Source: Oleispira antarctica RB-8 (lineage in GTDB: Bacteria > Pseudomonadota > Gammaproteobacteria > Pseudomonadales > Oceanobacteraceae). From it: a DNA stretch of 64,000 nucleotides. How positions within the stretch are numbered: the first letter of the stretch is position 1; every line of letters starts with the position of its first letter. Shown here piece after piece: positions 1-64,000 of the stretch. The position numbers and the translations under genes are program-made. The stretch covers positions 2,751,350-2,815,349 of the forward strand of contig FO203512.1 in assembly GCA_000967895.1 (NCBI GenBank), read 5' to 3'. The notes below the pieces were generated by a model that did no database searches, was not told where the DNA came from, and worked only from the letters and a program-made list of their open reading frames with translations.

Positions 1-1
1 G

Positions 2-439
2 ATTGAATACCTAAACAGTGAAATAGGTGTAATTCTAAACAAAGTACAATTAAGTGGAATATTTAGTGTTTACCATGTAGAAAAATTTAGAAACCATTTT
101 AAAAAATTAGTTAACATTGACTATAATTTAGTACTATTACACGGCGACCTTGGTCCTGATCACTTATATTTCCGGCATGATAAATTTGAAGGCATTATAG
201 ATCCTGGCCTATCCTTCCTAGGTCCAAAAGAATATGACTTAGCATACATGGCAATATATACAGATCCTCATTACTTCCATAAAATCGCATCGACTTATGG
301 ACCTTACTCGCAAGAACTTGTTGACAGTTTAATGCTACTAATATTATCACAAAAGATATTAAGACATTTTGAAAATGAAAAAGTTATTAATATCGAAAAA
401 TTTATTAATGTAATTAGCACATACAAATTATTAGATTAA
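2..439 (+). CDS. APH-family small-molecule kinase, C-terminal part
   Basis: The reading frame is open from the window edge, so the 5' part lies outside. The visible ~145 residues carry the kinase signatures of the aminoglycoside phosphotransferase/choline-kinase fold: a Brenner-type HGDLGPDH motif (catalytic Asp; the usual later Asn is replaced by His) and, about 15 residues on, IDPG followed by GPKEYDLAY, the metal-binding and helix segment of the family. It lies 13 bp before a nucleotide-sugar dehydrogenase on the same strand and is probably co-transcribed with it. A role in phosphorylating a sugar or amino alcohol for a surface glycan is inferred. An internal ATG at 248 is not the start, because the catalytic motif lies upstream of it. 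Confidence 0.75.
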   Translation: MEYLNSEIGVILNKVQLSGIFSVYHVEKFRNHFKKLVNIDYNLVLLHGDLGPDHLYFRHDKFEGIIDPGLSFLGPKEYDLAYMAIYTDPHYFHKIASTYGPYSQELVDSLMLLILSQKILRHFENEKVINIEKFINVISTYKLLD

Positions 440-452
440 AGAGAATTTTTAA

Positions 453-1709
453 ATGATTGTAGTAATTGGATTGGGCTATGTTGGATTACCTTTAGCCGTG
501 TTATTTAGTAAGCATTATAGTGTATGCGGTTTTGATTTAAATAAAGAAAGAATCACATCGTTAAATTACGGTGAAGATAAAATTAGTGGTATCAAAAAGG
601 ATCAACTAGTAAACAATGAACATTTAGTATTTACATCAAATCTTGAGAATATCCCAGCAGCTAAAGTGTTCATTATCACAGTTGAAACTCCTGTTGATAA
701 AGAAAATGTACCTGATTTAACTGCAATTAAAAAAGCGAGCATAATGATAGGGTCACTAATAAATAAAGAAGCCGTAGTTATTTATGAATCCACTGTATTT
801 CCAGGTACAACTGAAGATGTCTGCATTCCATTGCTTGAAAAACATTCTGGATTACAATTAAATAAAGATTTTTCTGTTGGTTATAGCCCTGAAAGAATAA
901 ATCCTGGCGATAAACTTAATAAGTTAGAATCAATAAAGAAGATCACATCTGGCTCTTCGCCTTCTTCTGCAAAATACATCAATGACTTATATAGTAGAAT
1001 AATTGATGCGGGGACTTATTCCGCTAGCAGCATAAAAGTAGCAGAAGCTGCCAAGATAACTGAAAATATTCAACGCGATACAAATATAGCTCTGATTAAT
1101 GAATTATCAATAATATATAATTTACTAGGTATTGATACGGAAGATGTACTATTAGCTGCTGAAACAAAATGGAATTTTCATTCATATCGGCCTGGACTCG
1201 TCGGTGGACATTGCATTGGTGTGGACCCTTATTACTTAGCATATAAAGCAAAACAATTAGGATATATTCCTGAACTAATCGATACAAGTCGTAAGCTTAA
1301 TAATGGAATGCCAAAGTTTATTTCATCTGAACTAATTAAAAAAATGGTAATAAATGACATCCCAATCCAAAGTTCTAAAGTTCTTATATTAGGATTTACG
1401 TTCAAGGAGGACTGTTCAGATATTCGAAATTCAAAAGTTCATGATCTAGTTGAAAGCTTAAGGGAATACAAATTGAAAGTAGATATCTACGACCCTATAG
1501 CAGATGCTATATGTGTGAAAGACGCCTATAATATAGTACTTATTGACGAGCCAAACTTTGACTTTTATGATGCCATAATACTGGCAGTAGGTCATAGTTT
1601 TTTTAAGTCATTAAGTATCGAAAAGATTCGTTCTTATGGTCGAAAGAACTGCATAGTTTATGATTTAAAGTATATTTATGACAAATCAGAAACTGACATA
1701 AGGCTTTAA
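453..1709 (+). CDS. UDP-sugar 6-dehydrogenase (TviB/WbpO-type)
   Basis: 418 residues, the usual length for NAD-dependent nucleotide-sugar dehydrogenases that oxidise C6 of a UDP-HexNAc to the uronic acid in two steps. The N-terminus is a Rossmann motif (IGLGYVGLPLA, residues ~4-15). The central domain has SPERINPGDK, and the catalytic-cysteine motif GGHCIGVDPYY puts Cys at 254. These variants are typical of the Vi/O-antigen group (TviB, WbpO) rather than UDP-glucose dehydrogenase, which is a family-level inference. Cytoplasmic supply of an acidic sugar for capsule or O-antigen is the expected role. A deacetylase gene follows 19 bp downstream. Confidence 0.88.
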   Translation: MIVVIGLGYVGLPLAVLFSKHYSVCGFDLNKERITSLNYGEDKISGIKKDQLVNNEHLVFTSNLENIPAAKVFIITVETPVDKENVPDLTAIKKASIMIGSLINKEAVVIYESTVFPGTTEDVCIPLLEKHSGLQLNKDFSVGYSPERINPGDKLNKLESIKKITSGSSPSSAKYINDLYSRIIDAGTYSASSIKVAEAAKITENIQRDTNIALINELSIIYNLLGIDTEDVLLAAETKWNFHSYRPGLVGGHCIGVDPYYLAYKAKQLGYIPELIDTSRKLNNGMPKFISSELIKKMVINDIPIQSSKVLILGFTFKEDCSDIRNSKVHDLVESLREYKLKVDIYDPIADAICVKDAYNIVLIDEPNFDFYDAIILAVGHSFFKSLSIEKIRSYGRKNCIVYDLKYIYDKSETDIRL

Positions 1710-1728
1710 AGGCTATAGGTATTTTTGT

Positions 1729-2439
1729 ATGAAAAATAATATTTCTGTTCTGCTATATCATCAGATTAGTGATCGTTTACCACCAGACTCAAATCCTGAT
1801 TGTTTTTGTCTAAAATCCAAGTTCATAGAACAATTAAACTTCATTAAAGAACATGACATCTCAGTCATTTCATTAGAGGATGCCGAGTTAAAATTAAATA
1901 ACCCGTTAAATAAACCCCACCATAAATCAGTTGTTTTGACATTTGATGATGCTGATATTGGATTTTACGATATTGTCATGCCTATACTATCAGATTATGG
2001 ATACACAGCTAATCTATTCGTACCGAGCGCCTTTGTGGGGAAGAAAAGTGAATGGTCTGTACACATAGGTTCTCACGCACCTATTATGGATAAAAATCAG
2101 ATAAGAGAGGCTTATGATCAAAGAATCCATATAGGCTCCCACTCTCACAGTCATTCTAAAATGAATAAGATCTCGCCTAATAACTTATACAAAGAGATAA
2201 ATACGAGTAAAATTTTATTGGAAGATATAATCAGTGATGCTGTAAACGAGTTTTCATACCCACATGGCGTATATAACAATGACGTTATTAACTTATTACG
2301 TAGTGCAGGATATAAAAGAGCTGTTACCTGCAATGCAGAAATATATCGGAATCCCAGAGATAACTTTGAGATTCCAAGAAACTACATTACATCAGAAGAT
2401 TCGATAATCGACTTTAGAGCTATTCTTTTGAGAGAATAG
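1729..2439 (+). CDS. polysaccharide deacetylase (NodB-like)
   Basis: 236 residues with the NodB homology-domain motifs in order: TFDDA (residues ~71-75, metal and catalytic Asp pair; the canonical last residue is Gly), the histidine motif GSHSHSHS (~136-143) and YPHG (~178-181), then a C-terminal RSAGYKRAVT segment. No signal peptide is visible, so it may be cytoplasmic and act on a lipid-linked or nucleotide-linked sugar. It follows the UDP-sugar dehydrogenase on the same strand. Its last 20 bp overlap the 3' end of the convergent glycosyltransferase gene, so no terminator separates them. Confidence 0.85.
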   Translation: MKNNISVLLYHQISDRLPPDSNPDCFCLKSKFIEQLNFIKEHDISVISLEDAELKLNNPLNKPHHKSVVLTFDDADIGFYDIVMPILSDYGYTANLFVPSAFVGKKSEWSVHIGSHAPIMDKNQIREAYDQRIHIGSHSHSHSKMNKISPNNLYKEINTSKILLEDIISDAVNEFSYPHGVYNNDVINLLRSAGYKRAVTCNAEIYRNPRDNFEIPRNYITSEDSIIDFRAILLRE

Positions 2440-3583
2440 TTTTGATTATTTTCTGAGTATTTGACTTCCCTTCAATACATATTTTTAGTGGTAAAGGTTG
2501 CTCTATACCATTTAAAGATTCAATTATTTTATCCCTTAAACTTTTACCTTCTAATTCATTAGGGCTTAATACCTTTATGTAGCCTGACTCCAAAAAGTAT
2601 TGAATTCTTGAATCCTGTTCTAAATTATCATTAGCAAATTCTCTATTGTAAACAAGAACAGGGATCTTCGAGATAACGGCTTCTAATAAGGAATTATATC
2701 CACCCATACATATAATCAAAGATGCCTTAGCTAATGATAGCTGATAGTTTTTTTGGTTAAATTCAGATATTTTTAAAGAACTAATATGATCATATTTACT
2801 ATCAAACTGCCATTCACCCTGAAATGCCCCCTTGAAAATTTCAAGATCATGCGGTATTTCTTGGAATAGTTTTTGATGCTCATTTATAAGGCTAGTCAAT
2901 AACTCTTGACCCAATCTCCCCCCGCCTATTGACGCCATTATTAACGGTCGCGTAGAAGAGGTTCTCTTTTCATATTTAATATTTTGTACTATGTAACCTG
3001 TATATGAAATTGGCACCCTAAGATTTGATTGATCTTGAAATGGTACCATTTCCTTATCGCTATGAATTAATACGTGGTCAAAGTATCTCTCTAATATTTC
3101 AAATACTTTAGAATCCTTAATTTCACTATCCAGAATATCTCTGACGCTTGATACTATCTTACAATTTTCATTTATTGATTTTGCATCGCTAATTAGATTA
3201 ATTACCTCTTTTTCAAATAATAAGCCAAACGGAAAATGCTCAGTAATAATTAGATCAGGCCTGACATCATTTAAAACATCATTAATAATACTATTTCGTC
3301 TGGCGAAACAATCATCAAGAGTTGTTAATGTATCAACGGGTATAAGGTCTTGAGATGTTTCTTTTTTATAAATAGCAGGTAATTGAATCCAAGTAACATT
3401 TTCTGGAAGTTCATAATTCGGTACCTTTTCACCGCCATTTATCACAGTCACGTCAAATACATCACATAAAGCTAAAGCCAATTGACAGGTACGTACCAAA
3501 TGACCGATACCGTATACATATTGGCAATGGATAACAATTTTGTGTTTTTTTGATAGTGTATTAGTATTGGAAATTTGTATCAA
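2420..3583 (-). CDS. MurG-like glycosyltransferase (COG4671-type)
   Basis: 387 residues with a two-domain GT-B layout. The N-terminus has a beta-strand/glycine turn (YVYGIGHLVRT) as in MurG-related enzymes that bind a lipid or glycan acceptor. The C-terminal half has ASIGGGRLGQE and the donor-binding MGGYNSLLEA stretch followed by IPVLVYNR. It is the last gene of a minus-strand operon and overlaps the hydroxyacid dehydrogenase gene by 23 bp. The likely job is transfer of the sugar made by this cluster. The substrate cannot be read from sequence, and a non-sugar nucleotide transfer is not excluded. Confidence 0.72.
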   Translation of the reverse strand: MIQISNTNTLSKKHKIVIHCQYVYGIGHLVRTCQLALALCDVFDVTVINGGEKVPNYELPENVTWIQLPAIYKKETSQDLIPVDTLTTLDDCFARRNSIINDVLNDVRPDLIITEHFPFGLLFEKEVINLISDAKSINENCKIVSSVRDILDSEIKDSKVFEILERYFDHVLIHSDKEMVPFQDQSNLRVPISYTGYIVQNIKYEKRTSSTRPLIMASIGGGRLGQELLTSLINEHQKLFQEIPHDLEIFKGAFQGEWQFDSKYDHISSLKISEFNQKNYQLSLAKASLIICMGGYNSLLEAVISKIPVLVYNREFANDNLEQDSRIQYFLESGYIKVLSPNELEGKSLRDKIIESLNGIEQPLPLKICIEGKSNTQKIIKTILSKE

Positions 3584-4520
3584 TGCGAGTTCCTAATTCT
3601 ATATTTTTAGAATAATAATTTGTTATGATTTTAGTAGCATAGCTTGCTTGTTCATTAGCATTAAGATTTCCCGCTACGTGAGGTGTAACCACTATTCGAT
3701 CGTCACGCCAAAACGGATGTATTTCTGGTAATGGCTCTTCTCTGAAGACATCAAGTAATGCTCCACTTATCTGCTTATCTTTAATTGCGCCAAGTAAGTC
3801 ATCATCAACCACATGCTCACCTCTGCCAATATTAATTACATACGAACCTTCATTTAGCTTATATAGTAAATCATGGTTAATTATATTTTCTGTCTTTTTC
3901 GTTAAAGGCAAGCAACATATAAGAATTGAACATTCACTTAAAAATCTGTCAAATTCACTGTCTCCAATATAAATATCACATAATCCCTCATGTTTTATTT
4001 TATTTCTTGCCCATCCAAATACTTTAAAATTAAGATTTATTAATTTATTCATAGAGGCCATTCCAATTTTACCAACACCCATTATTCCAACAACAGGTTT
4101 ATCAGGTCGTACTCTCTCCTTATTCCACTTAGCCGTTGTATTATTGCTAATATAGTTTTTAAAATTAAAATGTACATTTAAAACATTTAAAACTACATAA
4201 TTTGAGACTCTATCAATTAAATATGGGTCTACAAGTCGATGTATTTGAAAGCTATAATTTTTTTTAGTCAACTTAGAAATAATATTATCGACCCCACTTC
4301 CACAAACAAGCAGTAAATCTAAATTTTCAAACTTTTCATCGAACTTACTAGTTTCCAACCAAATTATTGCGATTTTCACGAGAGCGCTATTTAAGTTTAC
4401 ATTCTCGTTCCAAACAACAATATCAAAACCAGCCAATTTTGACTTAAGTACATTATAAAAATCACTTACATTGAGTATATCAGGGTGAATAGCGACTATA
4501 GGTTTTTTCAATTTTTTCAC
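3561..4520 (-). CDS. D-2-hydroxyacid dehydrogenase, NAD(P)-dependent
   Basis: 319 residues. The NAD-binding fingerprint GIMGVGKIGMA (~146-156) is followed by FGWAR, then INIGRGEHVVDDDLL (substrate-binding Arg) and LDVFREEPLP (catalytic Glu), with the His of TPHVAGN near the C-terminus. This full set of catalytic parts places it with the glyoxylate/hydroxypyruvate reductase (GhrA-like) branch of PF02826. It overlaps neighbours on both sides (23 bp downstream, 4 bp with the Gfo/Idh gene), which implies translational coupling. In this cluster it may reduce or oxidise a sugar-acid intermediate, an inference from context. Confidence 0.82.
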   Translation of the reverse strand: MKKLKKPIVAIHPDILNVSDFYNVLKSKLAGFDIVVWNENVNLNSALVKIAIIWLETSKFDEKFENLDLLLVCGSGVDNIISKLTKKNYSFQIHRLVDPYLIDRVSNYVVLNVLNVHFNFKNYISNNTTAKWNKERVRPDKPVVGIMGVGKIGMASMNKLINLNFKVFGWARNKIKHEGLCDIYIGDSEFDRFLSECSILICCLPLTKKTENIINHDLLYKLNEGSYVINIGRGEHVVDDDLLGAIKDKQISGALLDVFREEPLPEIHPFWRDDRIVVTPHVAGNLNANEQASYATKIITNYYSKNIELGTRIDTNFQY

Positions 4521-6010
4521 TCAAAAATTTTAGTTTTAACAATGCAGTCCTCAGACTGCGTGCGTTTGATATGAGATTGATAAATTGAGCTCATAATTTG
4601 CACAGAAAATAAGTGTTCATCTAAATGCGACTTAATATCCTCTCGGCTTAAAGTGCCATTAATATAGCTAATAAAGTCACGTACAACCTTATATTTAACT
4701 GATTCTGTCAGAACTTCTTTAGTCGTTCCTTGCTCCATTTGTTTTAAAATATCATTGATATTATAAAACTCCATACTTTTTTTAGTGGATGCTATAAGAG
4801 GATTCCGATACACAATTATATCAAAGTGATTATTCCCCCCTAAATCACCATCTAAACAAGTCATTCCATCATGATTATCATTAGATTGATAAGAGTGTAT
4901 TTGGACATTCTGAAAAGGACCTTGTTGAATATTATATGATTCATGCTTGACTCGCCCATTACCTTTGTATAAATCAGTACCAGGCTGAACCCACGTTCTC
5001 ATAGAAAATCCATTATGAATTAAATTGATAGAAAAATTTGCAACATTTATATTTTCTTTCTTTAGAGTAATAATTGACGATAAATCTAACTCACCATAAT
5101 TAGAAAAATCTTTAATTTCGTTTTCCGTAGGCCAAATATTAGTATTTCCATTATCTATTTCAGGTAATATATTCTTATAATCCTCCTCACCCACTTGCTT
5201 TATGAACCCATCAGGCTGGACAAAGGAACTTACAACCTCCATAGAATCAGCACATTTCATATTGCTAATCGAAGATGAATATAAGCAATTAATAATATCG
5301 AATATATGGTAACCGCTGTGAGACGCTTTTCCATAACCCGTACAGTACGGATGATATTTTTGTGAGACTATTTCATTTGGAAATCGCCACTGCCCATCAC
5401 AATGGTATGCTTGAATACTTGTAATTGGACAATTGGTGATATTCGAAACTTCTTTTATTAGATTAATAGCAAATCGAAAACCTGGATGAAATCGCCTCTG
5501 TGTATTAACAATAAAAACATTATTTCCACAACTACTGTTGTATCGCTCTAAGAGATATTCATAATCTGCTAATATTAATTTAGCGCTATCAATGCAAGTA
5601 ACTACATTCTCTCTTGTAGTTATAGGCTTATCCATTAGGATATTAATCCCTGCATCCAGCATAAAGCTTGCGTAGGGTTTATGTACTAAAGGTTCCGTCG
5701 CTATTATTACTCCGTTAATATTATTACTTTCTATGTAATCTGTTAAATAATCCTCTAGATCAGTAGGTAAAGAGTTTTTAAAGCTCTCAATAAATAGTAA
5801 CTCTGGTGCAATTGAGAACTTCTCTAATCTATTAAAAACCTCCTCCTTTTTACTTTCAAGCTCAATAATTAGACATAAATTAGCTTTACCTTCTTGCTCT
5901 AACTGTTTCAATATAGGTAAATATATTCTATTCGCGTGAGGTCCACAGCCAATTAATATTATATTAGCAATTGTTTCTTTCATGACAACTTCTTTATTTA
6001 TATTCGACAT
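4517..6010 (-). CDS. Gfo/Idh/MocA-family oxidoreductase
   Basis: Up to 497 residues. A Rossmann start (ILIGCGPHANRIYLP) is followed by the family's conserved EPL and DKPITT stretch, where the Lys of the E(K)P region is seen as MDKPIT. The C-terminal alpha/beta dimer domain is longer than usual. The first ATG overlaps the upstream stop as TAATG. A second ATG ten codons in has a better Shine-Dalgarno (AAAGAAG, five bases upstream), so the protein may begin at 5983. It probably uses NAD(P) to oxidise or epimerise a sugar hydroxyl. The substrate is not predictable. Confidence 0.75.
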   Translation of the reverse strand: MSNINKEVVMKETIANIILIGCGPHANRIYLPILKQLEQEGKANLCLIIELESKKEEVFNRLEKFSIAPELLFIESFKNSLPTDLEDYLTDYIESNNINGVIIATEPLVHKPYASFMLDAGINILMDKPITTRENVVTCIDSAKLILADYEYLLERYNSSCGNNVFIVNTQRRFHPGFRFAINLIKEVSNITNCPITSIQAYHCDGQWRFPNEIVSQKYHPYCTGYGKASHSGYHIFDIINCLYSSSISNMKCADSMEVVSSFVQPDGFIKQVGEEDYKNILPEIDNGNTNIWPTENEIKDFSNYGELDLSSIITLKKENINVANFSINLIHNGFSMRTWVQPGTDLYKGNGRVKHESYNIQQGPFQNVQIHSYQSNDNHDGMTCLDGDLGGNNHFDIIVYRNPLIASTKKSMEFYNINDILKQMEQGTTKEVLTESVKYKVVRDFISYINGTLSREDIKSHLDEHLFSVQIMSSIYQSHIKRTQSEDCIVKTKIFE

Positions 6011-6885
6011 TATCGTATTGGTTTTGATCCAGCTATACTAATTCGCTTCAGAACCCTACTAATTTCACCATCAAAACTGGTTCTATAATGACTTGTTGAT
6101 TGGTTATCCCACACAACTAAATCATCTTTTTCCCACGAGTGTGAATATTCACAATTTATAGAATTTATATGACTAACTAAATGGTGGTGTAATAATGACC
6201 CAGTTTGAAAATTAAGGTCTTTGAATTCCATCTCGTATGCTTCATGTAGATATAATATTTTATCACCGGTAGTTGAGTGACTTCTAACCAAGGGGTGTGG
6301 AAATGTATTTCCTGGAGGCACTGTTTTTAAAATATCAATATACTTCGACCTAACTTCGCCAAATGGCCTAAAAAAAGGATTAAAAGTAATTATATCGATA
6401 TCTGCTATCCTTTCTTTCATTTGTTTTGGTAAAAGCTGATATGCAGCCACCATATCAGTCCATAGTGTGTCAGGAGCACCCTCATCAATCTCTATCGCAT
6501 AAAGCATCGATACCGAAGAAGGCTTTTCTAGCCACTGATGATCTGAGTGCCTAAATACTTCTTGATGCCCAAGATACGCTTGCTTATATTTTTCTGTATT
6601 ATTGCCAATATAAACAATCGGAGAAGTTTTTTTATCACTCCCTAGTGCTGGGTTATGTTTACCTGTTGTGAATAATTCACCAAAATAAGTACTAAATCTT
6701 ATCAACTCTTCATCACTTAGAGCTTGCTTCTTAAATATCAATATTTTGTATCTATGGAGCAAGTCCTTTAAAGCAGCACTTGCTTCCGTATTAATTATTT
6801 TTGTCACATTAAAATCATTTACTATTGCACCAAAGTCGTTAGGCAATACTATTAAATTACTCTCAAGCTGTTCATATTCATTCAT
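6010..6885 (-). CDS. TauD/TfdA-family Fe(II)/2-oxoglutarate dioxygenase
   Basis: 291 residues. The iron triad reads as HSD (in FRHSDHQW, residues ~113-120) and a distal His in TSHYRTSF. The 2-oxoglutarate-binding Arg lies in the C-terminal SRVLKRISI stretch, and DLVVWDNQSTSH is the typical C-terminal strand of taurine-dioxygenase-like enzymes. It is tightly packed with its neighbours (1-nt overlap downstream, 7 bp gap upstream). Hydroxylation or oxidative cleavage of a small substrate is expected. Such enzymes are unusual in ordinary O-antigen loci, which hints at a modified building block or a natural product. Confidence 0.85.
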   Translation of the reverse strand: MNEYEQLESNLIVLPNDFGAIVNDFNVTKIINTEASAALKDLLHRYKILIFKKQALSDEELIRFSTYFGELFTTGKHNPALGSDKKTSPIVYIGNNTEKYKQAYLGHQEVFRHSDHQWLEKPSSVSMLYAIEIDEGAPDTLWTDMVAAYQLLPKQMKERIADIDIITFNPFFRPFGEVRSKYIDILKTVPPGNTFPHPLVRSHSTTGDKILYLHEAYEMEFKDLNFQTGSLLHHHLVSHINSINCEYSHSWEKDDLVVWDNQSTSHYRTSFDGEISRVLKRISIAGSKPIR

Positions 6886-6892
6886 AATTTAT

Positions 6893-7483
6893 CTATCTAT
6901 AATCGTGTGAAAAAGTCTCTATTTTTTCAAGTAGCACATTTTTACTTATAGTTTTTATTTTCTTAAGAACCACCAATGTATCAATTGATTTAATAACTTT
7001 AGTGAATTTTAATATTTCACTATAAAAAGATCGATTATTAAAATCATGAATCACGATTAAAGCATCATCAGACGCATATAGCAGTGCGTTTAAAGCACAA
7101 GCTACCCTAAAACGTCCATCAATTAAAATACAGTCGACATTGGAAAGGTCGGGATACGCTTCCCATACTTTCCCCCAATAATTTGGCCACTTACTTATAG
7201 AGCACTTATCTACTGGGTAACCCCATTCTTTTGTCGGTCCAATATCAGCAAAAAAGAAATTTATTTCAGTCGATAAGTTAATGTGATTTACCTGATCAGA
7301 AATCTTCTCTATCCACTCCCTATCTGACTCAACAGATATCAACTTTGTAACTGAACACTCAACTGCTAAAATACTACTGCCTCCTGAACCGAACTCTAGA
7401 ACAAATTCAGACTCTCTTAGAATGCTACTAAACAGTTCAATTTCTAGATCACTCATTTCGATGTGATATTTCCTAGCTGCCAT
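6893..7483 (-). CDS. class I SAM methyltransferase-like protein
   Basis: 196 residues. LEFGSGGSSILA (~29-40) is a glycine-rich motif I, followed by an acidic residue at the end of strand 2 (SVESDREW) and CILIDGRFRVACA (~118-130), which resembles motif post-I of O-methyltransferase-like folds. The family often annotated this way includes glycan-cluster proteins of unproven activity, so methyl transfer is inferred. No clear Shine-Dalgarno precedes the chosen ATG, and a later Met at residue 10 is possible. It sits 42 bp after the radical SAM gene in the minus-strand operon. Confidence 0.6.
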   Translation of the reverse strand: MAARKYHIEMSDLEIELFSSILRESEFVLEFGSGGSSILAVECSVTKLISVESDREWIEKISDQVNHINLSTEINFFFADIGPTKEWGYPVDKCSISKWPNYWGKVWEAYPDLSNVDCILIDGRFRVACALNALLYASDDALIVIHDFNNRSFYSEILKFTKVIKSIDTLVVLKKIKTISKNVLLEKIETFSHDYR

Positions 7484-7525
7484 AAGGTGCTCAACTTTAG
7501 ATAAGGGTTTATTACATCTAACAAC

Positions 7526-8443
7526 TTATTGAGTCACAATTTTATGTGCAATTAGATTACGCGTATATTTTGATTCCTTTAACAACTTATCATTCGAGTG
7601 TGATTCAATCTCGTACACAGGATAGTCTTTTTTATTAGCTGTCATATAACATGAATCGGCACAAATTGTTTCAAGAAACTGCTGCGGTAATGTTTCCTTC
7701 CAATTACGTAATGTTTCAATAAGGTTTGGGTTATCTACAGTCCATCCGGCATCTATAAACTTCTCTTTAAGAGTAATATCATTAAGATTATGCATAATCG
7801 CCCACGTATTACAGCAAGGATAAATTACCGGGTGCTTATATGTGAGCGTACTAAGAAAGTGATTACAAGCTAACCCTTGCTCGGCAGTTCCATTACCATG
7901 CCTTATTATTGACTTGGTATTCCTATGCTCATGTATTGATTCTAGAATTACTTCGCCTTTATAGTTAACCTTTAGATATTCTAAACACATATCTATCACT
8001 TCTTTATTTATCCCATGCTCGGCCAAGACGATGTATTCGAGCTGATTCAGTGATGATAAAGGTATTTCCGTGATGTTATACCCTGTCGTTTTCATACCAA
8101 TACGACGACCGCTTCTAGTTAACAATTCAAACATTTCAGCTAGTTGCTTAGGGGGTAACAATGTCACTTCGCCGCCTTGTAATGTATGAATATTTCCTTC
8201 GCCATAACCCTTAAATGCCTCGCAAAAAAGTTCTATTTCTGATGTTTTCGCGGTGAAATTCTTTGTTCTTAATACATGCTCACTAGAAATTTTTATTGGT
8301 AAATCACAACCCACATCACAATGATTACAATTTAAATTACACACGTTAGTTGTAACAATCCTTACTTTCACTTCTTCTGTTATGCCAAATAACTTTTCAA
8401 AGGTAATGCCATTTATCATTGTGTGTTCCATGTTTGTTATCAT
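7526..8443 (-). CDS. radical SAM protein
   Basis: 305 residues. The 4Fe-4S/SAM motif CNLNCNHC (CX3CX2C) begins at about residue 35, followed by a LQGGEVTL segment matching the GGE motif that contacts the SAM amino group. Several further cysteines (CNHF, CCNTW, CADSC) could ligate an auxiliary cluster, as in SPASM/twitch proteins, but this is uncertain. An AAAGAAG Shine-Dalgarno just upstream supports the start at 8443. It is the first gene of the six-gene minus-strand operon, so its product probably performs the key radical step on the pathway's substrate. Confidence 0.82.
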   Translation of the reverse strand: MITNMEHTMINGITFEKLFGITEEVKVRIVTTNVCNLNCNHCDVGCDLPIKISSEHVLRTKNFTAKTSEIELFCEAFKGYGEGNIHTLQGGEVTLLPPKQLAEMFELLTRSGRRIGMKTTGYNITEIPLSSLNQLEYIVLAEHGINKEVIDMCLEYLKVNYKGEVILESIHEHRNTKSIIRHGNGTAEQGLACNHFLSTLTYKHPVIYPCCNTWAIMHNLNDITLKEKFIDAGWTVDNPNLIETLRNWKETLPQQFLETICADSCYMTANKKDYPVYEIESHSNDKLLKESKYTRNLIAHKIVTQ

Positions 8444-8475
8444 TAATCTTCTTTAGAGCATTCTGCCGTGGTCAT

Positions 8476-8503
8476 TATGCTGAAATCATTCACCTTCAGC
8501 ATA
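8476..8503. promoter_or_regulatory. inverted repeat upstream of the radical SAM operon
   Basis: A perfect 9-bp inverted repeat, TATGCTGAA / TTCAGCATA, with a 10-nt spacer lies about 35 bp upstream of the radical SAM start, in the 261-bp gap between that gene and the RtcR-like gene. There is no T tract, so an operator or leader hairpin is more likely than a terminator. Nothing else recognisable is in this gap apart from the terminator-like repeat next to 8705. Confidence 0.3.
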
Positions 8504-8683
8504 TGTATGAGCTTCATATAACCAAAATATAATTTCAATTTCTCACGTAGTAATCACGGCCAATCAAACTATATGTTTCTTTAATGTAAACAGATTCATT
8601 TTAACCGATTTGATACTGGATAAATTGAGGGTGCTACCAGCCTCAATAGTTTTACTACAATTTATTCATCAAAATATAAGTGT

Positions 8684-8713
8684 ATTAGCTAAAGCTGTGC
8701 CAATTTAGCTAAT
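8684..8713 (-). terminator. hairpin at the 3' end of the RtcR-like gene
   Basis: A perfect 10-bp inverted repeat (ATTAGCTAAA / TTTAGCTAAT) with a 10-nt loop overlaps the stop codon of the RtcR-like gene. In the minus direction it is followed by A/T-rich sequence without a clean U tract, so it is only a plausible intrinsic terminator. Confidence 0.4.
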
Positions 8714-10180
8714 GTTGTAATCTTTTAAACGTTTATCGTAACTCTGATAATTTTTTATGCCTAGCAAAGCCGCTGCCTTTTTCTTTTGACCATCAGTTTT
8801 AAGCCAGGCCAAACGAACGTAATGTTCTTCTAATTGGTCCTGCAAGCCTTTTAAATCAATAGACTGGCTTAGGTCGTGAGACATTATGTCATTACTATCT
8901 GTCGATTGAGTGAACATTGCATCACGTAGGTCCGCCTCACCGATATTTTTATTTTGTGACCAGAGGCAAGCACGCAATAAAGTACTGTGAAGCTCTCGAA
9001 CATTTCCTGGCCAACTATGACTAAGGATAATATTTGTTGCACCAGGAGAAAGTTTCTTATCTTTATCCAATCCAAGCTGACTCTGAATATTCTCAAGTAA
9101 ACTTGCAGCCAATATGGATAAATCGCCACTGCGTTCTTTAATAGGCGGTAGGTTGATGACCCCTACTGCAATTCTGTAGAACAGGTCTTCACGGAACTTG
9201 CCTTCTCCTATGGCTTTCACTAGATTTTTATTGGTGGCACAGATGATTCGTACATTAACTTTAAGAACCTTACTATCGCCTACTCGACTTAGAGTGCCTT
9301 CTTGTAGTACTCGCAGGAGCCGAACTTGAGCATCTAATGGCAGTTCGCCAAACTCATCTAAAAATAGCGTACCTCCGTCAGCCACTTCAAATACTCCTGG
9401 CTGATCAGATACTGCTCCAGTGAATGCACCTTTTTTATGACCAAACAAGGTACTATCGATTAGCTCTGGAGGAATGGCTCCGCAGTTCACAACTTTTAAT
9501 AGTTCATCGCTGCGCGCACTAGCGTTATGGATTGCTGTGGCAAACAGCTCTTTACCAGTGCCCGATGCACCGTTAATTAATACGGGGACCTCATGCTGGG
9601 CTAATACACTGGCGCGCTGCTTGAGTGTATTCATGTGGGTATTACTGGTGATAATGTCATCAAAGGCGGCGTGAATAGGTACTTCAGAAAAATTAAAATC
9701 AGATAACTTTTGTCCCGAACGTGTGTATTCGGCGGAGATTTCAAAGGGTATTTCTGTCTCGTATACCTCTTGATCAGGACCACTCTGTAAAAAAGTCACC
9801 TGCGGGTAAGACGTTTTTCCCAGCAGTATCCACACTGCCTGCATCGCTGGTGTACCTGGCGTGATCTGAATATATAGGGCCGCACCTGGATGATCTGCAA
9901 CAACCTGCCCTAGTAAAGCATTGGCCGATTGATAAATTTCAGACATGTCTTGTGGGCTAGTTAATGGTACATGTGCGGCATCGATAGAGACTTCAGGGAA
10001 AAGAATTTGTAACTCTTGAAGGTAAGAAGGTACATCTTTCACGTGCTTTTTATAGTTGTACATTAAATAAGCGTGTGAATAGTCCCCCTTCGCAAGAGTA
10101 CTGAATAATCGTCCTTTTCTTTTAGGTAAATCATCGACATCAGCACCGCCGATCCATGCAGTTAAAACGTATTCCTTCAC
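8705..10180 (-). CDS. RtcR-like sigma-54 activator with CARF sensor domain
   Basis: 491 residues in three parts. Residues ~1-165 match the CARF-type sensor of RtcR: the ITPGTPAMQAVWILL stretch (~106-120) and the following TFLQSGP align with the ligand-pocket region of E. coli RtcR. Residues ~175-405 are a sigma-54 AAA+ domain with Walker A GASGTGKE (~205) and the sigma-54-contacting GAFTGA loop (~250). The C-terminus is a Fis-type helix-turn-helix (KKKAAALLGI). It is divergent from the TerY-P operon, whose leader has a -24/-12 promoter, so it is very probably that operon's activator. No rtcBA genes are nearby. RtcR is known to sense RNA damage products, but the ligand here is unknown. Confidence 0.9.
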   Translation of the reverse strand: MKEYVLTAWIGGADVDDLPKRKGRLFSTLAKGDYSHAYLMYNYKKHVKDVPSYLQELQILFPEVSIDAAHVPLTSPQDMSEIYQSANALLGQVVADHPGAALYIQITPGTPAMQAVWILLGKTSYPQVTFLQSGPDQEVYETEIPFEISAEYTRSGQKLSDFNFSEVPIHAAFDDIITSNTHMNTLKQRASVLAQHEVPVLINGASGTGKELFATAIHNASARSDELLKVVNCGAIPPELIDSTLFGHKKGAFTGAVSDQPGVFEVADGGTLFLDEFGELPLDAQVRLLRVLQEGTLSRVGDSKVLKVNVRIICATNKNLVKAIGEGKFREDLFYRIAVGVINLPPIKERSGDLSILAASLLENIQSQLGLDKDKKLSPGATNIILSHSWPGNVRELHSTLLRACLWSQNKNIGEADLRDAMFTQSTDSNDIMSHDLSQSIDLKGLQDQLEEHYVRLAWLKTDGQKKKAAALLGIKNYQSYDKRLKDYNIS

Positions 10181-10206
10181 TAATAGCCTCCCTAACTTCC
10201 TTGATA

Positions 10207-10328
10207 TTTTCGAAAAGATAACATTATTTATATATTAATAACATTTATCATTTTATTAACTTATAAAAAACACAATTATTCGTAAAACACTGATTTACAA
10301 GCCTTTTAAAAGTTGGCACGATACCCGC
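10207..10328 (+). promoter_or_regulatory. sigma-54 promoter and possible activator site for the TerY-P operon
   Basis: TGGCACGATACCCGC at 10314-10328 matches the sigma-54 consensus TGGCACG-N4-TTGC, with the invariant GG at 10315-10316 and GC at 10327-10328, ten bases apart. Only the TT of the -12 box is replaced by CC. The expected start of transcription is near 10340, followed by AAAGGAG and the ATG at 10360. Upstream, the palindrome TTTTCGAAAA (10207-10216) and repeated AATAACATT-like words are candidate binding sites for the divergent RtcR-like activator. The promoter call is strong and the activator site is a guess. Confidence 0.78.
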
Positions 10329-10359
10329 TATAAGGATATCTATCTTAAAGGAGAATTAA

Positions 10360-11043
10360 ATGACTAACTTAAAAAAATTTCAACAACAGGCCGCCCGCCC
10401 ACTTCCTGTAATCGTTCTTGCCGATACCAGTGGCAGTATGGACGGTGATAAAATCAACACGTTGAATAATGCACTCAGTAAAATGATTAAATCATTTCAA
10501 AAAGAAAGTAGATTGCGAGCTGAGATACATTTGAGCGTGATCACCTTTGGCGGAAGCGAAGCAAAAGAATCTTTAGAGCTAACTCCCGCCCAAAAGATAG
10601 AAGATTTTAAACCGTTAATAGCAAGTGGCCCAACCCCAATGGGAGGTGCCTTTGCATTAACGTCCGCACTTATTGAAGATAAAGAAAAAATCCCAAGTCG
10701 CGCTTACCAGCCTGTAATTATCCTAGTATCAGATGGCCATCCAAATGATCGCTATGAAGAAGCTTTTAATCAATTAATGAATGGCGAGCGCTCAAGTAAA
10801 GCAACGCGTTTTGCTATGGCTATTGGCGCAGATGCCGATACAAATATGTTACGTGATTTCGCCAACGATCCAGAAGCCCCCGTTTTTGAAGCCGAAAATG
10901 CTAGTGACATCTACCGTTTTTTTAAAGCAGTAACAATGAGTGTTACAACTAAAAGTCAATCTAAAACTCCCAACCAAACTGTACCTTTGACTTTGCCTCC
11001 TGCAGAAAAAGAAGATGATGAATTTGAAGATGTAGGTTTCTAA
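10360..11043 (+). CDS. TerY-like von Willebrand factor A protein
   Basis: 227 residues forming a single vWA domain. The MIDAS metal site is complete: DTSGS (22-26), T92 in GPTPMGG and D125 in SDGHPND. This is the TerY branch, the first member of the vWA/PP2C/kinase triad (TerY-P) known from tellurite-resistance-related and defence loci. The acidic C-terminal tail (~210-225) is variable. AAAGGAG lies six bases before the ATG. The stop overlaps the phosphatase start as TAATG. A scaffold or switch role regulated by the kinase/phosphatase pair is the family-level expectation. Confidence 0.88.
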   Translation: MTNLKKFQQQAARPLPVIVLADTSGSMDGDKINTLNNALSKMIKSFQKESRLRAEIHLSVITFGGSEAKESLELTPAQKIEDFKPLIASGPTPMGGAFALTSALIEDKEKIPSRAYQPVIILVSDGHPNDRYEEAFNQLMNGERSSKATRFAMAIGADADTNMLRDFANDPEAPVFEAENASDIYRFFKAVTMSVTTKSQSKTPNQTVPLTLPPAEKEDDEFEDVGF

Positions 11044-11735
11044 TGCAGCTAATCGCAGCCAGAGCCTCTGTCACGGGACCTGCGCATTTAGCTGCTAATC
11101 ACCCTAACCAAGATGCCACTATGCTTAGTGGCTTAAATGGAGGGTATTGCGTAGCTGTTTGTGATGGGCTAGGCAGCCGAAAACTAAGCCATGAAGGATC
11201 TCTACTGGCTACACGATTGGTAAGAAGTGTTCTTACCAATCGTGATTCAAGAGACACTTACCTAGCTTGCCAATCTATTCAGAAAAAGTGGCTAAAGTCT
11301 TTTAGCGGGCCTCATCGTGAATACGAAACTACCTGTCTTTGGGCCGTAGTTGACAAAGATGGCCACGCCAGTGCTGCCCAAGTTGGTGATGGTCTATTAC
11401 TAATTAAAAGCCAAGGAAAGTTTTTAGTAATGACTCCTGAAGAACCTGGCTTTGGTAATCAAACTCACACCCTTGCAGAGGGTTCTAATGAGCTCTGGAC
11501 AACGGCTAACTTTGCTTTAACAGAACCAGGGGATGGTGTTTTGCTAATGTCAGACGGCATATCAGATGACTTAGTCAGTGAACAACTGGAAGACTTTTTC
11601 GATGCGATATATTACCAACGTAAACGCACCAATAAGCGAAGGTGCAAGCAATGGCTTACTCATGAGCTAATTAACTGGTCGACACCTATGCATGGTGACG
11701 ACAAAAGCATTGCTGCAATTTTTAGGGTGAAATAG
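11043..11735 (+). CDS. PP2C-family protein phosphatase (TerY-P triad)
   Basis: 230 residues with the PP2C metal-binding motifs in order: NQDA (~22-25), VCDGLGS (DG at 41-42), QVGDG in the middle, LLMSDGISDD and the C-terminal GDDKS. It is a compact phosphatase with no added domain or membrane segment. Its start overlaps the TerY-like stop, and the kinase begins 3 bp after its stop. In the triad it would reverse phosphorylation set by the neighbouring kinase, probably on the vWA partner or on the operon's DNA-processing proteins. The target is inferred. Confidence 0.87.
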   Translation: MQLIAARASVTGPAHLAANHPNQDATMLSGLNGGYCVAVCDGLGSRKLSHEGSLLATRLVRSVLTNRDSRDTYLACQSIQKKWLKSFSGPHREYETTCLWAVVDKDGHASAAQVGDGLLLIKSQGKFLVMTPEEPGFGNQTHTLAEGSNELWTTANFALTEPGDGVLLMSDGISDDLVSEQLEDFFDAIYYQRKRTNKRRCKQWLTHELINWSTPMHGDDKSIAAIFRVK

Positions 11736-11738
11736 TTT

Positions 11739-13142
11739 ATGACAACAGAAATAAAAAAGAAAAAGCTTCCACAATTTGAATGTTTGAAAGGTGATAAATA
11801 CCGACTTACGAAACTATTAGCGGAAGGTGGTCAGGGAAAGGTTTATGTTACTGACTTCCCTCAGAGACTCATCAAAGGTTTTACCAATAAAGATGAAGCG
11901 GTACGCCAAAAGTGGCGTAAACATATTGATTGGCTTACTCGGCAAGATATCTTTGATCTAAAGCTCGCTCGCCCCCTAACGTTATTAAAAGAACCTACTG
12001 CTGGGTACGTAATGGAATTAATGGATGGTCTAATTCCATTAAAAGATTTATTAGATAGTTTCATTGAAGCTGAAGACGAGTCTACTGAAAATTATATTGT
12101 GCAAGGTGGCTTGCGCCGTCGTATTAGGATTTTAATTCAGCTAGCGAGAACACTTAACCAACTTCATAGCAGAGGCATGCTTTATGGTGATATTTCACCT
12201 GACAATATCTTTGTTTCCGATGATAGCGAATATGCCGAAACTTGGCTGATTGATTGCGACAACATCAGCTTTGAGTCGCACTCCGAACTGATGTTACACA
12301 CTCCTGATTATGGTGCTCCTGAAATCGTTCGGGGAGAAGGAATGCTTTCTAGCCTGACCGATTGCTGGAGCTTTGCAATAATTGCTTATCAGTTATTAAC
12401 CCATAATCATCCATTTAAAGGGGATTTGGTTAATGATGGCGAACCAGAGATGGAAGATGCTGCATTACGCGGTGAGCATCCATGGATTAACGATAGCAAT
12501 GATGCTGATAATGAATGCTCTAACAATATCCCATTGCAGCTAATGGAATATTGCGAGCTACCTAGTCTATTTCAACGCTGTTTTGAGGACGGTAAATTAC
12601 GCCCTGCTGATCGACCTAGTATGGCCGAGTGGTTAGAAGCACTTAGTGAAGTGGATGAACGCCTTTATCACTGCCCAAAATGTGATGCTCATTCTATATT
12701 CCCAAAAAATATTCAAAGTGATGATCTATGTTGCAGTTTTTGTGAGTCAGAAATTGACGACAATCTTGTTGTATTTGAGGAGTTTATTTTCATTCCTGAT
12801 ACTGAAATAAATAATAACGATCCTTTATTGCAGGAACAATGGTTAAAAACTGGCCGCCAAGTCTATTTTCAAACAGGCAATGAATTTGAACTAAAGCGTT
12901 TAATGCCGACGTTCTGCTATGACCAAAGATCTTCAGATCACTTAACCATCGCGTATACCGAATTAGGATTAGAGCTTTCACCAAAAGAAAAGCTCCATTT
13001 ACAGAGAGGCAGTAAAACACTGAAGCCTTTTGAGAAAAAAATTCGTCTTAAAAATGATACTAGAAACCCAAGTGCCGATCCTATTCGTATACATCTCGGC
13101 GATCTAGACAAAACTCATATTATTTGGCAATTTCGGTGGTAG
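11739..13142 (+). CDS. Ser/Thr protein kinase with C-terminal zinc ribbon (TerY-P triad)
   Basis: 467 residues. The kinase domain has a Gly-rich loop LAEGGQGKVY (~27-36), the catalytic loop LYGDISPDNI (~147-156, a divergent HRD motif) and DCDN in place of DFG. A zinc ribbon follows (CPKC at ~312, then CSFC about 20 residues on), then a ~120-residue beta-rich tail of unknown type. Kinases with such a zinc ribbon are the third member of TerY-P triads. It is packed directly between the phosphatase and the helicase gene, whose ATG follows its TAG with no gap. Confidence 0.87.
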   Translation: MTTEIKKKKLPQFECLKGDKYRLTKLLAEGGQGKVYVTDFPQRLIKGFTNKDEAVRQKWRKHIDWLTRQDIFDLKLARPLTLLKEPTAGYVMELMDGLIPLKDLLDSFIEAEDESTENYIVQGGLRRRIRILIQLARTLNQLHSRGMLYGDISPDNIFVSDDSEYAETWLIDCDNISFESHSELMLHTPDYGAPEIVRGEGMLSSLTDCWSFAIIAYQLLTHNHPFKGDLVNDGEPEMEDAALRGEHPWINDSNDADNECSNNIPLQLMEYCELPSLFQRCFEDGKLRPADRPSMAEWLEALSEVDERLYHCPKCDAHSIFPKNIQSDDLCCSFCESEIDDNLVVFEEFIFIPDTEINNNDPLLQEQWLKTGRQVYFQTGNEFELKRLMPTFCYDQRSSDHLTIAYTELGLELSPKEKLHLQRGSKTLKPFEKKIRLKNDTRNPSADPIRIHLGDLDKTHIIWQFRW

Positions 13143-16100
13143 ATGATGAATTTTAATGATTTCCCCTATTTTTCTGATCAACTCATCACACTCACAAGCG
13201 ATGAAGATTTAACAACCTTAAATAGCAACTCAGTTATTACATTACAACGCTATAACGATGAATTCTTACTCGTCCAAGGCCACATCAAAGTATTAGTTAA
13301 CTGCTCTTCAAAAGAGTTGGGATTAGTCACTGCAATGGTCGACTCCATTCATACATTGTGGATGCTGTCTCACATAAGCAATAAACAAATTCATCTCCTT
13401 CATGTAGACCCTAGAGGAATTAAAACGTCAGATCTGCAGCTAGGCACAGATCAATTAATTACCGATGATCTATACAATAAAAATGAGATTCCCGAAAATA
13501 GTATGGAAATGGCCTGTCAGTGGCTAAATGACACGTTCATTCTAAATATTATTCAATCTAATGGTGAAGAAAAAGAATATTTAACTATTGCTCGCTTCAG
13601 CAATTCCAAAGTAGATAGTGGTTTTCAGCTGCTAGGCAAGGGATGGCGCGCGGATATAGTAAAAGACAAAGACCAACGTTTTTTGGTAAGGCGTATAACT
13701 CAACACCGCCAAAAAGAAATTCCTTTCTCACTGTTAACAGGACATTTCCTATTTACGGATGAAAGTGTTGCAGCACAATTAACCAGCGCTGTTCATCAAG
13801 CTGAATTAAAGGCGGCGATAGGTGATGGTGCCGGTTATTTGGAGTTATGGAATCTTTATAACGAAAAAGAATGGGAAAATGCATTAGCTAAAGCATCGAC
13901 CCTCAAGGTGCTTAAGTTTATATCTTGCGAACCTTTTGAAGATGGTCAGAAAAATCGCTGGGCAATATATCCGGCCGATCTTGAGGGATATTTAGAATTC
14001 AAGCAGCGTTGGAATGATCTTGAACTTGATAAGAATACTCAGGTAGATTTGTCAGTTACTCCCCCCGACTGGCTTGAGGAACTTAATGAATCTGAAACCG
14101 AGAACACTCAGGAAAGTAACCCTCGTGGGAAGCTTCGTTTTGAGAAAGATCATATTATTTTCACACCATCTTCTAATAGAAAAGAAACCTCCCCTAATTT
14201 TACCGATAATAACGGCGAAGGCTGCTTATTTTTATCACTTGCAGGGCAAAGAGTTATCGGTAAGCGTCGCCTAGCTGCAAAGCAATTAATAGATAGTGGT
14301 AAACATCTAAGACAGTTGAATTCGTTATTAGAAGGCGTAGCCATTGCTAGCGAGCGTCGCCGTACAATTCCTGGGCTGACACCTTATGCTAAAGAGACCT
14401 TTAAAGGTGGTACACCAACAGATAATCAAGAGCTCGCTTTAGAAGCAGCATTAAACACACCTGACCTAGCCATTATTATTGGCCCTCCCGGCACGGGTAA
14501 AACCCAGGTTATTGCTGCACTACAGCGCCGTATTGCTGAGGAAGCAAAAGATCAAAACATTAGTGGCCAAGTATTAGTCAGCAGTTTTCAACACGATGCA
14601 GTCGACAACGCACTTGATCGTAGTAATGTTTTTAATTTACCGGGCATACGGGTGGGCGGAAAGAAACTAGGAGCTGATGAGGAAAATCACTTTAGTAGTT
14701 GGATTGATAACCAAGCAAAGCATTTAACAACACAAGCTGACATTCAACATCAGAAGTTTCCGGAATTGAAATTAGTTAAAAGCCTTAATGATTCATTAAC
14801 GCTATTACGAGTTAGCCAGTATTCACCTATTCAGTTAATGACTGAGTGGAGTAATATTCTAGATCAGTTACGTGAAGTGAAAGAAAATAGAATTCGTATA
14901 TCTGCGAGACTAGAAAATGATTTTGAAGAGTACCTTCATGAACTCTCTCAAACCATACCTGCTCTAGAAACCTCTGCTAATAATGTCGGCTTAATTCGAA
15001 GAATACGTGCGTTACGAATATGTACAGTAAGTTTTTCTGATGATGGCCCTGATAGAGCTACAGATCTTTTACGCTGGTTAGAGCACAACCAGAGTAGTGT
15101 GACTGAAGAGACTTCAGATTTATTGAAAAATATTGCTAAAGAAACTTTACCCACCCAGCAGCAGTTAAGAAACATAGAATTTCTTCGCAATCGCTTGCTA
15201 GACCAACACCTATCCGACTGCCGTCTCCCTGAGTTAAAAAATAAGTTAGATACCAAAGCTTTTAAATTAATTAGTCAGCTAGAGAGTAGCTTAGAAAGTA
15301 GCATCCAGCAGCATAAGCAAGGCGTTGCTTCTGTTTTGGAGGAACTAGCAAATAGCATAGTGATGGATCGTAAAGCGGCACTAGATACTGTAGAAGAGTA
15401 TGCGATGGTCATTGGCGCAACCTGCCAACAAGCTGCCGGTAATAAAATGGCCAGTTTAAAAAGTGTTGCTGATTTAGAGAGTACCGAGATCAGTTTTGAA
15501 ACGGTAATCGTCGACGAGGCTGCACGAGCAAATCCTTTAGACCTATTTATCCCAATGTCGATGGCAACACGAAGAATAATACTCGTTGGTGATGACAAGC
15601 AGCTACCTCATATGCTGGAACCTGCAATTGAAGATGAATTACTAGAAGAGCATCAACTGACTGAACTACATTTAGAGGCGTTTAGATTAAGTCTATTTGA
15701 ACGTTTACGCTTGCAATTAGAGAATTTACCATACGCACCATCCAAGCCCCGTATAATTATGCTTGATACACAGTTCCGAATGCACCCTGTCTTGGGTGAC
15801 TTTATCAGTAAGCAGTTTTACGAGAATACCGGTATGGCTAAAGTTAAGAGTGGCCGCCCTGAATCCGATTTTGCCTTTCATAACGATTTCCTAACCGAAC
15901 TAGGTAGTAACAGAGAAGTCTATGAAAATAAAGTATGTCGCTGGATTGATATTCCACAAGATGAAGGAAAAACGATTAAGCGTGGTACGAGCTGGGTGAG
16001 AGAATCTGAATCTGATCGCATAGCGGAAGAGGTTAAACGCTTATTGATAGCAGCTGGAAACTCTTTATCCATAGGTATTATTACCTTTTATGCGGCACAG

Positions 16101-16589
16101 AGGGATCTTATTATGAATAAGCTGGCTGCTACTTATATTGACGATATTCCAATCATGATCAAAACAGAAAATGGTTTTGAACCTCACGAATTGTTCAAAT
16201 GGGCTCTCAAAGAAAAAAATGACGGGACTCTAGAGAAAGAAGAAGGACTACGGGTAGGTTCAGTTGATGCTTTTCAAGGAAAAGAATTCGATATAGTATT
16301 CCTGTCTTCTGTTCGAACATGGAATTCGTCAAATAGTAAATTTAATAGGAATTCTAATAAAATTCATGATAGCGCTGAAAGTAAAGAGCTGAATGAAAAG
16401 CAAATGAATCGTCAATTTGGATTTTTACGTCTCCCCAACCGAATGAATGTAGCCATGAGCCGCCAGCGTCAAATGCTCATTTGTGTCGGCGATTCAGGCC
16501 TAGTAACAAACGAACTTTCTGAGCAAGGCATACCCGCTTTTCATGCTTTTTATAAGTTATGCGGAGGTCAACATGGCTCGCTTTCCTAA
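13143..16589 (+). CDS. SF1 (Upf1/Dna2-like) helicase
   Basis: 1148 residues. The ~440-residue N-terminal region is of unknown fold. The helicase core then shows Walker A GPPGTGKT (~447-454), Walker B as VDEAARANP (~789), motif III GDDKQLPHM, motif IV QFRMHP (~878), motif V SVDAFQGKEFD and motif VI NVAMSRQR near the C-terminus. That set is typical of Upf1-like SF1B helicases, which unwind or translocate on DNA or RNA 5' to 3'. A ~200-residue helical insertion separates Walker A and B. No nuclease motif is evident. A second ATG lies one codon in. Confidence 0.88.
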   Translation: MMNFNDFPYFSDQLITLTSDEDLTTLNSNSVITLQRYNDEFLLVQGHIKVLVNCSSKELGLVTAMVDSIHTLWMLSHISNKQIHLLHVDPRGIKTSDLQLGTDQLITDDLYNKNEIPENSMEMACQWLNDTFILNIIQSNGEEKEYLTIARFSNSKVDSGFQLLGKGWRADIVKDKDQRFLVRRITQHRQKEIPFSLLTGHFLFTDESVAAQLTSAVHQAELKAAIGDGAGYLELWNLYNEKEWENALAKASTLKVLKFISCEPFEDGQKNRWAIYPADLEGYLEFKQRWNDLELDKNTQVDLSVTPPDWLEELNESETENTQESNPRGKLRFEKDHIIFTPSSNRKETSPNFTDNNGEGCLFLSLAGQRVIGKRRLAAKQLIDSGKHLRQLNSLLEGVAIASERRRTIPGLTPYAKETFKGGTPTDNQELALEAALNTPDLAIIIGPPGTGKTQVIAALQRRIAEEAKDQNISGQVLVSSFQHDAVDNALDRSNVFNLPGIRVGGKKLGADEENHFSSWIDNQAKHLTTQADIQHQKFPELKLVKSLNDSLTLLRVSQYSPIQLMTEWSNILDQLREVKENRIRISARLENDFEEYLHELSQTIPALETSANNVGLIRRIRALRICTVSFSDDGPDRATDLLRWLEHNQSSVTEETSDLLKNIAKETLPTQQQLRNIEFLRNRLLDQHLSDCRLPELKNKLDTKAFKLISQLESSLESSIQQHKQGVASVLEELANSIVMDRKAALDTVEEYAMVIGATCQQAAGNKMASLKSVADLESTEISFETVIVDEAARANPLDLFIPMSMATRRIILVGDDKQLPHMLEPAIEDELLEEHQLTELHLEAFRLSLFERLRLQLENLPYAPSKPRIIMLDTQFRMHPVLGDFISKQFYENTGMAKVKSGRPESDFAFHNDFLTELGSNREVYENKVCRWIDIPQDEGKTIKRGTSWVRESESDRIAEEVKRLLIAAGNSLSIGIITFYAAQRDLIMNKLAATYIDDIPIMIKTENGFEPHELFKWALKEKNDGTLEKEEGLRVGSVDAFQGKEFDIVFLSSVRTWNSSNSKFNRNSNKIHDSAESKELNEKQMNRQFGFLRLPNRMNVAMSRQRQMLICVGDSGLVTNELSEQGIPAFHAFYKLCGGQHGSLS

Positions 16590-18063
16590 TCATGACTTTT
16601 ACCTAAGATATGGGGACAAACCAAAAGGTCGAGCACAGGCTGTTCTATGGCCAGTTCTCGTTTTTCGTGTTTTATATCCGGATGTAAAACGACCACAGCT
16701 GAATTTATTTCAAAAGACAGTATTGCGCCTCATTCAGGCTAAAACGGTACTTGCTGATGATATTTCAGACCTTACCGGTTTGCATAAAGATCTTGTCACA
16801 TTAATTTTAGCGCAGCTTATCAGCCGTGATTGGTTAACATCTAACGCGGACAGCCTTACTGAAAGCGGAATAGCTCTACTCAAAGATGAGGATGATGAAA
16901 AGAACATAAAAATGACTTCTGGATTTTTATTTCAAGATGCAATAACAGGCAAGCTATGGCCCAGGCTAGAAACTCGCATTTCTATATTAGAAGCTAATAA
17001 TCCAAATGATAAATTTCCTGAATTTTTCAGGAATCGTAAAACCGGAAAATCAACCAAGCCTTTTATCCTAAATTATGATCGAAGCGAAAAAGATCTGCCA
17101 TCCACCTCTCACCTTTTAACTGCATGGCAGGAATATAATAATGATCATAGAGCTTCTCGTCAGCTTTATGGTAGTAGCCAATTACCTAAGTTAGTTAAAC
17201 TTAACAACCTGCACTATCAATCAGAAACAGCCGAACCTGCTTACATTATTACATGGATTACCCCAAGTAATAATCGTGATTTATGGACAGTTAACGATCC
17301 CTTTGATATTCGTCAAGAAGCTTGGTGGCTGAAATCGACTTTTCAAAATGTAATAAAAAACAACCCTAACTTGTTAAAAAGGCTGGCTAAATTGATTGGT
17401 CAAGCTGAACCTGAAAACCAAACCGCTGAAGAGTGGCTTAATAGTATGGAACAAGAAGCCAGCTTAGCACTACTTCAAAAATTTCCTTGGGCAGAGAAAG
17501 AGCCGGATCTCGCAGATGCCATAGAGGTTTTATTGCGTAGAAATGAGATGATCTCTGGCGGTCAAGCCCATAAGAATGAACTTGAAGCTGCTATTACTGA
17601 GTGTCAGAAATTACTAGAAGTCTTAATGCAGTATCTCATTAAGCAATTTCCAGCCAACCAAGGAGCCATTCCAAAGGTAAATACTAATGGCGCTGGACTG
17701 AATCTAAAGCTTCTACAAGCTCTAGATTTACCGGCATTTACACAAGATATAGTTGAAATTTTAGCTAGGCAAAACTTGAAGCTGGTAATAAAGGCAACTA
17801 GCCAACCTACCGCTTCACTTAAGGCCTTACTGTTTGCTGCTGCTCTAACAACTATTAATAATAAAGAGCACCCCTTTAAAACACTGTCTGCGTCGGCATT
17901 AGATTTACAAGCTTTACTAAAGCTAGCCGATTTACGCAACCAAGCCGGGCATGGGAATAGCAAGCATACAGGGCGAAAGTATCAAGATATCACTACAAAT
18001 ATTGCAATAAGTAACATTGAATTTACTTTGAAATTTGTCAACCAATTTAAGGAATGGATCTAA
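16573..18063 (+). CDS. unknown protein with C-terminal HEPN-like RX4H motif
   Basis: 496 residues from the ATG at 16573, chosen because GGAGG precedes it by five bases. An ATG at 16543 would lie deep inside the helicase gene. I do not recognise the family. The first ~90 residues could be a winged helix (LLRL/TVLADDISDLTGL/LVTLILAQL pattern). The last ~60 residues are helical and contain LRNQAGHGN, an RX4H motif (R455, H460) preceded by an Asp-Leu, as in HEPN ribonuclease domains. It overlaps the helicase by 17 bp and the next start as TAATG. An effector or a regulator would both fit. Confidence 0.6.
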   Translation: MARFPNHDFYLRYGDKPKGRAQAVLWPVLVFRVLYPDVKRPQLNLFQKTVLRLIQAKTVLADDISDLTGLHKDLVTLILAQLISRDWLTSNADSLTESGIALLKDEDDEKNIKMTSGFLFQDAITGKLWPRLETRISILEANNPNDKFPEFFRNRKTGKSTKPFILNYDRSEKDLPSTSHLLTAWQEYNNDHRASRQLYGSSQLPKLVKLNNLHYQSETAEPAYIITWITPSNNRDLWTVNDPFDIRQEAWWLKSTFQNVIKNNPNLLKRLAKLIGQAEPENQTAEEWLNSMEQEASLALLQKFPWAEKEPDLADAIEVLLRRNEMISGGQAHKNELEAAITECQKLLEVLMQYLIKQFPANQGAIPKVNTNGAGLNLKLLQALDLPAFTQDIVEILARQNLKLVIKATSQPTASLKALLFAAALTTINNKEHPFKTLSASALDLQALLKLADLRNQAGHGNSKHTGRKYQDITTNIAISNIEFTLKFVNQFKEWI

Positions 18064-20507
18064 TGGCTAAAAAACGCCCTCAACCATATAACCAAAGCAA
18101 TACAGCTACAAAGCCTGCTTCAAACCATAAAGCCATGCTTGAGAAACAAATTCCAAGCCTTGCTGCCTCATTTGAAAATGCAAGTGTGATAGCAAAGAGC
18201 ATTAACTTAGATTTAGATATCCCAATTGATCCAGATTTTCTAAAAAGTTTAATATCTAAAATAAATGATGACCATAGCCAACAATTTGCTTCTTGGATTG
18301 AAAAATTTTCGTCTACCTGTAAAGACCTGAGTAAGTATCAACAGAAGCTTGAAGAAGAATATCAATCCCGCTGGCAAGAAACACAAACTATTGCAAAAGA
18401 GCTCGAAGAAAGAAGCAGCACACTTTCTAGAAATGAAGACTCCTTAACAGAACGCGAAGCTAATGTTTCGAAGCATAGCCAAGATATTCAACTTGAAGAA
18501 TCTCGGCTAGCTGAAAAAGAGAGTAATTTACTCGACACAGAAACTGAATTATCTAAACGAGAAATTAATGCTGAGCATGGATTCGCGATACAAAAACGAA
18601 CACTATTAAAGAGCTTTGAGTCTGACAAGCGAGAACTTGAAAAAGAACATCAACAAGAGCTCACTCATATACGCGAAGAGAAAAATTCATTGCGGGAAGA
18701 AATAGGTAGTGAGGTGCGAAAACTTGCCGAACTGAAACATTCCTGCACTGATGAAGAAAATCTTCGTATTCAGCAGTTAGATGAACGTGAGTACGGACTT
18801 AAGAGTAGAGAGCATGAAATCCTGGATGACAAAAATCGCATAGCAAGAGAATGGCGAGATATAACAGAAGCCAAAGACGCTCAAAAGGCTCATATCGATC
18901 GTGAAATTCAGCATGAGCGAGATTCTTTCGAAGATGGGATTACTCGCCTGAACGAAAAACTTGATCGTGCATGGAATAAAGTCGAAGAGCAGAAGTCTCT
19001 CGTAGAAAACTATAGCGAGCTAAGTAGAGCTTTAGGTGAATCAACTCCAGATGAAATACTTGAGCAGTTAGAGTCGTTAAAAAATGAAAAGCATAACTTG
19101 CAACGTAAGTTGGACCTATCTGATACAGCTGAAATTGAAGAAAGAAATGAGTACCTTCTTAGTCGTGTTAATGAATTAGAAAATCAATTAAACGAGGTTC
19201 GTCCTGATCTAAACCGATACCGACAAGAAGCTGCGAGTAATCGTATCGCTGCTACCGAGCTTCAATCGATGGCTCAAGAAAAACGTGTATTAGCTGATCA
19301 CAAAAATATTTTAGATCTCCATATTAATGATTTAGAAAGTCGGATAGAACAACTGGCAGACGGACAAAAAACTCAAACTCCCTTCCCTGCCATGTCAAAC
19401 ATGGATAATAGCAGAGATTTTCGTGCTGCTATTCATCTTGAAGAGGTTCCAGATTTAAAACAATTTGCTTCCGAGCTTCAGCACCGTATTGCCCAGGCTG
19501 AAAAAGTTGATCTATATTATCCGATCGAAGATATCCGCAGTTTACTTGGTGGATTGGCAATGAGCCAATTACATGTATTTCAAGGGATTAGTGGTACTGG
19601 TAAAACCAGTTTGGCTAAAGCTTTTGCTAAAGCGATGGGAGGATTTTGCACCGATATCGCTGTTCAGGCAGGCTGGCGTGATCGCGAAGATTTATTAGGC
19701 CACTACAACGCATTTGAAAGAAAGTTTTACGAGAAAGATTCTCTACAAGCTCTGTATCAGGCCCAAACCCTGCGCTGGAAAGATACTTGCAACGTTATTC
19801 TATTAGATGAAATGAACTTATCTCGCCCAGAACAGTATTTTGCTGAGTTTCTTTCTGCACTAGAGAAAAATGATCCTAACGAGCGCCTCATTAACCTAAC
19901 AGAGACTGAACTATCTAATACTCCTGAGCTACTACAGCAAGGGCGTAAGATTTTAGTTCCTCGTAATACTTGGTTTATCGGTACAGCTAACCATGACGAA
20001 ACGACCAATGAGCTAGCAGATAAGACTTATGACCGAGCACATGTAATGACACTGCCTAAGCAGGATCATCGTTTTAAAATAAAACCATATGCTCCTGCTA
20101 GCTTTTCATTCGATTCATTACAAAAAGCCTTTTCTAGTGCTGAACTCAAGTATGAGAAGCAAGTTGAAGTATTACTCGATTGCTTAACAAATCACGATAT
20201 CACCCAGCAACTGGCTGATACTTTTGATTTAGGCTGGGGAAATCGATTCGAGCGCCAAGCTAAGCGCTATATCCCTGTAATGCTAGCAACTGGGGCAACA
20301 GAGGGTGATGCTTTAGATCACTTACTTTCTACCAGGGTGATGCGAAGCGGTAAGGTCACAGGGCGTTATGATATTTCTGCAGATGATATTGGTAATCTAT
20401 CTGACTCTCTTGAGGATTTCTGGATTACAGCTAACCTCGATGATGCCCCAAATAAATCTTTAGGTTTATTAAAGGCTGATCGTGAACGTAAGGAGCGTGG
20501 GGGCTGA
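18063..20507 (+). CDS. coiled-coil McrB-type AAA+ ATPase
   Basis: 814 residues from the ATG at 18063 (AAGGA upstream, TAATG overlap). Residues ~70-440 are a very long, highly charged coiled coil. The AAA+ domain of the McrB group follows: Walker A GISGTGKTS (~507) and Walker B ILLDEMNLSRPEQYF (~579), where the extended LDEMNLxRxExYF form is characteristic of McrB and its relatives. A GTANHDETT sensor segment follows. McrB hydrolyses GTP to drive DNA translocation with McrC. The nucleotide used here is not predictable. The last gene of the operon is its likely partner. Confidence 0.87.
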   Translation: MAKKRPQPYNQSNTATKPASNHKAMLEKQIPSLAASFENASVIAKSINLDLDIPIDPDFLKSLISKINDDHSQQFASWIEKFSSTCKDLSKYQQKLEEEYQSRWQETQTIAKELEERSSTLSRNEDSLTEREANVSKHSQDIQLEESRLAEKESNLLDTETELSKREINAEHGFAIQKRTLLKSFESDKRELEKEHQQELTHIREEKNSLREEIGSEVRKLAELKHSCTDEENLRIQQLDEREYGLKSREHEILDDKNRIAREWRDITEAKDAQKAHIDREIQHERDSFEDGITRLNEKLDRAWNKVEEQKSLVENYSELSRALGESTPDEILEQLESLKNEKHNLQRKLDLSDTAEIEERNEYLLSRVNELENQLNEVRPDLNRYRQEAASNRIAATELQSMAQEKRVLADHKNILDLHINDLESRIEQLADGQKTQTPFPAMSNMDNSRDFRAAIHLEEVPDLKQFASELQHRIAQAEKVDLYYPIEDIRSLLGGLAMSQLHVFQGISGTGKTSLAKAFAKAMGGFCTDIAVQAGWRDREDLLGHYNAFERKFYEKDSLQALYQAQTLRWKDTCNVILLDEMNLSRPEQYFAEFLSALEKNDPNERLINLTETELSNTPELLQQGRKILVPRNTWFIGTANHDETTNELADKTYDRAHVMTLPKQDHRFKIKPYAPASFSFDSLQKAFSSAELKYEKQVEVLLDCLTNHDITQQLADTFDLGWGNRFERQAKRYIPVMLATGATEGDALDHLLSTRVMRSGKVTGRYDISADDIGNLSDSLEDFWITANLDDAPNKSLGLLKADRERKERGG

Positions 20508-22363
20508 TGTGGTTTGATCGATTAACACAAACATCGCTTAAAAAGTTACCAAGCTCTATTGAGTCTGGTCGTTTTCAGTGGACTGGTATAAATGAGGAGT
20601 GTCTTAATAAGCACTCCACCATTAGGCCAAATGACATTTTAGTTTCAGATAGTACCGAAAATTGCCAGCTAAACTCTGGCAGTTTTAAGTTTATAAAATC
20701 AGTTGCTGAAAATGATGCTAATGCGGAACTTATAACTAATGCTATTAATACAATTGGCAACTTACAAGCTAATAATTGTTCTAAACTGATATCTCCCCTG
20801 CTGCCTGCGGCTGTTATTAATAATGAAAGCCACCTTCTCCCTCTAGAGAAAATACTGGAAGAGGTACTTAAAAAAGGGCATTTACATAAAATATCCACAA
20901 ACCCTAGAATTGATATTCAATATACTGAGGAAGTTATTGATGTGGCTCGAGCTAGGCGCTTAGGGAAAGGGGCTTTAGTTCACTTAGCATCCCATTCTGA
21001 ATGTTGGCAACGCCAAACATTAAGTGGCATTGTACCTAAGAAAGTAAAGGCTCAGCTAAGTGAAGATGATTTTCAGATATATGAGAACCGTGTGTATGCA
21101 CGACTGCTTGATAAATTAGAAAGGCATCTAAGTAAGCGACTTAAAAAAATTATTGAACTTGAAAGCACACTTCAAAAAGCTCTGAACTTTAACGGCAAGA
21201 ATCAAGTAAATTACAGGGTATCTCATAGAATTTTTGAAGCCTGGGGAGAAACCTTCGATGGTGATAAAACTAAGGAAGTGCTAGGTATTTTAGGTGAAAC
21301 ACATGATTCCCTTGAGCATATGCTGCGTACCATTAGAGGGTTAAAGCAATCTGGGCTTTATCTAAAAATTCCTAGACATAGCCAAGTTGGACAATCATTA
21401 CATAGAACAAATATTCTAAGTCATGACTCACATTACCGTCACTTAGCAATACTTTGGGATAACTTGCTTCGCGATCAAAACAAGTACTCTCTGTCGCCAA
21501 GCGAGCTCTATGAAAGATCTCAAACACTCGCAGAAAATTATGCCATTTATGCTGGGATTGTGATTCAAAAATCATTACAATCGTATATTAGAAATACGGA
21601 TATTGGATTCAAACCTGACTTCTTAGAAATACCATGGGCTGGTTTGAAACTCGTTATTAAAAGAATTAATTTCGATTGGAGTATTTCTTATAAACCTGAG
21701 AACGGTGGAATTGAAGAGCTTCTTCGCATTGTTCCATTTTTTTCAACTAGTGATAATGAGAGTGATATAACAGACATTGATTCTAGCATTATAATCGCCC
21801 GCCCGACCATAAAGGATATAGATCCAAGTCGTGCCCTTTCAGGTGCTAGCCAAAACTTAATTACTCTATCTCCTCTTGATTTATACTGTGTTGAACGCAT
21901 GGGGTTACTTTTAGACAAGACGTTAAATCTCTTATTACATAAAAATTATGCTAAGCCTATTCTTAAAATTCCTACTAGTGTGAAAGAGTATGTTGTTGGT
22001 CTAGATAATGAAGCCTTACAAATAGACAAAGTGCAATCTCCGTCGCTTAGGTTATTAGCGGAATTAGATGATAAAGAGCTGGATACGATATTAAATCTAT
22101 TACAGAAAAGCAATGCTAAAAATCAAGCGCTTGAATTATCACTAAGAAATGAAGAAGTGAAAGCGTTACGTACATGCCCTGTCTGCTATTCACTAGCAAA
22201 GATTAATCATCAACCTGATGGAGGTTTTAGTTTGATATGCCCTAGCTGTTCTAGTAATCAATACTTAACAATATCTGGCGGTAAGCATTTTTTCAGCATG
22301 GCCATTGATAAAATAGAGACCTCTAATTTTATTGAATTTGGACGCTGGGCAACAAATACTTAA
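20507..22363 (+). CDS. DUF2357/McrC-like partner protein with zinc ribbon
   Basis: 618 residues. The region around residues ~190-210 (IYENRVYARLLDKL) and ~295-330 (TNILSHDSHYRHLAILWDNLL) resembles DUF2357, which is typically encoded next to McrB-like ATPases and is related to the McrC N-terminal region. The C-terminus has a zinc ribbon with CPVC (~557) and CPSC (~579). I see no convincing PD-(D/E)XK nuclease signature, unlike classical McrC. Its start overlaps the ATPase stop as TGATG. It ends the operon just before a strong terminator. It probably couples the ATPase to a target. Confidence 0.68.
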   Translation: MWFDRLTQTSLKKLPSSIESGRFQWTGINEECLNKHSTIRPNDILVSDSTENCQLNSGSFKFIKSVAENDANAELITNAINTIGNLQANNCSKLISPLLPAAVINNESHLLPLEKILEEVLKKGHLHKISTNPRIDIQYTEEVIDVARARRLGKGALVHLASHSECWQRQTLSGIVPKKVKAQLSEDDFQIYENRVYARLLDKLERHLSKRLKKIIELESTLQKALNFNGKNQVNYRVSHRIFEAWGETFDGDKTKEVLGILGETHDSLEHMLRTIRGLKQSGLYLKIPRHSQVGQSLHRTNILSHDSHYRHLAILWDNLLRDQNKYSLSPSELYERSQTLAENYAIYAGIVIQKSLQSYIRNTDIGFKPDFLEIPWAGLKLVIKRINFDWSISYKPENGGIEELLRIVPFFSTSDNESDITDIDSSIIIARPTIKDIDPSRALSGASQNLITLSPLDLYCVERMGLLLDKTLNLLLHKNYAKPILKIPTSVKEYVVGLDNEALQIDKVQSPSLRLLAELDDKELDTILNLLQKSNAKNQALELSLRNEEVKALRTCPVCYSLAKINHQPDGGFSLICPSCSSNQYLTISGGKHFFSMAIDKIETSNFIEFGRWATNT

Positions 22364-22381
22364 GTAATTATTACTTTGGGC

Positions 22382-22416
22382 ATTAGGTTCTTATTATAAG
22401 AACCTAATATTTTGCT
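22382..22416 (+). terminator. intrinsic terminator of the TerY-P operon
   Basis: A perfect 12-bp stem (ATTAGGTTCTTA / TAAGAACCTAAT) with a 3-nt loop is followed by ATTTTGCTT, 18 bp after the last stop codon of the operon. No comparable hairpin lies within the seven genes, so they form one transcription unit. Confidence 0.8.
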
Positions 22417-22446
22417 TAATCGAATGTGAGATGTATAGGCACACTG

Positions 22447-23755
22447 GAGGCTGTAAAACAAACTGTGTAACTGCCCGTTTTAAATATGAGGAGCTAACTG
22501 CTCCTCAAACTCAATCATAAAACGATTTAACGCAGGTTTCCAATCTCTAATTGGCATTGTCCATTTTTTAGAGGCTGCTTCTGTCGCTAAATAAATAACT
22601 TTCAGTGCCGCATCATCGCTTGGAAAAACCTTGCGAGTTTTAACAGATTTACGAACTACACTGTTCAAAGATTCAATCGCATTGGTCGTATAAATCACCT
22701 TTCTGATATCCGCTGGATAATCAAAAATCGTAATTAAGTTCACCCAATGGGATCGCCAAGATTTGCTGATTTGCGGATACTTAGCATCCCACTTTTCGGC
22801 AAAACGATCTAACTCTAAACTGGCCTCCTGCTCAGTAATTGATTGATAAATACGTTTTAGGTCGGAGGTGATTTCCTTATAATCTTTCCACGGCACGAGC
22901 TTCAGCGAATTACGCACCATATGAACGATTTTAGTATCAGGGAACGTAGCATTGATTGCATCTGGAAAGCCTTTGAGGCCGTCTACACAGGCTATAAACA
23001 TGTGCTTCATGCCTCGATTCTGAAGATCAGTTAATACTGATAGCCAGAATTTAGCACCTTCATTTTCTGATATCCACATTCCCAAAAGTTCTTTGTGGCC
23101 CTCAATATTAATACCTAAAACTAGGTAAATTGCTTTATTGATGACGCGTTTATCCTGGCGAATTTTCAGCACGATACAGTCTAAATAAACGATAGGGTAA
23201 ATTGCATCTAAGGGGCGATTCTGCCATTCAGTGACTTTTTCCATCACCCCATTTGTGACTTGAGAAATCAGTCCTGCTGAAATATCTGCACCGTACATTT
23301 CTTGAAAAGCCTCGGTAATATCCCGAGTGCTCATGCCCTTCGCATAGAGGCTTAGAATTTGTTTGTCCATGCTAGCAGTACGAGTTTGGCCTTTCTTAAT
23401 TAGCTCTGGTTCGAAGTTAGCATTACGATCCCGAGGCGTTTGAATCTCGATTTCACCATGGTCGCCTTTGAGCTTCTTAGAAGAGAAACCATTACGGCTG
23501 TTGCCGCTATGATGGCCTGAAGTGTCATTCTTATCGTAAACCAAGTGGTAATCCATCTCGGCCTTCAAAGCGGCTTCAACAGTCAGCTTGGTCAGAAATG
23601 CACTGAGCGTGCTGAGGTCTTCTGGAGTTTTAACATCTTTGGCTAGTTCATTGGCCAGCGCCTGCAATTTATTCTTATCCATGATATTGCTCATTATTTG
23701 ATCCTAGGTTTAGGGTATAGATAATGAGCAGTTACACAAATTTATTTACAGCCTC
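22447..23755 (-). mobile_element. IS256-family insertion sequence
   Basis: One transposase gene is flanked by imperfect terminal inverted repeats. The left end 22447-22474 begins GAGGCTGTAAAACAAACTG and the right end 23728-23755, read on the other strand, begins GAGGCTGTAAATAAATTTG; both continue into TGTGTAACTGC. GCACAC follows the right end and is also found just left of the left end, so a slightly diverged target duplication is possible. It inserted just downstream of the TerY-P operon terminator. A degraded relative lies at 48905-49081. Confidence 0.85.
22480..23694 (-). CDS. IS256-family (Mutator-type) transposase
   Basis: 404 residues, full length for the family. The DDE residues are visible as YLDC (first Asp), ACVDGLKGFP (second Asp) and TTNAIESLNS (Glu), with the typical N-terminal GHHSGNSRNG and GEIEIQTPRDR segments. 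The gene is intact and the element has recognisable ends, so it may still be mobile. It catalyses cut-and-paste or copy-out transposition through the inverted repeats. Confidence 0.93.
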   Translation of the reverse strand: MSNIMDKNKLQALANELAKDVKTPEDLSTLSAFLTKLTVEAALKAEMDYHLVYDKNDTSGHHSGNSRNGFSSKKLKGDHGEIEIQTPRDRNANFEPELIKKGQTRTASMDKQILSLYAKGMSTRDITEAFQEMYGADISAGLISQVTNGVMEKVTEWQNRPLDAIYPIVYLDCIVLKIRQDKRVINKAIYLVLGINIEGHKELLGMWISENEGAKFWLSVLTDLQNRGMKHMFIACVDGLKGFPDAINATFPDTKIVHMVRNSLKLVPWKDYKEITSDLKRIYQSITEQEASLELDRFAEKWDAKYPQISKSWRSHWVNLITIFDYPADIRKVIYTTNAIESLNSVVRKSVKTRKVFPSDDAALKVIYLATEAASKKWTMPIRDWKPALNRFMIEFEEQLAPHI

Positions 23756-23778
23756 GCACACGTTTGTTTTACAGCCTC
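23728..23778. repeat. tandem right-end repeats of the IS256 element
   Basis: Two copies of the IS end sequence lie side by side. The inner one ends at 23755 and the outer one, 23756-23778, reads on the minus strand GAGGCTGTAAAACAAACGTG, which is closer to the left end than the inner copy is. This looks like a remnant of an earlier or nested insertion of the same IS. Confidence 0.6.
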
Positions 23779-24154
23779 GAAATAAAGAAGATATACAGCC
23801 ATTCCTTAACCATCAATATATTAGTAGATCCCTAATTATTTAGAATAACATTACAATCTATTACTAACAAAGGAATAAATAGTACGCAGCTGTATCATTG
23901 GCGCCTCAATTAAATGAAATAATTTATAAAGCTATAGTGCTTTAATTACATAGCCTGCAACCATGTGCCATTTATTGATTTTTATCTATATTTAGATAGT
24001 TACCCAATGTAGCTTTCATACCTATAAACGAATAAAGTGGAGAAGAATACAGCTGCCTGTAGAGCTAGTAGCTGCTAACTAACCCCTAACAAGCCTATAA
24101 TACCGCACATTATTAACCTTTAAATGATTCCCATTATTTATGTAGTGCTTGAGC
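23779..24154. other. gene-free AT-rich stretch
   Basis: 376 bp between the IS256 end and the ssb remnant. I see no open frame with a ribosome binding site, no tRNA-like fold and no strong terminator. It is probably decayed sequence that once held the rest of the ssb gene. Confidence 0.5.
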
Positions 24155-24325
24155 CTACTTATACTTCATCAGACTTAGTGAACTACACTTATCAGTCCAT
24201 GAATCACCTGTGGCCACAGTAATGTTTGCTATAGTCAGACCGCCTCTTGTATGTTTGATTTCTGGATTCTGCCCCAGGTTACCTATTAGAATTACTTTAT
24301 TCACTCCTCGACTAGAAATATGCAT
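24155..24325 (-). pseudogene. ssb: truncated single-stranded DNA-binding protein gene
   Basis: The first ~45 codons from ATG 24325 match the N-terminal OB-fold strands of SSB: SSRGVNKVILIGNLGQNPE and the following ANITVATGDSW. After SWTDK the similarity stops and the frame ends within ten codons. Strands 3-5, the DNA-binding aromatic residues and the acidic C-terminal tip are missing. AAAGGAAG sits immediately before the ATG. It cannot make a functional SSB. An intact ssb lies at 48259, so the accessory segment between them is bracketed by ssb sequences. Confidence 0.82.
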
Positions 24326-24366
24326 ACTTCCTTTATTAATTAGTAACAAATTAATTGGTTAATAAA

Positions 24367-25089
24367 TCAGATTTTTAATAATTTACTGAGCGCTAGAAAA
24401 GGATTGTTAATTTCCTGAGTATCTCCATTAGGCAACACAGACAAGGGGTTCTCATACTCTTGATACAATTCTCTCATCTTTCCAACATCATTCTCTGTCA
24501 ATAAACCGTGCTGAATCGCCAGCGTTGAAATCTCCAGTGAGCTTAACCAGATTGTTCTATGTTCATTGGTCGGTGTTAACAGATAGCTGACCAAATCAGA
24601 GTATTTGCAGTAATCATAGTCACTGGCAGAACTAGTAAGACCATAGACATGAGACATATCTACACAAATGGCTAAACCACCTAATTGATTATATTTTTGG
24701 CCTGCAATAGCTATAGACTTATTAAGTTGAGCCCAACCCGAAGCGTTACTTCCTAATCTTTTTTTAAAGTCTTTTTTTAGCTTTAGCTCACAGAAAATAA
24801 GCGAATCTACTGAAGGCTGAGCAATAAAGTCTATCTCTCGAAAATCAAAGCCCGCGTAATGTCCTGAGTACTTTAAAATCCTATCTTCCATTTCAGTGGT
24901 CAGAAGTGAAAGTAAACATTGCATCACTCGCTCCCATTTTAGTAATGCTTTGTTATAATCCCTTGAAAAGTGGTCTACGCCACACTTTTTACGAGATGCG
25001 ATATTCATTGCCCTGTGCCTTCTATTATTTGAAATATATTCAGGGCTTCTGGGACTGATTAACTCGATCATTGAATATTGTTTGATCAT
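24367..25089 (-). CDS. unknown protein with PD-(D/E)XK nuclease-like motif
   Basis: 240 residues, family not recognised. Residues 81-105 read FDFREIDFIAQ...FCELKLK, giving D87 and, on the next strand, E101-x-K103. This is the spacing and strand pattern of PD-(D/E)XK nucleases, and GWAQLNKSIAIA after it would be the following helix. The upstream glutamate helix (WERVMQCLL) also fits. It is the last gene read from the sigma/STAND module 1 direction, but a 151-bp gap separates it from the membrane protein gene. A DNA-cleaving effector is a reasonable guess. Confidence 0.5.
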   Translation of the reverse strand: MIKQYSMIELISPRSPEYISNNRRHRAMNIASRKKCGVDHFSRDYNKALLKWERVMQCLLSLLTTEMEDRILKYSGHYAGFDFREIDFIAQPSVDSLIFCELKLKKDFKKRLGSNASGWAQLNKSIAIAGQKYNQLGGLAICVDMSHVYGLTSSASDYDYCKYSDLVSYLLTPTNEHRTIWLSSLEISTLAIQHGLLTENDVGKMRELYQEYENPLSVLPNGDTQEINNPFLALSKLLKI

Positions 25090-25240
25090 AATTGGTTACC
25101 TATCAAAGAATTAAGCGTTCAATTAGACAAACGTCATGTAGCAGATGAAATTAACAAATGAGGAGTAAATATTTTTATAGCGAGGTATGCTTAATGAATA
25201 CTAGAAGTACATGCGAGATTATATTCGAATTATCAGAAAG

Positions 25241-25780
25241 TTATTTAACGTCCTTCTCAAGTTCAAAAATTTTGGCACTGTTCTTGTCTATTGCCTCTCG
25301 GAGGTCCTTTAACTCTTTATCATGCAGATCTTTAATACCAAGCAGTTCGTATTTAGAATAAAAGCCACTATCGACCTTATCTCGATATTTTTTTAAAATA
25401 CCCTCTTCGCGCAATAAATAAGCATCTTCGACCCTCCTATACATATCTATAGCTTCAAGATTAATTTCATAAGTAAGCTTAGGATCCTTGATGACCAAAA
25501 CTTTTTTAGACCCTGATGATATCATTCGGTAATAATTAATCAGAAGATCAGATTTCGACGTAGTAAGCTTAAACTTTAACTTATAAAACATAGGCAGTGC
25601 ACGGTACACTAGCGCTAAAGAAAGGTTCCGTATAATTTTAATCAAGTTAAAAACTATATTTATAATTTTCATTAATATCGGCTGTATTCTCATCAATATA
25701 GATAAGAGAAGCATCATAAAAATAAATATATAAGCTATCAATTCCCCAATTACTTTACTCATTCTCATTTTTAATTCCAT
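25241..25780 (-). CDS. small membrane protein after the STAND ATPase
   Basis: 179 residues, no family recognised. Residues ~10-60 are strongly hydrophobic (one long or two short membrane spans: ELIAYIFIFMMLLLSILM and a second stretch IINIVFNLI). The rest is charged and helical, with a probable coiled coil near the C-terminus. Its start overlaps the stop of the nSTAND1 gene by 10 bp, so it is translated as part of that operon. The STAND protein before it ends in a membrane helix, so the two may form one membrane complex. Confidence 0.6.
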   Translation of the reverse strand: MELKMRMSKVIGELIAYIFIFMMLLLSILMRIQPILMKIINIVFNLIKIIRNLSLALVYRALPMFYKLKFKLTTSKSDLLINYYRMISSGSKKVLVIKDPKLTYEINLEAIDMYRRVEDAYLLREEGILKKYRDKVDSGFYSKYELLGIKDLHDKELKDLREAIDKNSAKIFELEKDVK

Positions 25781-28044
25781 AAATAGACCAATAACATACT
25801 GATTAAAATAGCCCCTATAGGTTTAATATATCGCTCAACAAGTGACTTAGTTAAGTACCTTCTTAAAAGAGGATTAATGCTGGAAAATCTAAGCCCCTTA
25901 TTAATAAGGGATATATTATTAAGAAGTGATTCATCAGCACATACATCGCGACGAGAATTCCCAAGGACGTCGCTCCTGATTACATTGGCTATTACAGCTT
26001 TGTAAGAGGTTTGATCAATAACATTGATTGATGATTCTTTAGCATTAACAATTTTTCTATCTATATAAACCTGCCATTTTTTCTGACAATCTTCATTTTC
26101 AAGTTTGATCCATAATTTAAGAGAAACATACATCCAATAATAGTGATTTCCTTCAGTACCCTTATCTGCGCTATTGCCTTCATAAGTATTTATTGCTATT
26201 TGCCAACTATAAAAATCCTGGTCAATCTGATTCCGCCAGAGCAAGTAATCACTGGATTGCTCAATCCATTCTTTTAACTCAGGCCATTTATTCAATAGTC
26301 TGTCATGCACAAACTTCACAGCAGGCTCATGCTCAGAGTTTTCTATGTAAATAAGTAAGTTTGAATCAATAAAATTTTTAATGATTTTTCGCAATGGCGG
26401 CCGAACTAGTTCGATGACAGTTATTGGTACAGATTTAATAAAAGGTCCAGATCCTTGTGTCTGCCCTACAAACAGCTCGTAGAACTCAGAAACTAACCCT
26501 TCATCAGCACCATTAGACTTTAATAACTCATTCGCACGGCAAGCTACAGCCCCAAGTAGCCCTCCTAATTGTTCATAATCAGAAAATACCAAGAGGCTCA
26601 TATTCGAACCTCGTTGAATCGCTTTCTGGTAAAGCTGCTCTAATAAAAATCCCAGCATCGACAGTGAGTCTTGAGTGTGAATAGCTTCTGACAGAATTAA
26701 GTCATCAAGGCTCGCATCACCAGATTTTATTTCAAACGAGAGTCCTGAAAATATAGCTTGCTGTTGAATGATCGCCTTCCAGTTTTCTGCAGACAAGCGT
26801 GACGTTACAGAGCTGATCTCTGGCTCGAGTAAAGCTTCACAGTCTAAAAACCTACCAAGACTCTCACTTTTTATGGCCAGTAAAATATCTAAAGAAGTAA
26901 ACGCCTCCACTATTGCTTGTATCGTTTTAAACTCAACAATAATTTTTTTACTAGCCTGCGCCGAGGATGCGAGCATTTCTTCAAGTTGATCAATTACAAG
27001 AAAACAAGGCTGAGTATCTTCTTTAACAACATTCATTAAAAAATCCACCCCACCTGTTATGGATGCTACCAGCTGACGGTGAAGATCATCTACTGCAATA
27101 TTTTTTGATTTTAGATGCCAGGCTAAATTTAGCTGCTCTAATACATAATGTAAAACCCCACCCGACTTCGAGATTGCTGAGAACGTTTCACTTGACCAAT
27201 AATAATCAGGATTCTCGGACTCTAAGCGGGGTATTAAACCTGCATTTATGATTGATGTTTTGCCGGAGCCACTGGTACCGGTAAGAATTAATACGCCACT
27301 AGTTGATTTCAAGTCCCGATACAATCGATCAACATCGTCATCACGGCCAAAAAAACGAACGCTGTCTTCATAATTGAAGCTTTTAAGCCCCCTAAAAGGC
27401 TCCCAGCGGCCTAACGGGTCGCCGTCATAGTCATCAACAAGTAGTGTGCCTAACAAAGACTGTAGCCGAATAACAGGGACTAAAATTCCGCCCAACTCAG
27501 CGACTTCAGCTCGTTGTACGTCGCTGATATCGCCGGTATTTTGTTCGGGGTAACAAAGATAAAACTGAGGAATCCCTGGTTTATGTGTACTTACAAATTC
27601 ACAGGTTGAGCGAATCTTATCGCTAAGGTGACTGATCGGCTTAACTTGGCCTGATGTGAGTACTTCCCCAGTAGCAAAAACAGGATGCTCAAAGCACCCT
27701 GGCTTTTTAATAACAAGACGCCACCATGAGTCAAAGACCGCCAAAGCATATCCTAAACCACTGCTGCTGCTCCCTTGGGTGAAGTTAAACTCCTCATTCT
27801 GCATAGAAACGAGATTGACACTGGCACGGTAGCGATGGCGTTGATCTAAACCATTAAGAGAAACATACGCCGCAATAGCAGCCACCTCTAAATACCCCTC
27901 TTGCTCACTAAAGGCTTCAGAGGTTAGTTGTTGTTTGAGCTTAAGGTTCAGCAACCCCTTGGCCACCGAATCGCCCTGCTTGCTTTCTTGCGGCCGAACA
28001 TCAGCTTTTAAAATGGTTTTTGTGCTGGTTAGGATGTAGATCAT
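25771..28044 (-). CDS. Lon-like protease / nSTAND1 ATPase, membrane-anchored (module 1)
   Basis: 757 residues. The N-terminal ~200 residues resemble the Lon (S16) proteolytic fold: GSSSSGLGYA (candidate nucleophile S94, at the place of the Ser in Lon's PSAG), ATGEVLTSGQV (the GE-G-V strand pair) and HLSDKIRS (candidate K143), a Ser-Lys spacing close to Lon. Next is the nSTAND1 signature PFRGLKSFNYEDSVRFFGR, Walker A GTSGSGKT (256-263) and Walker B FLVIDQLEEM. The final ~20 residues are a membrane helix. It has a paralogue at 41463. It is probably a sensor ATPase that switches a protease. Catalysis is inferred. Confidence 0.8.
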   Translation of the reverse strand: MIYILTSTKTILKADVRPQESKQGDSVAKGLLNLKLKQQLTSEAFSEQEGYLEVAAIAAYVSLNGLDQRHRYRASVNLVSMQNEEFNFTQGSSSSGLGYALAVFDSWWRLVIKKPGCFEHPVFATGEVLTSGQVKPISHLSDKIRSTCEFVSTHKPGIPQFYLCYPEQNTGDISDVQRAEVAELGGILVPVIRLQSLLGTLLVDDYDGDPLGRWEPFRGLKSFNYEDSVRFFGRDDDVDRLYRDLKSTSGVLILTGTSGSGKTSIINAGLIPRLESENPDYYWSSETFSAISKSGGVLHYVLEQLNLAWHLKSKNIAVDDLHRQLVASITGGVDFLMNVVKEDTQPCFLVIDQLEEMLASSAQASKKIIVEFKTIQAIVEAFTSLDILLAIKSESLGRFLDCEALLEPEISSVTSRLSAENWKAIIQQQAIFSGLSFEIKSGDASLDDLILSEAIHTQDSLSMLGFLLEQLYQKAIQRGSNMSLLVFSDYEQLGGLLGAVACRANELLKSNGADEGLVSEFYELFVGQTQGSGPFIKSVPITVIELVRPPLRKIIKNFIDSNLLIYIENSEHEPAVKFVHDRLLNKWPELKEWIEQSSDYLLWRNQIDQDFYSWQIAINTYEGNSADKGTEGNHYYWMYVSLKLWIKLENEDCQKKWQVYIDRKIVNAKESSINVIDQTSYKAVIANVIRSDVLGNSRRDVCADESLLNNISLINKGLRFSSINPLLRRYLTKSLVERYIKPIGAILISMLLVYLWN

Positions 28045-28063
28045 TTAGTCATCCTGTTTTGGG

Positions 28064-28651
28064 CTATCCTTTAATAACAACATCAATGCTTAAGTTACCT
28101 TTTACTGCCTTAGACTTATTGGCTTCAACTAATACACCACTGCCTTCTGCCGCTCCACCTGCTTCATCAATATAAAGATTTGCCTCTAGTAAAGGTTCGC
28201 CATTGTTCGATATGACAACCTCGACGGATTTACCCATATAGGCGGATAGAGTTTTTTCCATAATTCCTTTATCTGAGTTATTCGGAGAGAGATAAATATC
28301 AACCTCATTTTCTGAACCAATAACCCGACGCACATCTAAAATAAAACCAGCACCACCAAAACTCATGGGTTGAGAGAACCAATCTCCTAATGATTGACCT
28401 GCAGCCGCTAATAATTCTGTGGACCCAAAGCTATCAACTATTTTCGTCTGTGATCTAGGTTTAAAAGCAACAATATTACTAGGTGTCTGTTCAGAAGCCC
28501 CCTTGGCCCTCTTTAATAGCATGTCCAGCTCTGAGCTAAGACCTTCAGGCATTCCATTATCCATTTCTGATCTAACGTCAGCCATTATTTTTGACAACGT
28601 CTCTTCAGCATGAATAGCTAGAATTTCCTTTGTTATATCCTTTTTAGTCAT
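28064..28651 (-). CDS. ~197-aa module protein, possible anti-sigma or protease substrate (module 1)
   Basis: 195 residues, family not recognised. The first ~55 are helical and charged. A linker (NIVAFKPRSQ) leads to a conserved C-terminal domain with DWFSQPM, GAGFILDVRR, GKSVEVVISNN and YIDEAGGAAEGSG. The paralogue at 46305 shares all these blocks. There is no membrane segment and no zinc-binding anti-sigma motif. Its ATG overlaps the stop of the sigma-factor gene by 4 bp (ATGA), and the Lon/STAND gene starts 19 bp after it. From position alone it could hold the sigma factor inactive until cleaved. Confidence 0.6.
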   Translation of the reverse strand: MTKKDITKEILAIHAEETLSKIMADVRSEMDNGMPEGLSSELDMLLKRAKGASEQTPSNIVAFKPRSQTKIVDSFGSTELLAAAGQSLGDWFSQPMSFGGAGFILDVRRVIGSENEVDIYLSPNNSDKGIMEKTLSAYMGKSVEVVISNNGEPLLEANLYIDEAGGAAEGSGVLVEANKSKAVKGNLSIDVVIKG

Positions 28652-29334
28652 AGAATAATCCCTGAGCTCTCTAATTGCTCCTGTAAATACTGTATTTGGT
28701 CGTGCGGGTTTGAAACCTTAATACCATGAGGCTGGGTGCACATGGTAACTTTATCAATGAAGCGCTTTAACTCTTGAGTAGGATTACTCGACTGATACCC
28801 TAAATGACCTGCCAAAGCTTTCATCGGCATGTCATAACTAGCAAACTCCCAAAACGCTGCATAGAAGAAACGTTTTCGCTCTACACTTTGTATGTCTAGA
28901 GACACTGATTCGAAACAGTTTTTAATCCACTGATAAGCCTCCTTGGCAATCAAGTGCTGCTCTGGTGTCTCAAATGCATGTATAGCGGTTTCTGAGTCAC
29001 ACACATCCTCTATAGATGAATTAACGATATTTTGATAACGACCGCCAGAGGCCTCGACCTCTGACTTCGTTAACCTTCGGTTAATCCCTTGAAGCTTTAG
29101 TTGGTCCATATAGCAAGACCACACTGTTTTAATAACGTAACTGTTAATGATTCTTTCATTTTCTGCATCGCTTATGTCGTATTCATCAAAGAAATTACGT
29201 TTTAAGAGTTTTAAGAACACTTCTTGCGCAACATCCTCTCTAAACTCTTTATGCTCAGGCGCTTTAACTTTCCAAGCCGTAATTTTTTTAATTAGGCTTA
29301 AGTACACGCCTAATTCATTATTGCCAGCGACCAT
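28648..29334 (-). CDS. ECF-like sigma factor (module 1)
   Basis: 228 residues from ATG 29334, which has AGGGA in front and aligns with the paralogue's start. An ATG at 29388 is less likely. Region 2 is seen in REDVAQEVFLKLLKRNFF and SYVIKTVWSCYMDQLKL, which fit the -10-binding helices. Region 4 is the C-terminal MKALAGHLGYQSSNPTQELKRF, a helix-turn-helix that would read the -35. There is a ~60-residue linker between them. It is the first gene of the module and is coupled to the next gene by ATGA. It would redirect RNA polymerase, probably including to its own promoter. Confidence 0.78.
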   Translation of the reverse strand: MVAGNNELGVYLSLIKKITAWKVKAPEHKEFREDVAQEVFLKLLKRNFFDEYDISDAENERIINSYVIKTVWSCYMDQLKLQGINRRLTKSEVEASGGRYQNIVNSSIEDVCDSETAIHAFETPEQHLIAKEAYQWIKNCFESVSLDIQSVERKRFFYAAFWEFASYDMPMKALAGHLGYQSSNPTQELKRFIDKVTMCTQPHGIKVSNPHDQIQYLQEQLESSGIIL

Positions 29335-29395
29335 AGATATCCCTTTTTTTATTAAAACCATAGGAAATAACCAATATTTAGTCGCCACTTTAAAC

Positions 29396-29459
29396 TAAAC
29401 GCAGCGATATCATGAAAGTTAACAAAGTTATGGTTTTTAAATTAATACAGATTGTTAAT
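29396..29459 (-). promoter_or_regulatory. candidate autoregulated promoter of module 1
   Basis: On the minus strand: ATTAACAA (29459-29452), then TTGTTAAC (29425-29418), 16 bp, CGTTTA (29401-29396). The same elements, order and near-identical spacing occur before module 2 at 48116-48057, and both CGTTTA boxes lie 61 bp before the first start codon. The two words form an inverted repeat. TTGTTAAY-N15/16-CGTTTA could be the -35/-10 of the module's own sigma factor. Confidence 0.5.
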
Positions 29460-29909
29460 GCTCTTAAAATTATTTGACATGCAGGTATCATGCTCATCGC
29501 ACACATAAGTGTAACTCTGACTCATGGCAAACTAAGCCCTTAAGACTAGACAAAACCCTCACTATACATAGGCAATACTATCTTAATCATGAGTATTGCT
29601 GCAACTTTCTATGAACACTGATTTTGACAGCAGAATTCTATCTGCTCAGCCACCATTTACTGACCAAAAGAGATATTTAGACTTGTGAATTAAGGCAGTG
29701 AAAACAGTAATTAGCGACATTATTTAGATATTTAGTCGCGTCCTGGCTTTAAGCAACCTCGCAGTAACTATTTTCAACCTCACTTGTTAATTCCTTTGCT
29801 CCCAATGCGTTTTGTCATTTGAACAATGAATATGGGTTAAAGGTTACTCAACACGGTCACCTCGAACCCTCAATCACTAAATAGAAACTAGACAATTAAG
29901 GGGTGGTAT
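29460..29909. other. gene-free stretch between divergent operons
   Basis: 450 bp between the module 1 promoter element and the dual-OB gene. No frame with a ribosome site is visible. It must hold the promoter of the plus-strand trio, but I cannot single out a convincing -35/-10 pair; a TTGACA at about 29474 lacks a good -10. Confidence 0.5.
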
Positions 29910-30548
29910 ATGTTCCATAGAGGACTAAACACAGGAAGCAGCGTAGATATCGTAGTACTTGCAAAATCATTTAAGCATGGAGAACACTGCATTGCAGGAA
30001 AGTGCCTAATTACCAAAGAGTGGATCAGACCTGTATCTGATATCAATGGAGGGGCGATTTCTTCTGATCAAGCCAAGATACAAAATAAGTACGGAATATT
30101 TCCTACTAAACCACTCCAGAAAATACAAATAAAAATCAATCAGCATACACCGCTGATAAACCAACCTGAGAATCATTTAATTCAAAAAGAGCAGTGGATA
30201 CAGAAGTATAGTGTAAAGAACCATGAACTGATAAATTACCTTGATATACCAGATAGCCTATGGGGTAGAGGAAATCACGTTTCCTATGCAAGCATACAGA
30301 ATGGTACACAAAAAATAGACCAATCACTGTATTTGGTGCAGGTTAAAAACCTCAATTTAATAATAAATGAAGATGGCAAAAAAAGAGCAATTTTTGACTA
30401 TAACAATGAACAATATAATTTACCCGTTACAGACCCACAATTTAATAAAATATTGGAACAGCGCCCTGAGCTAGCATCAATACTGTGCATAAGTTTAGCC
30501 TGTGAGTTCCATAATAAGTGCTACAAAGTTGTCGCTACAATTTTCTAA
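29910..30548 (+). CDS. dual-OB-domain protein (DuOB-like)
   Basis: 212 residues, beta-rich. The opening SVDIVVLAKSFKHGEHCIAG and the following KEWIRPVSD match the conserved start of dual-OB proteins that occur beside DUF488 and nucleoside- or base-processing genes. A second beta-barrel is suggested by LYLVQVKNLNLII near residue 145. No catalytic motif is obvious, so nucleic-acid binding is the likely role. GGGGTGG precedes the ATG. The DUF488 gene follows 18 bp later, and all three genes of this unit are on the same strand. Confidence 0.6.
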   Translation: MFHRGLNTGSSVDIVVLAKSFKHGEHCIAGKCLITKEWIRPVSDINGGAISSDQAKIQNKYGIFPTKPLQKIQIKINQHTPLINQPENHLIQKEQWIQKYSVKNHELINYLDIPDSLWGRGNHVSYASIQNGTQKIDQSLYLVQVKNLNLIINEDGKKRAIFDYNNEQYNLPVTDPQFNKILEQRPELASILCISLACEFHNKCYKVVATIF

Positions 30549-30566
30549 ATATGGATAATTATTAAT

Positions 30567-31007
30567 ATGAAAACGTATACAATTGGATTTACACAGAAAA
30601 GCGCTAAAACATTTTTTGAGCATATAATTGATGCCGATATTAAAACAGTAATTGATGTGAGATTAAACAACGTATCTCAGCTATCTGGATTCGCTAAAAA
30701 AAACGACCTTAAATATTTCTTAGAAACATTATGCGATGCTGACTATTTACATATACCCGATTTCGCGCCGACTAAAGAGATGCTAAACGCGTACAAGAAA
30801 AAGGAGATTACCTGGCATTCTTACGAAGATAAGTTTATAAACTTAATCTCTCGTCGAAACGTTGAACGTATAATAAAGCCTGAACTCATTGAAAATAGTT
30901 GTTTTTTGTGCAGCGAGCATGAACCTCACTTCTGTCATCGCCGATTACTAGTAAACTATCTCAACGAACAGCTAAATTTGAACTTGGATATTAGGCACTT
31001 ATTTTAA
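30567..31007 (+). CDS. DUF488 family protein
   Basis: 146 residues covering the whole DUF488 domain: the opening YTIGFTQKSA, VIDVRLNN with SGFAKKNDL, a central HIPDFAPTKEML, WHSYEDKF and the C-terminal FLCSEHEPHFCHRR, whose cysteines and histidines could bind a metal. The biochemical function of DUF488 is not established. It is repeatedly found in conflict and base-modification neighbourhoods, which is family-level knowledge. It is sandwiched between the dual-OB and DUF4326 genes with almost no gaps. Confidence 0.85.
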   Translation: MKTYTIGFTQKSAKTFFEHIIDADIKTVIDVRLNNVSQLSGFAKKNDLKYFLETLCDADYLHIPDFAPTKEMLNAYKKKEITWHSYEDKFINLISRRNVERIIKPELIENSCFLCSEHEPHFCHRRLLVNYLNEQLNLNLDIRHLF

Positions 31008-31008
31008 T

Positions 31009-31620
31009 ATGAAAAATATATACATATATTATCCTAAAGAGTTTAATTCACAGACTAAATTCGATCGAAAAATTTCGAGGATTATTGGCAGCACGTCCAA
31101 CATCTCAATTTTTTATCCAAATGATCACAACAATCTGATTGATAATTTCTTTAATAAACATTTTCCGTCTATTCCATTGGTTGAGTGCGGCCCACTACCA
31201 CCCGTACCAGACAATATGACTCATGCAATAGTGTTCGATGATGGCGAGTGTTTTTCTGACCAAGTGAGAGATATTAATGACCATGCCATTCCCCTCAGAG
31301 TGATTAAAATCGATATTACACGTGTAATTAACATAAAGCGTGATGCTGATATTCTCAACAACATAGCCTCCTCTAAGTATGAATACATTGGCAGAGGATC
31401 ATATTGGGGAAATCCTCACAGCATGTTTGAAGAAGGTGATGAACGAGACGAGGTGATCAGAAAATATAAGTATGATTTTGATTATGAAAAATTCATAAAA
31501 ATCGACAAATCAGAAGTTTACAAGCTTGCTGGAAAAAGACTTGGTTGCTTTTGCAGCCCAGCTTCATGCCATGGTGATATATTAGCAAATCACCTCAACA
31601 GCTGGGACGATGGCAAGTAA
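31009..31620 (+). CDS. DUF4326-containing protein
   Basis: 203 residues, starting 1 bp after the DUF488 stop. The C-terminal ~80 residues match DUF4326: SYWGNPHSMF, a RDEVIRKYK helix, then LAGKRLGCFCSPASCHGD, with conserved Cys and His that look metal-binding. The N-terminal ~110 residues have an alternating strand/helix pattern (ISIFYP, HAIVFDDGE, PLRVIKID) like a Rossmannoid nucleotide-binding fold, but no family is clear. With its neighbours it forms a compact three-gene unit that may process or sense a nucleotide. Confidence 0.7.
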   Translation: MKNIYIYYPKEFNSQTKFDRKISRIIGSTSNISIFYPNDHNNLIDNFFNKHFPSIPLVECGPLPPVPDNMTHAIVFDDGECFSDQVRDINDHAIPLRVIKIDITRVINIKRDADILNNIASSKYEYIGRGSYWGNPHSMFEEGDERDEVIRKYKYDFDYEKFIKIDKSEVYKLAGKRLGCFCSPASCHGDILANHLNSWDDGK

Positions 31621-31626
31621 TAAATC

Positions 31627-31660
31627 AGCGCATTTTTCTGATAATCCAGATTAATGCGCT
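31627..31660 (+). terminator. hairpin after the DUF4326 gene
   Basis: AGCGCATT at 31627-31634 pairs with AATGCGCT at 31653-31660, and inner TCTG/CAGA pairs extend the stem to 12 of 14 positions. It lies 6 bp after the stop codon of the three-gene unit. The following TTGAGCGCTT is only weakly T-rich, so it may be a terminator or a stabilising 3' hairpin. Confidence 0.45.
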
Positions 31661-31879
31661 TTGAGCGCTTAAAACCGAGTGGTAATAAATAACAACCGGT
31701 TTCGGCAAGCCTTGGCCTTGTAGTGCCGCCTTCAAAATTCTAACCATATAAAACCCGCTTAAATTGCCCTCCCTAATGCTTTACCCCTACCTACGATCAA
31801 AATATATTTCCAACAACTTGTTAATTTCAATCAGTTTGATGCGTTTAGATAATTAACAGTCTATGAAATATAACGATAG

Positions 31880-32172
31880 CGTTCCATTTACCCTCATAAG
31901 TGCTTAAGGAAGCCCTATGTCTCAGTCTTCGCCCCCTCACCCGAAGATATTGCGTTGTTAATATCTCTGGTTGAGCAAGGTGATACTGAGCGATATTGAA
32001 GTTGGGCATTCTTTTTTTGAAAGGTAATGATGGCGTTCCACTTAACTTACCCACAGCGGTCAGATTTTTGGAAATGGCCAATGCAAAAGGAGATCCCGAT
32101 GCAAAAACCAATCTTGACCTGATCTACGAAAGTAGAGTTTTAGAATACGACGATCCCTGTAATACACATTAA
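31880..32172 (+). pseudogene. frameshifted Sel1-repeat protein remnant
   Basis: Two frames join into one Sel1-like repeat protein. The first ends ...DIALLISLVEQGDTE before a stop. A -1 shift near 31984-31990 then continues AILKLGILFLKGN, TAVRFLEMANAKGDPDAKT and LIYES to a TAA at 32170. The A-x-L-x-LG and A-x-x-x-G-D-P-D-A pattern is the Sel1/TPR-like consensus. It has no plausible start codon and is broken, so it is decayed. It ends 13 bp before the Zorya-like operon. An 88-codon frame on the opposite strand here is only its shadow. Confidence 0.6.
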
Positions 32173-32185
32173 TTGAGAATTTATC

Positions 32186-32437
32186 ATGTCTATATTTTTA
32201 GAAAAATTAAAGAACCTTAAAGGCAAAAGTAAGGCGCAATTTGATCAGTTCATTCTTGAGAACGCTAAAAAATCTGTATTGAAAGAGCTTCAAGATAATG
32301 ATGTTTCACCAGATGATATCACCCCAGAAGAAATGGATGAGTTGCTTGCTGAGGAAATTAAAACCCAGCGTGAATTCGCCAAAGGGCTTGCCACGGGGTC
32401 TATTGGCTTTGCAGTGCTTTTGGAGTTACTAGGGTAA
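32186..32437 (+). CDS. small hypothetical protein, first gene of the Zorya-like operon
   Basis: 83 residues, no family recognised. It is highly charged and helical (ENAKKSVLKELQDN, ITPEEMDELLAEE), with a short hydrophobic C-terminal stretch (GSIGFAVLLELLG). Its stop overlaps the next start as TAATG, so it belongs to the operon leading to the MotA/MotB-like pair. It may be a partner or regulator of the membrane proteins. Confidence 0.5.
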   Translation: MSIFLEKLKNLKGKSKAQFDQFILENAKKSVLKELQDNDVSPDDITPEEMDELLAEEIKTQREFAKGLATGSIGFAVLLELLG

Positions 32438-32775
32438 TGCTTCGTTTACTTAGCCCCCTACTTCTTTGGGCATTTTTAAAAGCCAACAGAAAATCCTTAA
32501 AGCGCTTGTTCATTGTCGCTTTTTCTTACGTTCTTATGTTAGTGATATACGCTGACTTTGAAACCGTATTTTTTGACGGTGAGGTTCTCGTATTTAAATT
32601 AATAAAGTGGTTAATGATAATGGTTGCTATAACCCACATCTGCATTGTGCTTAAAGCATTTAAATCACGGCCCCAGTCAAAACAAGTTAATCATAAGAAT
32701 ATTGCACCTGTTTTATTAACAAGATCTCAGAAAATCATCAATAAATATAAAGATGACGCTAATAATGGAACTTGA
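32437..32775 (+). CDS. small membrane protein in the Zorya-like operon
   Basis: 112 residues with three hydrophobic stretches (LLSPLLLWAFL, LFIVAFSYVLMLVIYA and LIKWLMIMVAITHICIVL), so probably three membrane helices, then a short basic cytoplasmic tail. No family recognised. It overlaps the genes on both sides (1 bp before, 23 bp after), which implies co-translation with the ion-channel-like genes downstream. Confidence 0.55.
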   Translation: MLRLLSPLLLWAFLKANRKSLKRLFIVAFSYVLMLVIYADFETVFFDGEVLVFKLIKWLMIMVAITHICIVLKAFKSRPQSKQVNHKNIAPVLLTRSQKIINKYKDDANNGT

Positions 32776-33337
32776 AATACTCAAACATAAACAGCAAAGC
32801 ACAAAGCAGCTTGTTGACCACGTACTCAAGCATTGCAAAAAAATCGAAGGGGCGATTCTACAAAATGATATTTCAACCCAAATAGAGGAGAAGCTGGTCA
32901 GTATTGGTATTGCTTCATTATTTATGTGGCTAGTCGGGCTGCTTTTATCATTAACAGGATTTGGCATTCCATTGTTTTTAATAGGTCTGGTTTTATCAAA
33001 GGTGATTAATTCAAAAGTGTATGGCAAGGCTCGCTCTGAAGACAGCTTAAAGGACGAAGAGAATAAACTGATTCAGCTAATGCATTCTTACACGAAACAA
33101 CTTAAGGGTTTGAAAATGAAGGTCGGATTGGCATCTAAAAGAAATCAAGTTCTTTTCTCAGAGTACCCTCAGCGTAAGGTCGAACTAGAGAACTTAGCCC
33201 AAGAGATCAAGAATCTGGATATTAAGCACTTGAGCATTAAATACCGTACTGTTTATTCAAAACTCGTCAACTCACAAAACTCATTATTTATGCATCTTGA
33301 TCATGCTTACAAAATAAAAAGACAGGAATCCTTATGA
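32753..33337 (+). CDS. coiled-coil membrane protein in the Zorya-like operon
   Basis: 194 residues. A charged N-terminal helix of about 50 residues is followed by a membrane hairpin (LVSIGIASLFMWLVGLLLSL, then a glycine turn and IPLFLIGLVLSKV) and a long C-terminal coiled coil. An ATG at 32765 is an equally possible start; neither has a strong ribosome site. The stop overlaps the MotA-like start as ATGA. It is not recognised as a known Zorya component. Confidence 0.55.
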   Translation: MTLIMELEILKHKQQSTKQLVDHVLKHCKKIEGAILQNDISTQIEEKLVSIGIASLFMWLVGLLLSLTGFGIPLFLIGLVLSKVINSKVYGKARSEDSLKDEENKLIQLMHSYTKQLKGLKMKVGLASKRNQVLFSEYPQRKVELENLAQEIKNLDIKHLSIKYRTVYSKLVNSQNSLFMHLDHAYKIKRQESL

Positions 33338-34167
33338 TTACCAACATTAGTATACTCTTCATCAGCATCATTGCTTTATTGTTCCTAGCAAGCTTAGTGA
33401 GAAACCAAAACTACCGTAATGAGTGTGTAAGTATTGGTATTTTGGGCACTTTCGTGGGTATCACTTTTAGCTTGTATCATTTTGATGCATCCAATATTTC
33501 AGGCTCAATCCCTACCTTTATTGATGGTCTTAAAATGGCTTTCATTACCTCTGCAGTAGGCATTTCTGCTTCTATTATTTTATCACTTAGAAAGCCTGAT
33601 TCAGAAGTAAGTAGCCTAGATAAGTTAATTGTGCTTCAAGAAGCTAATAATCACATACTAAAAACGTCACTTGCTAACCTTGCCGAGAGTTCCAGTGAGG
33701 AAATTATAAAAGCGTTAAAAGAAGTGGTTGGTGATTTTAATAGCAACATTGAAAATCAATTTGGTGACAACTTTAAAGCTCTAAACGAAGCGTTTAATAA
33801 GCTCGTAATTTGGCAAGAAGAGTACACTTCAATGATTGAAAATCAGCAAGAGGCCACCAAAAAGCAACACGAATTAACGATGCAACGCTTGGCCGATTTT
33901 GAGGCGATTGAGAATAGAAAACTGGATTCTCTGAACAAACAGGGAGAGTCATTTATTCGATTACTGAACAGCCACGCCGTCGAGTTAAAAGGTCAAACAG
34001 AAGATATTCATTCCATTACTTCAACCTTTCAAGGGCACTCTAGTGAGATTGCTGCCAGCCTAAGTTCAAGCGTAAGTAACGTGAATAAACATATCAAAGA
34101 CTCAGTAAAACTCGCAGAAGATAATATTACTACACTGATCGGTGTCGCTAACGGGAAGTTAAGATAA
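33334..34167 (+). CDS. MotA/TolQ/ExbB-type channel protein (ZorA-like)
   Basis: 277 residues. Membrane helices at ~2-20, ~30-50 and ~65-86 contain GILGTFVGITFSLYHFD and GLKMAFITSAVGISASI, the signature of the MotA/ExbB proton-channel fold as found in ZorA. The remaining ~190 residues are a helical, glutamine-rich cytoplasmic tail, shorter than in described ZorA proteins. AGGA lies six bases before the ATG. The next gene encodes the MotB-like partner, overlapping as TAATG. In Zorya, ZorA and ZorB form an ion-driven motor that activates a cytoplasmic effector. Whether this one does so is inferred. Confidence 0.72.
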   Translation: MITNISILFISIIALLFLASLVRNQNYRNECVSIGILGTFVGITFSLYHFDASNISGSIPTFIDGLKMAFITSAVGISASIILSLRKPDSEVSSLDKLIVLQEANNHILKTSLANLAESSSEEIIKALKEVVGDFNSNIENQFGDNFKALNEAFNKLVIWQEEYTSMIENQQEATKKQHELTMQRLADFEAIENRKLDSLNKQGESFIRLLNSHAVELKGQTEDIHSITSTFQGHSSEIAASLSSSVSNVNKHIKDSVKLAEDNITTLIGVANGKLR

Positions 34168-34704
34168 TGAACAAAAGTGCCTCTATGGGCTTGGCCGACA
34201 TGATGTCTGCATTGATGATGGTTTTTATGTTTATCTCAATTGCTTTTTTGGCTCAACTTGAACAAAGCCACATGACCTTCACGAAAACCATAAATACGGC
34301 ACTTCACGCTGAGTTTGATCATGATTTGGCGCGCTGGAAAGCACAAATAACCGATGACAATGTGGTGCGCTTCCACGCCCCTTTTTTATTAGGTAGTACC
34401 AAAATACCTAATGATTTTAAGGATGTGTTAAAAGAATTTTGTCCACGCTACATTAGACTCCTTGTACAAGATGAATTTATTGACGGTATTCAAGAAGTCA
34501 AAGTTGAAGGACACACATCTAAAGGTTGGAATAAGCACACGAGTTGGGAAAATAGTTTTATTAACAATATTGAATTATCACAGCAAAGGGCCATCAATGT
34601 ATTATCATTTTGTTATCTATTAGAAGATCCAAAGATTTTTCTTAATCGCGAATGGTTAGAGAAATACTTTCATGCAAATGGCTTAGCGTCGAGGTATGAT
34701 CATT

Positions 34705-36045
34705 TCTGGTGTATCGGGTAAATAAGTAGCAGCGTATCCTGTTGATTGATCTTGGCGGATCAACAACCAAAAGGAGTACACTGCATGAATGATAATAATA
34801 TTTCTCAGCTACATAAACCAGAGCCAACTGACTTATTACAACAAGTTTTAAAGCAAGGCGCGCAGCAGTTGTTAGCCCAAGCGATTGAAACCGAAGTTCA
34901 ACAGCTTTTAGCCGATCATAAAGGGTTATTAACAGAAGATGGAAAGACTGGCCTGGTGCGCAATGGCTACCTTCCTGAGCGAACTATACAAACAGGCTTA
35001 GGAGATATTGATATCAAAGTTCCTAAGGTGCGTGACCGTACTGATAATGGCATAAAATTCAACAGCTCACTTGTACCGCCTTATCTAAAACGCAGCCAAA
35101 GTATTGAAGAGTTTTTACCGTGGCTTTATTTGCGCGGCATTTCAACGGGTGATTTTAGTGAGTCGCTAAAGCACCTATTGGGAGAGGAAGCGAAAGGCCT
35201 TTCGGCTGCTACAATCAGCCGGTTGAAAACAAGCTGGGAGGCTGATTTCACCCAGTGGCAGAAAAGAGATCTAAGTAAAAAGCGTTATGTTTATGTTTGG
35301 GCTGACGGCGTTTATTGCAATGTAAGAATGGATGATAAAGTCTGCTTGCTGGTGATCATTGGCTCGGACGAGCTGGGAAATAAAGAGCTCATCGCCGTGA
35401 GTGATGGCTATCGAGAGTCAGAGGCAAGCTGGTCTGAAGTATTACTCGGCCTAAAGCAAAGAGGCTTAAGCATCGAGCCTAAAGTTGCTGTCGGAGACGG
35501 GGCCTTAGGCTTTTGGAAAGCGCTTTCTAAGTGCTGGCCAACGACACAAGGGCAGCGTTGCTGGGTTCATAAGACAGCGAATGTGCTCGCTAAGTTTCCT
35601 AAAGCGATGCAACCAAAAGTAAAAAGCGCACTGCATGAAATTTGGCAATCTGAAACAAAAGAAGAAGCCAATAAAAGCATGACAAATTGCGTTAAATTAT
35701 TTGAAGCTAAGTACCCGAAAGCGATGAGGTGTCTTGAAAAAGATCGAGAAGCCTTGTTGGTATTTTATGATTTTCCTGCTGAGCATTGGGGCCATTTACG
35801 TACATCTAATCCGATAGAATCTGTTTTTGCGACGGTGCGGTTAAGAACAACAAAAAGTAAAAATTGTGGCAGTCGAGTAACGACGTTAGCGATGGTATTG
35901 AAGTTAATGGAAACGGCTCAGAAACGGTGGCACAGATTACGAGGTTATAATTTATTAGCGGATGTGATTACGGGTGTGAAATTTCGTGATGGCATCAAAC
36001 AAGAACAACAGGATCAGGATGCTGCTTGATATTCTGTACACCAGA
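34705..36045 (+). mobile_element. IS256-family element inserted in the ZorB-like gene
   Basis: The left end TCTGGTGTATCGGG (34705) and the inverted right end TCTGGTGTACAGA (36045 inwards) share TCTGGTGTA, with a further match AGCAGC..ATCCTG about 20 bases in. The flanks AGGTATGATCAT and AGATTTGACTAT agree at only 8 of 12 positions, so no clean target duplication is visible. It is a different subgroup from the element at 22447. Confidence 0.75.
34785..36029 (+). CDS. IS256-family transposase
   Basis: 414 residues from the ATG at 34785, chosen for the AAGGAG nine bases upstream. An earlier in-frame ATG at 34746 lacks one. DDE-type features are visible: WADGVYCNV (first Asp), VGDGALGFW (second Asp) and TSNPIESVFA (Glu), with the C/H pair of the helical insert in QRCWVHK. 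It is intact, so the element may be active. Confidence 0.92.
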   Translation: MNDNNISQLHKPEPTDLLQQVLKQGAQQLLAQAIETEVQQLLADHKGLLTEDGKTGLVRNGYLPERTIQTGLGDIDIKVPKVRDRTDNGIKFNSSLVPPYLKRSQSIEEFLPWLYLRGISTGDFSESLKHLLGEEAKGLSAATISRLKTSWEADFTQWQKRDLSKKRYVYVWADGVYCNVRMDDKVCLLVIIGSDELGNKELIAVSDGYRESEASWSEVLLGLKQRGLSIEPKVAVGDGALGFWKALSKCWPTTQGQRCWVHKTANVLAKFPKAMQPKVKSALHEIWQSETKEEANKSMTNCVKLFEAKYPKAMRCLEKDREALLVFYDFPAEHWGHLRTSNPIESVFATVRLRTTKSKNCGSRVTTLAMVLKLMETAQKRWHRLRGYNLLADVITGVKFRDGIKQEQQDQDAA

Positions 36046-36201
36046 TTTGACTATAGCTCCTTAGCGTCCTCTAAACCAGTTTATATTAATGGTCATATTT
36101 CTACTGACTTATCTCGAAGGGTTGATTTTATGATTATTCCCAAACTCAATCGTCAATTCAATGCTGAATTACCTAATTTGCAACATTAAGAAGAGACAAC
36201 G

Positions 36202-36585
36202 ATGATATTTAATAACATGATTTTAATACTTCCATTTACCCTATTGATGGCAAGCTGCAGCATTCCAGAAAATATCAATGAAAAATGGTATCAGCAACGC
36301 TGGTGTGAACAAAAAGATGGCCAAGTAGAAGTTATCCTTAAAGACAAAACACGATGTGACTGCCTGACAGATGACTATGCTATTGAGGTTGATTTTTCTC
36401 GTAAATGGGCAGAAGCCGTAGGCCAGTCTTTGCATTATGCAAAAATGACAGGCAAGCAAGCGGGGATTTTGTTAATAGTAGAAAATAAAAACGACAAGAA
36501 GCACCTGGCGCGCTTAAAGAGCGTCATTACATTCCACAACCTGCCCATAACAGTTTGGACAACTAGGCAATCTGAACTGGATTGA
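36202..36585 (+). CDS. lipoprotein with nuclease-like fold, function unknown
   Basis: 127 residues. A signal peptide ends in a lipobox (LLMASC, Cys ~19), so the mature protein should be lipid-anchored. The central block DCLTDDYAIEVDFSRKWAEA, followed by GQSLHYAKMTGKQAGIL, resembles a widespread small exported family whose E-V-D plus K pattern recalls PD-(D/E)XK folds. Activity is unproven. AAGAAGAG precedes the ATG by seven bases. It follows the split ZorB-like gene by 12 bp and may or may not belong to that system. Confidence 0.6.
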   Translation: MIFNNMILILPFTLLMASCSIPENINEKWYQQRWCEQKDGQVEVILKDKTRCDCLTDDYAIEVDFSRKWAEAVGQSLHYAKMTGKQAGILLIVENKNDKKHLARLKSVITFHNLPITVWTTRQSELD

Positions 36586-36589
36586 TGTA

Positions 36590-36840
36590 GCTTGACGAGA
36601 TTACTTTGCAATTGTATATTCCTACACGGGTTCATTTGCATGACTTATAATGAGTTATGTAGGCTTTTTGGCTATGAGTCAAAAGGCAATGATAGTAGTT
36701 TTTGCATCACCTTGAATATTTAGATATATGAGAGATATGCTGTTTCGACACGCTTAAACCACAATATAAAGTGTGTTTAGGCATTGTTCGGTTAATTAAA
36801 TGAACCCACCCTTATTATTAATATTCACTTACGCAAGAGT
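36590..36840 (+). ncRNA. structured leader upstream of the reverse transcriptase, candidate ncRNA
   Basis: 261 bp separate the lipoprotein stop from the RT start, with no open frame. Three hairpins can be drawn: CCTACA/TGTAGG closing 36621-36663 with an inner ATGACT/AGTTAT pair; GCTTTTTG/CAAAAGGC at 36663-36687; and GCTTAAACCACA/TGTGTTTAGGC at 36752-36782 with one bulge. Defence RTs of several classes use an upstream ncRNA of similar size as template. Whether this is one is inference. Confidence 0.35.
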
Positions 36841-36846
36841 GCTCTA

Positions 36847-38133
36847 GTGTCATTCGAGAAATACTTTTTAACCGAATCACTTAAAGAGCGGTTCCGCGAT
36901 AGAATACTAAAGAGCCGCGCAGCCGGCACTGACGGCACTTCACCTAAGCAATTCGAAGATTCTTTAGACAGTGAAATAGAGCTAATTCAACGAAAAATCA
37001 CCAACATGAGTTATCGTTTTTCACGCTTTAATGAAAAGCTCATTCTAAAAAACAAGTTTTCTCCTCCTAGAGCCGTTTACATACCCACCGTTCGAGACCG
37101 TTTAGTATTAAGTGCGGTAAACAGCTACCTCAGCGAGGTATTTCAAGAAGACTTAAAGCCTTATCAGCTCACGGTAAAAGCCAATGTGGCTGAGATTATT
37201 AATACGATTAAAGACGGACAGTTTGATGCGTTTATCAAGCTGGATGTGAAAAACTTTTTTCCCAGTTTAGATCATGAGATATTACTGAAAAAGCTTCAAG
37301 CACGTGTGGAAGATAAAACAGCGTTTTCAGTACTCAAAAAAGTGTTAAACCGCTCCGAATGTGGCATAGCTCAAGGATTATCGATATCCAGCCTACTAGC
37401 AGCGATTTACCTTAACGAAGTTGATAAGAGCTTCAAACACCGTAACAGCTTTAAGTACTTTCGATTTGTCGATGATATTTTAATTCTGTGTAAACACTCT
37501 GACGTTACTGCTATTCACTCAGAAATTCAGCAGAAAACTAATGACTTAAAATTGGTTTTGCATTCAACTAAAGTCCCTGGCAAATCCGAACATGGTTGTT
37601 TAGGCAAAAATACTTTGGAATACTTAGGCTTTAGCTTTTTGGGTGACCAAATTAGCGTTAGAGAAAGCAGTGTTGAAAAGCTGCGCAAACGTATCCGCCA
37701 AGTTTTTACTGATACTTATAAAAACCCAAATAATCTTAGCAAAGACATAAACAGTAAGCTTTGCCATACATTAAACTTAAAAATTACCGGCTGCTTATAT
37801 AACAACAAGCCCTATGGCTGGTTATTCTTCTTTCAGGATATTAACGACCTTACCCTGCTAAACCATTTAGACTGGTATGTGAAAAAATGCTTTGATGACT
37901 TTGACATAGACTACGACCCCAATAAAACAAAGTCGTTTGTGAAAACCTACTTCGCAATGAAAAGCCTGAAACCACATAAACTTGATGCAGACAGTTACGT
38001 CCCAAGTTTTGATAGTAATTCAACTGAAAAATTAACCCTTGCTGATGTTTTAGGTGATCTACCATCTACTAAAACTAAAAAGACCAATATTACAGAATAT
38101 TACGACATAAAAGAGCTAGAAGTATTAATGTAA
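36847..38133 (+). CDS. stand-alone reverse transcriptase, 3' end clipped by IS66
   Basis: 428 residues, GTG start. The RT core shows AGTDGTSPKQF, YIPTVRDRLVLSA, IKLDVKNFFPS (motif A Asp), IAQGLSISSLLA (motif B) and FRFVDDILIL with the catalytic FVDD at 207-210, then LEYLGFSF. There is no maturase-X or HNH endonuclease domain and no group II intron around it. This points to the unknown-group/defence-associated RTs, but I cannot assign a class. The stop codon is supplied by the IS66 end at 38130. Before insertion the protein ended about ten residues later (tail in frame at 40496-40537). Confidence 0.85.
   Translation: MSFEKYFLTESLKERFRDRILKSRAAGTDGTSPKQFEDSLDSEIELIQRKITNMSYRFSRFNEKLILKNKFSPPRAVYIPTVRDRLVLSAVNSYLSEVFQEDLKPYQLTVKANVAEIINTIKDGQFDAFIKLDVKNFFPSLDHEILLKKLQARVEDKTAFSVLKKVLNRSECGIAQGLSISSLLAAIYLNEVDKSFKHRNSFKYFRFVDDILILCKHSDVTAIHSEIQQKTNDLKLVLHSTKVPGKSEHGCLGKNTLEYLGFSFLGDQISVRESSVEKLRKRIRQVFTDTYKNPNNLSKDINSKLCHTLNLKITGCLYNNKPYGWLFFFQDINDLTLLNHLDWYVKKCFDDFDIDYDPNKTKSFVKTYFAMKSLKPHKLDADSYVPSFDSNSTEKLTLADVLGDLPSTKTKKTNITEYYDIKELEVLM
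38122..38129. repeat. IS66 target-site duplication, left copy
   Basis: GTATTAAT, identical to 40496-40503 on the other side of the element: an exact 8-bp duplication, the length expected for the IS66 family. It lies in the last codons of the RT gene. Confidence 0.93.
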
Positions 38134-38137
38134 GCGG

Positions 38138-39736
38138 TCATTCCACCACGTCATTGACCGTTTTATAAATCACTGATCGCATTGGTTCATCTGCAAATTT
38201 CTCTTTCCAAACTCTCGGTGTCAACTCTTCAACTTTACTGGCAGGATGACAGCTCACACGTTGCAGTACATCGGTTAAATACGTGTGTGGATTGATATCA
38301 TGTAATTTACAGGTGCTGATTAAACTTTGAATTAGGCCAACATGCTCGGCACCCAATTCGGTCCAACAAAACATCCAATTTTTCTTTCCTAAAGGGATGG
38401 GCCGAATTTCTCTTTCCAAGTGATTGGTGTCCATCGGCACGTCTGGATCCGCTAAGAAAACACGCAGTTCCGTTTCTCGTGCTTGTAGATAATTAATGGC
38501 TTTGGTTAATGGGTGTTTGGGGGTTAAATCATGGCGTTGGCATTGTTCATCTAGCCAAGAAAATACCTCGTCTACTAATGGTTTACTATTTTCTAAACGA
38601 TACTGACGCTTTTTATCTCCGCTTAATTTTGTTTCGACTATGCGTTTTTCAAACTGATACAGTTGGCCGATTATTTCGAGTACGACCGCTACTTCCTGCG
38701 GACTACTTTCTTCTGCATTTACCAAATAACGGCGACTGTGCACCCAGCATTGCGCGTGAATAATACCGTCGGTTTTTTCAGCGTAACGGGCATAGGCGGC
38801 GTAGCCGTCAGTCACTAACGTGCCGCTGAATTTATGGTTGAGCGTATCAATAATATGCTGCTGACCTCGGCTTTCACTAAAGGTAAATACCACCTCATGA
38901 TCTTCACCATAAACGGGCCAAAAGTAAGCCTGTTTCATTTTCCCTTGGTGTTTTCTACCCGCTTTAATGGGCGTTTCATCCATGGCCAATACTTTACTTT
39001 TTAAAACGTGATTCAACATGGCTTGCACGATGGGGCGCAATAACTCAATGCTGCGTTTAACCCAATTGGTCAGACTGGAGCGGGCTACAGTGATGCCGGC
39101 ATGGGTGAGTTTTTGATGCTGACGATGCAGTGGATTATGATATAAAAATTTATCAATAAGTAAACCGACCAGTAAACTCACGTCCGCTATGCTGCTATCC
39201 AGAACCTGATCCGGCATGCGGGTGGTACGAACATCACCACTGTCAATTTTTTTAATCACAGGCAGATGATATTCAAGCACGACATAGCTGGCAGGTAACT
39301 TAGCCAGTTTACGTGTGATTTTAATATCGATTATTTTATATTGATCTGCGTCAGAACCGATCAGCTCGGGCGGGGTAATGTTAATTACTTCGACAGGGAC
39401 TTCGTCACTGAAACGCAAACCCGTATCGGTAGTGCAATCATCAGGACGATTCTTCTTGGCTTTACCCCGTTCATATTCCGCCACTTTTTTTATGGCAGGT
39501 TTTTCAGGCTCAGTGATAACAGGAACGCCGAGAAGATTACCCTGGAGAGGATTTTCAACTATGCGCTTCTCAGATTTCTGCCCAAACATTTGATTTTCAA
39601 ACCACGCCACACGATTTTTAAGAGACTGATTTTCTTCTTTTAATCGAGTATTTTCATCCACCAATACGCCTGCTTTTTGCTCGTTGGCAACAGACGTATC
39701 GATTGTATTTTTATTGGTGGAGTGCGTTTGTTTCAT
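38138..39736 (-). CDS. tnpC: IS66 transposase (TnpC)
   Basis: 532 residues. The N-terminal leucine-zipper-like region (LKEENQSLKNRVAWFENQ) is followed by a zinc-finger-like and central catalytic domain with VLAMDETPIK (Asp), LVTDGYAAYAR (Asp) and a C-terminal DTNHLEREIRPI (Glu), the DDE set of IS66 transposases. It overlaps tnpB by 26 bp. Full length. Confidence 0.95.
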   Translation of the reverse strand: MKQTHSTNKNTIDTSVANEQKAGVLVDENTRLKEENQSLKNRVAWFENQMFGQKSEKRIVENPLQGNLLGVPVITEPEKPAIKKVAEYERGKAKKNRPDDCTTDTGLRFSDEVPVEVINITPPELIGSDADQYKIIDIKITRKLAKLPASYVVLEYHLPVIKKIDSGDVRTTRMPDQVLDSSIADVSLLVGLLIDKFLYHNPLHRQHQKLTHAGITVARSSLTNWVKRSIELLRPIVQAMLNHVLKSKVLAMDETPIKAGRKHQGKMKQAYFWPVYGEDHEVVFTFSESRGQQHIIDTLNHKFSGTLVTDGYAAYARYAEKTDGIIHAQCWVHSRRYLVNAEESSPQEVAVVLEIIGQLYQFEKRIVETKLSGDKKRQYRLENSKPLVDEVFSWLDEQCQRHDLTPKHPLTKAINYLQARETELRVFLADPDVPMDTNHLEREIRPIPLGKKNWMFCWTELGAEHVGLIQSLISTCKLHDINPHTYLTDVLQRVSCHPASKVEELTPRVWKEKFADEPMRSVIYKTVNDVVE

Positions 39737-40109
39737 GGTTAATATTATACCATGATGAATTTTTATTGGGGTGTTTGTAGCGCTTGTATTGGCGTATTTC
39801 TTTAACCTTAATACCCTCTAATAATAATTTGAGTTGCAGCCAATCTAGTGGCTGCTTGTTGGAAGTATTTTCGTCGTAATTAAACTGTCCTTGCTCAAGG
39901 CGCTTAAACCAGATGCAAAATCCAGAACCATCAAAATACAATATTTTGATATGGGTCTTACGACGATTTATAAATACAAACATGGCACCACTGGTGGGGC
40001 TGTCTTTTAACTTGGACGCCACCAATGTACATAAGCCGTTAAAAGATTTACGCATGTCGGTGGGTTGTGGGTACAACCAAATCTGTACATTGGGCTCAGG
40101 TAAGAACAT
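39711..40109 (-). CDS. tnpB: IS66 accessory protein TnpB
   Basis: 132 residues; IS66 Orf2 family. The hallmark opening VQIWLYPQPTDMRKSFNGL is present, with FVFINRRKTHIKILYFDGSGFC in the middle and RLEQGQF after it. It is usually 115-120 residues; the tail here is slightly longer. It is required for IS66 transposition but its mechanism is unclear. It starts at the last base of tnpA, a 1-bp overlap. Confidence 0.94.
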   Translation of the reverse strand: MFLPEPNVQIWLYPQPTDMRKSFNGLCTLVASKLKDSPTSGAMFVFINRRKTHIKILYFDGSGFCIWFKRLEQGQFNYDENTSNKQPLDWLQLKLLLEGIKVKEIRQYKRYKHPNKNSSWYNINHETNALHQ

Positions 40110-40411
40110 CAGGTTTGATTCAATATAAGCTCAACACCGTTACCCAGCTTTAAGGTGATATTCCAGTGGGTACTTTCATTCATCAGCGAACTCACATCAA
40201 TAAATGAGGCCGGTTGATCACTTTTAAACGCTTGGTCGATATTTTTGGTGGCTAGCCTTTGTCGCCATTTGCTAAAACTGGCGTATGAGATATTTTGTTG
40301 TTTGCAAAATTTGGGGGCTGATAATCCGGATTCCAAGAAATTCGTAACGCTAGCGGTCCATTGCTCTGGGGTTCTGCGGGGTGATTTGGCGGTGCGATCT
40401 AGTGTTGTCAT
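40109..40411 (-). CDS. tnpA: IS66 accessory protein TnpA
   Basis: 100 residues. The N-terminal helix-turn-helix of IS66 Orf1/IS3-like type (TPEQWTASVTNFLESGLSA, then FCKQQNISYASFSKWRQRL) would bind the element's ends. The C-terminus ends VELILNQT. It is the first gene of the element, 84 bp inside the right inverted repeat. Confidence 0.9.
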   Translation of the reverse strand: MTTLDRTAKSPRRTPEQWTASVTNFLESGLSAPKFCKQQNISYASFSKWRQRLATKNIDQAFKSDQPASFIDVSSLMNESTHWNITLKLGNGVELILNQT

Positions 40412-40495
40412 TTTAACCTCAATCTGATGAATGCTGAGGGGCTAGAATAACGCGCGAGAATAGGCGTTAAAAGACGTCGTGGAATGACCGCTTAC

Positions 40496-40503
40496 GTATT
40501 AAT
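40496..40503. repeat. IS66 target-site duplication, right copy, with the severed RT tail
   Basis: GTATTAAT, matching 38122-38129. Reading on in the RT frame from here gives VLIFDLERDVEIY and then a TAA at 40535-40537, the original C-terminus of the reverse transcriptase before the insertion. Confidence 0.9.
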
Positions 40504-40726
40504 TTTCGACTTAGAGCGTGATGTGGAAATTTACTAAATTTAATTAAACATCTGTTTCAAATAGATGAATCTAGAATTAAAACTGTAAGGATAGCTTGTA
40601 ATTCTTTGTTAATCGAACGTAAGTAGCTTGATTAATTTGATAGAGTTACTGCATACGAAGCCAAATATTGAAAGTATTTAGTATAATCAAGTAAAGTTTA
40701 ATAATAGTGTCACATAAGGATTAACC

Positions 40727-41326
40727 ATGTCTTTCTTCAAACTTCTAAAAAGTATTAATGATAGTATGAAAGAAGCCTCTTCTAAATTTAATGATAGCGT
40801 AGAATATAAAGTTCAAATTCATAGCATTGATACTGCATTTAAAATAGAAGAGACTTTTCTAGATTTTGTAGTTGAAAATACTAAACAACATTTAAATAAC
40901 AAAGAATTTTACTGTAAAAACTTTCAAGACGCTACTGATAAAAGCCATAGTATAATAGCCTTAATGAATGAATATTAAAAAAATAAAAGTTCCACTATAC
41001 TAGATCAAAAAAATAATCTCCGGACTTTTAACTTTGAAAAAATTTATTTACCAGAGATTAACAATAAGAAAATGCAGAGCTCTGTTAATAATAAGTACAT
41101 GCAGCATTTAAATAACCGTAAAAAAAGATTAAGTAAACTTAAAGATTTTGTCAATAAGTCAGATCCATTGACTAAACTATTCTGTGTATATTTAGCAAGG
41201 TCTAATTACCCTAAAAGTGATGCATTCGAAATATTACCAAAAACAATGAAATCCTCCTTTGATATAGAACGTAGTAATTCTAAGCATTTAAAAGGCGCTA
41301 ACTTTTTAGACTCTATATTGGGTTAA
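40727..41326 (+). pseudogene. hypothetical gene interrupted by one in-frame stop
   Basis: An ATG at 40727 with AAGGA upstream opens an 83-codon frame that ends in TAA at 40976-40978. The same frame then stays open through NNLRTFNFEKIYL and the next ATG (41072) to a TAA at 41324. Read through, it is one protein of about 199 residues, helical and lysine-rich, family unknown. Either a nonsense mutation broke the gene, or two short proteins are made (83 and 84 residues; the second start has no clear ribosome site). It follows the RT and could have been its accessory gene. Confidence 0.5.
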
Positions 41327-41462
41327 GCATAAAACAAGCGCCCAACCTTACGTAAATAGTTCCATATTAAAATAATAATGCCATTTTAGAGAGATTATTA
41401 AAAATCCGAATCGATCTTCTCTACTGTTCTTTCGCCAACACCTTCGCTTCGCATTAGTTCAT

Positions 41463-44400
41463 TTAATTAATTGATCTATATTTTTTTTGATAGTAGCCCA
41501 ATTTTGTTAACCACTCTTTAGCTTGAGCACTAATACTAGCATTTCCACCTCTTTCAGCAATTCTAAATAAATCGATAGCTTTATCAACATCAACTGAAGT
41601 CCCTCTTCCTTGCATAGTCAGTAACCCTAGTGAAAATCCAGAGCTGGAACTACCAGCAAGAATGGCTTTTTCGTAATACTCAACGGCTTTCACATAATTA
41701 TTGGGTATACCCATCCCAGAAGAATACATATTACCTAATGCTGCGTATGCCAAATTCACATACGTAGATTTTGAATTAGCTGCCTTTTCAAGCCAATACA
41801 TTGCTTCATCGGAATCTTGTTCTATCCCTAACCCCTCAAAATATGCATTCCCAAGATAAAAGTAAGCATCCTCATTGCCTAACTGTGCTGCTAAATTAAA
41901 CCAGTAGGTTGATTTTAAAATGCTCTGCTCTCTTCCTATTCCGTTCTCATACATATAAGCGATTTCAACTGCAGAATCAGGATTGCCTTGTTTTGCAGAT
42001 TTAAGAAAATACAGGTATGCCATATCAATATTTTTTTCACCAAACCATCCATACAGATAACTGCTACCAACCATATATTGGGCCCGGGGAAATCCTAATT
42101 GTGCTGATTTTTCAGTCCAGAAGAAAGAAACATTATTGTCTTTTTCAACCCCGATTCCGAAATTATATAAGTGCCCTAAATTAAACATAGCTTTAGGATT
42201 GGACTGAAGAGCAGATTTTTTGTACCACTCAATGGCCTTGCTTGCATCTTTCGTAACTACATTACCATTTAAATAGTAATTCCCCACGTCTTTCTGTGCT
42301 TCAGAATCACCAGCTTCAGCCCTATTGAGTATATCTCCGAAAACTGGATCCGGCTCCTTACCTAGCAAAATATTTTTTGAAACATTATCAGTAGTACTGG
42401 AGTAAACCGTGCTTTCACCTGAGATATAACCTGATCTAACGACTTTAATCTTATACATTCCAAATTGAATATCTTTTATTAAAGGGGTATTACCTACATA
42501 AACATCATCTATAAATACTAAAGAGTCGGCTGAATTTGAAGTTATCTTTAGGGGAAATGAATTAATGGGCTTCAACTCTGAAAACGTATTAGAGTTTACT
42601 TCATGAAATGGAAATACCATATCACCTTTGTCATCATAATAATTTTCAGACTCTATAAAACTTTTACCGTGAGCATACACAGTCACTTTTTTGGAATAAC
42701 CCATAAGAGTAGACATTACCGGACTGTCATTAAGATCAAGATAAGTAGCTTCTGTATTCCTACCAAGATTGTCATACTTATTTGTGAATCTATAAGCCCC
42801 ATCTGCGGCAATAGACTCACCACTGGCATCTCTGTATGCCTCCTCTATTATATTACCTTTGAAATCATACTTAAAAGATAAAGATGCAACTTCAGTACGC
42901 GTGACAGTGGCAATTGCTGTACTCAGTCCATTAACATCATAAAAACTTTCATTAACAATATTTCCATTCTCATCATACTTAAAGGATTTACTATGAAAAC
43001 CTCTTACATTAGTCACAGGTAAACCATCTACACCATACATTTTAATCTGAGTGTTATTTCTAAACTGGTCATAAGTGTAGGCATATCTAGAAACACCTTT
43101 GTGATCTGACATATACCCCCCCTCAAGCACGTGGCAGATTTTTTTTATAATATTATTTTTATTATCATACTCAAACAATAATTTTTCACAGCCAAATTCA
43201 TCAACAACAACCTGGGCATTAATTCCATAAAAAGAAGTACTTAAAATATTCCCTCTATCATCTAAATTCACAATAGATTTTGCATGAGTGTTATTAAACA
43301 GAATAGGTTTTAAGTTTAATCCAAAGTAAGACTCTACTATAGGACGCCCCTTATCATCATAAAGTTTTTCAACTACAGCAACACCAAACTTCGATCCTAT
43401 TAAAATACCATCTTCATTATAGGTAGATATCTTTTTTACACTTCCATATGCATCTATCTCCATTGTCGTTCTTGCAATGTCTTCGCCAGAAGGATGTAAT
43501 ATATCGGTTCTATTCCCCCAATTATCACTTATATATAATGAGCTTAGAGTACTGCCTGGATATATAGCTCTTTCTACTTCCAGTACTCCTTTGTCATCAT
43601 AAACATATTCTATAACTGCTGACCTGCTATTATGATATTTACCGCCTATGGAATTAATATTATATTTTGAAGATACTCTACCGTTTTCATAATACGTATA
43701 TCCGAAACCATAAGTTTCGTTATTATTTGAAGTGTTAACTCCATAAGGATTTTGAAAAACCCTTTTAGTAAGAAAACCTGAGCTATCATAAGTAAGATAA
43801 TTTCTTGATATATCTGAATTAGTTGAAAGATATCTTTCAGCAACACCTTTACTAAAAGACATTACTCTTAGATTATTACTAATCTGATTTAACTTTACTT
43901 TACCAAACCTCTGGTTAAATGAAGCGATGGCAGTATCACCATCAAATTCGTAGTTAGTGACTTTCATTACACTTCCCACGTTACTGAAAGATTTCAATGA
44001 CAGTAATTTCTTTTTATCAGTATATTTATACTTCCATGAGGCTTCATTCTCTCTTGCTAGGTCAGCTGTTGGCGCCCCGAATCCATTTTGATGGGTTAGC
44101 TTTATTAAAGCTCCACCTTGATAATCTAGGCGGTAACTGAAAACTCTATGCCTGACCTCGTTTTCTGATAATTCGTCAATACCAAAAGGAATACTCCACT
44201 TCTCACCTATAGATGAATAGTAATAACTCTTAACTCTTGAGTCATCAAATAGGTATAAGCTAACAATTAGAAGAGGGAGAAATATTACTGAAATATAACT
44301 AGCTAATATTTTCCGTGATCGTCTAAGCGAAAGGTTTACATATTCTGCAATAGAACTTTCGTTAATTGACTTTATTTTTTTATAAGAATGTCCTTCTTTT

Positions 44401-46298
44401 AATAAGCGCTTATCGGTAATTAAATACTTCCCACTACCGGCTTTGTCTTTATCCTTTTTCCATTGTGTATATTGGCCATCAATACTATACCGCCAAGTTA
44501 AATAATCGGTGTAAGTGCCTACCCATTGTTTCAAGGTATCCCAATATTCAAACAAGCTATCATGAGCTAGCTTAGCTACGGGTTCATTAGCGCTATTTCT
44601 ATAACTGACAATGATATTGGCATTGATAAAGTCTTGGATAAGTCCGTAAAGCTCAGGATCATTCACCTCGACCTCGGATAGGAAAACTTGCTTGCCGAAG
44701 GGTAGATGATCACTATTTAAGCCAACAAAGTGTGAAAATAGTGAATTAGCCTGTTCAGAGAAATTACTTTTACTGAGCACTTCTGAAGCCCTATAGGCGA
44801 TCGCACCAGACAAGCCTCCTAATGTTTCATAATCGCTAAAGGACAGTATCTTTTGGCCATTACTCTTATCTATCGCATTTAAATGCAGTTGCTCAAGAAG
44901 AAACTCAACCATTGGAAGTGCAAAAGGGGTCTGTAATGCTTCTTCAATTATAATGCTATCGAGTGTTTGTTCTTTATCATCTCTCTCGAATTCTATCCCC
45001 GAAAAGGCTGCCTGTTCATGGACAATGTCATACCATGAGTTGCTCGATAATTGAGATGTTACATTCGATATAATTGGGGAGCGAAAAGCCTGATTGTCTA
45101 ATAATCTTCCAAGGTATTCATTCCTGAGTGCCAATACTATATCTAGGTTTTCTATCTTTTTTGAAAGCTCATCGATTAGTTTTAGATTCTGAGTGATATT
45201 TTCAATGGATTGATCAGCCTGGCTAAACACTTCTTCGTATTGATCAAAGTATAATAAGCAGCGAGGGCTTTCCTGAGTAATATGCGAGGCTAACAGTGCG
45301 ACTCCACTCTCTATAGACTGTTCAAAAGCCCTTTCAAGATCATCAAGTGAAATCCCTTTAGATGCCAGGGACCATGCAATAATAAATTGTCTTAGTACAA
45401 AATCAAGAACACCTGAACTCGATATATCACTGGGTGTGGTATAGGCCCAATGAAGGTTTTGATTATACTTCTCGAGCTTCGGAATTAACCCCGCCTTAAT
45501 TAGTGATGATTTTCCTGCCCCACTTGGTCCAGATACAATCAATAACCCACTATTTTGCTGTAAATCATCGTATAGACGGTCGGTATCCTTAACTCGACCG
45601 AAGAATCTAACGCTGTCTTCGTAATTAAAACTTTTTAACCCCTTAAAAGGCTGCCATCGCCCAAGCGGATCTCCATTGTAGGCATCACCTAATAAGCTAC
45701 CCAACACTTCTTGTAAACGAGCTACGGGGTAAAGAACGCCACCAAGCATCTGAATTCTTGTGCGGTCCTCGGCAGAAATCTCGCTGTGATTGCTACTAGG
45801 GTAACAAAAGCAGAAACGATCGATAGAGCTTCGATTATTTTCTACATAACGACAAAGAGAGTCGATCTTCTTATTGAGATGGCCAATCGAGCTCACCTGT
45901 CCCGATGGAAGTATCTCTCCGGTAGCGAATACTGGATTATTGAAGGAGTCTGTTTTATGCAGTACTGTCTCCCACCAAGCCTGAAACAGTGCAAGTGCAT
46001 AGCCTAGGCCACTACTACTGCTACCTTGAACAAAGTTAAAACTGTCTCCGTTAACGGGGTTTAGATTAATGCTCGCCCTATAACGATGACGCTGATCCAG
46101 TTTATTGAATGATACATAAGCAGCAGTTGCCGCCGTTGAGAGGTAGCCTTGCTGCTCCTCAAATGAAATTGAAGTAAGTTGCTGCTTAAGTTGAAGGCTT
46201 AATAACCCTTTTGCGGCTGAATCACCCAAATGACTTTCTTGAGGGCGAGCACTGACTTCTAAAATCGTTTCCGTACTGGTCAGAATATAAATAGTCAT
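41463..46298 (-). CDS. Lon-like protease / nSTAND1 ATPase with envelope-facing repeat tail (module 2)
   Basis: 1611 residues, paralogous to the 25771 gene over the first ~640. The Lon-like domain has GSSSSGLGYA (candidate S95), ATGEILPSGQV and GHLNKKID (candidate K144). nSTAND1 follows with PFKGLKSFNYEDSVRFFGR, Walker A GPSGAGKS (257-264) and LLYFDQYEEVF. A membrane helix at ~663-683 is followed by ~550 residues of YD-like repeats (YDDKGR, KYDENGNI, KYDFKGNI, KYDNLGRN), a PEGA domain (SLVFIDDVYVGNTPL, ~1275-1320) and about seven Sel1 repeats to the C-terminus. It looks like an envelope sensor tied to a cytoplasmic protease. The roles are inferred. Confidence 0.82.
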   Translation of the reverse strand: MTIYILTSTETILEVSARPQESHLGDSAAKGLLSLQLKQQLTSISFEEQQGYLSTAATAAYVSFNKLDQRHRYRASINLNPVNGDSFNFVQGSSSSGLGYALALFQAWWETVLHKTDSFNNPVFATGEILPSGQVSSIGHLNKKIDSLCRYVENNRSSIDRFCFCYPSSNHSEISAEDRTRIQMLGGVLYPVARLQEVLGSLLGDAYNGDPLGRWQPFKGLKSFNYEDSVRFFGRVKDTDRLYDDLQQNSGLLIVSGPSGAGKSSLIKAGLIPKLEKYNQNLHWAYTTPSDISSSGVLDFVLRQFIIAWSLASKGISLDDLERAFEQSIESGVALLASHITQESPRCLLYFDQYEEVFSQADQSIENITQNLKLIDELSKKIENLDIVLALRNEYLGRLLDNQAFRSPIISNVTSQLSSNSWYDIVHEQAAFSGIEFERDDKEQTLDSIIIEEALQTPFALPMVEFLLEQLHLNAIDKSNGQKILSFSDYETLGGLSGAIAYRASEVLSKSNFSEQANSLFSHFVGLNSDHLPFGKQVFLSEVEVNDPELYGLIQDFINANIIVSYRNSANEPVAKLAHDSLFEYWDTLKQWVGTYTDYLTWRYSIDGQYTQWKKDKDKAGSGKYLITDKRLLKEGHSYKKIKSINESSIAEYVNLSLRRSRKILASYISVIFLPLLIVSLYLFDDSRVKSYYYSSIGEKWSIPFGIDELSENEVRHRVFSYRLDYQGGALIKLTHQNGFGAPTADLARENEASWKYKYTDKKKLLSLKSFSNVGSVMKVTNYEFDGDTAIASFNQRFGKVKLNQISNNLRVMSFSKGVAERYLSTNSDISRNYLTYDSSGFLTKRVFQNPYGVNTSNNNETYGFGYTYYENGRVSSKYNINSIGGKYHNSRSAVIEYVYDDKGVLEVERAIYPGSTLSSLYISDNWGNRTDILHPSGEDIARTTMEIDAYGSVKKISTYNEDGILIGSKFGVAVVEKLYDDKGRPIVESYFGLNLKPILFNNTHAKSIVNLDDRGNILSTSFYGINAQVVVDEFGCEKLLFEYDNKNNIIKKICHVLEGGYMSDHKGVSRYAYTYDQFRNNTQIKMYGVDGLPVTNVRGFHSKSFKYDENGNIVNESFYDVNGLSTAIATVTRTEVASLSFKYDFKGNIIEEAYRDASGESIAADGAYRFTNKYDNLGRNTEATYLDLNDSPVMSTLMGYSKKVTVYAHGKSFIESENYYDDKGDMVFPFHEVNSNTFSELKPINSFPLKITSNSADSLVFIDDVYVGNTPLIKDIQFGMYKIKVVRSGYISGESTVYSSTTDNVSKNILLGKEPDPVFGDILNRAEAGDSEAQKDVGNYYLNGNVVTKDASKAIEWYKKSALQSNPKAMFNLGHLYNFGIGVEKDNNVSFFWTEKSAQLGFPRAQYMVGSSYLYGWFGEKNIDMAYLYFLKSAKQGNPDSAVEIAYMYENGIGREQSILKSTYWFNLAAQLGNEDAYFYLGNAYFEGLGIEQDSDEAMYWLEKAANSKSTYVNLAYAALGNMYSSGMGIPNNYVKAVEYYEKAILAGSSSSGFSLGLLTMQGRGTSVDVDKAIDLFRIAERGGNASISAQAKEWLTKLGYYQKKYRSIN

Positions 46299-46304
46299 AA
46301 GTTC

Positions 46305-46904
46305 TTAATCGCTACCCTTCATGTTAATGACGATAGAGATGCTGATCTCCCCTTTCACATTTACACTTTCCGGTTGCTCTATAAGCTTTCCGCTACCCTC
46401 TGCCGCCGTACCTGTTTCATCAATATATAGAACAGCATCAAGTAGTTCATTTTCATTATTCGATACGATTATATGAACTGATTTTCCTAAGTAGGAACCG
46501 AGTGAATCCGTCATCTTTTCTGCGTTATTATTATTCGAAGTTAGATATACATCCACTTCATGTTCAGTACCTAATACTTTGCGTATATCGAGAATAAAGC
46601 CGGCACCAACAAAGTTCATAGGCTGCGAAAACCAATCGGCTAGTGATAGACCTGAAGCCGCTAAAAGCTCTGTTTCGCCAAAAGTATGTAGCTGTTTCTG
46701 TGGCCTTTTAGATGCAAAAGCCACCACATTATTAGATGAGGGTATTTCTGATGAATTACTTTTGGATATCAACCGGTCAATCTCTGATTGAAGTTCGGCC
46801 GGAACGCCATTTTTAAGCTCAGCACTCACTTCGTCGATCGCTTTGAGCAAAAGATTCTCCGTGTGCATTTCTAACACTTCACGAGTTATATCTGTTTTTT
46901 TCAT
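46305..46904 (-). CDS. ~197-aa module protein, possible anti-sigma or protease substrate (module 2)
   Basis: 199 residues, the paralogue of the 28064 gene. Shared blocks are TELLAASGLSLADWFSQPM, GAGFILDIRKV, GKSVHIIVSNN and YIDETGTAAEGSG; the linker after the helical N-terminus (NNVVAFASKRPQK) is more variable. It overlaps the sigma gene by 4 bp (ATGA) and the Lon/STAND start follows its stop by 6 bp, the same arrangement as in module 1. Conservation of order with divergence of sequence implies that it works with both neighbours. Confidence 0.62.
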   Translation of the reverse strand: MKKTDITREVLEMHTENLLLKAIDEVSAELKNGVPAELQSEIDRLISKSNSSEIPSSNNVVAFASKRPQKQLHTFGETELLAASGLSLADWFSQPMNFVGAGFILDIRKVLGTEHEVDVYLTSNNNNAEKMTDSLGSYLGKSVHIIVSNNENELLDAVLYIDETGTAAEGSGKLIEQPESVNVKGEISISIVINMKGSD

Positions 46905-47584
46905 GAGGCAGTCTCTGCATTTTCTAACTGCTCACGCAGGAATTGTATTTGTTCATGAGGGTTGTTGATAAGAATACCGTGAGGACCCGTGCACAATGAT
47001 ACCTTCTCAGTGAAGCGCTTTAATTCTTGGGTTAGGTTTGATGATTTATAGCCCAAATATATTGCTAGCTCTTTCATAGGCAATCCATAGTTATCAAACT
47101 CCCAAAAGGCCGCGTTAAAAAAGCTTCTTTTGACGGTATCTTTCATATCAGAAGATGCCGAATTAAAGCAACTCTCTATCCAGCTATAGGCTTCCCTAAT
47201 AAATACATATTGGTCAGGGCCTTCGGTAGGTGAGGAAATAAAGTTATCCTCATCAGTATCATCTATTGCTTGAGTTTGGATACTTTCATACCGATTGCCA
47301 GACGCCTCTGACTTGGTTAAACGACGATTGATCCCTCGTAACTTAAGCTGATCCATGTAACAAGATCTTATAGCTTTAACAATGTAGCCATTAATTTGCC
47401 TATTATTATCTTCACTGGTATTAAGATCATTAGTACTAAAAAAGTCTGTTTTATACAGCTTTAGAAATACGTCTTGGACGACGTCATCCTTTAGATCTTG
47501 ATGATACGGGTCTTTGATTTTTATATTCGTTAACTTCTTAATCAATAATAGATATTTGGCAATTTCTTGATTATTAGTACCCAT
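46901..47584 (-). CDS. ECF-like sigma factor (module 2)
   Basis: 227 residues from ATG 47584, which has AAGGA upstream and aligns with the start of the module 1 sigma factor. An in-frame ATG at 47731 would add 49 residues with no counterpart there. Region 2: LKDDVVQDVFLKLYKTDFF and YIVKAIRSCYMDQLKLRGI. Region 4: MKELAIYLGYKSSNLTQELKRF. The region 4 helices differ from module 1 at only a few positions, so the two factors may read the same -35. It would activate transcription once freed from its control protein. Confidence 0.78.
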   Translation of the reverse strand: MGTNNQEIAKYLLLIKKLTNIKIKDPYHQDLKDDVVQDVFLKLYKTDFFSTNDLNTSEDNNRQINGYIVKAIRSCYMDQLKLRGINRRLTKSEASGNRYESIQTQAIDDTDEDNFISSPTEGPDQYVFIREAYSWIESCFNSASSDMKDTVKRSFFNAAFWEFDNYGLPMKELAIYLGYKSSNLTQELKRFTEKVSLCTGPHGILINNPHEQIQFLREQLENAETAS

Positions 47585-47731
47585 TACATTCCTTGTCCTG
47601 ATATGCGCTTGCTTACATGCCCTCAATCGATTCACAGGGCTATTCTTATCAATAAACATTATGGCGGAAAAAACGTCTAAATAGGTAGTCTCATGAGAAA
47701 ACCATATACTAATGAACTTACTCGAGGTCAT

Positions 47732-47995
47732 TTAATGATTTACAACCTCTTTTATCTCCCGAATAACCTCTCCTCTTTGCCAAATCACATCTCCATTTGT
47801 CCTGAACTTCATAGCCTTATAAGAAGTGCTTCCATAACTGCTTTTAAGCCAAACAATCTCGCCTAATACGGGGTTAGGACAGGCTCTATTCATTTTTGAA
47901 AGCCAGCCTTCTAGATCCCCTGTTTTATTTAACGGTTTCGCCACCCAGTTAGTACGGGGTTCATAAGTTGTTGCGATGCTATTTTCAAATGCCAT
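47732..47995 (-). CDS. small hypothetical protein heading module 2
   Basis: 87 residues, no family recognised; beta-rich, with several Trp (NWVAKPL, EIVWLKSS, DVIWQRGEV) and one Cys. AGGAG eight bases before the ATG is a strong ribosome site. It is 61 bp downstream of the module's promoter-like element, as the sigma gene is in module 1, so it was probably inserted into or lost from the unit. No equivalent exists in module 1. Confidence 0.55.
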   Translation of the reverse strand: MAFENSIATTYEPRTNWVAKPLNKTGDLEGWLSKMNRACPNPVLGEIVWLKSSYGSTSYKAMKFRTNGDVIWQRGEVIREIKEVVNH

Positions 47996-48056
47996 GTTTA
48001 TTCTCCTGCTACCTAATGAGTGGCTTTAAAGCCGTCTATGCGTTGTTACATATAGA

Positions 48057-48116
48057 TAAACGGTGTTATTCATCAGAATTAACAAAATGGGGAATATATT
48101 TTAACTAATTGTTAAT
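48057..48116 (-). promoter_or_regulatory. candidate autoregulated promoter of module 2
   Basis: Minus strand: ATTAACAA (48116-48109), TTGTTAAT (48085-48078), 15 bp, CGTTTA (48062-48057). It matches the module 1 element at 29459-29396 in words, order and distance to the first ATG (61 bp), although the surrounding sequence has diverged. Confidence 0.5.
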
Positions 48117-48258
48117 TCGATGCCTTTAGCGACGTTTATCTATTTTGAACACAGTGCGACCTTTAACAGCTTCGAGCTGAAGGTGTTAATCGGCAACCAT
48201 CTTGAAATGCTGTGTTAAAAATATTTAGTGAACAAAACAACCTACAGGTAGAGTAAAA

Positions 48259-48798
48259 ATGGCACGAGGCAGCATTAATAAGGCAATCGTAATTGGCACG
48301 CTAGGGCGTGACCCTGAAATGCGGTACTTACCAAACGGAAATGCAGTATGCTCAATGAGCCTAGCCACGGATGAAGGCTATAAGGATAAAAACACGGGGC
48401 AAATAGTGGAAAAAACCGAGTGGCATCGTGTAGAAGCCTTTGGCCGACTAGCGGAGATTATTTGCCAATACCTTAAAAAAGGCTCTAAGTGCTACATTGA
48501 AGGAAAATTACGCACTGATGAGTATCAAAAAGACGGTATTAAGCGCTACAGCACTAAAATCATTGCTAATGAAATGACCATGCTTGATAGGAAACTAGTC
48601 CGAGATAACAATATTGACGACTTTAGAGGTACTACTGCTACAAATAACCCTAATAACTTTAAGGCTTCAACACATAGCGCTACACAAGTAGCAACTTATG
48701 GCACCGGAAACACGCTGATAAACCAACCCGTTAAGAAAGAAAACTCTTTTGATAACACTTTTGGTAATGCTGATGACTCTGATGACATTCCTTTCTAA
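48259..48798 (+). CDS. ssb: single-stranded DNA-binding protein
   Basis: 179 residues. The OB fold is complete ([65 protein letters not shown]), followed by a Gln/Asn-rich linker and the acidic tip DDSDDIPF that recruits repair proteins. It is divergent from module 2 across a 263-bp gap and is probably an accessory-element copy rather than the housekeeping gene, given its location and the second, broken ssb at 24155. Confidence 0.94.
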
Positions 48799-48904
48799 GA
48801 ACGAGTTTAACTCATCAGTGTACCACTCGAGTCGTTAGAAAGGCCTTGATTGGCGTAAAATATTTGAAGAGTTTTTGTAGTCGATGTTTGAGTTTACTTA
48901 CCGC

Positions 48905-49081
48905 CAAATATGAGGAGCTAACTACTCTTCAAACTCAATTATGAAACGATTCAACGCAGGTTTCCAATTCCTTATCGGCATCGTCCATTTTTTAGAGGCC
49001 GTTTCGGTCCTAAAAAAATGACTTTTAGTGCTGCATCATCGCTAGAAAATACTTTTCTTGTTTTAGCCGATTTACGAACAG
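48905..49081 (-). pseudogene. IS256 transposase remnant (C-terminal end)
   Basis: About 177 bp closely match the 3' end of the transposase at 22480 (from AATATGAGGAGCTAACT through the codons for GFPMRDW- and KKW-like segments) with scattered changes and at least one small deletion. It stops near CGATTTACGAACA. No start, no ends and no complete catalytic motif remain. Confidence 0.8.
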
Positions 49082-49111
49082 CCTATAAAGTAGATCGGAG
49101 ATAACGACTCT

Positions 49112-49216
49112 CTATTTGAGCTTTGCGTCATCTTCCTTTTTGTTCTTATGTAAAGCTACATAAGCGACTATAAGGGTTAGCAGTAACGCAGTAGTTGTAC
49201 CAAGGATAATATTCAT
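49112..49216 (-). CDS. 34-aa single-span membrane protein
   Basis: ATG at 49216 with GGAG eight bases upstream; stop TAG at 49112. The product starts MNIILGTTTALLLTLIVAYV, a single membrane helix, and ends in a charged tail (HKNKKEDDAKLK). That positive-inside layout and the good ribosome site suggest a real small membrane protein rather than chance. No homologue is known to me. Confidence 0.45.
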   Translation of the reverse strand: MNIILGTTTALLLTLIVAYVALHKNKKEDDAKLK

Positions 49217-49494
49217 TAGACACACTCCATTAATATACTTAAATAATACAGCTAGCTGTTTCAGTGGATCAAGGTTATGTAGAAGTAATTAACCTATGCG
49301 CGGACCAACCATAGCGGACTCCTTAAACTGTTCAATTCTTACCATTCATAATAGCAATATTTACGCTAAATGTACGATATTTAAAGAGTCTTCAATATTT
49401 GAGAAAAGTACTTATTTAAGACTGCTTGTACGTTGTTAAAAAGGGATTAATACCGACGTGCCTGCCGCTCCCATGAACCCGACTCCCCAATTAT
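49217..49494. other. gene-free stretch at the island edge
   Basis: 278 bp; together with the repeat region to 49865 this gives about 650 bp without a convincing gene. Short frames exist (for example 49523-49717 on minus), but they lack ribosome sites and recognisable domains. Confidence 0.45.
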
Positions 49495-49841
49495 GGTAAT
49501 ACTCATTTTTTGCTAATTTATTTTATAATAAATAATCAGAAATTATCTGTGCCAAAATTGTGCCCAAAGCCACCTTAAATCCAGTATCTAACTTACTAAA
49601 AATAATATAATTTCTTAGCCAAGGCTTGAGCAATACCAGATCACTTTTTGTACCCTTAGTACCCAAATCCTGATAATGCTCGGGCACATTTATAGTCTTT
49701 GTTACGACCTTTACCATTGATTGGTAATACTCATAAAAAGTCAGAAATTTCGTGTGTCCATATCAGGGTAATACTCATAAACGGCTTATTTGAGAAATAC
49801 AAAAAATGGCTTTGGGCACGAAGTGGGCACAATCTGGGCAC
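49495..49841. repeat. short-repeat arrays beside tRNA-Val, attachment-site-like
   Basis: GGTAATACTCAT occurs three times (49495, 49723, 49767). GGGCAC occurs at 49814, 49825 and 49836, exactly 11 bp apart. The opposite orientation, TGTGCC, occurs at 49548 and 49559, also 11 bp apart, and GTGCCCAAAGCC / GGCTTTGGGCAC form an inverted pair. Repeats phased by one helical turn next to a tRNA gene recall integrase arm sites. No integrase gene is left. Confidence 0.45.
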
Positions 49842-49865
49842 AGAGGAGATTTTTAGAGCAGATAC

Positions 49866-49892
49866 AAAAAAGCCCAATCTTTAAATTGGGCT
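49866..49892 (-). terminator. intrinsic terminator of tRNA-Val
   Basis: AGCCCAAT/ATTGGGCT 8-bp stem with a 6-nt loop; on the minus strand it is followed by five or more Ts. It lies 31 bp after the tRNA 3' end. Confidence 0.8.
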
Positions 49893-49922
49893 CTAAGCGC
49901 TTGATTTAACAAAGGAATTCTT

Positions 49923-49999
<77 letters not shown>

Positions 50000-50143
50000 A
50001 AAGTGAGTGCAGTCTAATAAATTGATACTCACCATGCAAGATATTTTTGCACCTTTAGGCACTAATAAAACAAAGAAACCAGTTTAAAATCAGTTTGTTA
50101 GAACACTGCTAGTACTTTGCGCGCCTCCTATGAGTATAGTTGT

Positions 50144-50794
50144 TTAAATATCAGACAGTTTAACAATCTCACTGGCTCGCCTTGTCACTTCATTCCAATC
50201 TCCTTCAATTAGCAATTTCGATTCAGTTAACCAACTACCACCTGCGCAGATAACATTGGGCAACCCAAGGTACTCTTTATAGTTATCTTTGCTAATACCA
50301 CCCGTCGGGCAGAACTGAATATCAGGAAACGGTCCAGACCATGCTTTTAATAATTTAGCGCCGCCAATTGCGCTGGCGGGGAAGCACTTTAGCTGGGTGA
50401 TTCCTGCTTGTGCTGCGATCATTACTTCACTGGCGGTTGCTACGCCTGGCAAGAAAACGCCCTGCCATTGTCCGTCGAGCTTTACCTGTTTGGCTTTTTC
50501 AATTAATTCAGGGGTAAGGCCTGGGCTGACTATAAATTGTGCACCGGCATCTATCGCTTTTTGAAAATCGTCGGCAGTGCAAACGGTTCCTGCACCAACA
50601 ATAGCTTCTGGAACAGCTTTTTTAATCGCGCTAATCGCGGCGAGCCCGGCTTCGGTTCTAAGCGTAACTTCTAATAAATGGACCCCCCCTGCGACCAAGG
50701 CTTTCGCCATTGGAATAGCATGTACTAAATCATCAATTACGATGACGGGTATTAAGGGTTTGGTATTGGCTAACCATGTATCAAGCTGTGTCAT
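50144..50794 (-). CDS. eda: KDPG/KHG aldolase
   Basis: 216 residues, normal length. It cleaves 2-keto-3-deoxy-6-phosphogluconate to pyruvate and glyceraldehyde-3-phosphate, the last step of the Entner-Doudoroff pathway. Visible motifs: EVTLRTEAGL (catalytic Glu), GAGTVC, SPGLTPELI, and LKCFPASAIGG with the Schiff-base Lys, then FCPTGGIS. It is the last gene of a zwf-pgl-edd-eda run; the gap to edd is 42 bp. No clear terminator is seen before the tRNA-Val region. Confidence 0.96.
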   Translation of the reverse strand: MTQLDTWLANTKPLIPVIVIDDLVHAIPMAKALVAGGVHLLEVTLRTEAGLAAISAIKKAVPEAIVGAGTVCTADDFQKAIDAGAQFIVSPGLTPELIEKAKQVKLDGQWQGVFLPGVATASEVMIAAQAGITQLKCFPASAIGGAKLLKAWSGPFPDIQFCPTGGISKDNYKEYLGLPNVICAGGSWLTESKLLIEGDWNEVTRRASEIVKLSDI

Positions 50795-50836
50795 GTTATT
50801 TGTTCCTAATCCTTGTGTACTTACTATTCCTTTGTA

Positions 50837-52699
50837 CTATTCAATGTCTGTCCAGCCTAACGAAAGCGCCCCTTGATCTGCAGGGGTAGTGTTTTTTCTA
50901 AACAAGCTAAACAGTTCTCTGCCTAATCCCATACCATTGCCTAAACCTTCAGCTATTGAAGCACTTGTTAACGATGCAGCAGGGTCGTCACTATGATTAA
51001 TCACTTTTGCTTTATGCGCGTCTATTTCAATGATGTCACCTTCGCGAATACGATCGATCGCTCCACCTAATAAAGCTTCAGGGCAAAGATGCAACACAGC
51101 AGGAACTTTACCCGACGCACCCGACAATCGACCGTCGGTTAATAAAGCGACGTTAAACCCTGCATCTTGCAAGTTCGCCATAACTGGCATGAGCTTATGC
51201 AGCTCTGGCATGCCATTCGCTTTAGGCCCCTGGAATTTAACCACGATCACACAATCACAATTTAACTCGCCTCTTTGATAAGCTTGCTGAACGGATGCTT
51301 GATCGGTAAATACTTTTGCCGGCGCTTTGGTATACCAGCGTGACTCAGGCACAGCGGATATTTTAATTAAGCCGCGGCCAATATTCCCACTCAATAATTT
51401 AAGACCGCCTTCGCGCATAAACGGCGCATGGGCTGGGGCTAGCACATCTAGATTTAAACTTTCTTTATTAACGTCTTGCCATGCAAGTTGTGCTTCTTGA
51501 TCGCCATTTTCAAGGGTTTTAATCACTAAATAAGGCTCTTGGCAATAAGCCGATAAATCTTTGCCTAATAAAGTTTGCACGTCTTTATGCAATAAACCTT
51601 CGTCTAATAGTTCACGAATTAAAAATCCCATGCCACCCGCTTGCTGAAAGTGATTAACGTCTCCTTCACCATTTGGATAAATACGGGTTAATAACGGCAC
51701 AACATCCGATAACTCTGAAATGTCTTGCCAGTCCAAAATAATGCCAGCCATTTTAGCAATCGCAACCAAGTGAATGCTGTGGTTGGTTGAGCCGCCTGTG
51801 GCTAATAATCCAACGATGGCATTCACAAAACTTTTTTCATTCAACATCTGACCCAGTGGAATATAATCTTGTTCAATGGCTGTGTGCTGAGTTAGTTGCT
51901 CTAAGGCGTATTGATTTAATAAGGGACGTAAAGGATCTTCTGGATGAATAAAAGAACTGCCGGGTAATTGCAGCCCCATTATTTCTAATAACATTTGGTT
52001 TGAGTTTGCCGTGCCATAAAAGGTACACGTACCTGCACTGTGGTAAGATTTTAATTCTGATTCCAGTAGTTCATCCTTGCCTACCTCACCCGCTGCAAAT
52101 TTCTGCCGCGTTTTTGCTTTCGCTGAGTTAGTAATACCGGACGCCATCGGCCCAGACGGCAAAAACACAGCAGGTAAATGACCAAAGCGTAACGCAGCCA
52201 TCAGTAAACCCGGTACAATTTTATCGCAAATACCTAATAGTACGACACCATCAAACACATCGTGAGACAAGCCAATCGCGGTGCTTAAAGCTATGGTATC
52301 ACGACTGAATAATGACAGCTCCATGCCCGACTGGCCTTGAGTAATACCGTCACACATTGCAGGCACACCCGCCGCCATTTGAGCAACGTGACCAAGCTCA
52401 GCCAAATGAGATTTTATTTGCTGTGGATAATCTTTATATGGCTGATGCGCTGAAAGAATGTCGTTATAGGCGTTAATAATGCCAATATTAGCGGCTCGAT
52501 GACTTTGTTTTAAGATCATTTTTTCATCATGATCTTCAGCCGCGATGGCATGCGCTAAATTAGTACAACTAATACCGTGACGCGCAGGCTGCTGTTGTAA
52601 ACGCTCAGCTTCTGCGGCAATTAAATCTAGGTATTTTTTTCGACTGTCACGACTGCGATTAATAATTTTTTCAGTAACCGCTTCTACAATGGAGTGCAT
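50837..52699 (-). CDS. edd: 6-phosphogluconate dehydratase
   Basis: 620 residues, slightly above 600 as usual. An IlvD/Edd-family [4Fe-4S] dehydratase that converts 6-phosphogluconate to KDPG. The cluster-binding cysteines appear in PAMCDGITQG, LGICDKIVPG and the central AGTCTFYGTANSN; PSGPMASG and the C-terminal TDGRLSGASGKVP (active-site region) are present. It is 25 bp downstream of pgl and probably in the same operon. Confidence 0.97.
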   Translation of the reverse strand: MHSIVEAVTEKIINRSRDSRKKYLDLIAAEAERLQQQPARHGISCTNLAHAIAAEDHDEKMILKQSHRAANIGIINAYNDILSAHQPYKDYPQQIKSHLAELGHVAQMAAGVPAMCDGITQGQSGMELSLFSRDTIALSTAIGLSHDVFDGVVLLGICDKIVPGLLMAALRFGHLPAVFLPSGPMASGITNSAKAKTRQKFAAGEVGKDELLESELKSYHSAGTCTFYGTANSNQMLLEIMGLQLPGSSFIHPEDPLRPLLNQYALEQLTQHTAIEQDYIPLGQMLNEKSFVNAIVGLLATGGSTNHSIHLVAIAKMAGIILDWQDISELSDVVPLLTRIYPNGEGDVNHFQQAGGMGFLIRELLDEGLLHKDVQTLLGKDLSAYCQEPYLVIKTLENGDQEAQLAWQDVNKESLNLDVLAPAHAPFMREGGLKLLSGNIGRGLIKISAVPESRWYTKAPAKVFTDQASVQQAYQRGELNCDCVIVVKFQGPKANGMPELHKLMPVMANLQDAGFNVALLTDGRLSGASGKVPAVLHLCPEALLGGAIDRIREGDIIEIDAHKAKVINHSDDPAASLTSASIAEGLGNGMGLGRELFSLFRKNTTPADQGALSLGWTDIE

Positions 52700-52724
52700 G
52701 ATTAATCCTTACTCGTTTTGACAA

Positions 52725-53417
52725 CTATTGAGTGCGATAAACATTAATGTTGATGCCATCTTGGTGCAATATATGCGAAACAGGTAATTGTTCACTTGTT
52801 TCTTTGCATGCTTGTGCAAAAACTTTATTTTTTTCTTCGCCCGTAAAATGCAAATAGATTTTTTCGGCACGTTTCATAAAACGCCAAGTTAAACTCATTC
52901 GTGGCTGAGGCAAGAAACTATCTTCAACAGGCAAACACCAAGCAGAAGTTTCACTATCTAGCAATGCAGCCAGCTGAGTTGAATCGGTGAACCAAGATGC
53001 TGTATGGCCATCGGTGCCCATTCCTAAAACAACGACATCAATATGATCAATCTGAGTTCGTAGCTGAGTTTCACAATCCATAATACCTTCACTCGGCAAC
53101 GCTGAATCGTTTTTTAAACCTAAGAAATACGCTTGCTTTGCATCATTCTTAATCAAATGATCTCGCACCAACTTTTCATTACTGTCTTTATGGTCTGTTG
53201 CCAGCCAGCGTTCATCAACTAAGATAACGGTCACTTTCGCCCAATCGAGTTCTTGCTGACTGAGTTGTTCAAAAAACTCAACGGGGGTTGTTCCACCACT
53301 CACGGCTAGGCAAGCTTTATTTTTTTCGGTTAAACATTCTTTAAGTTGCTTACTTACAGATACGGCTAACTTTTTCGCTAATACATCTGCATTATCACTG
53401 ATCGTTTCTGTCCACAT
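52725..53417 (-). CDS. pgl: 6-phosphogluconolactonase (DevB type)
   Basis: 230 residues. It hydrolyses 6-phosphogluconolactone made by Zwf. Motifs: AVSGGTTPVEFFEQL, VTVILVDERWL and VVLGMGTDGHTASWF, as in the DevB/SOL family. A 75-bp gap with a small tandem repeat separates it from zwf upstream; edd follows closely. The order is typical of gammaproteobacteria that use the Entner-Doudoroff route. Confidence 0.95.
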   Translation of the reverse strand: MWTETISDNADVLAKKLAVSVSKQLKECLTEKNKACLAVSGGTTPVEFFEQLSQQELDWAKVTVILVDERWLATDHKDSNEKLVRDHLIKNDAKQAYFLGLKNDSALPSEGIMDCETQLRTQIDHIDVVVLGMGTDGHTASWFTDSTQLAALLDSETSAWCLPVEDSFLPQPRMSLTWRFMKRAEKIYLHFTGEEKNKVFAQACKETSEQLPVSHILHQDGININVYRTQ

Positions 53418-53456
53418 ACCATTACTCCGAATTTTTTATTACTCGTGTATCGCTGT

Positions 53457-53496
53457 ACTTAACTAGCTGTACTTAACTAGCTGCCCACTTAACTAG
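53457..53496. repeat. tandem ACTTAACTAG repeats between zwf and pgl
   Basis: ACTTAACTAG occurs at 53457, 53471 and 53487, with 14- and 16-bp spacing; the last copy runs into the zwf stop codon. Probably slippage-type expansion. A role in transcript processing cannot be excluded. Confidence 0.7.
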
Positions 53497-54995
53497 TTGT
53501 TTTCATTCCAGAGGCGACCATCTTTTGCCAATAACAACGTGGCAGCTGCTGGCCCCCATGTTCCTGCTGTATAAGATTCAGGGGCACTTTCTGATTCTTG
53601 CCAAGCGGCTAAAATGGGGTCAACCCAGTCCCACGCTTCCATTAATTCGTCATCCCGTAAAAATAACGTAGGATTGCTAGCTAACGCATCGAATAATAAA
53701 CGCTCATACGCTTCGGGTACTCGCACGGTCTTGTTTTTTGACTCACTCCCTACCTGAGATTTCATGATGTCAGAACTTTGGTCATCGGGATTTAAACTTA
53801 AGGTCATAGGCCTTATTTTCATTCCGCTCCCTACTTTCTTTTCACACAGTTGCAAGCGAATGCCTTCATCAGGCTGTAGGCGAAAAATCAATTTATTGGC
53901 CATTGTTTTTTTATCTTGCATAGAAAAAATGGAATGCGGAATTTCTTTAAATTGCACCACAATCTCACAAGCACGCTCAGCTAATCGCTTTCCTGTACGT
54001 AAATAAAATGGAACGCCTGCCCAACGCCAGTTTTCAATTTCGACTTTCATTGCGACAAAGGTTTCTGTTTGGCTATGCTCATCAACACCGTCTTCATCAC
54101 GATATTTAGGCACAGGCTTTCCTTCAGAAACCCCTTTGTTATATTGCCCACGAATAACTTTATCAAGAATATCTTGCCCCACTATCGGACGCAGCGCTTT
54201 TATTACTTTTACTTTTTCGTCACGCACTGCATCGGGCTCCATTTTCGCAGGCGGTTCCATCGCGACAATACATAAAAGTTGCAGTAAATGATTTTGCATC
54301 ATGTCTCTAAACGCACCGACCTGTTCATAAAACCCAGCACGTTTTTCAACACCTAATGATTCAGAGATGGAGATTTGAATATGATCAATGTATTTCTGAT
54401 TCCATTGACTTTCAAAAATGAAATTGGCAAAGCGCAATACCATTAGGTTTTGCACGGTCTCTTTGCCTAAATAATGGTCAATACGATAAATTTGTGTTTC
54501 ATCAAAATATTCCGCAACTGATTTATTAATGTCTTTCGCCGATGCTAAGTCATGGCCAATCGGTTTTTCTAATATGACTTTAGAAGATGCTTGAATCAGC
54601 TGATTGATGTGTAAGTTAGAAACAATATCTGCGTATAAAGAAGATGCCGTCGCCAGATAGAATAATCGATTAGGACAAGATTCTTCAAGATTTTTTGCCA
54701 AAGCTTGATACGCTTTTGGCTGCTGTGCATCTAAACAAACATAACTCAAACGGTCGGCAAAGCGCTGCCAGCAGTCATCTTCTTGATAAGTGCTCTGTAC
54801 ATGACTGAATACTGCTTTTTTTACGGTTGCAATAACCGCCTCTAGCTTAAGTGCTTTGCGACCAATGGCAATAATGCGGCCTTCGGGTAAACGCTTATCC
54901 AGCTCAAGCAGATATAACGCAGGAAATAACTTGCGTAAGGCAAGGTCTCCAAGACCACCAAATAGCACCAACTCATAGGGCTGTTCAATCTGCAT
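53493..54995 (-). CDS. zwf: glucose-6-phosphate 1-dehydrogenase
   Basis: 500 residues, normal length. It oxidises glucose-6-phosphate with NAD(P). The dinucleotide motif FGGLGDLALRKLFPALY is at ~12-28 and the substrate/active-site motif RIDHYLGKE (~177-185) is intact. FANFIFESQWN and VGAFRDMMQNHLLQ complete the family pattern. It is the first gene of the operon; the promoter lies in the 374-bp region shared with galU. It feeds both the Entner-Doudoroff and the pentose-phosphate routes. Confidence 0.97.
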   Translation of the reverse strand: MQIEQPYELVLFGGLGDLALRKLFPALYLLELDKRLPEGRIIAIGRKALKLEAVIATVKKAVFSHVQSTYQEDDCWQRFADRLSYVCLDAQQPKAYQALAKNLEESCPNRLFYLATASSLYADIVSNLHINQLIQASSKVILEKPIGHDLASAKDINKSVAEYFDETQIYRIDHYLGKETVQNLMVLRFANFIFESQWNQKYIDHIQISISESLGVEKRAGFYEQVGAFRDMMQNHLLQLLCIVAMEPPAKMEPDAVRDEKVKVIKALRPIVGQDILDKVIRGQYNKGVSEGKPVPKYRDEDGVDEHSQTETFVAMKVEIENWRWAGVPFYLRTGKRLAERACEIVVQFKEIPHSIFSMQDKKTMANKLIFRLQPDEGIRLQLCEKKVGSGMKIRPMTLSLNPDDQSSDIMKSQVGSESKNKTVRVPEAYERLLFDALASNPTLFLRDDELMEAWDWVDPILAAWQESESAPESYTAGTWGPAAATLLLAKDGRLWNENN

Positions 54996-55369
54996 ACTCT
55001 TCTTTCCTTAATGCTTGAAAATACATCATATTGTTTTAAGTGTGCACCATAAGCCAGCATTTGCCAGTACTTCTAACAGGGTTTAACCACGCTGTAGCGT
55101 TTATGCTACTTTTAAATATGCATTCATTCGTTCATTCTACGATATGCCAGCAGAAATCATGCCTACGCGCGCGAAGGAGCTGTTTATCAAGCGCCACAAC
55201 CTTGTGATTCTTCTCCAAAACGCTACAATGCGGCAACTTTTTTATGCTTAACATAGTGTTAATATTTCTGCATTAAGATGCAACTCGAAGGCTTTTTATC
55301 AGCTTGGCCTAGTTCATGCTATTCAGTATCTAATGCGAATACCTATTTCAGTTATTACAAGGATTGATC
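54996..55369. promoter_or_regulatory. divergent zwf/galU intergenic region
   Basis: 374 bp without a gene. On +, TTGTGA (55202-55207), 16 bp, TACAAT (55224-55229) is a plausible sigma-70 promoter for galU, about 140 bp before its ATG. I cannot pick a zwf promoter with confidence. No HexR-like site could be identified by eye. Confidence 0.4.
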
Positions 55370-56245
55370 ATGATTAAAAAATGTCTTTTCCCTGTTGCAG
55401 GTTACGGAACTCGCTTCCTACCCGCAACCAAGTCTATGCCTAAAGAGATGCTTCCTATTGTTAACAAGCCTTTAGTACAATACGGTGTCGAAGAAGCAGA
55501 TCAAGCCGGCCTGTCGACCATTGGATTCGTTACAGGCCGCGGTAAGCGTGCTATCGCCGACCACTTCGATATCAGCTATGAACTGGAAGCCGAAATTAAA
55601 GGGTCAGGAAAAGAATCTTTATTAACCTCTATTCGTGACTTGATTGAGAATAACGATTTCTCTTTTACCCGTCAAAATCACATGAAAGGCTTAGGTCACG
55701 CGATTCTTTCCGGTCGCAATTTGATGGGCGATGATCCTTTTGCCGTTGTACTCGCCGATGACCTTTGTGTCGCTGCAGAAGATGGTGAAGGCGTACTTGC
55801 ACAGATGGTTAAAATTTATGAGCAATTCCGTTGCTCAGTCGTCGCCATTCAAGAAGTACCTGCCGATCAGGTACACAAATATGGTGTAATTGCAGGCGAA
55901 GACATGGGTAATGGCTTGTACCGCGTTACTGATATGGTTGAGAAACCGTCTCAAGAAGATGCGCCTTCTAACCTTGCCATTATCGGTCGCTATATTCTAA
56001 CGCCTGATATTTTCGACAAGATTGAAAAAACTGAGCCGGGTAAAAATGGCGAAGTACAAATTACTGATGCCCTTATGAAGCAAGCTCAAGAAGGTTGTGT
56101 AATGGCGTACAAATTCCGCGGCAAGCGTTTTGACTGCGGTAGTATTGAAGGCTTCGTAGAAGCAACCAACTACGTTTTCGAAAATGTTTATCTTAAAGAC
56201 CAGGCCGAACAGGCAGAACAAGACCAAAAGAAAGGAAGCAAGTAA
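55370..56245 (+). CDS. galU: UTP-glucose-1-phosphate uridylyltransferase
   Basis: 291 residues from the ATG at 55370, which has AAGGA six bases upstream; a TTG two codons earlier is not needed. It makes UDP-glucose for envelope polysaccharides. The nucleotidyltransferase motif [20 protein letters not shown] is at ~6-25, followed by [21 protein letters not shown] and the C-terminal [12 protein letters not shown]. It overlaps the mutase gene by one base (TAATG), so the two are co-translated; together they turn hexose phosphates into nucleotide sugars. Confidence 0.96.
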
Positions 56246-57603
56246 TGGGCGATTTATTAGCGTGTTTTAAAGCTTATGATGTGCGTGGACGCATGCCAGA
56301 TGAATTGAATGAAGACATTGCGTATAGCATTGGTCGAGCGTTTGCTCAATTCTTAAAGCCTAAGACCGTTGTGGTTGGTTATGACATTCGTTTAACCAGT
56401 AAGCAAATGTGCGACAAGGTGATTGAAGGTTTACGTGACGCGGGCTCGAATGTTTTAAACATTGGCATGTGCGGCACGGAAGAAGTCTATTTCGCGACGG
56501 CTCATTTAAAAGCCGATGGCGGTATTTGCGTAACCGCGAGCCACAATCCAAAAGATTACAACGGCATGAAGTTCGTACGCGAAGGTTCTAGACCTATTAG
56601 CGGCGATACGGGCCTGAAAGATATCGAAATTTTAGCCCATGCTAATGATTTCCCTGCTGTTGATGCTAACGAGCGCGGTAGCGTCGAGATAGTTGATACG
56701 CGCCCTGCTTATACTCAGCATCTTTTGACGTATGTTGAAGCCGATAAGCTTAAGCCATTAAAGATCGTTTGTAATGCCGGTAATGGCGGTGGCGGCTTAG
56801 CGTTAGATGCTATTGAACCTTTCTTACCGATTGAGTGGGTTAAAGTTCATCACGAACAAGATGGTAACTTCCCTCATGGCGTGCCGAATCCTTTATTGAT
56901 TGAAAACCGCGCGTCGACTATTAAGGCGATTGCTGACAATAAGGCTGACTTGGGTATTGCTTGGGATGGCGACTTTGACCGCTGTTTCTTTTTCGATGAT
57001 AAAGGCACTTTTATTGAAGGCTATTACATCGTCGGCCTATTGGCCGAAGCTGCTCTCTTAAAGAATCCTGGCGCTAGCATTGTGCATGACCCTCGCTTAA
57101 CCTGGAATACAATTGAGATGGCCGAAGCTGCTGGCGGCAAGGCGATTCAAAGTAAAACAGGTCACGCTTTCATTAAAGAACGCATGCGTTTAGAAGATGC
57201 TGTTTATGGTGGCGAGATGAGTGCTCACCATTACTTTAAAGATTTCTTTTATTGCGACAGCGGCATGATTCCTTGGTTACTAGTCGTTGAGCTGATCAGT
57301 AAAACTGGCAAGTCGTTAACTCAGCTGGTTGAAGAGCGCATGGCAAAATTCCCTTGCTCTGGTGAGATCAACAGTGTGTTAGAAGACGCTCCAGCGACTT
57401 TGGTTAAAGTAGAGGCCCATTACGCTTCATCGGGTGCTGAGATTGATCATACTGACGGTTTGAGCATGAACTTTGGTGATTGGCGCTTTAATTTACGCGC
57501 ATCGAATACGGAACCCGTTGTGCGTCTTAATGTTGAAAGCCGCGGCGATCAGGCACTAATGGAAGCTAAAACGGCTGAATTGTTGAAATTAATGAAGGGC
57601 TAA
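56245..57603 (+). CDS. cpsG: phosphomannomutase/phosphoglucomutase
   Basis: 452 residues, closely resembling E. coli CpsG (ManB) along its length. It interconverts hexose-6- and -1-phosphates. The phosphoserine loop is [13 protein letters not shown], the metal loop DGDFDRC, the sugar-binding loop [10 protein letters not shown] and the phosphate-binding loop [12 protein letters not shown]. It supplies mannose-1-phosphate or glucose-1-phosphate, the latter being the substrate of GalU upstream. Confidence 0.95.
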
Positions 57604-57621
57604 ACAGTCTTTTTTTACTTT

Positions 57622-57673
57622 GTTGGAATAAAATCTGTAAGCGGTTGAATTAATTACAGTTTTTTATTCTAAC
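57622..57673 (+). terminator. terminator-like hairpin after cpsG
   Basis: GTTGGAATAAAA pairs with TTTTATTCTAAC (one mismatch) and inside it CTGTAA pairs with TTACAG; T runs lie on both sides. It is 19 bp after the cpsG stop and just before the tRNA promoter. Confidence 0.65.
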
Positions 57674-57678
57674 AAGTG

Positions 57679-57707
57679 TTGACATAGGGGCATGGTCTAC
57701 GTATTAT
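57679..57707 (+). promoter_or_regulatory. sigma-70 promoter of the tRNA-Asn/tRNA-Pro unit
   Basis: TTGACA (57679-57684), exactly 17 bp, TATTAT (57702-57707), followed by a GC-rich GCGTCCC discriminator, the form expected for stringently controlled stable-RNA promoters. tRNA-Asn starts about 20 bp downstream. Confidence 0.82.
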
Positions 57708-57727
57708 GCGTCCCGTTGCCAAGACAT

Positions 57728-57803
57728 TCCTCGATAGCTCAGTTGGTAGAGCAGTAGACTGTTAATCTATTGGTCGCTGGTTCAAGTCCAGCTCGAGGAG
57801 CCA
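57728..57803 (+). tRNA. tRNA-Asn (anticodon GTT)
   Basis: 76 nt: acceptor TCCTCGA/TCGAGGA, D arm AGCTCAGTTGGTAGAGC, anticodon loop CTGTTAA (GTT), T loop GTTCAAGTC, discriminator G and encoded CCA. Confidence 0.96.
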
Positions 57804-57845
57804 TTTATTATCTTGTAATGAATTGGATTGCTTAGCAACAGTGTT

Positions 57846-57922
57846 CGGGATATAGCGCAGTCTGGTAGCGCGCCTGCTTTGGGAGCAGGATGTCGGGAGT
57901 TCGAATCTCTCTATCCCGACCA
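57846..57922 (+). tRNA. tRNA-Pro (anticodon TGG)
   Basis: 77 nt: acceptor CGGGATA/TATCCCG, D arm AGCGCAGTCTGGTAGCGC, anticodon loop TTTGGGA (TGG), T loop GTTCGAATC, discriminator A and encoded CCA. It is 42 bp after tRNA-Asn and probably co-transcribed. Confidence 0.96.
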
Positions 57923-57940
57923 TCTTTATCTAAGATGGTC
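57918..57940 (+). terminator. hairpin overlapping the tRNA-Pro 3' end
   Basis: GACCATCTT / AAGATGGTC, a perfect 9-bp stem with a 5-nt loop, starts within the tRNA 3' end. The downstream T content is modest, so it may act in termination or 3' processing. Confidence 0.45.
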
Positions 57941-58086
57941 ATCTTACGAAATACTCTATTTCAAATTATCAAAATCAAATATACTTTTTTATAGCCTTTA
58001 TATTTTTATCAAATATATTTTATTGCTAGAATTTTCTGTGCATAAGCAATCCCCTTATTTTATTAGAAATAAATTTTAGGCAAAAA

Positions 58087-58110
58087 AAGCAGCCTAATAG
58101 TAAGCTGCTT
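58087..58110 (-). terminator. intrinsic terminator of apeB
   Basis: AAGCAGC / GCTGCTT stem with a 10-nt loop; on the minus strand it is followed by seven Ts. It lies 46 bp after the apeB stop. Confidence 0.75.
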
Positions 58111-58155
58111 ATTTATTCACTAATCCATTCGCTATTCAATTAAGAAATCAAAACC

Positions 58156-59451
58156 CTAATCCGTTAAAGAGACTTTCTCGTAAAAATGGCTCAATACTTT
58201 GGTCAAGTTATGCGCATCCTCACTACCCGCAAGCTCACGAATAGAATGCATACCAAAAGTCGGCACACCAATATCAATCGTATCCACACCCAACCCTGAA
58301 GCGATTGCCGGGCCAATGGTACTTCCACAGCCCAAATCCGTACGCGTTACGAACGATTGATACTTAACACCTACGTCATTACAGACTTGCTTAAAGACCG
58401 CGGCAGTAAAGCTGTTAGTTGCATAGCGCTGATTAGCGTTCACTTTAATAACAGGCCCCTGATTGATGATAGGCCCATGATTTTCATCGTGCTTTTCAAA
58501 ATAATTGGGGTGAATTGCGTGCGCATTATCCACCGAGATCATCAGCGAGTTCGCCATAAGGCGATTACGATCTTCGATACTTGGCCAGATTCTTTCAATA
58601 GTATGCTCTAAGAAAGGCCCCTGTGCGCCACAAGCACTCACAGAACCAACCTCCTCATGGTCGGTACAGACAAATACTTTATTCTGACCCGGACCCGAAC
58701 TTAATAACGCCTGCAAACCGACATAACAACTTAATAAGTTATCCAATCGCGCACTGGCAATAAATTCGTTTTCTAGACCGATCACCGCTGCCGGCTGCGT
58801 ATCGTAAAAGAATAATTCGTAATCTAAAATCGATTCAACCGACTCATACTGCTTGCGTACTTCTGCCATCAAGATCGTATTTAAATCTTGCTTACTTTCA
58901 CCTACAATCGCCAATACCGGCGGCAAGTCGGTTTGCTTATTAATCGTGCGAGAGCTATTAGCTTCACGATCAAGATGAATCGCTAAACTTGGAACCGTCG
59001 CAATCGCGCGTTCAAAGTTAATCATTACCGCTTTAATTTTGCCGTCTATACGTGCATGCACACGCCCTGCTAGGGATAAATCACGATCAAACCAAGGGGC
59101 AAGTAAAACCCCACCATAAACCTCAACACCCAGCTGAAAGTAACCTTTATCGGTCATACTGGCATTAGGTTTTACTTTTAAACATGGACTGTCGGTATGA
59201 GCGCCTAACAAACGCAGTGGCTGAGATTTATCGGCTAACCAAAAAGCGACAATAGAAGAATCATTACGACGAACAAAATAACCCGCTTGCTCTTGCAACT
59301 GCCAAGCTTGATCTTCAAATAATTCGGTATAACCCGCAGACAATAGAATACTCGCCATGCTTTCGGTCGCATGAAACGGTGTAGGACTGGCTTGTAAAAA
59401 GCCTAATAGAGATTGGTTGAAATCAGATAACGGTAAAAGAGATTTTGACAT
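58156..59451 (-). CDS. apeB: M18 aspartyl aminopeptidase
   Basis: 431 residues, normal for the family. A cytoplasmic zinc aminopeptidase that removes N-terminal acidic residues. Zinc and catalytic ligands are visible in GAHTDSPCL (His/Asp), CTDHEEVGS (Glu pair), MISVDNAHAIHPN and the C-terminal IGVPTFGMHSIRE (His). It stands alone between the tRNA pair and the FKBP gene, with its own terminator. Confidence 0.95.
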   Translation of the reverse strand: MSKSLLPLSDFNQSLLGFLQASPTPFHATESMASILLSAGYTELFEDQAWQLQEQAGYFVRRNDSSIVAFWLADKSQPLRLLGAHTDSPCLKVKPNASMTDKGYFQLGVEVYGGVLLAPWFDRDLSLAGRVHARIDGKIKAVMINFERAIATVPSLAIHLDREANSSRTINKQTDLPPVLAIVGESKQDLNTILMAEVRKQYESVESILDYELFFYDTQPAAVIGLENEFIASARLDNLLSCYVGLQALLSSGPGQNKVFVCTDHEEVGSVSACGAQGPFLEHTIERIWPSIEDRNRLMANSLMISVDNAHAIHPNYFEKHDENHGPIINQGPVIKVNANQRYATNSFTAAVFKQVCNDVGVKYQSFVTRTDLGCGSTIGPAIASGLGVDTIDIGVPTFGMHSIRELAGSEDAHNLTKVLSHFYEKVSLTD

Positions 59452-59553
59452 CAGTGTTCCTAAGCGGAGCCTTCATGAATGAGGCAGCCCGCTTAGAAAT
59501 TAACTGACTAGAAACACAGTGCTATGTTTTAGCCAATTAAATAAACAGCAGGC

Positions 59554-60252
59554 TTAGCCTTCTTGTTTAACATCCAATAATTCTACTTCAAATACTAAAG
59601 CAGAGTTAGCTGGAATTTTAGGGCTTGGGCTTTGTGCGCCGTAAGCCAAGTCAGCTGGGATATAAAGCTTCCACTTATCACCAACAGACATCAACTGAAG
59701 TGCTTCAGTCCAACCAGCGATAACGCGGTTAACTGGGAACTCAGCTGGAGTACCACGCTCAACAGAGCTGTCAAAAACAGAACCGTCAGTTAGAGTACCA
59801 TGGTAATGAACAGATACAGTATCAGTAGCCGCTGGTTTAGCACCGGCCTCTGCTGCGGCTGTAATCACTTCGTATTGTAGTCCAGACTCTAAAGTAGTAA
59901 CACCTTCTTTCTTACCGTTTTCAGCAAGGAAGTCAGCACCTACTTGAGCAGCAGCATCATTTAATGCGGCTTGCTTACGCTCTTGCTCTTCACGGATTGT
60001 TTCGAAAGCCGCTTGTAGAGTTTCTTGATCGATGCGTTTTTCAGCACCTGACAATGCATCAGAGATACCTGCAGCAATAGCGTCTACATTTAACTCAACA
60101 GCGTCACGAGCTAAGCTCTCGCCAATATTTAGACCAACACCATAGCTTGCTTGATCAACATAATTTTCTAATTTCACTTCGTTCTCCTGGCTACAACCAA
60201 CCAATATTAAAGCACCCATAGCTAATACAGGTACTTGCTTGAATAATTTCAT
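59554..60252 (-). CDS. FKBP-type peptidyl-prolyl isomerase lipoprotein
   Basis: 232 residues. The signal peptide ends in lipobox LVGC (Cys ~20), so the protein is an envelope lipoprotein. Residues ~30-125 are the helical FKBP_N dimerisation domain and ~130-230 the FKBP domain (VHYHGTLTDGSVFDSS, GWTEALQLMSVGDKWKLYIP, LAYGAQSP, LVFEVELLDV). This is the Mip/FkpA/FklB layout of a periplasmic chaperone. GGGGA precedes the ATG. The exact orthologue name is uncertain. Confidence 0.9.
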   Translation of the reverse strand: MKLFKQVPVLAMGALILVGCSQENEVKLENYVDQASYGVGLNIGESLARDAVELNVDAIAAGISDALSGAEKRIDQETLQAAFETIREEQERKQAALNDAAAQVGADFLAENGKKEGVTTLESGLQYEVITAAAEAGAKPAATDTVSVHYHGTLTDGSVFDSSVERGTPAEFPVNRVIAGWTEALQLMSVGDKWKLYIPADLAYGAQSPSPKIPANSALVFEVELLDVKQEG

Positions 60253-60469
60253 TGTTATTCCCCAAAGGTTTCATTTTTGATTATTTTTAAACGGCACAAC
60301 ACTACACCATTTACTCAACAAATCCCATCACAGAACAAATGTCTAAAAGTGATATGGTACTCAAATTTTATATTTCAAGACGTAAGCATTGAAAATATAA
60401 ATCTAAATAAGAATGCAAACAGATTAAAGATAATACTGTTTGTATTTTAACCAATCACAAAAAGCATTA

Positions 60470-60682
60470 TCAGCACTCAAAGCGCCCAGCATCTTGACGA
60501 CGCTGACACTCTCGCTGAATATTTTTGCACACTTGAATTTCTGCCGTCGTCATATTCATTTCATTGGCACAGCGATAAGCACGTTCACGCAGATCACTTC
60601 CATCCAGTCTTGAAAGGTTGCTATCGCAAGCAGTAACGATGAAACAAGATGCAAATAATGCCGCTGTTAAGAGATAATTCAC
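60470..60682 (-). CDS. small cysteine-containing lipoprotein
   Basis: 70 residues. A signal peptide with lipobox VTAC (Cys ~19) is followed by a mature part of about 50 residues with four Cys (YRCANEM, VCKNI, RECQRR and a terminal FEC) that could form two disulfides. Family not recognised. It stands alone. Confidence 0.6.
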   Translation of the reverse strand: MNYLLTAALFASCFIVTACDSNLSRLDGSDLRERAYRCANEMNMTTAEIQVCKNIQRECQRRQDAGRFEC

Positions 60683-60869
60683 GAATATAAATTCTCATTT
60701 TTTTTACAGACTGTCATAGACACAAAGTATTGTCTAGCAATGGCACCTGACTCGATTCAATGATATGACGGATAATTTCAGCAATAGTTCGAAAATTAAC
60801 GCGTTTTCAGTAATAATATTGCCACTAGAAACTTCCTCGATTCAAATAACTAGAAAGAATGAAAGCCTT

Positions 60870-61727
60870 ATGAATACCGTGATTAAAGTCATCATCACCA
60901 CGGCCGCATTATTATTAGCGGCTTGCGGCCCTTCGAAAGCAGAACTTGGACGCTTAGAACTGCTAGCTCAAGAACAAGCTCGCATCGCTGCAGAGCAAGC
61001 ACAAAAAGAAGCCACTACTCGAAAAAAACGCATGAATAGCCGCCTTCAAGGTGCAGACCTTCACTGGAGCAATAAAGACTACCTTAGCGAAAAGAATGTA
61101 CAGTCATTATTCAGCTCTCAAGACAAACGCTTTGCGGGTCTAACGAATGAAGAGCTTGAGCAGCAAAATACCTACTTTATTAATTATCCGCTGCAAGCCG
61201 CTCGCTATGATTATAAAAAAGGCTTTCATCCTTTTAGGATTGTTGGCATTCGTAGCCTACCTAATAGCGGGCCGTATAGTAGCTTGTTTCCCGATGAGGC
61301 AGCAGATTATGCCCCAGGTCAATCAGCAAAATCGGTTGTAGAATTTGCATTGCATCAAGACTTAGAAAAAAATCGCCTTGGCCAAGATGTATTAATGAAA
61401 AATGGACACCGCTGGGTTGCCACAGTATTGAATTTCAAAAACTATCCGGCTTTAAAACCCTACAACCGCAACTGGCAGTGGATTCCTGGCGTATTTGAAG
61501 ACATTAAGTGGAACGCCAGCCCAGAAAAAACTCACGCTCAAAGTGATGGCCGTAACTTAGAAGTTCAACTTGGCCTGCGTTTTTGTACATTAGAAGATCG
61601 CTGTTACAGCAATATTGATTATCAAGGCCATCCGACTCACGCCGTACGGGCTGAGGTAATGAGTATTTATGTGGGTAATCGTGAAAGCGGAGAGATCTTA
61701 GCAAAATTTGTACGCGAAGCAGAATAG
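60870..61727 (+). CDS. predicted lipoprotein of unknown function
   Basis: 285 residues from ATG 60870, chosen because it opens a lipoprotein signal (VIITTAALLLAAC, Cys ~18); an ATG at 60765 would bury it. After a short Ala/Gln-rich coiled stretch the mature protein is mixed alpha/beta, with many Trp/Tyr (HRWVATVLNF, NWQWIPGVF) and two Cys near the end (LRFCTLEDRCY). No known domain. A bidirectional terminator separates it from the convergent outer-membrane protein gene. Confidence 0.65.
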   Translation: MNTVIKVIITTAALLLAACGPSKAELGRLELLAQEQARIAAEQAQKEATTRKKRMNSRLQGADLHWSNKDYLSEKNVQSLFSSQDKRFAGLTNEELEQQNTYFINYPLQAARYDYKKGFHPFRIVGIRSLPNSGPYSSLFPDEAADYAPGQSAKSVVEFALHQDLEKNRLGQDVLMKNGHRWVATVLNFKNYPALKPYNRNWQWIPGVFEDIKWNASPEKTHAQSDGRNLEVQLGLRFCTLEDRCYSNIDYQGHPTHAVRAEVMSIYVGNRESGEILAKFVREAE

Positions 61728-61753
61728 ATATTAAACATTGATTTTAGAACATA

Positions 61754-61790
61754 AAAAAACCGCCATTAGTTAGACTAATGGCGGTTTTTT
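61754..61790. terminator. bidirectional intrinsic terminator
   Basis: ACCGCCATTAG / CTAATGGCGGT, an 11-bp GC-rich stem with a 5-nt loop, flanked by six As and six Ts, between two convergent genes. It can serve both. Confidence 0.92.
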
Positions 61791-61807
61791 AGAACTGTAG
61801 TTTGAGC

Positions 61808-62509
61808 TTACAAACCAATAGACACATTCAATCCAAAGAACATACCCGATACATCAATATCAGTTTCCACATCAACCGTATCTTCATCTGTTGTCAGATT
61901 GATAGAGCGATGACCTGCCTCAAGATTCACATCCACCAATGGAATTGGCAAAGTATAACCCAGCGCGATTGCAGTATCTGTTACGCCATTACCGTCATAA
62001 GATATCGCATTCAAATCTGCACGCGCATAAATACCAAATGGCGTACCAATATCAACATTCAAATAACCCATTGGCATAATTACGTTTAAGTTTTCATCGA
62101 TTGGCCCAGTAGGCACATCAACACTGCCATCGAACTGACGAGCGGTTAACCCGAAATTAATATCAACATAAGGAATTGGTAAAGGCACACCCCAATACAT
62201 AGTTAAATCAGTGTGACTCAAATCGATTTCTGAGCTGTTACTCCCAGAAAAATCTAAATCAGTTTTCATGATTTTTATATTTGGCAGAACAGGAATCGGA
62301 TGTTCAAAAGCAACAAAAAGAACATTATTAGTCTCAGAATCAATCCCTAAGTCATCATCAAGATCAAATGATGAACTTGATGAATCTTCAACTGAACCCG
62401 TCGCTTCAGCATTCCACATGCTTGCGCCCGCTTTAACGGTAAATAATAAATCGGCTTGCGCCATCATTGGTGTGGCTGCGACAATCGCGACTGCTAACAA
62501 TTTTTTCAT
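61808..62509 (-). CDS. outer-membrane beta-barrel protein (TIGR04219-like)
   Basis: 233 residues from ATG 62509, where AAGGAG lies six bases upstream and a signal peptide (KKLLAVAIVAATPMMAQA) starts; 32 further codons upstream are not used. The mature part has alternating amphipathic strands (VLFVAFEHPIPVLPNIKI, YVDINFGLTARQF, YARADLNAISY) and ends FFGLNVSIGL, a C-terminal strand fitting BAM recognition apart from the final Leu. The first mature residues and the PIPxxP repeats resemble the TIGR04219 family of unknown function. Confidence 0.75.
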   Translation of the reverse strand: MKKLLAVAIVAATPMMAQADLLFTVKAGASMWNAEATGSVEDSSSSSFDLDDDLGIDSETNNVLFVAFEHPIPVLPNIKIMKTDLDFSGSNSSEIDLSHTDLTMYWGVPLPIPYVDINFGLTARQFDGSVDVPTGPIDENLNVIMPMGYLNVDIGTPFGIYARADLNAISYDGNGVTDTAIALGYTLPIPLVDVNLEAGHRSINLTTDEDTVDVETDIDVSGMFFGLNVSIGL

Positions 62510-62697
62510 GCGAACTCCTTGAATAATTATTTTTTTCATTGTCTTAAGCGAAACGACAATCTTAAGATTACCCGTAGTTTGCCCTTGTTCTATGGCAAAA
62601 CTCAAGCCATCGCGTTAAATAGTTTGAAATAAAACGTATTTTTGGGGAACTTTTTACAATATTAAACCTTTCACTCCACTACATCCCACAAAAAAGA

Positions 62698-63459
62698 CTA
62701 CTTCAGCGCTCGCCAACCCGTACTTTCACCCTGAATTGCCGCATCAACATCCTTCCAATCGCATTTCAAAACATGCGCAAATTCTTTTTGTACAAGCTCC
62801 AACTGATTATTCTTATCACTGATATGGCTCGCCAATACGTGCTGAATGCCAGGCCATAATAAACGCGATAATAAATCAGCAGCTTGCTGATTATTAAGAT
62901 GGCCAAAATCCCCTGCGACCCGTCGCTTTAATGCTGGCGGATACGAACCTTGTTGTAATAATTGCAAATCATGATTAGCTTCGAGCAACAAGCCATGACA
63001 GTTTTGATAAGCGTCTATTACATAGGGTGTCAAAGAACCCAAATCAGACAACACACCGACTTTAAAACGCTCACTTGAGACGACAAACTGAACAGGCTCT
63101 TGCGAGTCGTGAGGCACGACAACGGTTTGAATAGAGAGATCATTAATTTGAAATTTTTCATGACTGTCAATGCATTGCCACAACGGATGATCGAGCCAGC
63201 CAGCAGAACGAGCGGTACCGTAAGTCGCATAAAAAGGCTTATCAATAGACTCACAGACAAGAGTCACGCCTTTAGCATGGTCACTGTGCTCATGGCTGAC
63301 TAATATTGCATCGATATCTGATAATTCAAGAGAGAGCTCTTGTAGGCGTATACGGGTATGCTTTCGATTAAAACCACAGTCAATTAAGACACGGCTTTTA
63401 CCACTGTCGATGACAGTAGCATTTCCTTTACTACCACTGCCTAATGATGCAAATCTCAC
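62698..63459 (-). CDS. MBL-fold metallohydrolase (WalJ/YycJ-like)
   Basis: 253 residues. The metal motif HEHSDH (56-61) follows ILVS; GSGSKGNATVI at the N-terminus, VPHDSQEPV, VLSDLGSL and LLEANHD match the YycJ/WalJ group, thought to be nucleases or phosphodiesterases acting on DNA ends. It overlaps the bamC gene by 4 bp (ATGA), so the two are translated together. Confidence 0.85.
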   Translation of the reverse strand: MRFASLGSGSKGNATVIDSGKSRVLIDCGFNRKHTRIRLQELSLELSDIDAILVSHEHSDHAKGVTLVCESIDKPFYATYGTARSAGWLDHPLWQCIDSHEKFQINDLSIQTVVVPHDSQEPVQFVVSSERFKVGVLSDLGSLTPYVIDAYQNCHGLLLEANHDLQLLQQGSYPPALKRRVAGDFGHLNNQQAADLLSRLLWPGIQHVLASHISDKNNQLELVQKEFAHVLKCDWKDVDAAIQGESTGWRALK

Positions 63460-64000
63460 TTCACTAGAAGTTCTTGCAAGTCAGTCAAAAAACTAACCGC
63501 CAATGCATCATCCGCTAACGTTTCTAAATCTTTTTGCAAAGATAAATACACGCCTAAACGTGAACGGTTCATCCTCAACAAATAGTCAACTTCGGCCCCT
63601 AGCTCATTGCTATTTGTTAACCACTGCCAAAAACTTTTTTCTGGGCGTTCAGCAGTTGGATCGAAAATTGTAATGTAATAGGTACCCGTTGAACGATTCA
63701 AGTCAGTGAGTGCGTAATCACTTGCGACCAAGGCTTCCGCAACGGAAGTCCAAGCAAAAGCAAAATGTCCATTTAAGCGCAATACTTGAGTACCTGCACC
63801 ATCACGCTCTAAACGAGGATTTAAAGAAACCCCCTGCAACTCAGTCAGTGATGCTGAATCTTCCTCAGCAGCAATCACAAGCGGTTGAGGGCTAGGCACA
63901 ACAAAATCACCATCCTCATCTAATTGAATCGCTGAAGCTGACGATAAGGTCACATCAGGAATGACATAAGTATCTTGGATAGGCAATTCAGCCTGACCCG
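63456..64000 (-). CDS. bamC: outer-membrane assembly lipoprotein BamC, C-terminal part
   Basis: The frame is open to the right edge of the window; a TTG at 63986 is not the start, since GQAEL continues upstream. The visible ~181 residues include a beta-rich first helix-grip region (QVLRLNGHFAFAWTSVAEAL and YYITIF, near visible residues 70-115) and a second one ending in LTDLQELLVK, the two-domain pattern of BamC. The N-terminal lipobox lies outside. BamC is a subunit of the BAM complex. The assignment also rests on the MBL-hydrolase neighbour typical of related genomes. Confidence 0.7.
   Translation of the reverse strand, partial: GQAELPIQDTYVIPDVTLSSASAIQLDEDGDFVVPSPQPLVIAAEEDSASLTELQGVSLNPRLERDGAGTQVLRLNGHFAFAWTSVAEALVASDYALTDLNRSTGTYYITIFDPTAERPEKSFWQWLTNSNELGAEVDYLLRMNRSRLGVYLSLQKDLETLADDALAVSFLTDLQELLVK

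What the first reader, a model, noticed from the sequence alone, without database searches (positions are those of the whole stretch)
25771..29334. Sigma factor / ~197-aa protein / Lon-nSTAND1 module, present twice in the window
Seen: the same gene order, overlaps (ATGA between genes 1 and 2, a short gap before gene 3) and domain set at 29334-25771 and 47584-41463, with strongly diverged sequences. Known: in type III CRISPR loci CalpL (Lon-like protease) cleaves CalpT (anti-sigma) to release CalpS (sigma factor), and nSTAND1 ATPases are sensors in conflict systems. Inference: a STAND ATPase senses a trigger and activates a Lon-like protease, which removes the ~197-aa protein and frees the sigma factor to rewire transcription. 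No CRISPR array or cyclic-nucleotide sensor domain is seen.
Basis: partly seen in the sequence, partly recalled or inferred. Interest (0 to 1): 0.9.

Follow-up and report, generated by a model that had tools for sequence, protein, structure and literature searches.

The report
Protease-gated sigma switch running a defence island
Two related three-gene switches in a bacterial antiviral gene island (a sigma factor, a probable inhibitor of it, and a sensor fused to a Lon-type protease) share one promoter signature with neighbouring defence genes, which suggests that sensing an attack triggers a protease that turns on the whole island.

Summary
Two copies of sigma / ~197-aa protein / Lon-nSTAND1 lie at 29334-25771 and 47584-41463, with 50-53% identity in each protein. 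The N-terminal domain folds as an S16 Lon protease (VIA Z 14.1; Foldseek matches with E<0.001 are all Lon) with the Ser94/Lys143 dyad invariant in five proteins. nSTAND1 is certain (E 1e-53, 1e-59); the ECF sigma match is weaker (E 1e-6). The ~197-aa protein matches no known family. The trio recurs in one Hahellaceae MAG, where two sensors with near-identical Lon domains but divergent nSTAND1 halves share one sigma/197-aa pair.

New here: a bipartite ECF-like promoter, GTTAAYT-N14/15-CGTTT, precedes both sigma operons and also a PD-(D/E)XK-like gene, the DuOB/DUF488/mSLOG operon, the Zorya-like operon and an SSB gene. Genome-wide it occurs 7 times, 6 of them within 23 kb. The MAG island has five such sites, four at orthologous places.

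Best reading: a STAND-gated Lon protease destroys an anti-sigma factor and switches on a defence regulon. It works like CalpL/T/S and Csx29/Csx30/CASP-sigma, without linked CRISPR. Inhibition and cleavage are inferred. New variant of a known kind.

The parts
28648..29334 (-). ECF-type sigma factor, module 1 (228 aa from ATG 29334)
   Evidence: TIGR02937 E 1.3e-6 over most of the model; 53% identical to copy 2. The promoter motif ends 62 bp before this ATG and only 9 bp before the GTG at 29388, which favours the ATG.
28064..28651 (-). Middle protein, 195 aa, module 1: putative anti-sigma factor and Lon substrate
   Evidence: No family; ATGA overlap with sigma; model: helices 3-30 and 36-51, low-confidence linker 50-67, beta domain 69-194
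27400..28044 (-). Lon-type (S16) protease domain of gene 3, module 1, residues 1-215; dyad Ser94/Lys143
26200..27399 (-). nSTAND1 ATPase domain of gene 3, module 1, residues 216-615
   Evidence: PF20703 E 1.4e-53; Walker A at 256, Walker B at 347
25771..26199 (-). C-terminal part of gene 3, module 1, ending in a hydrophobic segment (possible membrane anchor)
   Evidence: Sequence; the MAG orthologue scores as TM at 728-746, the window copy itself falls under the threshold used
25241..25780 (-). Small membrane protein, 179 aa, overlapping gene 3 by 10 bp
   Evidence: a counterpart follows both sensor genes in the MAG
24367..25089 (-). 240-aa PD-(D/E)XK-like protein (candidate nuclease), with its own promoter motif
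   Evidence: REID...ELK motif by eye; UPF0102 E 0.021, below cut-off; 75% identical in the MAG
46901..47584 (-). ECF-type sigma factor, module 2
   Evidence: TIGR02937 E 6.4e-7
46305..46904 (-). Middle protein, 199 aa, module 2
   Evidence: 51% identical to copy 1
45651..46298 (-). Lon-type protease domain of gene 3, module 2
   Evidence: 61% identical to copy 1 in this domain; dyad conserved
44442..45650 (-). nSTAND1 domain of gene 3, module 2
   Evidence: PF20703 E 1.1e-59
41463..44441 (-). C-terminal part of gene 3, module 2: TM at residues 664-682, then a long region with PEGA and Sel1 repeats (possible sensor)
   Evidence: Sel1 E 6e-52, PEGA E 9e-8; TM
47732..47995 (-). 87-aa protein, first gene of the module 2 operon
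   Evidence: 47% identical to a 72-aa protein in the MAG island that also follows the promoter motif
29397..29423 (-). ECF-like promoter motif GTTAACTTTCATGATATCGCTGCGTTT, sigma operon 1
   Evidence: orthologous site L003:7229-7255
48058..48083 (-). ECF-like promoter motif GTTAATTCTGATGAATAACACCGTTT, sigma operon 2, 63 bp before the 87-aa gene
25129..25155 (-). ECF-like promoter motif, 40 bp before the PD-(D/E)XK-like gene
   Evidence: orthologous site L003:14131-14157
29786..29812 (+). ECF-like promoter motif, 98 bp before the DuOB/DUF488/mSLOG operon
   Evidence: orthologous site L003:6898-6924
31820..31846 (+). ECF-like promoter motif before the broken Sel1 gene and the ZorA/ZorB-like operon
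   Evidence: orthologous site L003:4850-4876
48111..48137 (+). ECF-like promoter motif, 122 bp before the SSB gene
29910..31620 (+). Proposed regulon operon: DuOB (PDC-M45A), DUF488 (PDC-M45C), mSLOG-DUF4326
   Evidence: Pfam and PADLOC
32186..34721 (+). Proposed regulon operon: three small genes, ZorA-like, ZorB-like
   Evidence: PADLOC ZorA2 E 1.4e-38, ZorB2 E 2.8e-51
48259..48798 (+). Proposed regulon gene: single-strand DNA-binding protein
   Evidence: PF00436 E 8.7e-35

Best explanation
Each module is an infection- or stress-triggered transcription switch. At rest the middle protein holds the ECF sigma factor, probably through its N-terminal helices. A probably membrane-anchored nSTAND1 ATPase detects a trigger, through its C-terminal region or its small membrane partner, and activates the fused Lon-type Ser/Lys protease. 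The protease cuts the middle protein and frees the sigma factor. The sigma factor then transcribes its own operon and, through GTTAAYT-N14/15-CGTTT promoters, other operons of the defence island: the PD-(D/E)XK-like protein, DuOB/DUF488/mSLOG, the Zorya-like genes and SSB. Supported by computation: gene set and order, Lon fold and dyad, nSTAND1, sigma identity, promoter clustering. Inferred: that this sigma reads this motif, inhibition, cleavage, the trigger.
For: Lon fold and conserved dyad. nSTAND1 with Walker A and B in all copies. ECF sigma family match. Sigma/middle overlap and trio order conserved in three loci that differ by up to 50%. The middle model has a helical N-terminus, a low-confidence linker and a separate C-terminal domain, a layout resembling the two domains and flexible linker reported for Csx30 (PMC10028731). 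In the MAG one sigma/middle pair serves two sensors whose Lon halves are 91% identical and whose nSTAND1 halves are 44% identical, with a break near residue 240; the Lon domain and middle protein evolve slowly (dN/dS 0.06-0.12), as a protease with a fixed partner would. Promoter motif: derived from regions upstream of the sigma genes, then 4 sites in the window against 0.21 expected, and 6 of 7 genome-wide sites within 23 kb; binomial P 4e-9 for the sites not used to derive it. Of five MAG island sites, four are orthologous. All are on the correct strand upstream of operons, mostly 39-122 bp before a start codon.
Against: Nothing links the middle protein to the sigma factor beyond gene order and overlap, and its model matches nothing known. 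Cleavage is untested. A distant Lon-nSTAND1-WD40 protein lacks the other two genes, so the protease need not act on an anti-sigma factor. The motif could belong to another regulator, and it was chosen by eye and relaxed before the genome-wide count, so the P value is optimistic. Only two genomes were found to carry the system.
Confidence: 0.62

Rival explanations
1. Lon-nSTAND1 is itself the defence effector: a STAND sensor that activates a protease against host or phage proteins (Avs-like abortive infection). The sigma/middle pair only controls expression and is not its target.
For: A Lon-nSTAND1-WD40 protein without sigma or middle genes exists in another genome. Many nSTAND1 relatives on plasmids lie in proteins annotated with other effector domains such as trypsin-like, caspase or TIR.
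Against: The trio stays together with overlapping genes in three loci, and one sigma/middle pair serves two sensors with nearly constant Lon domains.
Confidence: 0.2
2. The middle protein is not an inhibitor but a co-activator, adaptor or sensor partner of the sigma factor or of Lon-nSTAND1, and the Lon domain works as a regulated scaffold or cuts something else.
For: The middle protein matches no anti-sigma family and its fold is unassigned. Some Lon-fold domains, such as that of BrxL, lack the catalytic dyad and are not proteases (PMC12839542).
Against: Here the Ser/Lys dyad is intact in all five proteins. Gene order and overlap are typical of sigma/anti-sigma pairs (general knowledge).
Confidence: 0.13
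3. The shared promoter motif belongs to another regulator (a host alternative sigma factor or an activator) that controls the island, and the modules are just members of that regulon.
For: No experiment ties the motif to this sigma factor; it was found by sequence comparison only.
Against: Apart from one site the motif is confined to the island in this genome, whereas a host regulator would be expected to have targets elsewhere; it precedes both sigma operons, as in ECF autoregulation.
Confidence: 0.1

Closest known systems
CalpL/CalpT/CalpS (type III CRISPR)
   Same: Tripartite set: N-terminal Lon protease fused to a sensor, an inhibitor protein, and an ECF sigma factor. CalpL cleaves CalpT, which holds CalpS (PMC11417357).
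   Different: Sensor is nSTAND1 instead of SAVED; no CRISPR-Cas genes recognised in the window; the middle protein (195 aa) is smaller than CalpT (33 kDa) and its model found no PDB match; probable membrane anchor; island-wide promoter set.
Csx29/Csx30/CASP-sigma (type III-E CRISPR, DiCASP)
   Same: A protease cleaves an inhibitor of an ECF sigma factor; the sigma motif occurs in promoters of its own defence locus (PMC10028731).
   Different: CHAT protease triggered by Cas7-11 and RNA there; Lon protease fused to a STAND ATPase here; here the motif spans several unrelated defence operons in two genomes.
nSTAND1 and EACC conflict systems (Aravind group)
   Same: Same ATPase family, fusions to proteases, variable C-terminal regions. 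EACC2-caspase loci can carry an ECF sigma gene (PMC8195603).
   Different: Here the protease is Lon-type and is paired with a sigma factor and a putative inhibitor; Lon and sigma are not mentioned in the main text of Kaur et al. 2020 (PMC7159879).

Membership tests
S16 Lon protease domain | Lon proteolytic fold | tested here: met
   Foldseek E 2e-6; VIA Z 14.1, 3.6 A over 169 residues to 1rr9; mean model pLDDT only 62, about 90 for residues 141-190
S16 Lon protease domain | Catalytic Ser/Lys dyad | tested here: met
   Ser94 and Lys143 invariant in five proteins and aligned with the Lon dyad
S16 Lon protease domain | Proteolytic activity | not testable with these tools
   Needs purified protein
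nSTAND1 NTPase | PF20703 domain with Walker A and B | tested here: met
ECF sigma factor | Sigma2 and sigma4 regions in one short protein | tested here: met
   TIGR02937 E 1e-6 over most of the model, but below the curated cut-off
ECF sigma factor | Autoregulated bipartite promoter | tested here: inconclusive
   A motif of this form precedes both sigma operons and the MAG one; recognition by the sigma is not tested
Anti-sigma factor | Binds and inhibits its sigma | not testable with these tools
   Only gene order and overlap; a complex cannot be modelled here
CalpL/CalpT/CalpS | Lon domain fused to a SAVED sensor of cyclic oligoadenylate | tested here: not met
   nSTAND1 follows the Lon domain; no SAVED or CARF family in gene 3
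CalpL/CalpT/CalpS | Linked type III CRISPR-Cas locus | tested here: not met
   No cas genes among the ORFs scanned in the island and no CRISPR-like array. A Cas10 palm search of the genome gave only 21-37 bit hits, with E. coli, a control, also ringing, which suggests GGDEF proteins
CalpL/CalpT/CalpS | Protease, inhibitor and ECF sigma encoded together | tested here: inconclusive
   Protease domain and sigma found together in three loci; the inhibitor role is inferred
Csx29/Csx30/CASP-sigma | CHAT protease with Cas7-11 | tested here: not met
   The protease is Lon-type; no Cas7-11 among the ORFs scanned

The most novel reading that the evidence does not exclude
A STAND immune ATPase commands transcription of a whole multi-system defence island. 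It activates a fused Lon protease that destroys an anti-sigma factor, so that several defence modules become one inducible regulon, and interchangeable sensors can plug into the same sigma/inhibitor pair.
Probability: 0.5. Interest if true: 0.88.

Novelty: new variant of a known kind. Interest (0 to 1): 0.8.

Why it matters
In the papers found here, protease-released sigma factors in antiviral defence are known with CRISPR effectors (CalpL, Csx29). STAND immune sensors are known mainly to trigger fused effectors directly (general knowledge). This system would join the two: a STAND sensor that answers by transcription. The promoter motif offers a concrete, cheap test of how a defence island is co-ordinated and names the genes expected to rise on activation. 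The MAG arrangement, with two sensors and one sigma/inhibitor pair, suggests a modular design with a constant protease and variable sensors.

Tried and rejected
Middle-protein profile in 390 genomes of the order: the two weak hits were Tex proteins. Lon profile in 398 genomes of the phylum: none. In relatives of the second genome: one distant Lon-nSTAND1-WD40; three weak hits elsewhere were LonB-like proteases. Sigma profile in 369 genomes of the class: none. Viral contigs: no relatives for middle, Lon or sigma. Plasmids: no match for middle, sigma or the WD40-type Lon domain; only generic nSTAND1 for gene 3. Phages: no match for the Lon domain. PDB sequence search with all three profiles: nothing meaningful. 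Fold search with the middle-protein model: best Z 4.9, uninformative; no anti-sigma fold, CalpT or Csx30 appeared, which excludes nothing. The first repeat seen upstream of sigma 1, GCGACTAAATAT, was dropped because it does not recur at other operons. Very recent gene conversion as the sole reason for the similar Lon halves in the MAG: unlikely, since dS is 0.73 with dN/dS 0.06.
Full report
Observation. Both modules exist as described. Module 1 is sigma 29334-28648, middle 28651-28064 and Lon-nSTAND1 28044-25771. Module 2 is sigma 47584-46901, middle 46904-46305 and Lon-nSTAND1 46298-41463. The three pairs of proteins are 50-53% identical. After the nSTAND1 domain the third genes differ: copy 1 ends in a hydrophobic segment and is followed, with a 10-bp overlap, by a small membrane protein, whereas copy 2 runs through a TM segment into a long region with PEGA and Sel1 repeats.

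Domains. nSTAND1 is unambiguous (PF20703 E 1e-53 and 1e-59). The sigma proteins match the sigma70-ECF model over most of its length (E about 1e-6), below the curated cut-off, so they are divergent ECF factors. Pfam does not see the Lon domain, so it was folded alone. The model has mean pLDDT 62, about 90 over residues 141-190. All PDB matches with E below 0.001 are Lon proteases, and VIA gives Z 14.1 with 3.6 A over 169 residues to E. coli Lon. A profile comparison with housekeeping Lon (E 2.2e-6 for this one pair, probability 89) puts Ser94 on the GPSAG serine and Lys143 on the LKEK lysine. Both are invariant in five proteins, one of them only 28% identical. The domain is therefore very probably a Lon-type protease with an intact dyad.

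The middle protein matches no family. Its model (mean pLDDT 63) has two N-terminal helices, a linker of low confidence at residues 50-67 and a beta-rich domain at 69-194, with no informative match in the PDB. It overlaps the sigma gene by four bases in all three loci. Its role as an anti-sigma factor is inferred from this position and from the analogy with Csx30, which also has two domains with a flexible linker and binds its ECF sigma factor through the N-terminal one (PMC10028731).

Relatives. The only other carrier found is a Hahellaceae MAG (L003), with the same order and neighbours. Samples of several hundred genomes of the order, phylum and class, viral contigs and plasmids gave no further trio. 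The one scan of a large genome collection used short, strict peptide patterns, so more distant trios may have been missed. A distant Lon-nSTAND1-WD40 protein with the dyad exists in another genome without the other two genes nearby. In the MAG one sigma and one middle gene precede two Lon-nSTAND1 genes. Their Lon halves are 91% identical and their nSTAND1 halves 44%, with a break near residue 240. Synonymous divergence in the Lon half is substantial (dS 0.73, dN/dS 0.06), so the similarity is held by selection and not only by recent copying. Between the two genomes dN/dS is 0.08-0.09 for the Lon domain, 0.12 for the middle protein, 0.25 for the orthologous nSTAND1 and 0.53 for the small membrane protein. 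A constant protease with a constant partner and changing sensors fits this pattern.

Promoter and regulon. Comparing the regions upstream of the sigma genes in copy 1, copy 2 and the MAG gave a shared bipartite element, GTTAA-N16/17-CGTTT, of ECF form. In the window, GTTAA-N15-18-CGTTTA occurs four times where 0.21 is expected, and none of 100 shuffles reaches this. Two of the four were not used to derive it. In the complete 4.4-Mb genome, GTTAAYT-N14/15-CGTTT has 7 sites, 6 of them in the 23 kb of this island; the reversed control pattern has 6 sites in the whole genome. For the sites not used in derivation, 4 of 5 fall in 0.5% of the genome (binomial P 4e-9); this P is optimistic because the pattern was set by eye and relaxed after the window scan. 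The six sites lie on the correct strand before sigma operon 1, sigma operon 2 (led by an 87-aa gene), the PD-(D/E)XK-like gene, the DuOB/DUF488/mSLOG operon, the Zorya-like operon (behind a broken Sel1 gene, 340 bp away) and SSB. In the MAG, five sites lie in the island: four at orthologous positions (sigma, nuclease-like gene, DuOB, Sel1-Zor) and a fifth before a 72-aa gene related to the 87-aa gene of module 2. This is the strongest new evidence that the switch drives defence genes.

Setting. The window is a defence island: PDC-M45 candidates, ZorA/ZorB-like genes and a DRT reverse transcriptase of the UG17 group, among transposases, with a further cluster at 10-22 kb. A tRNA-Val lies beyond SSB at 49.9 kb.

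Mechanism and confidence. The proposed chain is: sensor activation, Lon activation, cleavage of the middle protein, release of sigma, transcription of the island. Gene content, Lon fold and dyad, nSTAND1 and promoter clustering are computed results. Recognition of the motif by this sigma, inhibition, cleavage and the trigger are inferred. The main rival is that Lon-nSTAND1 is a direct effector; the lone WD40 form keeps it open.

Known or new. It works like CalpL/T/S (PMC11417357) and Csx29/Csx30/CASP-sigma (PMC10028731), but does not meet their defining features: no SAVED domain, no CHAT protease, no linked CRISPR locus. Kaur et al. 2020 (PMC7159879) does not mention Lon or sigma in its main text; PMC8195603 describes nSTAND1 and, separately, caspase systems with an ECF sigma nearby. 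No paper found in the library describes a Lon-nSTAND1 switch, though most subscription journals are not held. It is a new variant of a known kind.

Noticed in passing
window 10360-22363: Seven-gene + strand cluster: VWA, PP2C phosphatase, protein kinase, MkoA-like helicase (PADLOC E 4e-81), MkoB-like, PDC-M26A-like AAA, DUF2357-like; probably another defence system. It lacks the promoter motif.
   Followed up: partly
window 31921-32172: Remnant of a Sel1-repeat gene that is intact in the MAG (L003:4305-4778): internal deletion and shifted frame, while its promoter motif remains.
   Followed up: partly
window 33334-34721: ZorA- and ZorB-like pair preceded by three small genes; no other Zorya component was recognised next to it, and a Mutator-family transposase gene follows at 34746.
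   Followed up: no
window 36847-38133: Reverse transcriptase of the DRT/UG17 group (PADLOC E 2.6e-120), without the promoter motif, with an unassigned 127-aa gene upstream.
   Followed up: no
L034:11484-13878 (- strand): In the MAG island the promoter motif precedes a cassette of a 72-aa, a 219-aa and a 484-aa protein of no clear family; a possible further regulon member.
   Followed up: partly
L033:4441-9486 (- strand): 1681-aa Lon-nSTAND1-TM protein with WD40-like repeats and an intact dyad, beside a 632-aa protein and a 416-aa membrane protein, without sigma or middle genes.
   Followed up: partly
window 49923-49999: tRNA-Val beyond the SSB end of the island, with ordinary metabolic genes after it; a possible integration point.
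   Followed up: no
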